From Peptococcaceae bacterium (GTDB taxonomy: Bacteria; Bacillota; Desulfitobacteriia; Desulfitobacteriales; Syntrophobotulaceae): a stretch of DNA of 44,541 bases. Location of the stretch: positions 1 to 44,541 of the forward strand of contig JAAYOJ010000032.1 in assembly GCA_012520405.1 (NCBI GenBank). The letters are read 5' to 3'. The position numbers and the translations under genes are program-made. Under the pieces are notes generated by a model. That model was not told the origin of the DNA, searched no databases, and was given only the letters and a program-made list of their open reading frames with translations. Shown one piece after another: positions 1-44,541 of the stretch (its first letter is position 1; each line of letters begins with the position of its first letter).

Positions 1-22
1 CTTTGACTAAAGGAGGCTAAAC

Positions 23-1015
23 GTGCTATATAGTTCTTCCGGTGAGCCACAGGGACTCATCTTCAATATTCAGGAATATACCATCCATGACGGGCCCGGA
101 ATTCGCACAGAACTGTTTTTTAAAGGATGTCCTCTCAGCTGCATTTGGTGTAGCAATCCTGAGGGTATAGTTGCAAGCGCTCAGCTGGGAGTATATCCTG
201 ATAAGTGCCTTTCCTTGGAAAAATGCGGCTATTGCCTTAAAGGCTGCCCGCTCCAGGGAGACTCCCCTATCAAACATGATCAAGATGGCGTTTTATCAGC
301 AGTGAACATGGTTCAGGCCTGTAAAGACTGTCTAAAGTGTGCTGATCTATGTCCCAGCAGGGCTATCAAGCTATGGGGGAAGCGTTACACCGTACCGGAG
401 TTGATGAAAATTATCTTAAGTTATCGCAATTTTTATCTTAAATCCGGCGGCGGAGTAACCCTAAGCTGCGGTGAGGTTATGCTCCAGTGGGAATTTGCTT
501 CCCTACTGTTAAAGGAATGCCAAAAGAATTCCATCCATACCTGCGTGGAATCTGCCTTACACTGTCCCCCTGAGCATATGGAGGCCGTGTATGAGAATAC
601 AGACTTAGTGATCACTGACATCAAGCATATGGATTCTGGTAAGCATAAACAACTTACCGGGGTTGGGAATGAGCTTATTCTGAAAAACATTCGCCGCACA
701 GTAGAACTCAATAAACCCTTGGTTATCCGAACTCCGGTGGTTGCTGACCACAATAATGACGAAGAGAATATTCGCGCTATAGGAGCTTTTCTGCGGGACG
801 AGCTGGGCGGGCGTATACTTCAGTATCAGTTGTTGCCTTATCGTAAGCTGGGTACGGAGAAATATAAAACCTTAGGTGTTCCTTATCCCATGGGGGATTT
901 CGTACCACCTGAACGCCAAGTCTGGGAGGCTAATATAAGAGAGCTGGTGGATATTTTAAGAACTGAATTTGGCTTGCCGGCCGTAGCGGGTTCTAATTAT
1001 AAGTTACCTATATAA
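23..1015 (+). CDS. Glycyl-radical-enzyme activase (radical SAM), copy 1
   Basis: A radical SAM protein of 330 aa of the PflA/HpdA type, which would use S-adenosylmethionine to install the glycyl radical on a partner enzyme. The CX3CX2C motif for the catalytic cluster is C36, C40, C43. An inserted two-cluster ferredoxin domain follows (C62, C68, C71, C75 and C100, C103, C106, C110), as in activases of decarboxylases, C-C lyases and dehydratases rather than of short PflA. The GTG start has an AGGAGG site at 11-16. One key position is odd: the SAM-binding GGE motif reads CGE (C149, codon TGC at 467-469), whereas the paralogue at 1517 keeps GGE. This may reduce activity. The partner glycyl radical enzyme is not in the window and may lie just upstream. 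The family call is secure; the substrate pathway is unknown. Confidence 0.88.
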   Translation: MLYSSSGEPQGLIFNIQEYTIHDGPGIRTELFFKGCPLSCIWCSNPEGIVASAQLGVYPDKCLSLEKCGYCLKGCPLQGDSPIKHDQDGVLSAVNMVQACKDCLKCADLCPSRAIKLWGKRYTVPELMKIILSYRNFYLKSGGGVTLSCGEVMLQWEFASLLLKECQKNSIHTCVESALHCPPEHMEAVYENTDLVITDIKHMDSGKHKQLTGVGNELILKNIRRTVELNKPLVIRTPVVADHNNDEENIRAIGAFLRDELGGRILQYQLLPYRKLGTEKYKTLGVPYPMGDFVPPERQVWEANIRELVDILRTEFGLPAVAGSNYKLPI

Positions 1016-1030
1016 ATTTAAATTATTCTG

Positions 1031-1082
1031 GGGTTCAGCCCATATATGTACGTCAGCTTGGGACGTCAGTCGGTTTGAACCC
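1031..1082 (+). promoter_or_regulatory. Nested hairpin between activase 1 and the GlcG-like gene
   Basis: GGGTTCA (1031-1037) pairs with TGAACCC (1076-1082), and inside it ACGTC (1050-1054) pairs with GACGT (1062-1066). ACGTCAG also occurs there as a direct repeat. No U-tract follows, so it is not a normal terminator. It could be an mRNA processing or stability element, or an operator. Function is unproven. Confidence 0.4.
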
Positions 1083-1115
1083 TAAGTCTTTTCTTTTAGA
1101 TTGGAGGAGAGTAAG

Positions 1116-1520
1116 ATGAATCTGTGTCTTAAGGACGCTCTTAAGATAACCCAGGCTTGTGAGAAAAAAGCCCAAGAGATGAATGTACCCGTGGTCATCA
1201 CGGTGGTTGATCAAGGTGGAAACTATCTCTCTCTTCACCGTATGGATAATGCACCGGTGGGATGCATCCAGATTTCAATTGGTAAGGCCTATACGGCTGC
1301 AGTCTTGAAAACGCCTACCGATAAATTAAGCCAGGTTTGCCAGCCTGGCCAGGAACTCTATGGCCTCCACATATTAAACGGCGGTCAATTTGTAGTTTTT
1401 GGGGGAGGGTTCCCCTTAATAAAAGGCAGTGAGGTTATTGGAGCGGTTGGAGTAAGCGGCGGTTCAGTGGCAGAAGATATGCAGATTGCTCGTGCTGGAA
1501 TAGAAGTATTTGGAGAGTGA
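1116..1520 (+). CDS. GlcG/HbpS-family (DUF336) protein
   Basis: A small single-domain protein of 134 aa. The pattern fits the GlcG/HbpS fold: an ITVVDQGG strand near the N terminus, a LHRMDNAP segment, a central GGQFVVFGGGFPL strand and a C-terminal GAVGVSGGS turn. Relatives include haem-binding HbpS, GlcG of glycolate operons and the C-terminal domain of PduO; biochemical roles are known for only a few members. The ATG at 1116 is chosen over an in-frame TTG at 1101 because that TTG overlaps the GGAGG site at 1103-1107, which sits 8 bases before the ATG. The stop overlaps the next activase start by 4 bases (GTGA), so the two are translationally coupled. Its place between two activases suggests a role in the same glycyl radical pathway, perhaps binding a substrate or cofactor; this is inference. 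Confidence 0.8.
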   Translation: MNLCLKDALKITQACEKKAQEMNVPVVITVVDQGGNYLSLHRMDNAPVGCIQISIGKAYTAAVLKTPTDKLSQVCQPGQELYGLHILNGGQFVVFGGGFPLIKGSEVIGAVGVSGGSVAEDMQIARAGIEVFGE

Positions 1521-2515
1521 ATAGCTTGAGAGAAGACAATAAGCCGGAAGCAATACAATCAGAGGGAATAATATTTAATATTCAGCGCTTTACCATTCAT
1601 GACGGTCCTGGAATAAGAACAGAGGTGTTCTTTAAAGGGTGTCCGCTTAAATGTAAATGGTGCAGTAACCCGGAAAGCATAAGTGCTAACACAGAAATCG
1701 GTGTTTACGCCGGTCGATGCATTGGTACGGATAAATGCGGGCTCTGTCTGACCTCCTGTCCTGAAAACCATAAAGCTCTTATTGTGGAGGACAAAACAGT
1801 AACTGCCATCGATCGGCAAAAATGCAAGTCCTGCGGTAAATGTGCCGATGCCTGCCCTGCTAATGCCCTGGTGATTTGGGGTAGGAAGATGACGGTTGCT
1901 GAAATAATGGACCTAATATTAAAGGATATGGATTATTACCAAAAATCGGGCGGAGGAGTTACTTTATCCGGTGGTGAAGTTCTGCTCCAATGGAGATTTG
2001 CCCAAGAGTTGCTTCAGGCCTGTAGAAAACATGGTATTCATACCTGCGTCGAGTCTTCCCTGCATATAAAACCGGAAATTTTGGACGAGATTCTGCCCTA
2101 TACCGATTTGGTAATTACCGATATCAAGCACATGAATTCTGCCCAGCATTTAAAAAATTCAGCTGTTGGTAATGAACTTATTCTGGAAAACATCAAAAGA
2201 GTAGTCCAGAGCAACTCCCCCCTCATTATCCGTATTCCTGTTATTCCCGGTCATAATAACAGTGAGGACAATATCCGCGCTACGGCGGAGTTTATCAGTA
2301 AACAGTTAAACAACCGGGTTTTACAAGTACAGTTATTGCCCTACCGCCAACTGGGAACTGAAAAGTACGCTTCTCTGGGAATAAATTATCCAATGTCTGA
2401 TAACCCTGCAGTGGAACGGAGCGAATGGGAGAAAAACATTAAAGAACTGGTGGAAATAATGAAAACTTACGCAGTCCCTGCGGTTGCAGGTACTACAACT
2501 AAGGTTAATACTTGA
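1517..2515 (+). CDS. Glycyl-radical-enzyme activase (radical SAM), copy 2
   Basis: A 332 aa paralogue of the activase at 23. It has the radical SAM motif GCPLKCKWCSNPE near residue 40, a ferredoxin insert with CGLCLTSCP and CKSCGKCADACP, and an intact GGE motif (GGGVTLSGGEVLLQW). It would generate the 5'-deoxyadenosyl radical that abstracts hydrogen from the glycine of a glycyl radical enzyme. The GTG start overlaps the stop of the GlcG-like gene by 4 bases. With all expected motifs intact, this copy looks the more likely functional activase of the two. The partner enzyme is not visible downstream. The last codons and the stop lie inside a 14-bp tandem repeat (2506-2547), so the C terminus may have been altered by duplication. 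Confidence 0.9.
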   Translation: MNSLREDNKPEAIQSEGIIFNIQRFTIHDGPGIRTEVFFKGCPLKCKWCSNPESISANTEIGVYAGRCIGTDKCGLCLTSCPENHKALIVEDKTVTAIDRQKCKSCGKCADACPANALVIWGRKMTVAEIMDLILKDMDYYQKSGGGVTLSGGEVLLQWRFAQELLQACRKHGIHTCVESSLHIKPEILDEILPYTDLVITDIKHMNSAQHLKNSAVGNELILENIKRVVQSNSPLIIRIPVIPGHNNSEDNIRATAEFISKQLNNRVLQVQLLPYRQLGTEKYASLGINYPMSDNPAVERSEWEKNIKELVEIMKTYAVPAVAGTTTKVNT

Positions 2516-2547
2516 GATCTAATACTTGAGGTTTAATACTTGTCAAA
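2506..2547 (+). repeat. Tandem repeat, three 14-bp units
   Basis: Units start at 2506, 2520 and 2534. The first two share TAATACTTGAG and the third reads TAATACTTGTC. The first copy contains the stop codon of the preceding activase gene. Confidence 0.75.
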
Positions 2548-2569
2548 TAAATATTTTTATATTTTAATA

Positions 2570-2612
2570 AAGCCATGAGCGAACACCCCAGCTTCATTGG
2601 CTTATTTTTTTT
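2570..2612 (+). terminator. Intrinsic terminator after the activase operon
   Basis: AAGCCA (2570-2575) pairs with TGGCTT (2598-2603), and a run of eight T follows at 2605-2612. The stem is short and the loop long, so strength is uncertain. Confidence 0.55.
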
Positions 2613-2644
2613 GTGGAAATTTTCTAAAAAGACCTGTTGAAACC

Positions 2645-2711
2645 AGTAGAAACAAAGAAACTAGTAGAAACAAAGAAACTAGTAGAAACAAAGAAACTAG
2701 TAGAAACAAAG
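2645..2711 (+). repeat. Tandem repeat, 18-bp unit, 3.7 copies
   Basis: Exact copies of AGTAGAAACAAAGAAACT at 2645-2662, 2663-2680 and 2681-2698, then a 13-base partial copy to 2711. It ends about 20 bases before the MFS start codon and just before its ribosome binding site, so copy-number change could alter leader length or promoter spacing. Confidence 0.95.
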
Positions 2712-2731
2712 ATTAAAGGAGTAGAGAAATT

Positions 2732-3970
2732 ATGTCAAAAGTTAATCGGTCTTATACCCAGAACTCTTATCGATGGGTGATCCTCGCAGTATTTGGTTTG
2801 CTCAGCATTACCGGCACTTTTGCCCAGTACCAGGTTGCAGCGCTTGCCTATCAGATTATCCCTATGTATGATTTAAGTTCGCTGCAGTTCGCCAGTCTTA
2901 TTTCCGTGCCAATGCTTGGTACATTTTTACTTAGCTTGGGAGCCGGTGCTCTGGCTGATCGTTTTGGAGTAAAACAAGTTGTAATGGTAGGGGCAATTAT
3001 CTCCGTTGTAGCTGCCTTTATGCGGGTGTTTGCTAATAATTACCCGGGCTTGCTCATCTGTATGCTGTTTATGAGTACTGTAATGTCCATGCAAAACGCC
3101 AATGCCTCTAAATATTTGGGTACGTGGTTTTCCAAAGAGCAAATGGGGATGGCTATAGGAGCCTTATATGTGTGTAATATGCTTGGGATATCCATAGGCT
3201 TAGCAACGACTGCCCTTTTTCCCTCCGTGCAAAGCGCTTTCTGGACTGCTGCCTTCATTATGCTAGGTTCAGCCTTCTTATGGCTGATCTTCGCTAAAAA
3301 TAAGCCGGCAGGTGCCCCTGATTTACCGGTAATGCCGGTGCTGAAATATGTAAAAGTTGCTGCCAAAAGCAAGGTGATCTGGCTGGCGGGGGCAACGGCC
3401 GGTTTATATATGGGCGGCAGTGTAGCCTTTAGTACTTTTCTTCCTACAGCACTTAATGCTGTAAAGGGAGCTGACCCTGTTACTGCCGGGGCTATGGCTG
3501 CGGCCTTAACCTTAGGCAATACCATCGGCAGCCTTTTAGGGCCGGCACTGGTTGATCGTGTCGGTTTAATAAAACCGGTGATTATGCCCTTAACTATAAT
3601 TGGAGCGCTAGTTCTTTATTTTGCCTGGATGGCACCGGTAGGGACAATTATGTACATGGGTTTGTTTATTGGCGGCCTGCTCACCGGAGGATCTCTACCC
3701 ACAGCCTTGTCCTTCCCTATGCGCCTTAAAGAAATCGGCCCCACCTATGCCGGCAGCGCAGGGGGGATTATCAGTATGACCCAAATGGCAGGAGCCTTTT
3801 TTATTCCCACTTTCATTTTGGCGCCAATAGCCGGAACAAATTATGGTCTTATTTTTCTGGCCAGCGTTTTGCTGATCTTTTCAGTGGCTCTTGTTTATAT
3901 CTTCATCCCCGAGGTGGGTTTAAAGGCCCAGGCTGGACGGCGGCATTCTAATATAACTTCAACCGAGTAG
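2732..3970 (+). CDS. MFS transporter, copy 1
   Basis: A 412 aa polytopic membrane protein with about 12 hydrophobic segments. The loop between helices 2 and 3 has the MFS signature GALADRFGVKQ, and the second half has a matching LVDRVGLIKPV loop. It is probably a secondary carrier of a small organic anion or similar solute. It follows the activase operon after a probable terminator and a tandem repeat, so it may have its own promoter. The ATG is preceded by AAAGGAG at about 2715-2721. It is clearly paralogous to the convergent gene at 3990-5219, sharing RWVIL near the start, QVAALAY and the RLKEIGP/RFKEIGP.YAGSAGGII block. The substrate cannot be read from sequence; context suggests the substrate or product of the glycyl radical or alcohol dehydrogenase pathway. 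Confidence 0.85.
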   Translation: MSKVNRSYTQNSYRWVILAVFGLLSITGTFAQYQVAALAYQIIPMYDLSSLQFASLISVPMLGTFLLSLGAGALADRFGVKQVVMVGAIISVVAAFMRVFANNYPGLLICMLFMSTVMSMQNANASKYLGTWFSKEQMGMAIGALYVCNMLGISIGLATTALFPSVQSAFWTAAFIMLGSAFLWLIFAKNKPAGAPDLPVMPVLKYVKVAAKSKVIWLAGATAGLYMGGSVAFSTFLPTALNAVKGADPVTAGAMAAALTLGNTIGSLLGPALVDRVGLIKPVIMPLTIIGALVLYFAWMAPVGTIMYMGLFIGGLLTGGSLPTALSFPMRLKEIGPTYAGSAGGIISMTQMAGAFFIPTFILAPIAGTNYGLIFLASVLLIFSVALVYIFIPEVGLKAQAGRRHSNITSTE

Positions 3971-3989
3971 CTTTATTATTTAATCTCTA

Positions 3990-5219
3990 TTATTTGCTAG
4001 CGGCTTTAAATGTAGCATTTTGTTTTTTTTCTCTTAGGCGGATGGTAGGCAATAAAATAGTAACTGGAGCTATAAGGAGAAAAGTGAGACTGGCCAGGAT
4101 AAAGAGTAAATTGTAATTTTGGCCGGCAATAGTACTAATAATAAAGGTTGGGATAAAGAAGGCGCCGGCAACTTGCATAGTAGCGATAATTCCGCCGGCG
4201 CTACCCGCATAAACCGGGCCTATTTCCTTGAACCTCAAAGGAAGAGTATTTATATTGGGAAGGATAGTCCCGGTTAATGTTCCGCCTAGAAGCAGGGAAA
4301 TACCCATAATTACTCCCACCGGAGAAATCCAAGATAAATAAGTAAAAGCCGCTCCCGTTATGGCCAAAATAATAATTACGGGTTTCATGGTCCCAACCCT
4401 ATCCACCAGCAACGGGCCGATAAAGCCGCCTATCATGTTACCAAGGGTAAAAATTGATGTCCAAAACCCGGCCACGGAGGGGGAAACGCCGTGGACAGAA
4501 TTAAGAGCTGCAGGTAGAAAGCCGGTAAAACTTAAGGTCGCTCCCATATAAAGCATGGCCAGGAATCCCCCCAGCCACACATTTTTGGAGCGTGCGGCTA
4601 CCTTGGTATAATTTTTAAGGGGCATAGGCGGGGGTAAAGATACGCCTGCCGGCTTATCTCTGGCCAGGATAATCCATAATATGCATAAGGCCAGCATAAC
4701 AAAAGCCGAAGTTAGAAAGGCGCTGAAAATGGAAGGGAAATAAGTGGTAACATTTAAGCTTACTGTATTGCCTGCCATGCCGATGAAAAAAAAGATACCA
4801 AAAGCCAGACCGATTTGCTTTTTAGGAAACCAGAGACCAACCAGTTTAGCAAAATTGGCCCCCACAAAGGGCATTATAAGCCCCATGATTAGCATACTTA
4901 AAAAAAGTTCCAGATAATTATCGGCTAAGACGCGCAAAAATAAAGCAGTTGTTCCAATAAGCAAGCCAACGGAAATTACCCTTTTTATACCGAAACGGTC
5001 CCCCAAGGATCCGGCGAAAAGACAAAAAAAGACGGCCACCAACATAGGGGCATTAAGAACACTGGCGTATTGGGATGGGGTCAATCCATATTCGGGAATT
5101 AACTTATAGGCCAAGGCAGCTACCTGGAATTGACAAGCATTAAAGACAAAGTTGATCATAGCCACCAGGAACAAAATAACCCAGCGGTAATTGGAAAATG
5201 TTTGTGGCATTTTTGGCAT
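3990..5219 (-). CDS. MFS transporter, copy 2
   Basis: A 409 aa paralogue of the MFS carrier at 2732, encoded convergently with only 19 bases between the two stop codons. It keeps the loop signature GSLGDRFGIKR, the LVDRVGTMKPV repeat and the GPVYAGSAGGII block, with about 12 membrane segments. The start is ATG at 5217-5219 on the minus strand, and a good minus-strand promoter lies at 5310-5339. Two related but diverged carriers side by side could split uptake and export, or handle two related substrates. No strong terminator is visible between them, so transcripts may run into each other. Confidence 0.85.
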   Translation of the reverse strand: MPKMPQTFSNYRWVILFLVAMINFVFNACQFQVAALAYKLIPEYGLTPSQYASVLNAPMLVAVFFCLFAGSLGDRFGIKRVISVGLLIGTTALFLRVLADNYLELFLSMLIMGLIMPFVGANFAKLVGLWFPKKQIGLAFGIFFFIGMAGNTVSLNVTTYFPSIFSAFLTSAFVMLALCILWIILARDKPAGVSLPPPMPLKNYTKVAARSKNVWLGGFLAMLYMGATLSFTGFLPAALNSVHGVSPSVAGFWTSIFTLGNMIGGFIGPLLVDRVGTMKPVIIILAITGAAFTYLSWISPVGVIMGISLLLGGTLTGTILPNINTLPLRFKEIGPVYAGSAGGIIATMQVAGAFFIPTFIISTIAGQNYNLLFILASLTFLLIAPVTILLPTIRLREKKQNATFKAASK

Positions 5220-5309
5220 AATAATTACTCCTTGTATTAATTTACTTGCAATAATTCATTAGCAATTATTCGCTGCAATAATTATTACAATTTTATTCCA
5301 TATTGAATT

Positions 5310-5339
5310 ATTATCAAACAATTCCGATTGATTTGTCAA
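5310..5339 (-). promoter_or_regulatory. Sigma-A-type promoter for MFS copy 2
   Basis: On the minus strand TTGACA (complement of 5334-5339) is followed after 18 bases by GATAAT (complement of 5310-5315). It lies about 90 bases before the start codon at 5219, inside the 300-base divergent region 5220-5519. The rest of that region is AT-rich, with several copies of GCAATAATT-like sequence at 5248-5285. Confidence 0.6.
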
Positions 5340-5468
5340 ACCCAATCTATTGCCTAGGACAAAGGTAAAATAAAAAAATTAGCTGCTATGCAAAAAAAAC
5401 CATGCAAAATATGGATTTAGTGCTAATATTAACTATAATAGATATTTGAGGATAAATATGGTTACATT

Positions 5469-5489
5469 TACCTAATAATATATTGGGTA
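5469..5489. promoter_or_regulatory. 21-bp near-perfect palindrome before the alcohol dehydrogenase gene
   Basis: TACCTAATA and TATTGGGTA form an inverted repeat with one G-T mismatch around a short centre. It sits 31 bases before the ATG at 5520 and could be a repressor operator. A TATAAT at 5434-5439 may be the -10 box of the promoter; its -35 box is weak. Confidence 0.4.
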
Positions 5490-5519
5490 TTATAAATTAC
5501 TTAACTGGAGGAGAAAGTT

Positions 5520-6704
5520 ATGCCAAGTGTATTTGTTAGTACGAACCCGCTTTTGTTTGGCCGAGGGACTTCCCAACTGGTAGGCGAGAAATGCAAAGAA
5601 TTTGGGATGAAAAAAGTCCTGGTTATTTTTGACAAGGGTGTAAAAAACGCAGGCATTGTGGACAAAATACTGGAAAATATTCATGCTGCCGGAGTAGAAA
5701 CGGTATGCTATGACGGTGTTCAGCCTGATCCCCCTGACTGGTCATGTGAAGAGGCAGGTGCTTTAGGAGTAAAAGAAAATGTCGATGGAATTGTAGCCGT
5801 AGGCGGCGGCAGTTCAATTGATACCGGTAAAGCAGCCAAAGCTCTGCTGACCAACCCACCACCCCTTAGCCAGTATTTTGGACGCGGAATGTTGTTGACC
5901 AAACCAGGCAAGCCTTTAATAGTAATTCCGACAACTGCCGGCACAGGAAGCGAATGTACCCCCGGTGGTGCTATTACTGATACCAAGAACAATGTTAAAA
6001 CAAATGTCAATGGCTTGGGAGCAGCGGTTAGTTTGGGCATAGTGGATCCCGACTTAACTGTGGGTCTACCTCCGGCTATTACCGCTTCCACCGGAATGGA
6101 TGCTCTTTGTCACGCTATAGAATCTTATACCTCCACCTTAGCTAACGTTTATTGTGAAACAATGGGCAAAGAAGCTATTCAGCTCATAGGAAAATACATT
6201 GTAACGGCCTATAAAGACGGCTCCAACCTTGAAGCTCGCGAGGGAATGATGAAAGCCTCTACTCTGGCCGGTATTGCCATGCTAGGCCCCATGTGTCACT
6301 TCCCTCATGATGTGGGTAAGGTCTTGGGGGCTAAATGGCATATTCCCCATGGTAATGCCTGCGTGATGACCTTGCCCCAGGTCTTGGAAATGATTGCTCC
6401 CGCTTGTCCGGAGAAAGTTAGGTTTATTGCTGAAGCCTTAGGGGCTCAGGTTCCTGCCGAGGCAACTCCGGAAGAAATAGGAAAAGCGGCATACCAGGCT
6501 GCCCAAACCTTGATGAAAACTCTTAAGCTGCCAACCATGAAAGATTATGGCTTAAAACTAGATGACCTTATTCCTTTGGTTGCTGATGAAGTCATAAAAG
6601 CCTTATCTATGGCCGTTAAATTCCTTGGCGGTTTTCCGGCCCCAATCCCAGTTACGCCGGAAACCATAAACGAGATTGTAACTAGAGCTTACAACGAGAA
6701 TTGA
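5520..6704 (+). CDS. Iron-containing (group III) alcohol dehydrogenase
   Basis: A 394 aa NAD(P)-dependent, usually Fe2+-dependent dehydrogenase that interconverts an aldehyde or ketone and an alcohol in the cytoplasm. The nucleotide-binding segment is GGGSSIDTGKA near residue 97, followed by IPTTAGTGSE. The four metal ligands of the family appear present: Asp and His in MDALCHAIES, the His of PHDVGK, and the His of IPHGNA 14 residues later. Full length is normal. The ATG is preceded by GGAGGAG at about 5507-5513. It probably forms its own unit, transcribed away from MFS copy 2. Paralogues act on lactaldehyde, butanol, propanediol or sulfoacetaldehyde, and sequence alone does not separate these. 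Near a glycyl radical pathway it could reduce the aldehyde product to dispose of NADH; this is inference. Confidence 0.9.
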   Translation: MPSVFVSTNPLLFGRGTSQLVGEKCKEFGMKKVLVIFDKGVKNAGIVDKILENIHAAGVETVCYDGVQPDPPDWSCEEAGALGVKENVDGIVAVGGGSSIDTGKAAKALLTNPPPLSQYFGRGMLLTKPGKPLIVIPTTAGTGSECTPGGAITDTKNNVKTNVNGLGAAVSLGIVDPDLTVGLPPAITASTGMDALCHAIESYTSTLANVYCETMGKEAIQLIGKYIVTAYKDGSNLEAREGMMKASTLAGIAMLGPMCHFPHDVGKVLGAKWHIPHGNACVMTLPQVLEMIAPACPEKVRFIAEALGAQVPAEATPEEIGKAAYQAAQTLMKTLKLPTMKDYGLKLDDLIPLVADEVIKALSMAVKFLGGFPAPIPVTPETINEIVTRAYNEN

Positions 6705-6797
6705 TAATACTCGCTGAGGATTATGGGGCAAGAATGTGTATTGACTGCTGGTTTGATATATGATAATTTGATATTGTACAGACCATTTAATGGATAT

Positions 6798-6822
6798 GGC
6801 TGCCAACAAATGGTTGGCAGCC
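6798..6822 (+). terminator. Perfect 10-bp hairpin after the alcohol dehydrogenase gene
   Basis: GGCTGCCAAC (6798-6807) pairs with GTTGGCAGCC (6813-6822) around a 5-base loop. Only a weak T-rich stretch follows (TTGATTAT), so it may be a weak terminator or an mRNA 3'-end stabiliser. It lies in the 346-base gap 6705-7050, which also holds the promoter and inverted repeat listed next. Confidence 0.5.
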
Positions 6823-6860
6823 TTGATTATAAGTTAATATGGGGTAATGCTATTAAGTGA

Positions 6861-6889
6861 TTGACAGAAAATTATGTATATGCTATTTT
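6861..6889 (+). promoter_or_regulatory. Sigma-A promoter of the substrate-binding protein gene
   Basis: TTGACA at 6861-6866, a 17-base spacer, then TATTTT at 6884-6889 with TG just before it (extended -10). It implies a leader of about 155 bases before the start codon at 7051. Confidence 0.65.
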
Positions 6890-6986
6890 TGTAAATGTAG
6901 GTAGAAAGTACTAAAACAAAAAGTAAAAAAGAAAAAAGTAGAGATAAAAGTAATGTGTTCGCCGATACCCCTATTTACTTGTTGGT

Positions 6987-7019
6987 AAATTGAGTAAATG
7001 TTTAATACATGCTCAATTT
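6987..7019 (+). promoter_or_regulatory. Inverted repeat in the leader of the binding-protein gene
   Basis: AAATTGAG (6987-6994) and CTCAATTT (7012-7019) form an 8-bp stem with a 17-base loop, ending about 14 bases before the ribosome binding site. It may be an mRNA hairpin or an operator. Confidence 0.35.
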
Positions 7020-7050
7020 ATTAATAAAAAAGAGAAGGAAGTAGAGAAAG

Positions 7051-8082
7051 ATGAGAAAAAAGAGAGTAGTTGCACTTATCCTTGTTGCGCTAATGCTGGT
7101 AACCTTTACAATGCTGACAGGTTGCAGCAGCTCTGAACCTGCTGATGCTTCTGGAGGAGATCAAGCCGGTGCACCTGCCCAAGTAGGTAAAGACATTGAA
7201 AAAGAAGAACTTAAAATTGCCTTTATTCCGCTAAGCACTTCAGGTGTTGCTTGCGCAACTGCAACCAGAGGCTTCGAAACTGCAATTGCTGCATACCCGA
7301 ACATAAAGCTACAAGTATTTGATCCTCAATACGATCCTTCTAAACAGATAACCATGATCAACGAGTGTATTACCCAGCAATATGACGCCATCATTATTGA
7401 GCCCATGGATCCGGAGACCGTCGGTAATGCGATCGTAGAAGCTGAAAAAGAAGGTATTCCAGTTTTGGCTCTTAATCTTCAGGTATCTACTGTTCATACT
7501 GTAGGGGTTAAAGGTAGCGACTACATGGCCGGTCAAGTAGGAGCTGAAGAACTTTGCAAAGCCCTCAATGACAAAGGCAACATTGTAATTCTTGATGCTC
7601 CTGCCGCCCAAATGACCAGCACCAGACATAGCCTCGGATTTAATGAATGGCTGGAGCAAAACAATAAATCCGGTATCAACATCCTTGATTACCAGAATAT
7701 TGAAGCTTGGTCCCTGGATAATGCTAACCAGGTTATGCGTGACCTCATTACCAAACATGGTGATGCAATCGATGCCGTATTCGCAGCTTCCGACGATTTA
7801 GCCCTTGGTGCTGTTCAGGCTATCACCGGTGCTGGTAAAACCGGCGAAATCCTGGTATGGGGTTGTCAAGGATTCCCCAATGCTTTGCAAGCCATTAAAG
7901 ATGGTACCATGTATGGAACTAGCCGCATGGACGACTTTGTCCAATGCCATTCAGCTATGTTAGTATTACTCAACCATATCCAGACCGGTACCACTGCCCA
8001 AACTGCTGGCTATACCCAAACACCGATTGTCCAGACAGGTGCTTTTGCTTGCACTAAGGAAAACGTTGACGAATTTATTTAA
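7051..8082 (+). CDS. Orphan RbsB-type substrate-binding lipoprotein
   Basis: A 343 aa extracytoplasmic binding protein. The N terminus is a lipoprotein signal (basic MRKKR, hydrophobic core, lipobox LTGC with Cys at about 25) followed by a Ser/Ala/Gly-rich linker. The mature part fits the two-lobed periplasmic binding protein family 4 (ribose/galactose type): KIAFIPLS opening strand, YDAIIIEPMDPE and a later DAVFAASDDLALGA segment. Such proteins normally feed an ABC importer or a sensor, but no permease or ATPase gene is adjacent. The ATG has AAGGAAG upstream. It has its own sigma-A promoter (6861) and a hairpin after the stop. Immediately downstream is the sigma-54 activator, so the pair may be functionally related, but that regulator looks cytoplasmic and no membrane sensor links them here. 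Confidence 0.85.
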   Translation: MRKKRVVALILVALMLVTFTMLTGCSSSEPADASGGDQAGAPAQVGKDIEKEELKIAFIPLSTSGVACATATRGFETAIAAYPNIKLQVFDPQYDPSKQITMINECITQQYDAIIIEPMDPETVGNAIVEAEKEGIPVLALNLQVSTVHTVGVKGSDYMAGQVGAEELCKALNDKGNIVILDAPAAQMTSTRHSLGFNEWLEQNNKSGINILDYQNIEAWSLDNANQVMRDLITKHGDAIDAVFAASDDLALGAVQAITGAGKTGEILVWGCQGFPNALQAIKDGTMYGTSRMDDFVQCHSAMLVLLNHIQTGTTAQTAGYTQTPIVQTGAFACTKENVDEFI

Positions 8083-8135
8083 TAAAGTTTAATTATTAAA
8101 GACAATTAAAAGATAATTAAATATTGCTAAAATAA

Positions 8136-8167
8136 GAAAGCCACTGATGAATCAATCAGCGGCTTTC
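8136..8167 (+). terminator. Hairpin after the binding-protein gene
   Basis: GAAAGCC-A-CTGAT pairs with ATCAG-C-GGCTTTC with one mismatch and a short loop. The T-tract after it is poor (ATTTATG). It is the main feature of the 325-base gap 8083-8407; a TATAAT at 8316-8321 may be the -10 box for the activator gene. Confidence 0.5.
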
Positions 8168-8407
8168 ATTTATGCTATGGTGACTTCCAAGAAGCGACTT
8201 AAATTGGCAAAAAATTTTATAGTAAAAGAAGAACTATTCTAGCAGGGAAATTTTAAAGTACAGGGAAAAGTAATAAATAATGTATTCTGCATTTTATATG
8301 ATTTCAAAAAAGTTGTATAATAAGTAGTAATTGTTTTTTTTAAGTATGAATAAACAATTTTAGCATATAAGCAACAATAAAATTGGATTTTTTTTGGAGG
8401 GACTAGA

Positions 8408-10465
8408 GTGGACCAATACCAGTCAATGACCAAAGAACGCTGGGAAGAGATTCTGGAATGCAAAAAGAGATTCTTGCAGAATAACGATGAAAATCCGCTT
8501 CTTAATCCTCATATGAGCAAAGAAGTCGCTGCTTCTTGGATTCGGTCAAAAAAAATGGGGATTAATCCCCTAAAAAAAGCAACAGAGCCTCATTTAACTC
8601 CCACCGAGCATCGTAAAGTTTTAAATGATAACCGCGCCTTGATCGATATTGTGCGGCCGATAATCAATACCTTTAAAGATATGGCGGTTCTTACTTCGGG
8701 CTACATTCTATATTTATGTGAAAAAAACGGTGCCTTTCTGCTGCAAGAAGGGGACATGATGAGGGTACCTACGGACGGCCTGATTTGGAATGAAAATACG
8801 GTCGGCACTAATGTTCATTCTTTGTCCATGCGTCTTAAAAAACCGGTGCAGCTAATGGGGCCTGAGCATTACCTTGTAGCCTTGGAGAATATTATTGCTT
8901 CTGCTGCTCCTATTATGGATGAATCCGGGGAAGCTATTGCCACTTTAATTTTAAGCCAGCCCTTAGTCGAAAAACCGTGGGAGGAAGGTTTTGAAGACTG
9001 GCGTTCCCATACCCTAGGCCTGATTACTTCTATTGCAGCTGCAGTGGAAGCCCAGATGAAATTGAACAAGAGCAATCAGAAATTACAAGAAAGCTATAAC
9101 GATCTGAGAAAAGTAAATGATAATCTAATGACAGCTCATAACACTCTAGAAGCAACCTTGGCTTTCATCGATGAGGGTATAATCACTATTGATCGCCGGG
9201 GGATAATAATTCATATCAATCAGGAAGGCTTAAGGATTTTAAAAATAAAGCCTGATGAAATTGGTACCCGTAATATACAGGATTTTTTGGGTAAGCATTC
9301 CAGAGTAATGTCTTTGGTTAGCAAAGGCAAGAAGGTGGATGTCGAAGAGACCATCTTTGTTAAGAATGACGAACAACCATATGTGATTAATATTCGTCCT
9401 GTAATCAATCCTTCTAGCAAAGATGTAGATGCAGCTGTATTGAGATTAAATCATACTGAAAAGATTAATGCCATGGTAGCTAAGCGATCAGGATCAATTG
9501 TCAGATACCGTTTTGAAGATATTATTGGTAAAGATACCGGTTTAAAAAAAGTAGTTGATTTGGCCAGGCGCTTTGCCCATTCGCCGGAAAATGTTCTTCT
9601 GATCGGTGAGAGCGGTTCAGGAAAGGAGCTTTTTGCCCAGGCTATTCATACTGAAAGCCGACCGCAAGGCCCCTTTATGGCTGTTAACTGTGCTGCTTTA
9701 CCTCGGGAATTAATTGAAAGTGAACTCTTCGGTTATGAAGGGGGGAGCTTTACGGGTGCGGAACGCAGTGGCAGACCCGGTAAAATTGAACTAGCCCATG
9801 GTGGGACTCTGTTTCTTGATGAAATTGGAGATATGCCTCTTGAATTGCAGGCTGTTCTGCTTAGAACCATTGAAGATAAACAAGTTATGCGGGTAGGCGG
9901 GCGGCGTTACAATAAAGTGGATTTTAGGTTGATCGCTGCCACTAATCGAAACCTTTATAACATGGTTAAGGAAAACCAATTTCGTGAAGATCTTTATTTT
10001 CGGCTATCGGTTTTGACTATAAATATTCCCCCTTTACGGGCCAGAAAAGAAGACATAGAAATTTTAAGCAAATATTTCATAGAAACTTATTGTCAAAAAC
10101 AAGGCTGGAAAGTACCGACTCTTAGCCCGGCGGCTCAGGCCAGAATCAATGAATATGAATGGCCCGGCAATGTCCGCCAGTTGCAAAATGCTATGATTTA
10201 TGCCGTTAATACCACTCTGAATGACACCATTATGGCTGAGGATTTGCCCAGTTATATAAATTTGGAAATAGTACCGACCAAGGTGGATGGAGGGGAGGAT
10301 TATTTCAACGATGATGAGGCGCTCAGCTTACAAAACATAGAAAGAAATGCTATCAAAGCGGCTATGTTGAGGGCTGAAAACTATATTCCCGCAGCTGCCG
10401 AGATCTTAGGAATTAGCAAATCAACGCTCTATCGAAAATTAAAAGAATATGAAATTCAGTATTGA
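8408..10465 (+). CDS. Sigma-54-dependent transcriptional activator (GAF-PAS-AAA+-Fis)
   Basis: A 685 aa enhancer-binding protein of the AcoR-like class that would remodel sigma-54 RNA polymerase by ATP hydrolysis. Order of parts: a GAF-like sensor (about 75-215), a probable coiled coil (218-248), a PAS domain (about 250-350), an AAA+ domain with Walker A GESGSGKE (400-407), sigma-54 loop GSFTGA (446-451, a Ser variant of GAFTGA) and Walker B LFLDEI (468-473), and a Fis-type helix-turn-helix at the C terminus (AAAEILGISKSTLYRKL). There is no receiver domain and no membrane segment, so it probably senses a small cytoplasmic molecule. The GTG start has GGAGGG at 8396-8401. The three sigma-54 promoters at 10658, 11043 and 18610 are its obvious candidate targets. 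Confidence 0.93.
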   Translation: MDQYQSMTKERWEEILECKKRFLQNNDENPLLNPHMSKEVAASWIRSKKMGINPLKKATEPHLTPTEHRKVLNDNRALIDIVRPIINTFKDMAVLTSGYILYLCEKNGAFLLQEGDMMRVPTDGLIWNENTVGTNVHSLSMRLKKPVQLMGPEHYLVALENIIASAAPIMDESGEAIATLILSQPLVEKPWEEGFEDWRSHTLGLITSIAAAVEAQMKLNKSNQKLQESYNDLRKVNDNLMTAHNTLEATLAFIDEGIITIDRRGIIIHINQEGLRILKIKPDEIGTRNIQDFLGKHSRVMSLVSKGKKVDVEETIFVKNDEQPYVINIRPVINPSSKDVDAAVLRLNHTEKINAMVAKRSGSIVRYRFEDIIGKDTGLKKVVDLARRFAHSPENVLLIGESGSGKELFAQAIHTESRPQGPFMAVNCAALPRELIESELFGYEGGSFTGAERSGRPGKIELAHGGTLFLDEIGDMPLELQAVLLRTIEDKQVMRVGGRRYNKVDFRLIAATNRNLYNMVKENQFREDLYFRLSVLTINIPPLRARKEDIEILSKYFIETYCQKQGWKVPTLSPAAQARINEYEWPGNVRQLQNAMIYAVNTTLNDTIMAEDLPSYINLEIVPTKVDGGEDYFNDDEALSLQNIERNAIKAAMLRAENYIPAAAEILGISKSTLYRKLKEYEIQY

Positions 10466-10554
10466 TTTATCTTAAAACAGTACTCCATTCCCAAAAAAGG
10501 AAACAATATATAAGACATATAAAGTAATTAAACCAAGTATTGTTGCCTGGGAAC

Positions 10555-10573
10555 AATTGGCTAGCTTCCAATT
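10555..10573. promoter_or_regulatory. Inverted repeat, candidate enhancer site
   Basis: AATTGG (10555-10560), a 7-base spacer, then CCAATT (10568-10573). Its centre is about 120 bases upstream of the start point predicted from the sigma-54 promoter at 10658, a usual distance for an activator site. It differs from the palindrome at 18513-18530, so assignment to the same activator is uncertain. Confidence 0.4.
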
Positions 10574-10657
10574 TTAAGCTTAAACCTGCATTTGTATTAT
10601 GGATAAGTTTAGTAATGATTGGTTGACAGGGTTAAAAATTTGTTTTACATTTTAAGT

Positions 10658-10673
10658 TGGCATGTTTTTTGCA
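10658..10673 (+). promoter_or_regulatory. Sigma-54 promoter 1
   Basis: TGGCATGTTTTTTGCA matches the -24/-12 consensus TGGCAYR-N4-TTGCW at every defined position, with GG and GC 10 bases apart. It lies 73 bases before the start codon of the small zinc-ribbon gene. Confidence 0.88.
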
Positions 10674-10745
10674 ATAATAAAGTTAGAAGTCTCAAAACTA
10701 ATTGGTAAAATTAAACAGCTAATATTAACTAGGAGGTAAAATATA

Positions 10746-10898
10746 ATGTGTTTTAGACCACCATCAGCAGCTAAACCCGTGGAATGCCCGAATTGTAAAA
10801 AAAAGATACCGGTAGTTGGCGGAGTTAAACAAAAGGTATGTCCTTTCTGTAAGACTGAATTACCTGCCGAAACACCAGATAAACCTGCAGATAAGTAA
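10746..10898 (+). CDS. 50-residue zinc-ribbon protein under sigma-54 control
   Basis: A small ORF of 50 aa starting MCFRPP, with two knuckles CPNC (14-17) and CPFC (32-35) separated by 14 residues, which form a classic four-Cys zinc ribbon or rubredoxin-like site. The tail is rich in Pro, Asp and Lys and looks disordered. Support for a real gene: AGGAGG at 10731-10736 with 9-base spacing to the ATG, a full sigma-54 promoter just upstream, and a large hairpin after the stop that would end a short monocistronic transcript. I do not recognise a named family. It could be a small electron carrier, a zinc-binding regulator, or a partner of the Mo/W enzyme expressed next to it. Confidence 0.82.
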   Translation: MCFRPPSAAKPVECPNCKKKIPVVGGVKQKVCPFCKTELPAETPDKPADK

Positions 10899-10937
10899 TT
10901 TAAGGCCTGTTCTAGAACAAGGATAGGTATAACCGCA

Positions 10938-10972
10938 AGGGGACACACCTTATTTTATAAGGAGTGTCCCCT
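10938..10972 (+). terminator. 15-bp hairpin after the zinc-ribbon gene (REP-like palindrome)
   Basis: AGGGGACAC and CCTTAT pair with ATAAGG and GTGTCCCCT, interrupted by a single A-A mismatch, around a TTT loop. The stem is strong enough to act as a terminator, but no T-tract follows. The GGGGACAC...GTGTCCCC arms resemble palindromes linked to REP-associated transposases; that is recalled from general knowledge and not tested. Confidence 0.55.
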
Positions 10973-11042
10973 GATTAATAATTCGCAGCGATTATTGAGT
11001 TGCGGCCATTTATAATTGGTGGCCTTTGTATTGATAATAAGT

Positions 11043-11058
11043 TGGCACATAATTTGCA
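11043..11058 (+). promoter_or_regulatory. Sigma-54 promoter 2 (Mo/W oxidoreductase operon)
   Basis: TGGCACATAATTTGCA is a full -24/-12 consensus match. It lies 54 bases before the start codon at 11113 and should drive the five-gene operon to 18430. Confidence 0.92.
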
Positions 11059-11112
11059 TTAATTATAATTGTGGATAAGACAAATTGTTAAATTTTTAGC
11101 TGGAGGCAAGAG

Positions 11113-13356
11113 ATGAAGAGAAATTTCGATTTTGAACAGGAAGGTATTCAAGTCAAAAAGTCTTGCTGTTATTTTTGTCACCAGAACTGTGGGGTACTTG
11201 CTTATGTTAAGGATGACAAAGTATTGGCTATTGAAGGCGATCCTGATTTCCCGACCAATACCGGCGGATTATGCTGCCGGGGTAATATTGCCTTACTCCA
11301 CCTGGATCATCCTGACCGGGTTAATTATCCTCTAAGGAGAGTTGGTAAACGGGGAGAAGGAAAATGGGAGACAATTTCCTGGGATCAAGCTCTGGATGAG
11401 ATTGCGGCCAAGCTTGGTCAAATCCGAGAGGAATATGGAGCCGAGGCTGTAGCAACTGCCGGTGGTACGCAGCGTACTGATGATTGGGCTCGTCGCCGTT
11501 TTATGAACTTGTTCGGTAGTCCTAACGGTTTTCATAATTCGCACCTATGTTGGATTCCAACCTTTATGATCGAAACAGCAGTTTGTGGCTGGAGTCCATT
11601 TGAAATTGACTTATCCTACAGTCGCTGTATTGTTTTATGGGGACAAAATCCAGGAGCTTCCAATATGCCGGAAATGCACCATCTCAGCGAACTAAGACAA
11701 AAAGGGTTAAAGATTATTACCATCGACCCTCGATTTACGGAAACAGCTGCCAAATCAGATTTATGGCTGCCTTTGCGCCCCGGATCAGACCTGGCTCTGG
11801 CTCTGGCTTGGTTGCATGTAATTATCTATGAGGGTTTGTACGATCCGGTTTTCGTGGAGAATTATTGTGAAGGTTTTGGTGAACTGGCTAACCATGTTGA
11901 ACAGTATACACCGGAGTGGGCGGAGCCGCTCACTTGGCTTAGCGCTGATCTCATTCGGGAAAGTGCCAGGATGTATGCGATGAATAAACCCGGTAATATT
12001 CAATGGGGAGTTGCCATGGATCAGCAGGGCAGAGCTTCCGGAGCAGCGATTCATGCCCGGACCCTAATTCGTGCTATTACCGGTAATCTGGACGCACCCG
12101 GGTCTGACCTTTTAACCGGTCCTAGTCTGGAGTTTATAACCGATGAGGAAATGGAAGCTAATGAGTATTTGAGCGAGGAACAAAAGGCCAAACAGATCGG
12201 TGCCGATAAATTTAAACTGCTTACCTGGCCGGGATACAGTAAAATTGCCGAGATGAGCAAAAAATATTGGGGTAAGGTACCGACCGCCGAATGGATGTGC
12301 GAGGCCCATCCGCCTTCGGTATTCAGAGCGATTTTATCTGGAGATCCTTATCCTGTTAAAGCCCTTTTGGTTTCCGCAACCAATCCGGTTAACTCTTACG
12401 GCGAGAGCAAGCTGGTTCTGGATGCCTTGAGAGAAGTGGATTTTATGGTAACCTGTGACTATTGGATGACTCCTACCGCCGCTCTCTCCGACTATGTCCT
12501 GCCCATCGCCGGGGCCCTGGAGAGGCCAACGATAACCAGTAGCTACGGCTGTTCAGACTTCCTACTGGCTTCCCAGCGGGCAATTAAACCCATGTATGAG
12601 AGACGCAATGATTATAACTTCTGGAGGGATCTTGGGATCCGCCTGGGACAAAAAGACATGTGGCCTTGGGAGACTGTGGAAGACGCTTATTTGCACAAGA
12701 TTGAACCCCTTGGTTATGGTAGTGACAGTTATGATGAGTTTGTGGAATACTGGCGTTTTCATTTCCCGGAGAGGCAGTATCAGAAATACTTGGATAAAGG
12801 AGGGTTTGGTACACCCTCGGGTAAAATTGAACTTTATTCCAGTGTCCTAAAAGATTTAGGTTATTCTCCATTGCCGGAGTATGTGGGACCCGTGGAGAAT
12901 GAAATTGATCATCCGGAATTAGCCGAGGAATATCCCTTGGTACTATCTACAGGTAACGGCTTTATGCCTTTCCACCATTCTGAACATTTTCAGATTCCGG
13001 ATGTACGTTTCCTGAATAGTGAACCTTATTTCCAAATAAATCCGGAAACCGCCGAAGAATACGGTATTGAGGAAGGGGACTGGGTCTGGATCGAAACTCA
13101 GCGGGGCCGCATGAAACAGAAAGCCGACGTTACCCAGGCCGTGGCTCCCAGGGTTATTATTACCCAACGGGGCTGGTGGTTCCCGGAAAGAAAAATGAAG
13201 GAACCGGATCTGGCGGGCTGCCTGGAATCCAATACTAATGTTTTGACAAGCACCAGGGATGAGGATTGCTGTCCCCTGAGCGGAACTTGGGCCAACCGGG
13301 GCTTGTTATGCAAAATATATAAAGTTGATAGTACTGAGCAAAAGGAGGGTAACTAA
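11113..13356 (+). CDS. Mo/W-bisPGD oxidoreductase catalytic subunit A
   Basis: A 747 aa member of the DMSO reductase superfamily. An N-terminal 4Fe-4S cluster is held by C19, C22, C26 and C54 (C-x2-C-x3-C-x27-C, followed by the usual x-R-G). The pterin-binding body follows, and the candidate metal ligand is C146 in HLCWIPT. From memory its layout resembles the single-cluster subfamily that includes tungsten acetylene hydratase (RVNYPL, ISWDQALDEIA, RRFMNLFGSPN), but the Asp after the second cluster Cys of that enzyme is His here, so acetylene hydration is not supported. There is no Tat signal, so the active site should face the cytoplasm. The ATG has GGAGG at 11102-11106. It heads an operon with a ferredoxin and NrfD subunit, so it probably exchanges electrons with the quinone pool. 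Substrate unknown. Confidence 0.9.
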   Translation: MKRNFDFEQEGIQVKKSCCYFCHQNCGVLAYVKDDKVLAIEGDPDFPTNTGGLCCRGNIALLHLDHPDRVNYPLRRVGKRGEGKWETISWDQALDEIAAKLGQIREEYGAEAVATAGGTQRTDDWARRRFMNLFGSPNGFHNSHLCWIPTFMIETAVCGWSPFEIDLSYSRCIVLWGQNPGASNMPEMHHLSELRQKGLKIITIDPRFTETAAKSDLWLPLRPGSDLALALAWLHVIIYEGLYDPVFVENYCEGFGELANHVEQYTPEWAEPLTWLSADLIRESARMYAMNKPGNIQWGVAMDQQGRASGAAIHARTLIRAITGNLDAPGSDLLTGPSLEFITDEEMEANEYLSEEQKAKQIGADKFKLLTWPGYSKIAEMSKKYWGKVPTAEWMCEAHPPSVFRAILSGDPYPVKALLVSATNPVNSYGESKLVLDALREVDFMVTCDYWMTPTAALSDYVLPIAGALERPTITSSYGCSDFLLASQRAIKPMYERRNDYNFWRDLGIRLGQKDMWPWETVEDAYLHKIEPLGYGSDSYDEFVEYWRFHFPERQYQKYLDKGGFGTPSGKIELYSSVLKDLGYSPLPEYVGPVENEIDHPELAEEYPLVLSTGNGFMPFHHSEHFQIPDVRFLNSEPYFQINPETAEEYGIEEGDWVWIETQRGRMKQKADVTQAVAPRVIITQRGWWFPERKMKEPDLAGCLESNTNVLTSTRDEDCCPLSGTWANRGLLCKIYKVDSTEQKEGN

Positions 13357-13357
13357 C

Positions 13358-13921
13358 ATGGCGCGTTATGCAATGGTTATTGATACCCGTCGTTGTATAG
13401 GCTGTCAATCATGCACTGTAGCCTGCAAGGTTCATAATGAGCTGCCGGTAGATATGATTTATAACCCGGTTACAACCGTCGGCCCTACCGGGGTGTTTCC
13501 TAACCTGCATATGGTTCATATACCCTTGTTATGCATGCACTGCGAAAATACACCTTGTGTGGATGCCTGTCCGACGGGCGCTTCTCTACGCAGGGAAGAC
13601 GGGATTGTCTGGATTAACGAGAAAAAATGTGTAGGCTGCAAAGCCTGTGTTATGGCTTGTCCTTATGGAGCCCGTATTTCCAATCAGGAAAAAGGTATTG
13701 TTCAAAAATGTGACTTTTGCCTGGATCGGGTTGATATGGGCAAAATTCCCCGCTGTGTGCAGAGCTGCCATCAGAAAGCACGTATCTTTGGCGATTTGGA
13801 CGATCCTAACAGTGAAGTTGTTAAACTTATAAATAGCCACCATACTGTTAGACTTTTGGATGAGTTGGGGAGCAAACCTTCGGTATTCTATATTTATGGA
13901 TTGGAGGCGCAGATGAGATGA
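13358..13921 (+). CDS. Four-cluster ferredoxin electron-transfer subunit (DmsB/PhsB type)
   Basis: A 187 aa protein with sixteen Cys in four groups, enough for four 4Fe-4S clusters: CIGCQSCTVAC near the start, CMHCENTPCVDAC, CVGCKACVMAC, and CDFC with CVQSC. This is the standard small subunit that wires a Mo/W catalytic subunit to a membrane quinone subunit. The ATG at 13358 has AAGGAGG 10 bases upstream and starts one base after the previous stop; an upstream in-frame start would overlap the catalytic gene and lacks support. There is no Tat signal, in agreement with the catalytic subunit. Its stop overlaps the next start (ATGA). Confidence 0.93.
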   Translation: MARYAMVIDTRRCIGCQSCTVACKVHNELPVDMIYNPVTTVGPTGVFPNLHMVHIPLLCMHCENTPCVDACPTGASLRREDGIVWINEKKCVGCKACVMACPYGARISNQEKGIVQKCDFCLDRVDMGKIPRCVQSCHQKARIFGDLDDPNSEVVKLINSHHTVRLLDELGSKPSVFYIYGLEAQMR

Positions 13922-14874
13922 GTCGCAAACATGACGAATGGGGCTGGATGCTGGCCGTGGACTTTTTCTTCGCCGGCATGGGCGGTGCAATGCTTGTCAT
14001 TGCCGGAATCGCTGATTTATTCCTGGGGAACGCCCAGACATCTGTGCTGGGCAATTTTGCCGGAGCTATATTTATCGCCATCGGAGCAGGCTTTCTGATT
14101 TTGGAATTAGGGCGTCCTCTGCAGGCTTTTCGGGTTTTCATGAATCCTAAAGCTATTCTGACCTTTGGGGCTTGGAATATGACTTTTGCTATTATTGCAG
14201 GCTTGTTGTTTGCTTCCTTCGGGATTACAATTTTGCCGTGGAGCGGGTTTATTTTGGTCCGCAAATTTTTGGCTGCTTTTTGTATAATTTTTGGTCTGAT
14301 TGTGGCTACCTATCCGGGAGTGTTGTTAGCCAGGCATAAAGCCCGCCCCTTTTGGAATGGTCCCGGGATTATGGTCTTGTTTTTCCTTTCCTCTTTTATC
14401 ACCGGCATGGCGGGACATATCCTGAGCGGTTATGTTATAGGCGAATCTTCTTGGTTTATAGCTGAGGGTTATATTGTTAATTCCTTATCTTCCTTGGTTC
14501 TGCAAGACCTACCGCATCTGACCGCGATTTTGTTGCTGTTTCAATTGATTTTCTGGGCAGGATATATCTGGATTAAAAGGAGCGGAGGTACGGATCGGGA
14601 AGCCGAAGCTGCTCAAAGATGGATTAACGGTGACCTTTCTGCTTCATTTAAATTAGGCTTTATTTTATTGGGTACTATCGTACCGATTGTCCTTATGCTG
14701 TTCACCACCCCGGTTATTCATAGTGTCGGCGCTTGTCTGGCAATTTTGGGCGGTATGATTATGCGCTATTTGGTAGTGCGTGCCGGCGAGGACCGTACCT
14801 GGCTTCCGGGAGAGCAAAAGTATCGCTCCCGCCTGCCTGTAGGTAACGAAGAGTTTTTGAAAGTTTGGAAGTAA
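13918..14874 (+). CDS. NrfD/PsrC-type membrane subunit
   Basis: A 318 aa protein with about eight or nine hydrophobic segments, in the NrfD/PsrC family, which anchors iron-sulfur subunits to the membrane and reacts with quinone. Features include an opening WGWMLAVDFFFAGMGG segment, a FLILELGRPLQAFR loop and a final polar stretch after residue 280. It overlaps the ferredoxin gene by four bases, so the two are made in fixed ratio. Together with 11113 and 13358 it forms a catalytic-ferredoxin-anchor complex. The direction of electron flow, substrate oxidation or reduction, cannot be told from sequence. Confidence 0.9.
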   Translation: MSRKHDEWGWMLAVDFFFAGMGGAMLVIAGIADLFLGNAQTSVLGNFAGAIFIAIGAGFLILELGRPLQAFRVFMNPKAILTFGAWNMTFAIIAGLLFASFGITILPWSGFILVRKFLAAFCIIFGLIVATYPGVLLARHKARPFWNGPGIMVLFFLSSFITGMAGHILSGYVIGESSWFIAEGYIVNSLSSLVLQDLPHLTAILLLFQLIFWAGYIWIKRSGGTDREAEAAQRWINGDLSASFKLGFILLGTIVPIVLMLFTTPVIHSVGACLAILGGMIMRYLVVRAGEDRTWLPGEQKYRSRLPVGNEEFLKVWK

Positions 14875-14901
14875 AACCGGGCCCATAAAGGAGAATTAGT
14901 C

Positions 14902-16248
14902 ATGCAGTCAGACCAGGGGATAACAGTCCTCGATACCACCAAAAGTGTGTGTCCCGTTTGTTTAAATATAGTGGAAGCTGCTGTTATCGTTCAGGAAAAA
15001 GCCGTCTATCTGAAAAAATGCTGCCCTGAACATGGAGAGACAGTAACCTATCTCTGGCCAGATGTTGAGCACTATCGCTGGATGTCAGGGCTCAAACTTC
15101 CCTATATCCGTCCGAAGTTACAGCTTGATTCCACTCAAGGGTGTCCTAGGGACTGCGGGTTATGTAAGGCTCATCTTCGTCACTCCACCCTTGTGGAAAT
15201 TGAAGTAACAGAGCGCTGCAACTTGCGCTGTCCGGTATGCTTTATGGCAGCTGAGGCAGCGCCTGCTGCTTTAAAAACCCCTTCCGGGATAGCGGATCAA
15301 GATCCCGGTATAGAGGCTTTGGAAGCTAAATACAGGGCTATTTTGGAGAAAAGCGGACCACAGACCAGCATACAAATAACCGGCGGTGAACCAACTGTTC
15401 GTCAAGATTTACCGGAAATTGTCCGCCTTGGTCTTAATATGGGATTAGAGGCCATTGAAATCAATACCAACGGTGTTGTTATTGCCAATGACTATGCTTT
15501 CTTGGAAAAACTGGTCCTGGCCGGTGCCAGCGGCATTTATCTTCAGTTTGACGGGCTTACCTCCGAGGTTTACCAGAAAATACGCGGTCAAAATTTGCTG
15601 CCTATCAAACTGAAAGCCATTGAAAATTGCCGCCAAGCAGGGATCCAGGTTGTCTTGGCCATGACGGTCATTGAAGGCATTAACCATGATCAAATGGGCC
15701 GGGTATTGGATTTTGCTTTATTAAATAAGGATGTAATTGCCGGTCTGGCCTATCAGCCGGCTTTTGGTTCCGGACGCTTTGATGTGGATACAAACAAAAG
15801 GCTGGGCATGGGGGATGTAATCTTTATGCTCGCTGAACAAAGCCAAGGTTTGCTTAAACCTTATGATTTTTGGCCCTTAGGTTGTTCACATCCTTTATGT
15901 TCAAGCGCAACCTATCTTATAGATTATGAGGGGAAAATCGAACCCTTGACCCGCAAGCTCACAAGAGAGGAGTATATGGCGGAATTCGATCCCCAAAGCC
16001 CGCAGGGTTCGGTATTAGGAGATATCGCCTATAAAAAATACCCGGATTTAAAATCAGGTCTGTCTATCGTCATCATGAATTATATGGATGCCTTTACTAT
16101 GGATTTAAAGCGGCTCAGGGAATGTAGTATGACGGTGTTGGGCAAAGACGACAAAATAGTGCCCTTTTGTTCCTATCAGCTGACCAATACGTCAGGCCAG
16201 AGAAGAGATGAACTACTAACTAACGCACGAGGTAATTACCATGTCTAA
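14902..16248 (+). CDS. Radical SAM protein of Tes/MJ0619 style
   Basis: A 448 aa protein. An N-terminal metal-binding part has CPVC (C17, C20) and KKCCPEHG (C40, C41). It is followed by a first CX3CX2C set GCPRDCGLCKAH (C81, C85, C88) and then the radical SAM motif ERCNLRCPVCF (C106, C110, C113), with TGGEPTVR as the SAM-binding segment. More Cys near the C terminus (GCSHPLC, FCSYQL) could hold a further cluster. The double Cys motif is typical, from memory, of the family containing archaeal tetraether lipid synthase and MJ0619. Sitting inside a Mo/W oxidoreductase operon is unusual: it may mature a subunit, modify a lipid or peptide, or act on the pathway substrate. AAGGAG precedes the ATG, and its end overlaps the next gene by 8 bases. 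Confidence 0.82.
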   Translation: MQSDQGITVLDTTKSVCPVCLNIVEAAVIVQEKAVYLKKCCPEHGETVTYLWPDVEHYRWMSGLKLPYIRPKLQLDSTQGCPRDCGLCKAHLRHSTLVEIEVTERCNLRCPVCFMAAEAAPAALKTPSGIADQDPGIEALEAKYRAILEKSGPQTSIQITGGEPTVRQDLPEIVRLGLNMGLEAIEINTNGVVIANDYAFLEKLVLAGASGIYLQFDGLTSEVYQKIRGQNLLPIKLKAIENCRQAGIQVVLAMTVIEGINHDQMGRVLDFALLNKDVIAGLAYQPAFGSGRFDVDTNKRLGMGDVIFMLAEQSQGLLKPYDFWPLGCSHPLCSSATYLIDYEGKIEPLTRKLTREEYMAEFDPQSPQGSVLGDIAYKKYPDLKSGLSIVIMNYMDAFTMDLKRLRECSMTVLGKDDKIVPFCSYQLTNTSGQRRDELLTNARGNYHV

Positions 16249-18430
16249 TCAGAAAAGTATAGCAGCAAATTGTCGTTTCTGCGGCTACCAGTGTGCTTTG
16301 CAGGCCGAGATAGTGAATGGAAAAGTAATAAAAGTAAGGCCCGATGCCAGTCGTTTTCCTTATGACGACAGCATTCAAGCCAGATGTCGTCGCTGGCGCC
16401 GGGTACCTGAGGTTCTGGATCATCCCCAGAGAATTAACTACCCGCTCAAAAGAGTAGGCGAGCGGGGTAGCGGCAAGTGGCAGCGCATATCCTGGGAACA
16501 AGCCTTGGATGAGATAGCTGATAGACTTCAAGCCCTGAAACAAACCTATGGGCCGGAAACGCTGGCTACCAGTATTGGAGGTCCTCATACAACATTCTGG
16601 CCCTTACACCGTTTTATGACCCTTTTCGGCAGTCCTAACAATATGGGAATAGGCCAAATTTGTTGGAATCCAGGAATTTTGGTCAACGCCATGACCTATG
16701 GCTGGCCTATTGATATGGAATTGCATCCGGACTTGACTGAATGTGCCCTTCTGTGGGGAGTTAATCCCGCCGAATCGGATAATTCCCTATTTTGGCATAC
16801 TATCCAGGAATTTAGCCGTCGGGGAAAACCTATAATTGTGGTAGATCCCAGAAAAACCGCTACGGCCAAACTGGCAACCCTTTGGCTTCCGGTCCGGCCG
16901 GGTACAGACCCTGTTTTAGCGTTGGGTTTATTGCATGTCATAATTAGAGAAAAACTTTATAACTTGAATTTTGTTGACCTGTGGTGTCATGGTTTTGCTG
17001 AGCTGGAAAAGCATGTTGCTTCTTACTCCCCTTCTTATGTGGAGGCCGTAACGGGCGTTAAAGCCGAAGATGTAATCAAAGCAGCCCGCCTTTTTGCCGG
17101 CAAATTTCCGGCCACTTTGTATAGTGGACGAGGGATTGACCAGCTTGGTCCCAATACTGTGCCAACCCACCGGGCCTTAGCAATCTTACGAGCCGTAACA
17201 GGAAACGTGGATGTGCCCGGAGCGTCACATATAAGTGAAATGCCGGATTTTATACCGGAAATAGATCTGGAATTAAGTGCCCAATTCCCAGAACATTCCC
17301 GCCGGAATAACATTGCCCGCAATCGCTTGCTTCTTCAGTCCTACAGCGGTTATGAGCGCTTAAAGTCTTTAACTATGAAACACAATAAGCGGCTTCCTAT
17401 GCGCTACCTGACTTCCGCCCATCCTAATCTGATCTGGCGAGCGATGCTCAATGGCGAGCCTTATCCCGTACGTTCCATGATAGTTATGGCTTCTGACCCT
17501 TTGCTTACCCAGGCCGATACCCATTTAATTTACCAAGCTTTAAAGAGCCTGGATTTGCTCGTTGTTCTGGAATTATTTAAAACCCCAACCGCCATGCTGG
17601 CAGATTATATCCTGCCTGCGGCGGGCGTAATGGAACGGCCGTTAATGGAAACCAAAGCCGGGACGGCGAATATCGCTTATGGTGGGGACCAAGCTGTTGA
17701 ACCTTATTATGAAAGGCGTCCAGACTACTATTTTTGGCGAGAAATAGGGCTACGCCTGGGTCAAACAAAAGAATGGCCCTGGAAAACTTACCGGGAGGCT
17801 TTGCAAGCCTCGTTATCTCCCGCCGGGGTAGGCTGGGAAGATTTCTGCAAGACAGGGTTATACTGTGCTTCTAACCAATATTTCAAGTATCAGGAAATAA
17901 ATCCGCAAAGTGGGCAAGCGTCTGGCTTTGCCACTGCCAGCGGCAAAATTGAATTATATAGTAATTTTTTAGAACAATTAAACGCTGATGCTCTCCCTAC
18001 CCCAAAAGCTTTGCCGGAAGTAAGCCCCAGTTATCCGCTTAAGCTTATAACCGGAGCGCGTTTTCATCCCTACTATGCTTCCAGTTACCATCAATTACAA
18101 GAATTTCGCCGGCTTCACCCCCATCCTTGGGCTGAAATGAGCTCTGCCACGGCGGCTAAATTTGGCCTTGAAGATGGCAGTCGGCTCTGGGTTGAGACCA
18201 AAAAAGGGAAGGCCCGTTTTGTTGCCAAGATCTCAGAAATGTGCGATGATGTTATAAGTGTGGAATATGGCTGGTGGTATCCGGAAATGGAAGCTGCGGA
18301 ACCTAGCTTGGGCGGTTTGTGGCTCTCCAATGCCAATATTTTAACCAGTGCAGAATTTGAATCCTCCGATCCTTTGATTGGCACCTGGATATATAACGGA
18401 CTTAGCTGTAGAATAGAAAAAATCCAATAA
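16241..18430 (+). CDS. Mo/W-bisPGD oxidoreductase catalytic subunit, second type
   Basis: A 729 aa paralogue of the subunit at 11113. The N-terminal 4Fe-4S ligands are C11, C14, C18 and C49, and the candidate metal-ligand Cys is C141 in GQICWNPG. Shared blocks include RINYPL, ISWEQALDEIA, RFMTLFGSPN and the C-terminal YGWWYPE. The residue after the second cluster Cys is Gly, unlike both the His of its neighbour and the Asp of acetylene hydratase. There is no Tat signal. The ATG at 16241 overlaps the radical SAM gene by 8 bases, so translation is coupled. No second ferredoxin or anchor gene is present, so this subunit either shares the ones at 13358 and 13918, forms a heterodimer with the first catalytic subunit, or works as a soluble enzyme. 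It is the last gene of the sigma-54 operon. Confidence 0.88.
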   Translation: MSNQKSIAANCRFCGYQCALQAEIVNGKVIKVRPDASRFPYDDSIQARCRRWRRVPEVLDHPQRINYPLKRVGERGSGKWQRISWEQALDEIADRLQALKQTYGPETLATSIGGPHTTFWPLHRFMTLFGSPNNMGIGQICWNPGILVNAMTYGWPIDMELHPDLTECALLWGVNPAESDNSLFWHTIQEFSRRGKPIIVVDPRKTATAKLATLWLPVRPGTDPVLALGLLHVIIREKLYNLNFVDLWCHGFAELEKHVASYSPSYVEAVTGVKAEDVIKAARLFAGKFPATLYSGRGIDQLGPNTVPTHRALAILRAVTGNVDVPGASHISEMPDFIPEIDLELSAQFPEHSRRNNIARNRLLLQSYSGYERLKSLTMKHNKRLPMRYLTSAHPNLIWRAMLNGEPYPVRSMIVMASDPLLTQADTHLIYQALKSLDLLVVLELFKTPTAMLADYILPAAGVMERPLMETKAGTANIAYGGDQAVEPYYERRPDYYFWREIGLRLGQTKEWPWKTYREALQASLSPAGVGWEDFCKTGLYCASNQYFKYQEINPQSGQASGFATASGKIELYSNFLEQLNADALPTPKALPEVSPSYPLKLITGARFHPYYASSYHQLQEFRRLHPHPWAEMSSATAAKFGLEDGSRLWVETKKGKARFVAKISEMCDDVISVEYGWWYPEMEAAEPSLGGLWLSNANILTSAEFESSDPLIGTWIYNGLSCRIEKIQ

Positions 18431-18512
18431 ATTTGTTTCAAAATGAGAATGGTAGATCTATTTTGAAAATTTAGAAAATTGTTTGATATTGTTTGATAAA
18501 AATATTTTTTAT

Positions 18513-18530
18513 CTTTTACTATGGTAAAAG
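18513..18530. promoter_or_regulatory. Palindrome, candidate activator site for sigma-54 promoter 3
   Basis: CTTTTAC, TATG, GTAAAAG form a perfect 7-bp inverted repeat, centred about 115 bases before the start point predicted from the promoter at 18610. The surrounding A and T runs are also partly complementary. Confidence 0.4.
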
Positions 18531-18609
18531 TAAAAAAATTCCTGTAAAATAAGCAGTATAGCGACCACAAAATTTTAGTTTGGTTTGGAATTATTTTAGA
18601 CTTTATTTA

Positions 18610-18625
18610 TGGCATAACTATTGCA
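18610..18625 (+). promoter_or_regulatory. Sigma-54 promoter 3 (cofactor operon)
   Basis: TGGCATAACTATTGCA matches the -24/-12 consensus fully. Transcription should start near 18636, giving a leader of about 340 bases before moeA that holds the structured RNA and terminator listed next. The gap 18431-18979 is explained by these elements; the 76-codon ORF inside it has no ribosome binding site. Confidence 0.9.
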
Positions 18626-18695
18626 TATAATATAAGATACCAGGCTAAGTTATTTTTTGATTATTTTGACAACATTTAATATATTAAATGAATAT

Positions 18696-18843
18696 AGCTT
18701 TTAATTTCTCCGAGCCTTATATCCTAAAGTTGTTACTATGGATATGGGGTCTGGACTACAAGGTCCACGGAGTAGTGGAAGAAATTCTGTTACTTGCTGA
18801 TTCGCGAAGGAGATATGCCGAAAGGTTAATGGGCTTAAAGCTT
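18696..18843 (+). promoter_or_regulatory. Candidate Moco/Tuco-type riboswitch aptamer
   Basis: A structured leader ahead of molybdenum cofactor genes. AGCC (18713-18716) can pair with GGCT (18832-18835) and CCT (18723-18725) with AGG (18823-18825), leaving an asymmetric internal loop; CCGAAAGG lies at 18818-18825. This arrangement matches what I recall of the 5' and 3' ends of the E. coli moaA Moco element (AGCCTCTGCACCT and GGAAAGGTGTACATGGCT). Inside are hairpins TGGAC/GTCCA and ATATCC/GGATAT, and flanking AGCTTT/AAAGCT can extend the base. An intrinsic terminator follows 9 bases later. I could not run a covariance search, so the class is a well-motivated inference. Confidence 0.6.
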
Positions 18844-18852
18844 AAGTACTTT

Positions 18853-18882
18853 TATCCTGCATATCCGCGCAGGATATTTTTT
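18853..18882 (+). terminator. Intrinsic terminator in the moeA leader
   Basis: TATCCTGC (18853-18860) and GCAGGATA (18869-18876) form a perfect 8-bp stem, followed by six T (18877-18882). It lies between the sigma-54 promoter and moeA, so it must be read through for cofactor gene expression, as expected for a transcription-attenuating riboswitch. Confidence 0.88.
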
Positions 18883-18915
18883 CATCTGTTTTTAAGTAAG
18901 AAATTCTGTGCAAAA

Positions 18916-18957
18916 TAAGAACTTTAAAGTAAGAACTTCAAAGTAAGAGCTGTTAAG
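18916..18957 (+). repeat. Tandem repeat, three 14-bp units
   Basis: TAAGAACTTTAAAG, TAAGAACTTCAAAG and TAAGAGCTGTTAAG lie head to tail between the leader terminator and the moeA ribosome binding site. Confidence 0.75.
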
Positions 18958-18979
18958 ATAAATTCAAAGGAGGGTAATC

Positions 18980-20194
18980 GTGAAAACAAATATCTCGCTA
19001 GAAGAGGCACAGGCCATGCTGCTGGCTAGGGCTATGGATATTGGCCAAAAAAATAACAATTTAACAGACACCTTAGGAAGAGTTTTAAGTAAGGATATTA
19101 TTGCCCAAGAAAATGTACCTCCTTTTCCCCGTTCGCCCTATGATGGTTTTGCTTTCCGGTCTGTTGATACTGTGTCTGCCAGCCAGAGTAGCCCTGTTAC
19201 CCTAAATGTCATTGAAGAAGTACCGGCAGGCTATACGGCTAAAAACAGTATAAGTGCCGGACAAGCAATTAAAATTCTTACCGGCGCTCCTATTCCTGAA
19301 GGAGCGGATGCAGTCTGCAAATTTGAAGAAACCACAGTAAAGGACAATAAAGTAACCCTCTATAAAAGCTACGAGCAACAAGAGGGGATAGTTCCCGCAG
19401 GTGAAGATATAGCCAGAGGTACATTGATAGCCGCTAAGGGAACGGTTGTCACTCCGCCAATTATGGGTTTGTTGGCCGCTTTAGGAATACCGATGGTACC
19501 GGTATACAAACGTCCTCTGGTAGCTATTGTCTCCACAGGCGATGAGTTGCGAGATGTTTCCGAGACTTTAACACCGGGTAAAATTCGCAACAGCAACAGT
19601 TATACCCTTCAGGGTTATATTCGTTCTATTGGTGCCGAACCTATCGTAATTGGTATGTGTCCCGATAAGGTCGAAGAGGTAGCTTCCCTTATTGAACAGG
19701 GACTGGAAAGGGCGGACCTTGTGCTTACGACCGGGGGAGTTTCAGTAGGTGATTACGATGTAGTTAGACATGCCGTGGACTATCTTGAAGCCGAAACTCT
19801 ATACTGGAAAATTGATATTAAACCGGGTTCTCCGAGTTTGGCTGCCATTAAGAATGATAAATTGATTATCGGTTTATCCGGTAATCCGGCGGCAGCAATG
19901 GTTACCTTTCAACTTTTAGTGGCTCCTTTCATTAAAAAAATTATGGGCAGGCAGGAATACTTAAACCCGAAATTGGAAGTAATACTAAAAACGAATTTCC
20001 CCAAAGCCAGTCCCCGTCGCAGATTCCTACGCGGAAAATTAGTTATTGAGAACGGCACGGCCTTTATGGAAATAACCGGTGGGCAGGGCAATGGGGTATT
20101 GAGTTCCATGGAGGGATGCAATCTCCTGGCTGAGGTTCCGGCTAATAGCGGTCCGTTACAAGCCGGCCAAAAACTCACAGCTTATTTAATTTAA
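18980..20194 (+). CDS. moeA: Molybdopterin molybdenumtransferase MoeA
   Basis: A 404 aa protein that inserts molybdate into adenylylated molybdopterin, the step after Mog. The family pattern is clear: PPFPRSPYDGFAF near residue 50, TGAPIPEGADAVC, a Mog-like domain with VSTGDEL, TTGGVSVGDYD and GLSGNPAAAMVTF, and a C-terminal beta domain. The length is normal. The GTG start has GGAGGG 6 bases upstream. It is the first gene after the candidate riboswitch and sigma-54 promoter 3. Close paralogues can insert tungsten instead, and Mo and W are not separable by eye here. Confidence 0.93.
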   Translation: MKTNISLEEAQAMLLARAMDIGQKNNNLTDTLGRVLSKDIIAQENVPPFPRSPYDGFAFRSVDTVSASQSSPVTLNVIEEVPAGYTAKNSISAGQAIKILTGAPIPEGADAVCKFEETTVKDNKVTLYKSYEQQEGIVPAGEDIARGTLIAAKGTVVTPPIMGLLAALGIPMVPVYKRPLVAIVSTGDELRDVSETLTPGKIRNSNSYTLQGYIRSIGAEPIVIGMCPDKVEEVASLIEQGLERADLVLTTGGVSVGDYDVVRHAVDYLEAETLYWKIDIKPGSPSLAAIKNDKLIIGLSGNPAAAMVTFQLLVAPFIKKIMGRQEYLNPKLEVILKTNFPKASPRRRFLRGKLVIENGTAFMEITGGQGNGVLSSMEGCNLLAEVPANSGPLQAGQKLTAYLI

Positions 20195-20242
20195 GAAACG
20201 AATAACGAACAAATAAGGAAGAAGGAAAGTGAGGATCAAAAA

Positions 20243-21262
20243 GTGAAAAAAATTGCTGTACAAGACGCTGTTGGCATGATATTATGCCACGACATAACCA
20301 AAATGGTGCCGGGAGAATTCAAGGGTGCAGTATTTAAAAGGGGACATATAATTCAAAAAGAGGATGTGGAAGAACTATTAAAACTTGGCAAAGAAAGTAT
20401 TTATGTCTGGGAAGAAAATGCCGGCGAGATCCACGAAGATGACGCCGCAATCCGAATTGCCAGGGCTGTAATGGGTGGAAACATTTCTTTTTCTGATCCC
20501 CAGGAGGGAAAAACTGTCCTGCAAGCAACCATTAGGGGTTTCTTTAAATTAAAAAGTGCATTGATGTATGAAATAAATTCTATTGAAGATATTACCATAA
20601 CTTCTCTTCCTAATAATTTTAAGGTTGAGCAAGGCCAAAAGATTGCCGCTGGCCGGATAGTCCCTCTGGTTACCAAAGAAAAGAATATAGAAAAAGTTGA
20701 AGAGCTGTGCAAGATTCACGGTCAGGTATTTCAAGTCTATCCTTATAAAAATTTAAAAGTAGGCGTGGTCATTACAGGTAATGAAGTTTATAAAGGAAGA
20801 ATTAAAGATAAATTCTGGCCTGTAATTAAGAAAAAATTAGAATATTATAAAGCAGAAATACTCGGCCAAGAGTATTGTCCGGATGAGGTTGAAATTATTA
20901 GGGAAAGAATATTGGCCTTTAAAGAAAAGGGCGCGGAAATGATTATTATTACCGGGGGAATGTCGGTAGATCCTGATGACCTTACACCGGGAGCAATTAG
21001 AAGTACCGGGGCGGAAATTGTTACTTATGGGGTTCCGGTTCAGCCGGGTAATATGTTTATGTTGGCTTATCTGGACGAAGTCCCGATCCTAGGAGTGCCC
21101 GGAGCAGCCGCCTATTTTAAAACCACGGTATTTGACGTGGTTCTACCGAGAATTTTCTCAGGAGAAAAATTAAATAAAAATGACTTTATACGCATGGGAG
21201 AAGGCGGTTTATGTAATAACTGTCAGATGTGCCAGTATCCGAATTGTTATTTTTGCCGGTAA
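20243..21262 (+). CDS. MoaB/Mog-domain molybdopterin-binding protein with Cys-rich tail
   Basis: A 339 aa protein with an N-terminal region of about 165 residues of uncertain role and a C-terminal molybdopterin-binding domain (VGVVITGNEVYKG, MIIITGGMSVDPDD, GVPGAAAYFKTTVFD). The last 17 residues are CNNCQMCQYPNCYFCR-like, with five Cys in a C-x2-C-x2-C-x4-C-x2-C array that could bind zinc or an Fe-S cluster. Such proteins occur beside moeA and moaA in anaerobic Firmicutes and are usually labelled molybdopterin-binding; their exact reaction is not settled. The GTG start has GAGG 8 bases upstream. The next gene, moaA, starts 26 bases after its stop. Confidence 0.8.
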   Translation: MKKIAVQDAVGMILCHDITKMVPGEFKGAVFKRGHIIQKEDVEELLKLGKESIYVWEENAGEIHEDDAAIRIARAVMGGNISFSDPQEGKTVLQATIRGFFKLKSALMYEINSIEDITITSLPNNFKVEQGQKIAAGRIVPLVTKEKNIEKVEELCKIHGQVFQVYPYKNLKVGVVITGNEVYKGRIKDKFWPVIKKKLEYYKAEILGQEYCPDEVEIIRERILAFKEKGAEMIIITGGMSVDPDDLTPGAIRSTGAEIVTYGVPVQPGNMFMLAYLDEVPILGVPGAAAYFKTTVFDVVLPRIFSGEKLNKNDFIRMGEGGLCNNCQMCQYPNCYFCR

Positions 21263-21288
21263 TTAGGCAAGGAGGAGGGGTAAAGGTC

Positions 21289-22248
21289 ATGATCGATAGT
21301 TACGGCAGGGATATAAATTATTTAAGAATATCGGTAACCGATTTATGCAATCTCAAATGCACCTACTGTATGTCCGAGAAAGGTATTCGCAAAAAAAACC
21401 ATGACGATATTCTGAGTCTGGAACAAATAGCCTGCATAGCTGAAGCTGCAGTAAAGCTTGGAGTTACCAAGATTAGGCTGACCGGCGGCGAACCCTTGGT
21501 CCGCAGGGGAATTCTGGATTTAGTGCAAGACATTGCGAGTTTAAAAGCCAAGGGCCTCAAAGATTTAGGTCTTACCACCAATGGTGTTCTACTTAAAAAT
21601 TATGCCTCCGAACTAAAAAAAAGAGGTCTGGACAGGGTTAATATAAGTATTGACACCATGGACGGGGCAAAATACAAGGAGATTACCCGAGGCGGCAAGG
21701 TAGAGGATGTACTGGCCGGGATTCAAGCAGCTAAGGAAGCAAAACTTTTCCCCTTAAAACTAAATGTGGTCTTAATTGGTGGTTTTAATGACGACGAAAT
21801 TGAAGACTTTGTCAACCTAACCGCAGATAGTGAGATCGACGTACGTTTTATTGAACTCATGCCTATCGGTGAGGCGGGAGATTGGGATAGGGAGCATTTT
21901 TTAGCCAGCAATGAAATTCTCAAAAGAGTGCCACGCTTAATTCCCCTTCCGTTTAAAGGTCACGGTACAGTAGCCCGCATGTACAAGCTACCTAACAGCA
22001 AAGGTAAAGTGGGCATTATTAGCCCTTTAAGCAGCCATTTTTGTAACTATTGTAATCGGATAAGAATTACCCCTGACGGGAAATTGAAACCTTGCCTGCA
22101 TTCCAATATTGAGCTGGACATACGTAATTATTACGGAGACTTGGAACGATTTTTGTCGGACGGGATTTTAGGTAAACCTCACAAGCACTGTATTCAAAGC
22201 AGCGAGTACGAGCCAATTAGAAGAAATATGCATGAAATAGGTGGATAA
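21289..22248 (+). CDS. moaA: GTP 3',8-cyclase MoaA
   Basis: A radical SAM enzyme of 319 aa that converts GTP to 3',8-cyclo-GTP, the first step of molybdopterin synthesis. N-terminal motif C20, C24, C27 (DLCNLKCTYCM), then TGGEPLVR. The C-terminal cluster motif is FCNYCNRIRITPDGKLKPC (C-x2-C-x13-C), and the protein ends in the Gly-Gly needed for catalysis (HEIGG). The ATG at 21289 is chosen because GGAGGAGG lies about 10 bases before it and homology starts there; upstream in-frame codons overlap the previous gene and encode no conserved sequence. Confidence 0.95.
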   Translation: MIDSYGRDINYLRISVTDLCNLKCTYCMSEKGIRKKNHDDILSLEQIACIAEAAVKLGVTKIRLTGGEPLVRRGILDLVQDIASLKAKGLKDLGLTTNGVLLKNYASELKKRGLDRVNISIDTMDGAKYKEITRGGKVEDVLAGIQAAKEAKLFPLKLNVVLIGGFNDDEIEDFVNLTADSEIDVRFIELMPIGEAGDWDREHFLASNEILKRVPRLIPLPFKGHGTVARMYKLPNSKGKVGIISPLSSHFCNYCNRIRITPDGKLKPCLHSNIELDIRNYYGDLERFLSDGILGKPHKHCIQSSEYEPIRRNMHEIGG

Positions 22249-22252
22249 AAAG

Positions 22253-22732
22253 ATGGGAGAGCTTACTCATTTTAATCAGGAAGGCCGGGCCAGGATGGTT
22301 GATGTCAGTCATAAGGCTGATACAACCAGGGTAGCGGTAGCCCGCGGCGAAATAAAAATGAAAGCTGAAACTTTAAAGCTGATCAAGGACAAATCCCTGG
22401 CTAAAGGAGATGTCCTGGCTGTATCTCAGGTGGCAGCCATTATGGGAGCAAAAAAAACACCGGACCTTATCCCCATGTGTCATCCCTTGTTGCTGTCCGG
22501 AATCGATGTTTCTTTTACAATTAATGAGCCTGAAAGTAAAATCGAAATACAAGCGATTGTAAAAAATAACGGCCAGACAGGCGTGGAAATGGAAGCCTTA
22601 ACTGCCGTTTCTGTTGCCGCCCTGACTATTTACGACATGTGCAAAGCCGCGGAAAAAAGTATGGTTATAAGCGATATTTACCTGGTCAAAAAATCCGGCG
22701 GCAAGAGCGGAGATTATGAGGTGAAAACATGA
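22253..22732 (+). CDS. moaC: Cyclic pyranopterin monophosphate synthase MoaC
   Basis: A 159 aa protein acting after MoaA to form cPMP. Typical segments: LTHFNQEGRARMVDVSHK at the start, AAIMGAKKTPDLIPMCHPL in the centre, and TGVEMEALTAVSVAALTIYDMCK with the catalytic region near residue 125. The ATG at 22253 is preferred over a GTG at 22241 because GGTGG lies 9 bases before it and the GTG overlaps moaA. It overlaps mog by four bases. Confidence 0.95.
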   Translation: MGELTHFNQEGRARMVDVSHKADTTRVAVARGEIKMKAETLKLIKDKSLAKGDVLAVSQVAAIMGAKKTPDLIPMCHPLLLSGIDVSFTINEPESKIEIQAIVKNNGQTGVEMEALTAVSVAALTIYDMCKAAEKSMVISDIYLVKKSGGKSGDYEVKT

Positions 22733-23244
22733 ACTACACCGTAGGTATTCTTACTGCGAGCGATAAGGGTTCGCGGGGAGAGCGAGAAGACCGCAGCGGT
22801 CAGGTTATAAAAGAAATGGTGGAACAGCTTGGCTGGCAAGTTAAAGTTGCGGAAATTGTTCCGGATGAACAAAGTATTATTGAAGAGAAGCTCACTAGCT
22901 ATGCTGATGATCTAAAACTAAATATTGTATTTACCACCGGCGGCACAGGTTTTTCCCCGCGGGACGTAACACCTGAAGCTACCCTGGCCGTGGTAGAAAA
23001 ACTAACTCCGGGTATACCTGAAGCTATGCGTTGGGCGAGCTTGCAGATTACTCCCAGAGCTATGTTGTCCAGGGCTTGTGCGGGTATCAGAGGACAGACC
23101 GTTATTATTAACCTGCCGGGCAGCCCCAAAAGCGTGCAAGAATGTTTGCAAGTTATATTATCATCACTTGAACATGGCTTGGATATCTTAACAGGCAAGG
23201 GCGGCGAATGTGCCCGGCCGCTAAGCCCTGGTCAAGGTTCCTGA
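22729..23244 (+). CDS. mog: Molybdopterin adenylyltransferase (Mog/MoaB)
   Basis: A 171 aa protein that adenylylates molybdopterin before metal insertion by MoeA. It has the family signatures VGILTASDKGSRGEREDRSG, FTTGGTGFSPRDVTPEAT and INLPGSPKSVQECL. The ATG overlaps the moaC stop (ATGA), so the genes are co-translated. MogA and MoaB names are used interchangeably for this size class. Confidence 0.92.
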   Translation: MNYTVGILTASDKGSRGEREDRSGQVIKEMVEQLGWQVKVAEIVPDEQSIIEEKLTSYADDLKLNIVFTTGGTGFSPRDVTPEATLAVVEKLTPGIPEAMRWASLQITPRAMLSRACAGIRGQTVIINLPGSPKSVQECLQVILSSLEHGLDILTGKGGECARPLSPGQGS

Positions 23245-23259
23245 ATAGGAGGATAGTTT

Positions 23260-23763
23260 ATGGCAGATATCCCGGTAATTTGCTTTGTAGCAGCTAAATC
23301 AGGCACAGGTAAGACCACTTTTTTAGAAAAGTTAATTCGAGAAATGACAAGCAGGGGCTATGAACTGGGAGTAGTTAAAAGCGATGCTCACAGTTTTGAG
23401 ATAGACGTGCCCGGTAAAGATAGCTGGCGGTTTAGCCAAGCCGGGGCCAAAGCAACCGCTATTATAGGTCCGGATAAATATGCTTTAATTCAAAAAACCG
23501 ACAGCAAGAGGGATCTGGAGGATGTTTTGCCTCTTATTCAAGGCGTTGACATTATTCTTGTAGAAGGCTATAAAGCGGCCAATAGGCCCAAAATTGAAAT
23601 TGTTAGACGGGAGCGGGGGACAGAAATAGTCTCCGGTCTTGAGAATCTAATTGCCGTGGTTACTGACGTTAAAGAACTTAAAGTTCCTGTTCCGCTCCTG
23701 GATATCAATGATTATCAAGGCGTTGCCGATTTAATTGAGGACCGCTTTCTAACTAAAAAATAA
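23260..23763 (+). CDS. mobB: Molybdopterin-guanine dinucleotide biosynthesis protein MobB
   Basis: A P-loop GTP-binding protein of 167 aa that assists MobA in attaching GMP to molybdopterin. The Walker A motif AAKSGTGKTT lies near residue 12, followed by VVKSDAHSFEIDVPGKDSW and a later VDIILVEGYK segment, all typical of MobB. It follows mog by 15 bases with AGGAGG upstream. The partner mobA is not here but 16 kb away at 40208. The presence of MobA and MobB agrees with the need of both catalytic subunits for a bis-guanine-dinucleotide cofactor. Confidence 0.93.
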   Translation: MADIPVICFVAAKSGTGKTTFLEKLIREMTSRGYELGVVKSDAHSFEIDVPGKDSWRFSQAGAKATAIIGPDKYALIQKTDSKRDLEDVLPLIQGVDIILVEGYKAANRPKIEIVRRERGTEIVSGLENLIAVVTDVKELKVPVPLLDINDYQGVADLIEDRFLTKK

Positions 23764-23772
23764 GCATATAAG

Positions 23773-23804
23773 TTTAGATATCCTAAAAGAGAGGGATATC
23801 TAAA
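23773..23804 (+). terminator. 11-bp hairpin between mobB and the MOSC gene
   Basis: TTTAGATATCC (23773-23783) pairs perfectly with GGATATCTAAA (23794-23804) around a 10-base loop. Only GCTTTATT follows, so termination may be partial. Confidence 0.5.
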
Positions 23805-23851
23805 GCTTTATTGCCTAAAGGAGAAATAATATATAGGAGAGGGGTATCTAG

Positions 23852-24313
23852 ATGCCTAAAGTACTGGCTGTTAATATCAGTGAAACCAAAGGGGTTCCCA
23901 AACAGGAGGTTGAAAAGGGTTATTTTGAAGTGGAACATGGGCTGGTTGGAGATGCTCATGCCGGGGAATGGCATAGACAGGTAAGCCTGTTAGGAGTTGA
24001 AAGTGTTGATAAACTAAGGGCAGCCGGGCTTAAAGACCTTACTAACGGCAGATTTGCCGAGAATATAACTACCGAAGGCCTAATCCTTCATGAACTCCCT
24101 ATTGGCACCAGGCTCCATATTGGAGAAACAGTGATGGAAGTTACTCAAATAGGTAAAACCTGCCATAACAGCGGTTGTGCTATAAAAAGAGCTACCGGTG
24201 ACTGTGTTATGCCCCGCGAAGGGATTTTTGCCAGAGTAATCGTGCCGGGTTGGATTAAACCGGGTGACGAAATTAAAGTGCAGGAAAGAGACGGGCAGTT
24301 GCCGTTAATTTAA
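23852..24313 (+). CDS. MOSC-domain protein
   Basis: A 153 aa single MOSC domain. The domain is known from Moco sulfurase C termini and the YiiM and mARC proteins, where it binds molybdenum cofactor or handles sulfur. Visible landmarks are GLVGDAHAGEWHRQVSLL near residue 30, the region FAENITTEGL, and the conserved Cys region KTCHNSGCAI near residue 105. It follows the cofactor operon on the same strand and may be a cofactor carrier or delivery factor for the sigma-54 operon enzymes. Its stop overlaps the convergent gene by four bases. Confidence 0.85.
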   Translation: MPKVLAVNISETKGVPKQEVEKGYFEVEHGLVGDAHAGEWHRQVSLLGVESVDKLRAAGLKDLTNGRFAENITTEGLILHELPIGTRLHIGETVMEVTQIGKTCHNSGCAIKRATGDCVMPREGIFARVIVPGWIKPGDEIKVQERDGQLPLI

Positions 24314-24825
24314 TTATCCTGATTTTTCAGGTATAATAGCCCTCTTTTTTTGTACACTTCACCGTTATGATATATTGATTCAATTTCCTGATCTGTTAGT
24401 TCCCGGACAACTCTGGCGGGAGAACCCAAAATCAGGGAACGGGGCGGAAATACTTTGCGTTCCGGAATGAGAGACCCTGCCCCTACCAGGCAGTTTTCGC
24501 CAATTTCGGAGTTGTCGAGAATAATGGAACCCATGCCGATTAAACTTCCTTGACGGATTCGGCAACCATGAAGAACGCAGGAATGCCCAATACTAACATT
24601 ATCTTCAATAATAACCGGCTGTCCTTCATTAAGGTGGATAACACACAGATCCTGGATATTCGTTCCTTGGCCGATAGTGATAGGGCCAATATCTCCCCGC
24701 AGAATACTGTTAAACCAGATACTGGAATTATCGCCGATTTGGACTTGGCCGATAATACTAGCCCCGGGGGCTATGTAAACGTCTTTGCCGATTTGGGGTG
24801 TAAATCCATCAAATGGTATAAGCAT
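24310..24825 (-). CDS. Gamma-carbonic-anhydrase-family hexapeptide-repeat protein
   Basis: A 171 aa left-handed beta-helix protein with repeated hexapeptides (IGDNSS, IEDNVS, IGENCL). The three zinc ligands of the family appear as H64, H81 and H86 (VIHL and GHSCVLHG), so it may hydrate CO2, although many family members lack activity or bind other ligands. On the minus strand the ATG at 24823-24825 has AAAGGAG about 8 bases upstream. It is convergent with the MOSC gene, with a four-base overlap. Confidence 0.9.
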   Translation of the reverse strand: MLIPFDGFTPQIGKDVYIAPGASIIGQVQIGDNSSIWFNSILRGDIGPITIGQGTNIQDLCVIHLNEGQPVIIEDNVSIGHSCVLHGCRIRQGSLIGMGSIILDNSEIGENCLVGAGSLIPERKVFPPRSLILGSPARVVRELTDQEIESIYHNGEVYKKRGLLYLKNQDN

Positions 24826-25007
24826 AATTTTCTCCTTTCATCGTTTAGCGTTTTATATTAGTTATAAGATATTGAATAATAGTTGTATTATAGAATCTAA
24901 TTGCGCTTTTTGTCCAGACCGGGACTTTTAAAGAGCTGTAGGTTAGGTTATATTATCTATTATTACAACTTTTTTTATTTTGAACAGAATTAAGGGGATT
25001 TCTTAAA

Positions 25008-26462
25008 ATGGGAATGCGCATAAGGTTCTGGCTTGCTTTATGGTCAGGGAAATTAATATCCATAGCACTTAGGATTCTCGGGAAGAAAGGGACAACATTC
25101 CCGGGACTGGTAGCTAATAAAGTGTGTCCCGATTTTATTAAGCACTTAGCTGCTTCTTTCCAGGGAGAGATTGTTTTAATTACCGGAACCAACGGCAAAA
25201 CCACAACGAATAATATGTTGGCTAGCATTTTGAAAACAGCTAACAAAACAGTAGCTTTTAACCGGGAAGGAGCTAATATGCTTCCCGGAATTGCAGGAAC
25301 CTTGCTGCAAAATTCTTCTTTTTGGGGCCGAATAAAAAAAAGCTATTTATTATTAGAGGTGGATGAGGCTACAGTTCCCCGCTTATGCCGACAACTAACG
25401 CCCGGACTGGCGGTAATAACCAACTTTTTTCCTGACCAGCTTGATCGTTTTGGGGAACTTGATACTACCATAAGACTGGTCCAAGAGGCCCTGCCCTCTT
25501 CCACCAAACTTATTCTCAATGCTGATGACCCGCTGGTAGCTCAAATCGGCCTCAATCAAACCCAAGTTTTTTATTACGGTGCCGCAAGCCTGCCGGTAAG
25601 CGGGCCAAAAGACCTGGAATCAAGAGAAGGCAGATACTGTTTTCTTTGCGACCAGGAACTATTTTATGAAATTTTTCATTATGGTCAGCTTGGTATTTAC
25701 CACTGTGAACAATGCGGCTTTGAACGCCCTCAACCTCATATTGAAGCCTGGGATGTTCAGCAAAAACAGAACGGGATATCTTTTCGTCTGGCAATTAGTC
25801 CGGAGCACAGAGAAGGCAACAGCTATGGAGGTCAAACTATTGCTCAGGAAACAGGGGAATTTATAATCCCCCTTCAAGGTTATTACAACTTATATAATGC
25901 CCTGGCAGCCGTGAGTGCTGCCGAATGCTTAGGCCTCAGCTGGGAGGACAGTAGACAGGGACTGCTCAAATTTGTTTCCGATGCCGGAAGGATGGAGCAA
26001 TTTGCTCTTCCCTCTTGTCAGCTCACCCTTACCTTGGTTAAGAATCCCATGGGTTTTAACCAGGTGGTCAGCACCCTTATCGAACTGGACAGACCTTTGC
26101 ATTTGCTGTTGGCCATTAATGATCTCGCTGCCGACGGCCGTGATATTTCCTGGTTATGGGATGTGGATTTTGAAAGGTTTGTTTCCGGCGAGCCAAAAAT
26201 TAAAACAGTTATTTGTTCCGGTTTAAGAGCCGAGGATATGGCCTTAAGATTGAAATACGCCGGGTGGAGCGAAGATGTAATAAGCATTAATAAAAATCTG
26301 AAAGAAGCGGTGGCTGAGCTGGAAGCAAAGCAAATATTGCCTGATGAAGCTGTTTTTGTTTTATCTAGCTATACGGCACTCTTTCCGCTGAGGGAGATTT
26401 TGAACAGCAAAAAGGTAAGCTCTAATCCGATAATCAGTCACACTGAGGTGGAAGGTTTATGA
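25008..26462 (+). CDS. murT: Lipid II isoglutaminyl synthase subunit MurT
   Basis: A Mur-ligase-like ATP-dependent subunit of 484 aa that, with GatD, amidates the D-glutamate of lipid II. The P-loop is ITGTNGKTTTNNM near residue 60. A four-Cys zinc ribbon is inserted around residues 210-240 (FLCDQ and YHCEQCGF), a MurT hallmark. A central LNADDPLVAQ and a DUF1727-type C-terminal region follow. The stop overlaps the gatD start (ATGA). The pair is typical of Gram-positive bacteria and supports the host assignment. Confidence 0.94.
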   Translation: MGMRIRFWLALWSGKLISIALRILGKKGTTFPGLVANKVCPDFIKHLAASFQGEIVLITGTNGKTTTNNMLASILKTANKTVAFNREGANMLPGIAGTLLQNSSFWGRIKKSYLLLEVDEATVPRLCRQLTPGLAVITNFFPDQLDRFGELDTTIRLVQEALPSSTKLILNADDPLVAQIGLNQTQVFYYGAASLPVSGPKDLESREGRYCFLCDQELFYEIFHYGQLGIYHCEQCGFERPQPHIEAWDVQQKQNGISFRLAISPEHREGNSYGGQTIAQETGEFIIPLQGYYNLYNALAAVSAAECLGLSWEDSRQGLLKFVSDAGRMEQFALPSCQLTLTLVKNPMGFNQVVSTLIELDRPLHLLLAINDLAADGRDISWLWDVDFERFVSGEPKIKTVICSGLRAEDMALRLKYAGWSEDVISINKNLKEAVAELEAKQILPDEAVFVLSSYTALFPLREILNSKKVSSNPIISHTEVEGL

Positions 26463-27196
26463 AACTGACATTGTACCATCTTTATCCCGACCTGCTGGGT
26501 CTGTATGGAGACAGGGGAAACGTTTTAACCCTTAAGGCCAGGTGCCGGTGGCGGGATATCGATTTGAGGATTCACCCGGTTAGCCTAGGGGAAAATATTG
26601 ATTTTACCCAAGCGGATATTGTTTTTATGGGTGGGGGTTCGGATCGGGAACAAAATATCCTGGTTCAGGACTTAAGCTCCAGGGCCCAAGAATTGAAGCA
26701 GGCTGTGGAGGACGGCTTGGTGCTACTGGCGATTTGTGGAGGCTACCAACTCCTCGGTAAATACTATCAGACCGCTGACGGTCATAAAGTTCCGGGGTTA
26801 GAAATAATAGACTGTTATACGGTAGCCGGGCCTAAAAGAATGATCGGCAATGTTATTGCCAAAGTTGGCAATCCTACTCATGGTGAGACGGACCTTAATA
26901 CTCTGGTCGGATTTGAAAACCATTCCGGCAAAACCTATCTGGGGCCAGAGCTTAGCCCCCTGGCGGAGATTGTTCGGGGCTATGGCAATAACGGGGAAGA
27001 CGGCTCAGAGGGAGTAAGGTACAAAAATGTTTGGGGCACTTATCTGCATGGGCCACTTCTGCCCAAAAACCCTCACCTGGCGGACAATATATTGAGAGCG
27101 GCCTTAAAGCGCAGGGGCTATAACTCTGATCTTCCAGTGCTGGACGATAGTTTGGAAATCAAAGCCCACAAAGCAATTATCAATAGGTTTAGCTAG
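26459..27196 (+). CDS. gatD: Lipid II isoglutaminyl synthase glutaminase subunit GatD
   Basis: A class I glutamine amidotransferase of 245 aa that supplies ammonia to MurT. The catalytic Cys is C93 in LAICGGYQLLG, and the catalytic His lies in GTYLHGPLLPKNP near residue 196. The opening YPDLLGLYGDRGN is characteristic. Coupled to murT by a four-base overlap; together they finish the peptidoglycan stem amidation step. Confidence 0.94.
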   Translation: MKLTLYHLYPDLLGLYGDRGNVLTLKARCRWRDIDLRIHPVSLGENIDFTQADIVFMGGGSDREQNILVQDLSSRAQELKQAVEDGLVLLAICGGYQLLGKYYQTADGHKVPGLEIIDCYTVAGPKRMIGNVIAKVGNPTHGETDLNTLVGFENHSGKTYLGPELSPLAEIVRGYGNNGEDGSEGVRYKNVWGTYLHGPLLPKNPHLADNILRAALKRRGYNSDLPVLDDSLEIKAHKAIINRFS

Positions 27197-27268
27197 CTGC
27201 TGGAACAAATTACCTTGATGATTTAATGAAATAAATGGTAAATAAGCTTGTACTATAGGCCTAGTTCG

Positions 27269-27298
27269 TTGACACTTTTAGTGGTAAGTAGCTATAAT
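27269..27298 (+). promoter_or_regulatory. Strong sigma-A promoter of the toxin-antitoxin pair
   Basis: TTGACA at 27269-27274, an 18-base spacer, and TATAAT at 27293-27298. Both boxes match the consensus exactly. The start point would be near 27305, about 60 bases before the antitoxin start. Confidence 0.8.
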
Positions 27299-27364
27299 AA
27301 AGTATACTTATGAAAATTGGCTATTGCCTGAGAAAACCGGCCTTTATTTTAGGAGGTGCCTCGC

Positions 27365-27652
27365 TTGGCGGAGACAAGACGTATTGTAGTATGTTTACCG
27401 GAGAATATCATCGAAGAAGTCGACGATATTGTATCCATGGAGAAGAGAGATCGAAGCGATTTTATCAAAGAAGCAATTTACAGTGTTTTATTAGAACGGC
27501 GTAAAGCCGGGCTAAGAGAACAAATGCGACAGGGTTATTTGGAAATGGCTCAGATAAATCTCACTTTAGCCAAGGATTTATGCCAAGCTGAAGAAGAAGC
27601 AACAATTCGCTATGAAAGGAAATTGGCTTGGAGTGGCGGATATGAATATTAA
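27365..27652 (+). CDS. Ribbon-helix-helix antitoxin (MazE/EndoAI type)
   Basis: A 95 aa protein with an N-terminal ribbon-helix-helix fold ([20 protein letters not shown], then [13 protein letters not shown]) that would bind the operon promoter, and a charged C-terminal region that would wrap the toxin. The TTG at 27365 is chosen because AGGAGG at 27351-27356 sits 8 bases before it; an in-frame GTG at 27356 overlaps that site. It overlaps the toxin gene by 11 bases. Confidence 0.85.
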
Positions 27653-27992
27653 ACGCGGGGAAATTTTTTATGCTGAATTAAACCCCGTTGTTGGTTCAGA
27701 ACAAGGCGGTACCCGTCCGGTTCTGGTAATTCAGAATGATATCGGTAATCAGTTCAGTCCCACAACCATTATTGCGGCCATAACCTCACAAATTACCAAA
27801 GCCAAACTACCCACTCATGTTGAAGTAAAAGCCAGAAGGAGCGGACTGGAAAGAGACTCGGTGATTTTAGCCGAACAGATAAGAACGATTGACAAAAGTC
27901 GGCTCAAAGAAAAAGTGGCTGTGCTGGATGAAGAAGTTATGCTCAGGGTTGATGAGGCTATCGAAATCAGTCTTGGTTTAACTGAACTATAG
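27642..27992 (+). CDS. MazF/EndoA-type mRNA endoribonuclease toxin
   Basis: A 116 aa PemK/MazF-family protein, the same size as B. subtilis EndoA. The family opening [20 protein letters not shown] with RPVLVIQND is followed by TIIAAITSQ and [13 protein letters not shown], which contain the expected active-site Arg, Ser and Thr. Such toxins cleave mRNA at short sequences and are held in check by the upstream antitoxin. The ATG at 27642 is preferred over a longer in-frame start that would extend into the antitoxin gene. Confidence 0.93.
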
Positions 27993-28032
27993 TCTGATTT
28001 TTAGGGTCAAATAGTATAAGTCAGTGCCACCT

Positions 28033-28063
28033 TCAGCGTTGAACCGAAACGCTGATTTTATTT
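28033..28063 (+). terminator. Terminator after the toxin gene
   Basis: TCAGCGTT (28033-28040) pairs with AACGCTGA (28048-28055) around a 7-base loop, followed by TTTTATTT. Confidence 0.85.
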
Positions 28064-28093
28064 CTATAGCTACATTAAGCAGGAGGTATTTTT

Positions 28094-30235
28094 TTGGATT
28101 TAGTTAAACTTATTGCCGGAGAAATGAATCTTAAACCCTGGCAGGTTGATGAAACTATAAAGCTTCTTGATTCGGGTAACACTATTCCCTTTATTGCCAG
28201 ATACCGCAAAGAAGCCACCGGTGAGCTGGATGAAACCGTACTGAGGGCTATGGTAGACAGGCTAGAATATCTTAGAAACCTGGAAAAAAGAAAAGAAGAA
28301 GTTTTGCGGCTTATCGATGAACAAGGAAAACTTAATCCCGAACTTAAAGCAAAGATTTTAACCGCCGCAAAATTGCAGGAAGTAGAAGACCTTTATCGGC
28401 CTTACAAGCAAAAGAAAAGAACCAGGGCCTCCATGGCCAGGGAAAAGGGATTGGAACCGCTGGCCCTCTGGCTTTTAAGCCAGCCTTTGGATGCCGATCC
28501 TGAACAGGAAGCCGTTAAATATCTTAATTTGGAAAAGGGGATAACGGAAACCAAGCAGACCTTATCAGGTGCCCAGGATATTATTGCCGAACAGGTCTCG
28601 GATGATGCTGAAGTCAGAAAACTTATTCGGGCTAAAAGCTATGAGAAGGCTGATATAGTGTCTAAGGCTAAAAAAGAAGAACGTTCCCCCTATGAAATGT
28701 ACTACGATTACAGGGAAGCTGTGCGCAGCATACCGCCGCACAGAATACTGGCCATCAATAGAGGGGAAAAAGAAGAATTCTTGACGGTAAACCTGGAGAT
28801 CGACCAGGAAATAATTCTGCCAATTATTGAAAAAAGGTATTTGAAAAACGGTCCATGTACACCTCTGGTTCAAGAAGCGATACACGACGCCTATAAACGT
28901 TTGCTGGCGCCCTCCATCGAGAGAGAAATCAGGGCGGAAATAACTACTAAGGCAGGGGAACAAGCAGTTAAAGTCTTTGCCGCTAATTTGCAACAGCTTC
29001 TGCTTCAACCTCCGGTGCGCAATAGGGTTATCTTAGGAATTGACCCCGGCTTTCGGACAGGCTGTAAATGGGCCATAATTTCCGATACTGGCCAACTTTT
29101 AGAAGTAGGAGTAATCTACCCGCACCCTCCCCAGAATAAAAGAGAAGAAGCTAAAAAAGAAATTATGAAAGCCGCCTTGGCCCATAAGGTGCAGATTATT
29201 GCCATCGGCAACGGGACTGCCTCCCGAGAGACGGAAGAAGTAGTGGCTGAAATGATTCAGGAAAACAAACTCTCTTTGGAATATATTATTGTCAGCGAAG
29301 CCGGGGCCTCGGTCTATTCTGCATCTCCGCTGGCTAAAGATGAGTTTCCTGATTTTGATTTATCCCTCCGCAGCGCTGTGTCCATTGCTCGCCGGCTCCA
29401 GGATCCCCTGGCTGAATTAGTAAAGATAGAGCCTAAGGCCATAGGGGTAGGCCAGTATCAGCATGATATTCAGCCCAAAATCTTGGAAAACTCTTTGGGC
29501 GGAGTAGTAGAATCTTGCGTCAATACGGTTGGTGTAGATTTAAATACGGCTTCATCTGCTATTCTAAAATTTGTGGCCGGCCTGAACAGCACGGCTGCCA
29601 AAAATATCGTCGCTTACAGGGAGAAGCATGGGAAATTCCGCTTACGTGAAGAACTAAAAAGAGTTCCCAGAATCGGGGAACAAACCTTTATCCAATGCGC
29701 GGGTTTTATCCGCATACCCGATGGGGACAATTATCTGGAGAATACACCTGTTCACCCCGAATCATATAATCTGGCCCTTAATATTCTAGCCAAAGCAGGT
29801 TTTAGTTTACCGGATTTAAAAAGCAAAACTTCTGAAGTACGCTCCACCCTAGCCTTGTTTTCGGCCGAAGAACTGGCGGAAGAGCTGGGGGCGGGAGTTC
29901 CGACAGTCAAGGATATAATCGAAGCTTTGCAAAGACCGGGTCGAGATCCTCGTGAGGATTTGCCCCGCCCGCTTTTGCGTAAAGATGTTACCCATCTGGA
30001 AGACTTGAGAGAAGGTATGATTCTGGAAGGAACAGTTAGAAATATAGTTGATTTTGGTTTATTTGTGGATATAGGCCTCAAAAATGACGGCTTGGTACAT
30101 ATTTCCCAACTCAGTACCAACTATGTCCGTCACCCGATAGAAGTGGCTGCAGTAGGTGATATAGTAAAGGTTAAAGTTATAGCCATCGATGCTGAACGGG
30201 GGCGAGTGGGTCTTTCCATGAAAGACTTGTACTAA
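28094..30235 (+). CDS. tex: Tex-family RNA-binding protein
   Basis: A 713 aa protein with the full Tex layout: N-terminal helical part with PFIARYRKEATG near residue 32, a YqgF/RNase H-like domain opening ILGIDPGFRTGCKWA near residue 315, helix-hairpin-helix segments around 500-560, and a C-terminal S1 RNA-binding domain (about 637-710, GTVRNIVDFGLFVDIGLKND). It probably acts in transcription or RNA handling; its exact role is not settled in most bacteria. The TTG start has AGGAGG 7 bases upstream. It is followed 18 bases later by the amidohydrolase gene. Confidence 0.95.
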   Translation: MDLVKLIAGEMNLKPWQVDETIKLLDSGNTIPFIARYRKEATGELDETVLRAMVDRLEYLRNLEKRKEEVLRLIDEQGKLNPELKAKILTAAKLQEVEDLYRPYKQKKRTRASMAREKGLEPLALWLLSQPLDADPEQEAVKYLNLEKGITETKQTLSGAQDIIAEQVSDDAEVRKLIRAKSYEKADIVSKAKKEERSPYEMYYDYREAVRSIPPHRILAINRGEKEEFLTVNLEIDQEIILPIIEKRYLKNGPCTPLVQEAIHDAYKRLLAPSIEREIRAEITTKAGEQAVKVFAANLQQLLLQPPVRNRVILGIDPGFRTGCKWAIISDTGQLLEVGVIYPHPPQNKREEAKKEIMKAALAHKVQIIAIGNGTASRETEEVVAEMIQENKLSLEYIIVSEAGASVYSASPLAKDEFPDFDLSLRSAVSIARRLQDPLAELVKIEPKAIGVGQYQHDIQPKILENSLGGVVESCVNTVGVDLNTASSAILKFVAGLNSTAAKNIVAYREKHGKFRLREELKRVPRIGEQTFIQCAGFIRIPDGDNYLENTPVHPESYNLALNILAKAGFSLPDLKSKTSEVRSTLALFSAEELAEELGAGVPTVKDIIEALQRPGRDPREDLPRPLLRKDVTHLEDLREGMILEGTVRNIVDFGLFVDIGLKNDGLVHISQLSTNYVRHPIEVAAVGDIVKVKVIAIDAERGRVGLSMKDLY

Positions 30236-30253
30236 TACGGGGAGGATAAAGAA

Positions 30254-31477
30254 TTGACTGAGTATCAACATATTATTATTGCCCATGGAAATATTATGAC
30301 CATGGAAGACAATCAGGATTTCACCGGCAGTATTTTAGTTCAAAAGGGGAAAATAGCTAAAATTTTAAAACACCCATTACAGTCAGAAATACCTGATGAG
30401 ACGGAGCTTAAGGCCATGTTCGGTTTAAAGCCTGACAGTGCGGTTAAAATATTTAATGCTTCCGGGCATTGGGTCTTACCCGGCTTTATTGATGCTCATA
30501 GCCATATAGGGATAGGCGAAGAGATTTACCAGTATGAAGGTGATGATATCAATGAGATGACCGATCCCTTGACCCCCGAGCTAAGAGCTATAGACGGAAT
30601 AAATCCTGAAGATGAAGCCTTCCGGGATGCTCGTCTGGGGGGAGTAACCGCCGCCTTTACCGGCCCGGGCAGCGCCAATGTCCTGGGAGGGACAGGGGTG
30701 GTACTTAAAACAGCAGGTCGGGTTGTGGAAGAAATGATAGTCAGGGATCCGGCCGGCCTCAAAGCAGCCTTTGGGGAAAACCCCAGATTTGTCTACGGGG
30801 AACAAAAGAAAATGCCTATGACCAGAATGGGTACAGCTGCTCTTCTCCGTCAGGCCCTGGTGGATGCTCAGGTTTACCGGGACAAACTGGAACAAGGGAA
30901 AAAAGATCCCGATAAACTACCGGAAAGGGACCTTGGACTGGAAACCATTAGTCTAGTCTTGGAAAGAAAAATTCCTTTAAGAGCCCATGCTCATAGAGCG
31001 GATGATATTATGACCGCTATCAGGATTGCTCGCGAATTTAATCTTGATCTTGTTTTAGACCATTGTACAGATGGGCACAAAATTGCCGATATTTTAAAAG
31101 AGTATGGTTATCCGGCTGTAGTCGGTCCCTCTCTAATTAATCGCTCTAAAGTGGAACTTAAGGACAAGACCTTTGAGACCCCGGGAATTTTGGCTCGAGC
31201 CGGGCTTAAGGTAGCGATTATGACCGACCATTCCGTTACTCCTATGCAATACCTGCCACTTTGTGCTGCCCTGGCTGTTAAAAGCGGCATGGATGAACAG
31301 GATGCGCTTAAGGCCATTACCATCTGGCCGGCGGAGATCTTGGGTGTTGCTCATAGAATCGGCTCTCTGGCTGAAGGAAAAGATGCTGACCTGGTAATAT
31401 GGGACCAGAAGCCCTTGAGTTTTCAAGCTGTGCCGCTAGTGGTGCTCATTAACGGCCGAGTAGTTAAACCGGAGTGA
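30254..31477 (+). CDS. Imidazolonepropionase-like amidohydrolase
   Basis: A 407 aa metal-dependent hydrolase of the amidohydrolase superfamily. The first metal motif is H82-x-H84 in IDAHSHIG, later ligands are in RAHAHRADD, LDHCTDGHK and the Asp of MTDHSV, and a composite beta domain closes both ends (ADLVIWDQKPL). Members act on cyclic amides, nucleobases or peptides; the substrate is not known here. The TTG start has GGAGG at 30241-30245. It lies between tex and tsaE on the same strand, with 7 bases to tsaE, suggesting co-transcription without a clear functional link. Confidence 0.88.
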   Translation: MTEYQHIIIAHGNIMTMEDNQDFTGSILVQKGKIAKILKHPLQSEIPDETELKAMFGLKPDSAVKIFNASGHWVLPGFIDAHSHIGIGEEIYQYEGDDINEMTDPLTPELRAIDGINPEDEAFRDARLGGVTAAFTGPGSANVLGGTGVVLKTAGRVVEEMIVRDPAGLKAAFGENPRFVYGEQKKMPMTRMGTAALLRQALVDAQVYRDKLEQGKKDPDKLPERDLGLETISLVLERKIPLRAHAHRADDIMTAIRIAREFNLDLVLDHCTDGHKIADILKEYGYPAVVGPSLINRSKVELKDKTFETPGILARAGLKVAIMTDHSVTPMQYLPLCAALAVKSGMDEQDALKAITIWPAEILGVAHRIGSLAEGKDADLVIWDQKPLSFQAVPLVVLINGRVVKPE

Positions 31478-31484
31478 TTTATAA

Positions 31485-31952
31485 TTGGAACATTTTGAAT
31501 CCACTGTTTTGTCAGCAAGCCCGCAAGAAACCTATAATCTAGGAAAAAAGATTGGTCAAAGCCTTACCGGAGGAGAAATAATCTGTCTATATGGAGATTT
31601 AGGGGCGGGCAAGACAGTCTTTGCCAAGGGATTGGGTCAAGGTTTAGGAGTAGAAGCTGAGATTACAAGCCCTACCTTTACATTAATTCAAGAGTATGAA
31701 TCTCCTTCCAAGGGACTGCAACTTATTCATATGGACCTCTATAGGCTTACTAATCCTGAAGAAGCTGAGATTATCGGTGTTACGGATTATTTTCGGGACG
31801 ATTGTGTTTGTTTGTTGGAATGGCCGGAAATAATTGAGGATTTACTGCCCTCGGATCACTGGCAAGTTTGGCTTGAGGGCAGCGGCGATTTGCCCAGGCA
31901 TATCCGGCTGGTACTTGCCAAGCAAGAGGAAAAATCATATATAGATAATTAG
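31485..31952 (+). CDS. tsaE: tRNA t6A synthesis ATPase TsaE
   Basis: A 155 aa P-loop protein that works with TsaB and TsaD in making N6-threonylcarbamoyladenosine at A37 of ANN-decoding tRNAs. Walker A GDLGAGKTVFAKGL near residue 40, then SPTFTLIQEYE and HMDLYRL are diagnostic. It uses a TTG start with GGAG 10 bases upstream. It opens the tsaE-tsaB-rimI-tsaD run found in many Firmicutes. Confidence 0.94.
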   Translation: MEHFESTVLSASPQETYNLGKKIGQSLTGGEIICLYGDLGAGKTVFAKGLGQGLGVEAEITSPTFTLIQEYESPSKGLQLIHMDLYRLTNPEEAEIIGVTDYFRDDCVCLLEWPEIIEDLLPSDHWQVWLEGSGDLPRHIRLVLAKQEEKSYIDN

Positions 31953-31962
31953 TGTGAGGCTT

Positions 31963-32700
31963 ATGAAATATTTAACCATAGATACCACTACAAAGGTTAC
32001 CGCCCTGTCTTTAGCCCAAGATGGCAATTTGGTGGGCGAAGGATTCCTTCATACCGGCAAGACCCACTCCGAGAGGTTGATTCCGATGTTGGATCAACTT
32101 CTTAATGCAGCTGCCTGGCAGCTTGAGGAACTTGATTTTATCGGGGTAGTAAGAGGGCCGGGATCTTTTACCGGAATTCGCATTGGAATTGCCACTGCTC
32201 AGGGCTTGGCCCAGGTTCTGAACATCCCCTTGATCGGAATGACCTCCCTGGATGCCTTAGCCTGGGCCGGTTGGGGGAGACCGGAAAATACAGCGGTTAT
32301 TCTTGACGCCCGCAAGGGAGAATGGTATTATGCCTGCTACCGCTATGAGCAGACCATGGTATGTATAGACGGTCCTATGGCTATTAGGCCTGAGGAGCTG
32401 ACATCTAAGCTTAAGGGCAATAAAGAACAAGTATTTTTTGTCGGGGATGCTGTCAAAGGTGCCAAACAATACCTTAAAGAAAATCTTGGGCTCCAAGCAG
32501 TTATTCCCCCAGAGTATCATTACCTGCCGCGGGGAGCTTATGCAGCTTGCGAAGCTTGGAAACAGTGGCTTAAAGCCAAAGATAATCCTGACATAGCAGC
32601 CGGTACTGTCTTGCCTTTTTATATAAGGCTATCCGAAGCAGAAGTAAATTATAGAAAAAAACTTAGCAAAATGAAGCACGATAAGGAGAAAGAAAAATAA
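31963..32700 (+). CDS. tsaB: tRNA t6A synthesis protein TsaB
   Basis: A 245 aa ASKHA-fold protein, a TsaD paralogue without catalysis, that scaffolds the TsaB-TsaD-TsaE complex. Landmarks: KYLTIDTTT at the start, GVVRGPGSFTGIRIG near residue 65, and AVILDARKGEWYYA near residue 112. The ATG at 31963 gives the usual family start; a GTG at 31954 is possible and would add three residues, and the nearby GAGG is unusually close to the ATG. Confidence 0.92.
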   Translation: MKYLTIDTTTKVTALSLAQDGNLVGEGFLHTGKTHSERLIPMLDQLLNAAAWQLEELDFIGVVRGPGSFTGIRIGIATAQGLAQVLNIPLIGMTSLDALAWAGWGRPENTAVILDARKGEWYYACYRYEQTMVCIDGPMAIRPEELTSKLKGNKEQVFFVGDAVKGAKQYLKENLGLQAVIPPEYHYLPRGAYAACEAWKQWLKAKDNPDIAAGTVLPFYIRLSEAEVNYRKKLSKMKHDKEKEK

Positions 32701-32769
32701 TCCGGAGGGGAAACAGGACTGCTGTTGATATCATATATCATATTAGAAAAATGAGAATTAGGTGGTAGG

Positions 32770-33261
32770 ATGAAAAATAATGTTGAAGATCAACAGCGAG
32801 AAAAAGGGAGTGAAGATACTGCGGTAGCTATCAGACTTATGACCGTTGAAGATATTCCGGCCATAACTGCTATCGAGGAAGCTTCATTTCCCAACCCTTG
32901 GAAAGCAGAGTCTTTTCTTTCGGAACTAAAGGATAATAGAATTGCTCGGTATTATTGTTTAGTGATAAATGATAAAGTTGTCGGCTATATGGGTGTTTGG
33001 CTTGTGGCAGGTGAAGCCCATATAACCAATGTGGCTATTTGGCCGGGCTTTCGAAGTAAGGGCTGGGGCGAATTTCTGATGCGACATGTTATGCAGGACC
33101 TGAAAAAGCACGGTCTGGTGAGCATAACTTTGGAAGTTAGAGTTTCCAATATCCATGCCCAAAAATTATATACCAAACTAGGTTTTAAAGCCGCAGGAGT
33201 ACGCAGAAAATATTATTCAGATAACAAGGAAGATGCCTATATAATGTGGGCAAAGCTGTAA
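32770..33261 (+). CDS. rimI: Ribosomal protein S18-alanine N-acetyltransferase RimI
   Basis: A GNAT acetyltransferase of 163 aa. Acetyl-CoA-binding pattern: HITNVAIWPGFRSKGWGEFL near residue 80 and LEVRVSNIHAQKLYTKLGF near residue 120. The first 18 residues are an extra charged extension. Genes of this type sit between tsaB and tsaD in many Firmicutes. The ATG has GGTGGTAGG just upstream. Its target protein cannot be proven by sequence. Confidence 0.88.
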   Translation: MKNNVEDQQREKGSEDTAVAIRLMTVEDIPAITAIEEASFPNPWKAESFLSELKDNRIARYYCLVINDKVVGYMGVWLVAGEAHITNVAIWPGFRSKGWGEFLMRHVMQDLKKHGLVSITLEVRVSNIHAQKLYTKLGFKAAGVRRKYYSDNKEDAYIMWAKL

Positions 33262-33304
33262 GATATAAGCAGTCAGTTTTGCATAACTCATAGGGGGAAT
33301 TGAT

Positions 33305-34327
33305 TTGGCCGGGACCAAAGATATTGTAATATTGGGGATAGAGACCAGCTGCGATGAGACATCCGCTGCGGTTCTCGTTAACGGCAAAGAACTAAAGAGT
33401 CATATAATTTCGTCTCAGATTGAAACTCACCGCAAGTACGGGGGAGTGGTTCCGGAAATTGCATCCAGGGAACACTGTCTGCATATCAAAAATGTAGTGG
33501 AGCAGGCCCTAACCCAAGCTGAAGTGGATTTTAATGATTTATCGGCTATTGCTGTTACCTACGGTCCGGGACTGGTCGGATCCCTTTTAGTTGGAGTGGC
33601 AGCTGCTAAAGCTATGGCTTATGCCGCCGGGATTCCATTGCTAGGCATAAACCACCTGGAAGGGCATGTTTATGCTAATTTTTTGGAACATCCCGATTTG
33701 GAGTTTCCAATATTATGTTTACTGGCCTCAGGCGGGCATACTAACCTGATACTATTCAAGGGACATTTTGATTATGAGGTCTTAGGAAAAACACGGGATG
33801 ATGCCGCAGGAGAAGCTTTTGACAAGATAGCCCGGGCTTTGGGTCTAGGATACCCGGGAGGACCATATATCCAAAAAGCAGCCGCAAGGGGAAATCCTAA
33901 GGCTTTTAATTTGCCACGGGCTATGTTGGAAGCGGAGAGCTTGGATTTTAGTTTTAGCGGTTTGAAATCTGCTGTTTTGAACACCTTAAATACTGCCCGG
34001 ATGAAAGGTGAACATGTGGATATAAATGATCTTGCCGCCTCCTTTCAAGAGGCGGTTGTAGAAGTACTGGTTGCCAAAACCAAGAGAGCTTTGGCGAAAC
34101 TGCCACAAGTAAAAACCTTGGCTCTGGCGGGTGGCGTGGCTGCTAATACCCTGTTGAGAGAAGCCTTAGCTAAGGAACTAGAGGGTGGAGATATCCGCTT
34201 TGTATACCCTTCTCTCAAGCTATGCACTGATAACGGAGCGATGATTGCCATGGCTGGCTATTACCATTTTATAAAGGGTAATTATGCATCTTGGAAATTA
34301 AATGCGGTGCCGGGTCTAAACCTTTAA
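33305..34327 (+). CDS. tsaD: tRNA N6-adenosine threonylcarbamoyltransferase TsaD
   Basis: The catalytic enzyme of t6A synthesis, 340 aa. Markers: LGIETSCDETSAAVL at the start, the metal-binding His pair in GINHLEGHVYA (H-x3-H near residue 120), LLASGGHTNL, AFDKIARALGLGYPGGP, and LALAGGVAANTLLR. Full length. The TTG start has GGGGG about 8 bases upstream. It completes the t6A cluster on this strand. Confidence 0.96.
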   Translation: MAGTKDIVILGIETSCDETSAAVLVNGKELKSHIISSQIETHRKYGGVVPEIASREHCLHIKNVVEQALTQAEVDFNDLSAIAVTYGPGLVGSLLVGVAAAKAMAYAAGIPLLGINHLEGHVYANFLEHPDLEFPILCLLASGGHTNLILFKGHFDYEVLGKTRDDAAGEAFDKIARALGLGYPGGPYIQKAAARGNPKAFNLPRAMLEAESLDFSFSGLKSAVLNTLNTARMKGEHVDINDLAASFQEAVVEVLVAKTKRALAKLPQVKTLALAGGVAANTLLREALAKELEGGDIRFVYPSLKLCTDNGAMIAMAGYYHFIKGNYASWKLNAVPGLNL

Positions 34328-34337
34328 ATTACCGGTT

Positions 34338-34380
34338 AATTGCAAGTGAATTGTAAGTAATTTGTAAGTAATTTGCAGGC
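34338..34380 (+). repeat. Imperfect tandem repeat, four 10-11 bp units
   Basis: AATTGCAAGTG, AATTGTAAGT, AATTTGTAAGT and AATTTGCAGGC follow one another directly after the tsaD stop. Confidence 0.65.
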
Positions 34381-34405
34381 AAAAGGTATCCGATTATAAA
34401 GAAAG

Positions 34406-34481
34406 TTATCCACAGCAAATGTGCATGATGTGGATAAAGCTGCTAAAATCAAGGATTTATCGTTACTATCTTTGGGGATAA
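34406..34481. promoter_or_regulatory. Cluster of DnaA boxes
   Basis: A perfect DnaA box TTATCCACA at 34406-34414 faces a perfect inverted copy TGTGGATAA at 34429-34437, and a third box with one mismatch (TGGGGATAA) is at 34473-34481. The first two can also form a hairpin with a 14-base loop. The site lies between tsaD and the cyclo-ligase gene. No dnaA or dnaN is nearby, so it is not the usual oriC; it could be a DnaA-titrating, reactivating or regulatory site. Confidence 0.65.
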
Positions 34482-34556
34482 ATTTTTCGGGGCATTGTTA
34501 ATAAAAATTTCGACTTCAGAAACCCCCCAATAATGAAAAAAGGAGCGAGTAAAAGG

Positions 34557-35123
34557 TTGAAAAAAGAATCTTTCCGCCAAGAGGCCCTTAGGCGCCGCAA
34601 GGCTCTTAGTCCTTTGGAACGAAGGCAAAAAAGTGCCCTGATATTTAAGGAATTGCAATCTTTAAGAGTTTTTGAGCCTTGCCAAACCATTATGACTTAT
34701 TTGAATTTTAGGGATGAAGTGGAAACTACCCCCATCGCTGAAAAAATTCTTCAAGATGGGAAAGACTTGATTATTCCCTTTTGCCAACGGCGAGAAATTG
34801 TACCTTGTGCTATTACCGACCTGGTCAAGGATGTTCAGGTGAGCAATTTTGGGATTCGTGAACCGCTGCCGGATAGGCTGAAACCTGTTTCACCCGAAGA
34901 AATCGACCTGGTTTTAGTTCCTGGACTTGCTTTTGATTATCATGGCCATAGGATAGGTTTTGGAGCCGGATACTATGACCGGTTTCTGCCCAGATTACGG
35001 CAGGATGCCGTAATAATAGGAATAGCCTTTGCTTGTCAATTGTTTGATAATTTGCCCAGGGAAGACTATGATTATAAGTTGCCCCTGCTTGTCACCGAAA
35101 ATGGCCTAATCAATGCAAGATAA
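34557..35123 (+). CDS. 5-formyltetrahydrofolate cyclo-ligase
   Basis: A 188 aa ATP-dependent enzyme that converts 5-formyl-THF to 5,10-methenyl-THF. The signature segment DLVLVPGLAFDYHGHRIGFG and GAGYYDRFLPRL near residue 140 is clear, and the N-terminal KKESFRQEALRRRKALS fits the family. The TTG at 34557 is chosen because AAAGGAG lies about 11 bases before it; an in-frame ATG at 34533 would add eight residues but has no ribosome binding site. A strong terminator follows. Confidence 0.9.
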   Translation: MKKESFRQEALRRRKALSPLERRQKSALIFKELQSLRVFEPCQTIMTYLNFRDEVETTPIAEKILQDGKDLIIPFCQRREIVPCAITDLVKDVQVSNFGIREPLPDRLKPVSPEEIDLVLVPGLAFDYHGHRIGFGAGYYDRFLPRLRQDAVIIGIAFACQLFDNLPREDYDYKLPLLVTENGLINAR

Positions 35124-35168
35124 CCATATAGAATGTATAAGCAATAGAATAATGTATAAGCATATAGC

Positions 35169-35205
35169 GGGCCGTCTCAAAAGTAAACTTTGAGACGGCC
35201 CTTTT
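35169..35205 (+). terminator. Strong terminator after the cyclo-ligase gene
   Basis: A perfect 13-bp stem, GGGCCGTCTCAAA with TTTGAGACGGCCC, around a 7-base loop, followed by TTTT. Confidence 0.93.
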
Positions 35206-35258
35206 AGACATCCCGAGATGTTGTTACAGTCTTGGCCTCCGGAATCCCAATGGGTTTT

Positions 35259-35459
35259 TCATCTTCTGGAAAGAGGAGGAGGGATTCTTAAATTCACACA
35301 TACTCCCGAAGGCGAAGATAATTCAAGCAGACCAAGCACATTAATTAGTGATCTCGGAGCAATAAAAAAGCGAAATAGATTGAAACCGGGCAGAGGTCCG
35401 CAAGCTGATGGGACAACAGGACGGCAACAACAGCTATTGAATCGGCCAAATAATGCCAT
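35259..35459 (-). CDS. Possible small Cys-rich hydrophobic protein
   Basis: A 66 aa ORF on the minus strand that starts MALFGRFNSCCCRPVV and contains a hydrophobic stretch (FNLFRFFIAP, LINVLGLLEL) and a basic end. The main support is an excellent ribosome binding site, AGGAGG with 7-base spacing to the ATG. The protein has five Cys, with CCC near residue 10. I do not recognise the family. An overlapping plus-strand ORF (35218-35496) lacks a ribosome binding site and is a weaker choice. The 568-base gap 35124-35691 otherwise holds only the terminator at 35169 and the marR promoter at 35617. It could also be a decayed gene remnant. Confidence 0.4.
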   Translation of the reverse strand: MALFGRFNSCCCRPVVPSACGPLPGFNLFRFFIAPRSLINVLGLLELSSPSGVCVNLRIPPPLSRR

Positions 35460-35616
35460 ACTTGTTCCTCCTTACAACATAAAGATCATCCCCTAAGGGA
35501 ACCATAAGAAAGGACGGTTTGTGGTTGACTTAACTCCTGTTGCCCTTTAAACTGATTTTCGGGTTTGTCTGCTCTATAATATGCGGCTTGTCTGTAGTTT
35601 GTTCTTACCTCTATGA

Positions 35617-35645
35617 TTGACAAAGCTGGATTTTTAGAATATATT
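35617..35645 (+). promoter_or_regulatory. Sigma-A promoter of marR-degV
   Basis: TTGACA at 35617-35622, a 17-base spacer, and TATATT at 35640-35645. The predicted start near 35652 favours the downstream ATG at 35692 as the marR start. Confidence 0.75.
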
Positions 35646-35691
35646 TAAAGATATTATTTTGAGAATCAAACTATTGGATAGTGGTGTTGCA

Positions 35692-36171
35692 ATGAATAAT
35701 CTCTATGGGACTTTAAATGAACTATTAGTAAAATTGTTTAACGATATTCTGCAAATTGAGGAACAGGCCCTTAAGTGCGATGAATTTCAGGACCTATCTA
35801 TTAGCGAGATCCATGTTCTGGAAGCGATTGGCTTGGAAGGATCCCGCAATATGTCATCCGTAGCCCGAGACCTTAATATTACAATCGGAACTTTGACTAT
35901 AGCTATTAATAATCTTTTGCGCAAGGGTTATGTCATGCGTCAGAGAAGCGAGGAAGATCGCCGTATAGTATTGATTTCTTTAACAGACAAGGGCCAAGAG
36001 GCCTTTCAGCACCACGCTGATTTTCATGACGAGATGATAAACACAACAATTTCCAGACTCTCCGAGGAAGAAAAGAAAGTATTGGTCTCTGCCCTGGAAA
36101 ATATCAGTAATTATTTTAAAGACAAATACAATTTAAAGAGAAGCAAAGCAAAAACTGAAAAGACTAATTAA
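35692..36171 (+). CDS. MarR-family transcriptional regulator
   Basis: A winged-helix regulator of 159 aa: dimer helix at the N terminus, helix-turn-helix around residues 45-75 (MSSVARDLNITIGTLTIAIN), and a wing RKGYVMRQRSEEDRRIVLI, which is the classic MarR wing. The ATG at 35692 is chosen because the start of transcription predicted from the promoter lies just before an alternative TTG at 35659. It is separated from the DegV gene by 24 bases. DegV proteins bind fatty acids, and some MarR proteins (FabT) control fatty acid synthesis, so a lipid link is possible but not shown. Confidence 0.88.
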   Translation: MNNLYGTLNELLVKLFNDILQIEEQALKCDEFQDLSISEIHVLEAIGLEGSRNMSSVARDLNITIGTLTIAINNLLRKGYVMRQRSEEDRRIVLISLTDKGQEAFQHHADFHDEMINTTISRLSEEEKKVLVSALENISNYFKDKYNLKRSKAKTEKTN

Positions 36172-36195
36172 TTATTGTCTAATATGGAGGATGAA

Positions 36196-37041
36196 ATGCC
36201 CTTAAAAGTTATAACAGACAGTACTTGCGATCTACCGGCTCAATTAGTTAAGGATTTGGGAATTACAGTGATTCCTTTAAAAGTGCTTTTTGGCGAAGAA
36301 GTATATACCGAAGGTGTAGATATCACTAACCAAGAGTTCTATTCTAAAATGGAAGAGCACAAAGAACTTCCCAAAACGGCGCAAGCTAATCCGAGTGAAT
36401 TCGTTGATGAATTCAACAAACACCTGCGTAACGGAGATGAAGTTTTGGGGATTTTTATTTCCTCAAAGCTAAGCGGCACTTATAGTTCAGCAGTCATAGC
36501 CAAGGACATGTTAAATGATAACAGAATAAATTTAATCGATTCCGAATTTGCGACTTTTGGCTTGGGACTTTTAGTTGCTGAGGCAGCTGAGATGGCCCGG
36601 GACGGAAAAAGTGCCCCGGAAATAGTGGAGCGAATTGAAAAGGTCAAAAGAGAGATGCATTTTTATGGGGCGATCAATACTTTGGAAAACCTGAAAAAAG
36701 GCGGAAGACTTACAACCACCAGTGCTATAGCCGGTACTTTTCTAGGAATCAAGCCTATTATTACCATAAAAAACGGTTCTGTAGAATTACTCTCTAAGGC
36801 CAGGGGCTTAAAAAAAGCCTTTACCTGGATGTTGGAAGACGCCATAAAAAATGGTGCGGATTTGAATTCCAAGACTGTTTATTTGGCCCATGCCGAGAAT
36901 CCAGAAGGTCTGGAGGACTTAAAACAGATGATATTAGCCCGTTTTAAGCCGCAGAGAATAATTGAATGTGAAATCGGTTCTGTGGTCGGCACCCATACCG
37001 GAGTTGGCTGTGTTGGCTTCTGCTGTCTCAAGGACGATTGA
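36196..37041 (+). CDS. DegV-family fatty-acid-binding protein
   Basis: A 281 aa protein of the DegV/FakB family, which holds a fatty acid for phosphorylation by FakA-type kinases. Markers: VITDSTCDLPAQL at the start, PKTAQANPSEF near residue 60, and the later GSVVGTHTGVGCVGF near the end. The ATG at 36196 follows GGAGG with 6-base spacing; an in-frame TTG at 36175 is less likely. No fakA is nearby. It is probably co-transcribed with marR. Confidence 0.9.
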   Translation: MPLKVITDSTCDLPAQLVKDLGITVIPLKVLFGEEVYTEGVDITNQEFYSKMEEHKELPKTAQANPSEFVDEFNKHLRNGDEVLGIFISSKLSGTYSSAVIAKDMLNDNRINLIDSEFATFGLGLLVAEAAEMARDGKSAPEIVERIEKVKREMHFYGAINTLENLKKGGRLTTTSAIAGTFLGIKPIITIKNGSVELLSKARGLKKAFTWMLEDAIKNGADLNSKTVYLAHAENPEGLEDLKQMILARFKPQRIIECEIGSVVGTHTGVGCVGFCCLKDD

Positions 37042-37064
37042 GGACTAAGAATTAATCTGAATAG

Positions 37065-37138
37065 AAAACCCACTTCTAAATAATTTGGTGTAAGTTTTAT
37101 TTTGGAAACAAAACAAATTTATTAAAGAAGTGGGTTTT
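37065..37138 (+). terminator. Terminator after degV
   Basis: AAAACCCACTTCT (37065-37077) pairs with AGAAGTGGGTTTT (37126-37138) across a long AT-rich loop, and a T-run closes the stem. The long loop makes it less certain. Confidence 0.6.
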
Positions 37139-37141
37139 TGC

Positions 37142-37170
37142 TTGACACATATATCGCTATATCGTAATAT
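37142..37170 (+). promoter_or_regulatory. Sigma-A promoter of the arsR/sulfur operon
   Basis: TTGACA at 37142-37147, a 17-base spacer, TAATAT at 37165-37170. Confidence 0.75.
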
Positions 37171-37178
37171 TATGATAT
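37159..37178. promoter_or_regulatory. Candidate ArsR operator
   Basis: ATATCGTAATATTATGATAT is a 20-bp palindrome broken only at one symmetric pair. It covers the -10 box, so binding of the ArsR-type protein made from the next gene would block the promoter. Confidence 0.65.
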
Positions 37179-37256
37179 AACAATATAAGGGTATATCTTC
37201 GATGTATCTCTGGCAGGATAAAATTTGATAATAATGTTTAACGAAGGTGAAGATTT

Positions 37257-37559
37257 ATGCAAACTTTTTATACCAATCCGCAGCTATTTGAATCCAAAGC
37301 CAAACTTTTAAAAGCCCTCTCTCACCCTGCCAGGCTTTGTATAGTAAGAGGCCTGCTGGAACGGGGTGCAACCAACGTTATGAATATGCAGCATTGTTTG
37401 CAACTACCCCAGTCCACAATTTCTCAGCATTTATCCGTTTTGAAGGCGGCAGGCATTATTAAAGGAAGGCGTGAAGGGCTTGAGGTTTATTATTCTTTAG
37501 ATAACGGTGTGGTAAAAGGCTTAATAGAGGTGCTTTTTGCCGAAAACAAAGGGAATTAA
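37257..37559 (+). CDS. ArsR-family transcriptional repressor
   Basis: A 100 aa winged-helix repressor: LLKALSHPARLCIVRGLLE leads in, the recognition helix is LPQSTISQHLSVLKAAGII (about 49-68), and the wing is RREGLEVYYSLD. It has only two Cys (C28 and C47) and no metal-binding CxCxxC motif of the ArsR or CadC type. Next to a sulfur-transfer enzyme this suggests sensing of persulfide or another reactive sulfur species through a dithiol, but the Cys positions are not those I recall for SqrR/BigR, so this is inference. It probably represses its own operon through the palindrome at 37159. The fusion gene starts 23 bases after its stop. Confidence 0.88.
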   Translation: MQTFYTNPQLFESKAKLLKALSHPARLCIVRGLLERGATNVMNMQHCLQLPQSTISQHLSVLKAAGIIKGRREGLEVYYSLDNGVVKGLIEVLFAENKGN

Positions 37560-37582
37560 TAAGTAGGTTAGGGGGAGTTAAA

Positions 37583-40018
37583 ATGAGTAAAAAGATTATC
37601 ATTGTCGGGGGAGTAGCAGGTGGAGCAACCGCGGCCGCCAGATTAAGAAGACTGGATGAGCACTCAGAAATTGTAGTGATAGAAAGGGGGGCTCATATCT
37701 CCTTTGCCAACTGCGGGCTGCCCTACTATGTGGGAGGTGTAATCAAAGGGAAGGAAAAACTATTGGTCCAGACTGTACTGGGTATGGCTGACAGATTTAA
37801 TATCGATATCAGAATAAGAAGCGAAGTTACCGCTATTCACAAGGAGCATAAAACTATCGAGGTTAAGAATTTAGAGACCGGTGCAAGCTATCAAGAAAGC
37901 TACGATTATCTTATCCTCTCCCCGGGAGCTGCGCCGATTATACCTCCGATCGAAGGGCTTGCCGGTAACCCCAAAGTGTTTACGCTCAGGACCATCCCTC
38001 ATGCGGAAGCTATAGTTAATTTTATCCAAGAGAATAAACCTCAAACCGCTGTCGTAGTAGGCGGGGGTTTTATTGGTCTGGAAATGGCAGAAAACCTCAA
38101 AGAAAGAAACTTAAATGTTGTGCTGGTGGAAGCTTTAAATCAAGTCCAGCCCTCCCTTGATTATGAAATGGCCTGTATTGTTCATGCTCATTTGCGGGAA
38201 AAGGGCCTGGAGCTTATTCTTGAAGATAGAGTAACCAAACTCGATGGTTCCAAGGTAATCCTGCAGAGCGGCCGGACAATTCAAGCTGATATGGTGGTTA
38301 TGGCTATCGGAGTCCGCCCGGAAAGTGATCTTGCTGAGCAGGCCGGCTTGGATCTTGGCTTGAAGGGTGCCATCAAGGTTAACGAATATCTTCAAACAAG
38401 CGATCCTAATATTTATGCTCTTGGCGACGCGATTGAGGTCAAGCATTATATTAACGGGCATCCTGCTCATATACCCTTGGCGTGGCCGGCCAACCGACAG
38501 GGAAGAATGGTTGCCGATAACATTTATGGCGCTAAGAAAACTTATAAGGGAACCTTAGGAACTTCAGTGGCCAAAATTTTTGATCTGACAGCGGCATCCA
38601 CGGGGCTTAATGAAAAGACGGTTAAGCAACAGGGGATTGATTATAAAGTTATTCATATTCATCCCAACTCCCATGCCGGCTATTATCCCGGAGCCATGCC
38701 CCTCGATATGAAAATGATTTTTCAGGAAGATGGCAGAATACTGGGAGCTCAAGTTGTCGGCTACAAGGGGGTGGAGAAAAGGGTTGATGTTCTGGCAACG
38801 GCTATTAAAGGAAAGCTGACTGTGTATGACTTACAGGATCTGGAATTGGCCTATGCACCTCCTTACTCCTCCGGTAAAGACCCGGTTAATATTCTTGGTT
38901 ATGCGGCCGCCAATATGCTGGACGGTATGGTGGATACAGTTCAGTACCATGAAATAGATGAGCTGCTGGCAGAGGGCAATATGCTGATTGACGTTAGTCA
39001 GCCTGAAGAATTGGACCTAGGAAAAATTGAAGGTTCTATTAATATACCTCTACCCGAATTGCGCAGCAGGCTTAACGAACTCCCTAAGGATCGGACTATT
39101 TACGTTACCTGCAGAATTGGCTTAAGAGGGTATATCGCCTGCCGAATTCTTACTCAGCACGGTTTTAAAGCGGTAAATTTGGACGGGGGATACAGGACTT
39201 ATGCCAGTGTATACGCTAACTCAGAGAGCGGGAGCTCCGAATTAAATCAGCCGGTTGATGATACTAAAATTACTGTCGACTGCCAAGTAGATGCTACCTG
39301 CCTGCAGTGTCCCGGCCCCATAAAGCTGGTATATGAAAACCTCCAGTTAATGGACGAGGGCCAGATTATGGAAGTGGCGGTTACCGATCCCGGTTTTGCC
39401 AAAGATATTAAAGCCTGGTGCGCCAAAACAGGCAACACTCTTCTTAAAACAGAAAAGGAAAATGATGCTCTAAAGGCCTATATTCGAAAGGGCAGAAAAC
39501 CGGAAACAGCTACAGATCAGCATAATGAAAATAGTTTGCCGGAGAAAGCTAAAGGTGCCACTCTGGTAGTCTTTGAACAAGATATGGATAAAGCCATAGC
39601 CTCATTTATTATCGCTACCGGGGCGGCCTCTATGGGAAAACCGGTCACCATGTTTTTTACCTTCTGGGGCTTAAATATACTGCGTCGAGATAATCCTCCG
39701 GCTGTTAAAAAAGATAGTTTAGAAAAAGCTTTTGCCTTTATGATGCCGCGCGGTCCAAGAAAGCTACCGCTTTCCAATATGAATATGGGCGGTCTGGGGG
39801 CCAAGATGATTAGAAAGGTTATGGCCAAAAAGAAAGTAGATAGCCTGGAGACGCTTCTCAAAAATGCTATGGCTATGGGAGTAAAGGTGGTAGCCTGTTC
39901 CATGTCTATGGATGTTATGGGTATTAGAAAAGAGGAGCTAATTGAAGGTGTGGAAATTGGCGGCGTGGCTTATTATTTAGGTGAAACAGAGGATTCTAAT
40001 CTAAACCTGTTTATTTAA
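37583..40018 (+). CDS. CoA-disulfide-reductase/rhodanese/TusA/DsrE fusion protein
   Basis: A single 811 aa polypeptide of four sulfur-handling modules. Residues 1-445: FAD/NAD(P)-dependent CoA-disulfide or persulfide reductase, with GGVAGGATAAAR for FAD and the redox Cys C44 in SFANCGLPYY. About 455-545: rhodanese with catalytic C510 in VTCRIGLRGY. About 560-635: TusA-like domain with C576 in CLQCPGP. About 650-811: DsrE-like domain with C772 (VACSMSMDVMG). These would pass sulfane sulfur as protein persulfides between Cys residues while the flavin domain reduces it or CoA-persulfide. Likely roles are reactive sulfur detoxification, elemental sulfur or polysulfide use, or sulfur delivery to cofactor synthesis. 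It is the second gene of the ArsR-controlled operon. Confidence 0.93.
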   Translation: MSKKIIIVGGVAGGATAAARLRRLDEHSEIVVIERGAHISFANCGLPYYVGGVIKGKEKLLVQTVLGMADRFNIDIRIRSEVTAIHKEHKTIEVKNLETGASYQESYDYLILSPGAAPIIPPIEGLAGNPKVFTLRTIPHAEAIVNFIQENKPQTAVVVGGGFIGLEMAENLKERNLNVVLVEALNQVQPSLDYEMACIVHAHLREKGLELILEDRVTKLDGSKVILQSGRTIQADMVVMAIGVRPESDLAEQAGLDLGLKGAIKVNEYLQTSDPNIYALGDAIEVKHYINGHPAHIPLAWPANRQGRMVADNIYGAKKTYKGTLGTSVAKIFDLTAASTGLNEKTVKQQGIDYKVIHIHPNSHAGYYPGAMPLDMKMIFQEDGRILGAQVVGYKGVEKRVDVLATAIKGKLTVYDLQDLELAYAPPYSSGKDPVNILGYAAANMLDGMVDTVQYHEIDELLAEGNMLIDVSQPEELDLGKIEGSINIPLPELRSRLNELPKDRTIYVTCRIGLRGYIACRILTQHGFKAVNLDGGYRTYASVYANSESGSSELNQPVDDTKITVDCQVDATCLQCPGPIKLVYENLQLMDEGQIMEVAVTDPGFAKDIKAWCAKTGNTLLKTEKENDALKAYIRKGRKPETATDQHNENSLPEKAKGATLVVFEQDMDKAIASFIIATGAASMGKPVTMFFTFWGLNILRRDNPPAVKKDSLEKAFAFMMPRGPRKLPLSNMNMGGLGAKMIRKVMAKKKVDSLETLLKNAMAMGVKVVACSMSMDVMGIRKEELIEGVEIGGVAYYLGETEDSNLNLFI

Positions 40019-40048
40019 CAATTGGTTCATATTTTCAGCCAAAACATC

Positions 40049-40082
40049 AAGCTGTTCCTTCTAAATTGAGGGAACAGCTTTT
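40049..40082 (+). terminator. Terminator after the fusion gene
   Basis: AAGCTGTTCC (40049-40058) pairs with GGAACAGCTT (40071-40080) around a 12-base loop, followed by a short T stretch. Confidence 0.75.
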
Positions 40083-40134
40083 AGACATAGCAGAATAAAT
40101 TGCCAGAGGTGGCCAAAATATGTTAAAGTATGAA

Positions 40135-40162
40135 GAGTTGAGAGTTAGGAGTTGGGAGTTAG
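40135..40162 (+). repeat. Heptamer tandem repeat, four units
   Basis: GAGTTGA, GAGTTAG, GAGTTGG and GAGTTAG run head to tail before mobA. Confidence 0.8.
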
Positions 40163-40207
40163 GCTTAAGGGTTAAAAGTCGAGTTTAGGGAAAAGGATGC
40201 GAGAAAA

Positions 40208-40837
40208 TTGGGAGAAAAATTAGCTTGCACCGGGGTATTATTAGTAGGTGGGGAAAGCCGGAGAATGGGAAGAAATAAGGCTTTTCTAGAGATTGAAGGG
40301 CAAACACTTCTTGAGAGAAGTCTGCAGGTACTGGATAGAGTGTGTGCAGAAGTGTTTATAAGCTGCCGAGAAAATACTATGTACCAAGATTTCGGCTTTA
40401 AAACCATTCCCGATTTGATTAAAGGTCAAGGCCCAATGGCGGGGCTTTATGCGGCTCTGCAACAAGCGAATTATGAATATATGTTTATAGTGGCCTGTGA
40501 TATGCCTTTTTTAAATGCAGAAGCAATCACCTGTCTGCATGGTTTTTGTGAAGACTATGATATTATCTTGCCGAGTGTTTCAGGCAAGGTTCATACTTTA
40601 CATGCTTATTACCATAAGAGAATTCTACCTTTTATTGAAAGGGACCTAAAAGCAAACAAGCTTAGTATTAATAGAGCAATATTTGGAGGGTCCTTAAATG
40701 AACTTAATAAAAGAGTAATTGCTATCGAAAAAGAGATAGTTGATCCGCGAATGCAAAATATATTCATTAAAAGCTTAGTAAATGTCAACACCCCCCAAGA
40801 ATGGGAGTCCATGGTGGAAAAGGTTAAAACAAAATAA
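40208..40837 (+). CDS. mobA: Molybdenum cofactor guanylyltransferase MobA
   Basis: A nucleotidyltransferase of 209 aa that attaches GMP to molybdopterin. The opening GVLLVGGESRRMGRNKAFLEI holds the GTP-binding loop, and FIVACDMPFLNAE holds the metal-binding Asp. The C-terminal third is less typical (ERDLKANKLSINRAIFG). It uses TTG with AAAAGGA about 10 bases upstream. It lies 16 kb from mobB and the other cofactor genes, on its own, behind a terminator. It would complete the bis-guanine-dinucleotide cofactor needed by the subunits at 11113 and 16241. Confidence 0.9.
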   Translation: MGEKLACTGVLLVGGESRRMGRNKAFLEIEGQTLLERSLQVLDRVCAEVFISCRENTMYQDFGFKTIPDLIKGQGPMAGLYAALQQANYEYMFIVACDMPFLNAEAITCLHGFCEDYDIILPSVSGKVHTLHAYYHKRILPFIERDLKANKLSINRAIFGGSLNELNKRVIAIEKEIVDPRMQNIFIKSLVNVNTPQEWESMVEKVKTK

Positions 40838-41010
40838 TTGAAAGATATTAAAACAAAATGTATAAAAAGGGAAAAAACGGATAGGATATACCTTGTAAAA
40901 CTCATAAATTAAGGAAATCCCAAGTTTTTTTATGGCATAGCATTTTTTAGCATTCATTAGAAATAGAGAGAAAAACTCTCCTAAATGGTAATAATTATGC
41001 TTGGATAGGG

Positions 41011-41039
41011 TTGCATATCACAAAATCCTTGCATATTAT
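41011..41039 (+). promoter_or_regulatory. groESL promoter
   Basis: TTGCAT at 41011-41016, a 17-base spacer, TATTAT at 41034-41039. Predicted start near 41046, immediately before the CIRCE element. Confidence 0.65.
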
Positions 41040-41051
41040 TATACCTAGATA

Positions 41052-41078
41052 TTAGCACTCAACCTTAATGAGTGCTAA
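41052..41078. promoter_or_regulatory. CIRCE element (HrcA operator)
   Basis: TTAGCACTC (41052-41060), nine spacer bases, GAGTGCTAA (41070-41078): a perfect match to the controlling inverted repeat of chaperone expression bound by HrcA. Confidence 0.97.
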
Positions 41079-41117
41079 CAATGAAGTTGACAAAGATTTC
41101 AAGGAGGGAAATCATTT

Positions 41118-41402
41118 ATGAAACTAAAACCATTAGCTGACAGAGTAATAGTTAAAGCTCTTCCGACTGAAGAAAGAACCAAAAGTGGAATTATTATGCC
41201 AGACACAGCTAAAGAAAAACCTCAGGAAGGCGAAGTCATGGCCGTTGGCCCCGGTAAAGTAGAAAAAGGGGAAAGAGTACCTATGGAAGTCAAAGTTGGG
41301 GATAGGGTTATTTATTCGAAATATGCCGGAACAGAAATCAAATATGATGGCGTAGAATACTTAATACTTAGAGAATCAGATATTCAAGCAGTTATTGAAT
41401 AA
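41118..41402 (+). CDS. groES: Co-chaperonin GroES
   Basis: The 10-kDa lid protein of the GroEL chaperonin, 94 aa, normal length. [14 protein letters not shown] at the start, mobile loop [19 protein letters not shown] near residue 17, then [18 protein letters not shown]. The ATG has AGGAGGG about 10 bases upstream. Controlled by the CIRCE element 40 bases before it; cotranscribed with groEL. Confidence 0.98.
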
Positions 41403-41411
41403 TTGAAATAA

Positions 41412-43076
<1,665 letters not shown>

Positions 43077-43160
43077 GTAAAACCCCGACATATTGCCAAA
43101 GTTAGGAGGATAAAATAATCTCCCATGCTTTTTGGGAGTGAAATAAATCCTCACGAAGAG

Positions 43161-43199
43161 GCTTCTCATTAGTTCCTTGAACTTTTGAGAAGCTTCTTT
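43161..43199 (+). terminator. Terminator after groEL
   Basis: GCTTCTCA (43161-43168) pairs with TGAGAAGC (43186-43193) around a 17-base loop, followed by TTCTTT. Confidence 0.65.
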
Positions 43200-43279
43200 G
43201 CTCAAAAACAGGATTTTCCAGTAATAGAGCGCTAGGGATAATCATATTATTAGATAAGAATCCGCCGGGGGGGCAAGGT

Positions 43280-43951
43280 ATGACAAGGAAAATTATTTGG
43301 GGATCAATTATTCTAATAATATTGTTGGCAGCAGGGGGTGGTGGTTTTTTCTTTTTAAAACAACCTGATCCCCAGAAAACGGTTACGCTTGGTTTGGAAA
43401 ACATTAGAACTGCAGATTCCTTTGCTTACAGTATTACCCAGGAACAATATGTGGAAGGCCAAAAACGCTTACTCACCAAAATCAACGGTTATAAAAGCGG
43501 CGAGAACATTCATGTTCAGGGTCAACTGGCCGGAAGCAAGGTAGAGATGATTAAAATTAAAGATATTCTCTACAACAAAGACCCATTTACCAATGAGTGG
43601 ATTAAATTCAATGATATCACGATTGCCCAAAAAGTCTTCCTGGTGGAACTTGATCCCTTGTCAACCCTACAATTAAAAGAAATTGGGGAGGTGGTGTCTA
43701 AAGGAAATGCAGAGGTTAATGGTAAAAACTGTAGGATATATAGCTTAAAACCAAGTGTTCAAAATCAAATTATTGAGAGGTTCTGGTCTGACTTTGAATA
43801 CACCTTATATATTGCTAAGGCCGCCAAAACTGTAGTTAAAACAGAGGTAACGGCCAAGAATAAGGAGACAGGTGAAGCCATGGCCATAACCATTGAATTC
43901 AGAGATATCGGTCGAAAAATATCAATTCAGCCACCGGAGGAGGTTAATTAG
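43280..43951 (+). CDS. Membrane-anchored extracytoplasmic protein of unknown function
   Basis: A 223 aa protein with an N-terminal membrane anchor (about residues 5-26, IIWGSIILIILLAAGGGGFF) and no lipobox, then a soluble domain of alternating beta strands. The regular strand pattern (LLTKINGYKSGENIHVQGQL, MIKIKDILYNKD, CRIYSLKPS) recalls LolA/LppX-like lipid-binding folds common in Firmicute surface proteins, but no signature proves this. The ATG has G-rich sequence and CAAGG just upstream. It stands between the groESL and hpt units, with a terminator on each side. Function unknown. Confidence 0.75.
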   Translation: MTRKIIWGSIILIILLAAGGGGFFFLKQPDPQKTVTLGLENIRTADSFAYSITQEQYVEGQKRLLTKINGYKSGENIHVQGQLAGSKVEMIKIKDILYNKDPFTNEWIKFNDITIAQKVFLVELDPLSTLQLKEIGEVVSKGNAEVNGKNCRIYSLKPSVQNQIIERFWSDFEYTLYIAKAAKTVVKTEVTAKNKETGEAMAITIEFRDIGRKISIQPPEEVN

Positions 43952-44049
43952 ACAGAAATTAGAGGACCAAATACTTCGTTTAGGGAATATACAGAATAAA
44001 TATGCAGAATAAAAAAAGTAAAAGACAGGAATAATAAGTTCGAAGCAAA

Positions 44050-44096
44050 AGCAGGCCGTTAACGAGGAGGTTGTTAACAGCCTGCTCTTTGTTTAT
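44050..44096 (+). terminator. Terminator before hpt
   Basis: AGCAGGC and GTTAAC pair with GTTAAC and GCCTGCT with one C-A mismatch, around a 9-base loop, then CTTTGTTT. Confidence 0.85.
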
Positions 44097-44144
44097 AATT
44101 AATAAGTTGTAATGCAATATTAATATTTGCGGGAGTGAAAATAA

Positions 44145-44541
44145 ATGGAGAAAATGATTAGCAAAGTGCTAATAGACCAGGATACGCTTAAAAAACGGGT
44201 AGCGGAACTAGGCGAGCAGATTACCAATGATTACAAGGGGCAAGAACTTTTAGTGATTGGAATTTTTAAGGGAGCAGTGCCCTTTTTGGCTGACCTTATC
44301 CGGGAAATTAAAATTCCCTTAAGATATGATTTTATGGCTGTTTCCAGTTATGGAAGCGGAGCAGTATCTTCGGGAGCTGTCCGGATTTTGAAAGATCTGG
44401 ATACCAGTGTGGAAGACAGTCATGTTCTTATCGTCGAAGATATTGTGGACACCGGACTGACTCTTAAATATTTGAAAGAGAATTTGGCCAGAAGACATCC
44501 TTTAAGTTTAAAAATTGTTACTCTTTTGGACAAACCGGATA
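44145..44541 (+). CDS. hpt: Hypoxanthine phosphoribosyltransferase (5' part, runs off the window)
   Basis: An open frame of 132 codons without a stop at the window edge. It starts MEKMISKVLIDQDTLKKR and shows GIFKGAVPFLADLIR, YGSGAVSSGAVRI and the PRPP-binding loop LIVEDIVDTGLTL, which identify the purine salvage enzyme converting hypoxanthine or guanine to the nucleotide. About 45 to 50 residues should be missing at the C terminus. The ATG has GGGAG about 9 bases upstream. Confidence 0.93.
   Translation, partial: MEKMISKVLIDQDTLKKRVAELGEQITNDYKGQELLVIGIFKGAVPFLADLIREIKIPLRYDFMAVSSYGSGAVSSGAVRILKDLDTSVEDSHVLIVEDIVDTGLTLKYLKENLARRHPLSLKIVTLLDKPD

Follow-up and report, generated by a model that had tools for sequence, protein, structure and literature searches.

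A conserved operon with two acetylene-hydratase-branch enzymes and a Tes-type radical-SAM protein: a possible two-unit Mo/W pathway of anaerobic bacteria

The acetylene-hydratase branch of bis-MGD enzymes covers hydration, reductive dehydroxylation and sulfur transfer, and to our knowledge most of its members have no known substrate. In acetylene hydratase itself Asp13 is the catalytic residue, while Ile142, Trp179, Trp293 and Trp472 form a hydrophobic ring.

Acetylene hydratase is also described as the closest relative of the catechol dehydroxylases, homologues of which are present in Desulfitobacterium (PMC7028382). Catechol dehydroxylases of the Gordonibacter type lack signal peptides, and for ellagic acid there are two dehydroxylases, Eadh1 and Eadh2, both of them cytoplasmic bis-MGD enzymes whose genes share one cluster (eam) with those for Fe-S proteins (PMC12771579). 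In the metallopterin-dependent ergothioneine synthase MES, an acetylene-hydratase-like module with a Cys ligand is fused to a cysteine desulfurase, which demonstrates that the branch is capable of unexpected chemistry (PMC9516567). Among radical-SAM proteins, the tetraether lipid synthase Tes (GDGT-MAS), whose rubredoxin, N-terminal-cluster and RS-cluster ligands have been described, acts on lipids rather than proteins (PMC9433317).

Here we analyse an operon that combines relatives of these systems. Literature searches returned no description of its gene set, which looks like a real but undescribed pathway.

The operon and its promoter

The window (the whole stretch of DNA analysed, 44,541 nucleotides, from a Peptococcaceae bacterium) carries five same-strand genes within 7.3 kb, encoding a catalytic protein (A), a ferredoxin, an NrfD protein, a radical-SAM protein (rSAM) and a second catalytic protein (B). 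The family of each was confirmed with Pfam and NCBIfam. These genes and the features around them are the following:

8408..10465, + strand: sigma-54-dependent activator with PAS, AAA+ and Fis-type HTH domains, DhaR/PrdR-like (Pfam Sigma54_activat 2.6e-65, PAS, HTH_8)
11043..11058, + strand: predicted sigma-54 promoter TGGCAC-N5-TTGCA, TGGCACATAATTTGCA, 54 bp before A and downstream of the activator gene
11113..13356, + strand: A, acetylene-hydratase-branch catalytic protein of the bis-MGD type, 747 aa (PDB 2e7z match, tree, active-site columns)
13358..13921, + strand: four-cluster ferredoxin of the DmsB/TtrB/DsrO type, 16 Cys (Pfam/NCBIfam)
13918..14874, + strand: NrfD-type membrane anchor, 318 aa, 8 TM (Pfam NrfD 5e-22, topology)
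14902..16248, + strand: rSAM, radical-SAM protein of Tes architecture, 448 aa (PDB 7tol, invariant residues)
16241..18430, + strand: B, the other acetylene-hydratase-branch catalytic protein of the bis-MGD type, 729 aa (PDB 2e7z match, tree, active-site columns)
18610..18625, + strand: another sigma-54-like site, with 1 mismatch, ahead of the cofactor operon
18980..24313, + strand: molybdenum-cofactor genes MoeA, MoeA-like, MoaA, MoaC, MogA/MoaB-like, MobB and MOSC (Pfam)

Consecutive genes of the operon are separated by at most 27 bp (A-ferredoxin 1 bp, ferredoxin-NrfD a 4-bp overlap, NrfD-rSAM 27 bp, rSAM-B an 8-bp overlap), and 549 bp lie between B and the molybdenum-cofactor genes, most of which are likewise found next to A and B in as many as seven other genomes. 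The ferredoxin starts at an ATG behind an AGGAGG site at 13358, and not at the listed TTG at 13325; its 16 cysteines account for four [4Fe-4S] clusters, and an RR pair belongs to the first cluster loop and is not a signal. A sequence search with the NrfD protein gave no PDB match up to E=0.1. Its predicted topology places both termini and all K/R-rich loops on one side, predicted to be cytoplasmic (19 K/R versus 0). Since, in addition, the N-termini of A and B contain neither an RR motif nor a hydrophobic signal, i.e. no Tat signal, the catalytic chemistry is most likely located in the cytoplasm. An initial sequence-only reading of this DNA had reported two diverged Mo/W catalytic subunits in one packed operon, both facing the cytoplasm, and the coordinates, families, tree and N-termini all bear this out. 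It had also regarded the cytoplasmic location as unlike that of most DMSO-reductase-type respiratory enzymes, but within this branch it is not unusual, as demonstrated by the Gordonibacter-type catechol dehydroxylases (PMC12771579).

The first three genes resemble the three-subunit iron-sulfur molybdoenzymes of the PhsABC/PsrABC type, composed of a catalytic subunit, a four-cluster ferredoxin and NrfD, and they are adjacent in nearly every locus encoding A. Unlike that type, the enzymes of this locus have no Tat signal and are placed on the cytoplasmic side, and the operon additionally encodes another catalytic protein and a radical-SAM protein.

The predicted promoter at 11043-11058 is the sole sigma-54 site without mismatches in the window; a weaker one lies at 10658-10673. 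A site scoring at least 9/11 precedes the operon in all 13 relatives examined. At a score of at least 10, the background is 0.025 sites/kb, estimated over 1.05 Mb of other loci. The activator probably regulates the operon; it falls under the NCBIfam cut-off for PrdR (413 bits versus 795), and a homologue (56% identity) is encoded upstream of A in another locus (L033).

Elsewhere in the window, two radical-SAM ferredoxin-domain proteins resembling glycyl-radical-enzyme activases are encoded at its edge (23-2515), on either side of an HbpS-like gene. The gene at 37583-40018 encodes 811 aa in which domains of pyridine-nucleotide-disulfide reductase, rhodanese, TusA and DsrE are fused, and a protein examined for its Cpn60_TCP1 match (41433-43076) proved to be an ordinary GroEL (PDB GroEL, E=1e-230).

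Active sites of the two catalytic proteins

The best solved relative of both catalytic proteins is acetylene hydratase of Pelobacter acetylenicus (2e7z; E=7e-131 for A, E=1.7e-109 for B). In a quick tree of 122 sequences, with several long branches and unsure deeper forks, A (n=28) and B (n=31) each form one fully supported clade, and both fall in a group that also holds acetylene hydratase and five further sequences; the same tree does not support A and B as exclusive sisters.

When residues were mapped onto acetylene hydratase (the published numbering equals that of the chain + 3), the [4Fe-4S] ligands Cys9/12/16/46 were found in 27-28 of the 28 A sequences and in all 31 B sequences, and the metal ligand Cys141 in all 59. 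In these cysteines, as well as in size and cytoplasmic location, A and B are like acetylene hydratase. Unlike it, they lack Asp13, replaced by His in 28/28 A and by Gly in 31/31 B, and in every A and B Lys48 is Arg and Ile142 is Trp. The remainder of the hydrophobic ring is remodelled differently in the two clades: A and B have, respectively, Leu/Met and Asn at the position of Trp179, Trp and Ser/Thr at that of Trp293, and Tyr and Ala/Gly at that of Trp472, so that by residue content the pocket of B is small/polar. Each clade has its own invariant active-site motifs, while DPR, PGTD, NxNxLT and other common bis-MGD motifs are retained in B, also in A, and largely in acetylene hydratase. Judged by these residues, A and B are two different enzymes with distinct conserved active sites, neither of them that of acetylene hydratase.

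Both proteins end after the Molydop_binding domain (Pfam). The C-terminal cysteine desulfurase domain of MES, with which they share the acetylene-hydratase-like module, is therefore absent, and MES-like sulfur insertion was rejected on this ground. In many Eggerthellales (L217-L224, L230), A has a C-terminal extension of ~190-245 aa with repeated W/Y-D motifs, which is absent in A of Bacillota.

The radical-SAM protein and the genes linked to it

The best solved relative of rSAM is Tes (7tol, E=2e-78). In 23 orthologues the residues C17/C20/C41/H44, C81/C85/C88/H91 and C106/C110/C113 are invariant; they constitute a rubredoxin-like CX2CX20CX2H motif, a C-C-C-H set for an N-terminal auxiliary cluster and a CX3CX2C motif, and match the rubredoxin, N-terminal-cluster and RS-cluster ligands of Tes (PMC9433317). 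These three sites are common to rSAM, Tes and TrsS. However, rSAM falls under both NCBIfam cut-offs, with 316 bits against Tes (NF045702, cut-off 450) and 382 bits against TrsS (NF045646, cut-off 490). TrsS-like paralogues (33-43% identity) reside in another cluster, together with genes for a methyltransferase, a C-GCAxxG-C-C protein and a CoA-ligase-like protein, while such TrsS neighbours (TrsM-like methyltransferase, C-GCAxxG-C-C and CoA-ligase-like proteins) are absent beside the rSAM orthologues. With the cut-off missed and the typical neighbours missing, an assignment of rSAM as TrsS was rejected. The window's genome has a further locus at which a radical-SAM protein of this class is independently paired with a molybdoenzyme (L154, contig C189, 7915-12911); there, another bis-MGD enzyme, a ferredoxin and a 733-aa TrsS/Tes-like radical-SAM fusion are encoded downstream of sugar-type ABC transporter genes.

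A gene for a DUF2064 protein of 285 aa is present on another contig of the window's genome (L153, contig C68, 6246-7100). Its AlphaFold model (pLDDT 92.7) has a predicted CofC/FbiD-like nucleotidyltransferase fold: the top Foldseek match is 3cgx (1e-15), an uncharacterised nucleotide-diphospho-sugar-transferase-like structure, followed by FbiD Rv2983 (4e-10) and 3-PG guanylyltransferase (4e-9). The KTR, GGD and DxD residues are invariant. With this predicted fold and these residues, the protein is like the CofC/FbiD phospho-acid guanylyltransferases, but it is longer (285 versus about 205 aa) and F420 is not implied. The modelled fold and the conserved residues together suggest that the pathway may include the nucleotide activation of a small phosphorylated molecule. 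For the neighbouring DUF169 protein the model is of moderate quality (pLDDT 76), with no Foldseek match at E<=0.001 and best weak matches that are ferredoxin-like.

Also encoded at this locus (L153, 446-7584) are a third enzyme of the acetylene-hydratase branch (C, 746 aa), accompanied by a ferredoxin of 111 aa, and OYE, PhnP-like MBL, DUF169-ferredoxin, DUF2064 and GNAT proteins. A sigma-54 site precedes each group, and in relatives the A/B operon is flanked by clusters of this kind. Because the A/B operon, C and the GNAT-DUF2064-DUF169-MBL-OYE operon are all preceded by such sites, as are C or the GNAT/DUF2064 genes of G021, G027 and G009, the separate contigs of this genome appear to belong to one sigma-54 regulon. 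An rpoN-like (sigma-54 factor) gene lies within the DUF2064/DUF169 island in two genomes (L155, 8930-10324; L161, 3067-4452), fitting a dedicated regulon of this kind.

Other genes also recur beside the module: those for an ABC transporter with an SBP_bac_8 protein and for an APH-like kinase in Desulfosporosinus and relatives (L034, L038, L039) and in an Eggerthellales genome (L225), and those for a nucleoside hydrolase in Bacillota. Taken together, these genes hint that the substrate may be phosphorylated or may contain ribose.

The same set of genes occurs in Bacillota, Desulfuromonadales (Desulfuromonadaceae/Pelobacter; L035, L036), Chloroflexota (an Anaerolineales genome; L037, L189) and Eggerthellales, i.e. 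in anaerobes of at least four phyla, including gut bacteria. In a survey of 74 genomes of the order, an orthologous rSAM (at least 56% identity) was found in 15, of which 13 also have B, and in the two genomes without a detected B the contig ends inside rSAM. Long-form DUF2064 is present in 14 of these 15 genomes and in none of the other 59. Among 249 Eggerthellales, about one fifth carry the set (rSAM 48, A 48, DUF2064 51 and B 47, including G078, in which B is truncated), and the 48 genomes with rSAM comprise 48 with DUF2064, 45 with B and 44 with A. As the genomes in these surveys are related, the counts and the Fisher values calculated from them describe association and not independent events. 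The sequence-only reading had called for a survey of the five genes in other genomes, and their presence together in many genomes of several phyla argues for a grouping beyond chance.

Two units and the pathway they may form

The genes for A, ferredoxin and NrfD hold together, as do those for rSAM and B (and DUF2064), and these two groups shift relative to each other. In Desulfosporosinus (L038, L039) the order is rSAM-A-Fd-NrfD-B, the one case in which rSAM and B are parted; chemoreceptor genes separate the groups in the Desulfuromonadaceae/Pelobacter loci; they reside on different contigs in an Anaerolineales and an Eggerthellales genome (G077, G078); and one Eggerthellales locus (L222) has the order A-Fd-NrfD-HdrD-B-DUF2064-rSAM-(Fd-DUF169)-GNAT. 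In G555, B lies among HdrD-like, DUF2064, rSAM and DUF169 genes on a 2.45-Mb contig that is essentially the whole assembly; a search of the entire genome at E<=1e-150 gave no ortholog of A, and the four-cluster ferredoxin and NrfD are absent at the locus. In G789, B and rSAM are encoded beside a protein distantly resembling A, an HdrD-like protein and another ferredoxin, and B without A occurs also in G499 and G712. The loci of G555 and G789 thus indicate that B does not everywhere depend on the redox partners of A, although B may still use the same ferredoxin in Bacillota, given the close packing of the five genes there. Of the single electron module that the sequence-only reading had assigned to both catalytic proteins, the link to A stands, while B stays with rSAM and DUF2064; a B with separate redox partners in relatives, which that reading had named as evidence against itself, is found in part in G555.

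With the architecture, clades, active-site differences, sigma-54 promoters and co-occurrence established at the level of sequence, we propose that A and B belong to two units of one sigma-54-induced cytoplasmic Mo/W pathway and act in series, a reading to which we give about an even chance of being correct and which keeps as plausible the earlier suggestion of two enzymes in series. It draws on the different invariant pockets of two clades that retain the same cluster cysteines and Cys ligand, on the co-occurrence of rSAM, B and DUF2064, on units that stay intact when the gene order changes (with the second occurring without the first in G555), on the sigma-54 sites ahead of the operon, the DUF2064 operon and C, and on the DUF2064 fold. 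The first unit, A-ferredoxin-NrfD, would be a three-subunit iron-sulfur molybdoenzyme turned to the cytoplasm, in which the four-cluster ferredoxin carries electrons between A on one side and NrfD and the menaquinone pool on the other; both the path and the direction of the electrons are conjectural. The second would consist of B, the Tes-type rSAM, the CofC-like DUF2064 protein, the DUF169-ferredoxin protein and an HdrD-like protein, the genes for the last three lying elsewhere in the genome or, in relatives, next to B. The reaction of B would differ from that of A, with a larger or more polar substrate, and rSAM and the nucleotidyltransferase would most likely serve to build or modify a cofactor or an activated intermediate required by B, although rSAM could also act on something unrelated to the reaction of B. 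The order of the steps is likewise presumptive. Eadh1/Eadh2 provide a precedent, by analogy, for two cytoplasmic enzymes of the branch acting in series (PMC12771579).

Four other explanations have to be weighed against this two-unit pathway. The unlikely one with most in its favour is that A and B are phenol/catechol-dehydroxylase-like reductases working in sequence on an aromatic substrate, with rSAM and the nucleotidyltransferase as accessories. The kinship of catechol dehydroxylases with acetylene hydratase, through which the comparison is made, and their Desulfitobacterium homologues (PMC7028382) agree with this, as do the two related cytoplasmic bis-MGD reductases and Fe-S partner genes of the eam cluster (PMC12771579) and, in the island in the order, an OYE-family reductase and MFS transporters resembling those for aromatic acids. 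Compared with the Gordonibacter type, which has a small Fe-S partner and MFS transporters, A and B are likewise predicted to be cytoplasmic and MFS genes lie near some loci, but A has a four-cluster ferredoxin and NrfD. Against this reading, the literature consulted reports no dehydroxylase tied to a radical-SAM or CofC-like protein, whereas the link is near perfect here, and A and B are retained in Eggerthellales genomes that contain few bis-MGD genes, which fits a core function better than xenobiotic use. Somewhat less probable still is that rSAM and DUF2064 are maturation factors for B or its cofactor and not pathway enzymes. They form with B the most tightly linked trio, also without A; molybdenum-cofactor biosynthesis genes lie in the same cluster; and SAM would be a costly consumable in bulk catabolism. 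Against this, the common bis-MGD motifs of B give no reason on sequence grounds to require an unusual cofactor, and the characterised relative of rSAM acts on lipids, not proteins (PMC9433317).

The sequence-only reading had raised the idea of a heterodimer. An obligate one, in which A and B share a single ferredoxin and a single NrfD, would fit their similar length, their related clades and their packing in Bacillota, but we consider it improbable: the presence of B without A in G555 (on a single contig), G499 and G712, the splitting of the units in other phyla and the lack of support for A and B as exclusive sisters all argue against it. That A or B is an acetylene hydratase, and thus a non-redox hydratase, is scarcely credible and this candidate was rejected; despite the match to 2e7z and the retained Cys141 and cluster cysteines, Asp13 is missing from 59/59 sequences, Ile142 is Trp, the three ring tryptophans are all lost in B and two of them in A, and A has dedicated redox partners.

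Within the proposed two-unit pathway, a more tentative suggestion is that B, the Tes-type rSAM and the CofC-like protein together produce or employ a nucleotide-activated cofactor, or a metabolite formed by C-C coupling, that is so far undescribed, and that A-ferredoxin-NrfD links this chemistry to the quinone pool. Two strictly conserved members of the branch are tied here to a radical-SAM enzyme and a nucleotidyltransferase, in Eggerthellales as well as in Desulfitobacterium relatives, and the defined gene set, the inducible sigma-54 promoter and the active-site differences make their function directly testable. If the more tentative suggestion is true, it would reveal an unrecognised respiratory or cofactor system common to gut Eggerthellales and environmental anaerobes of four phyla.
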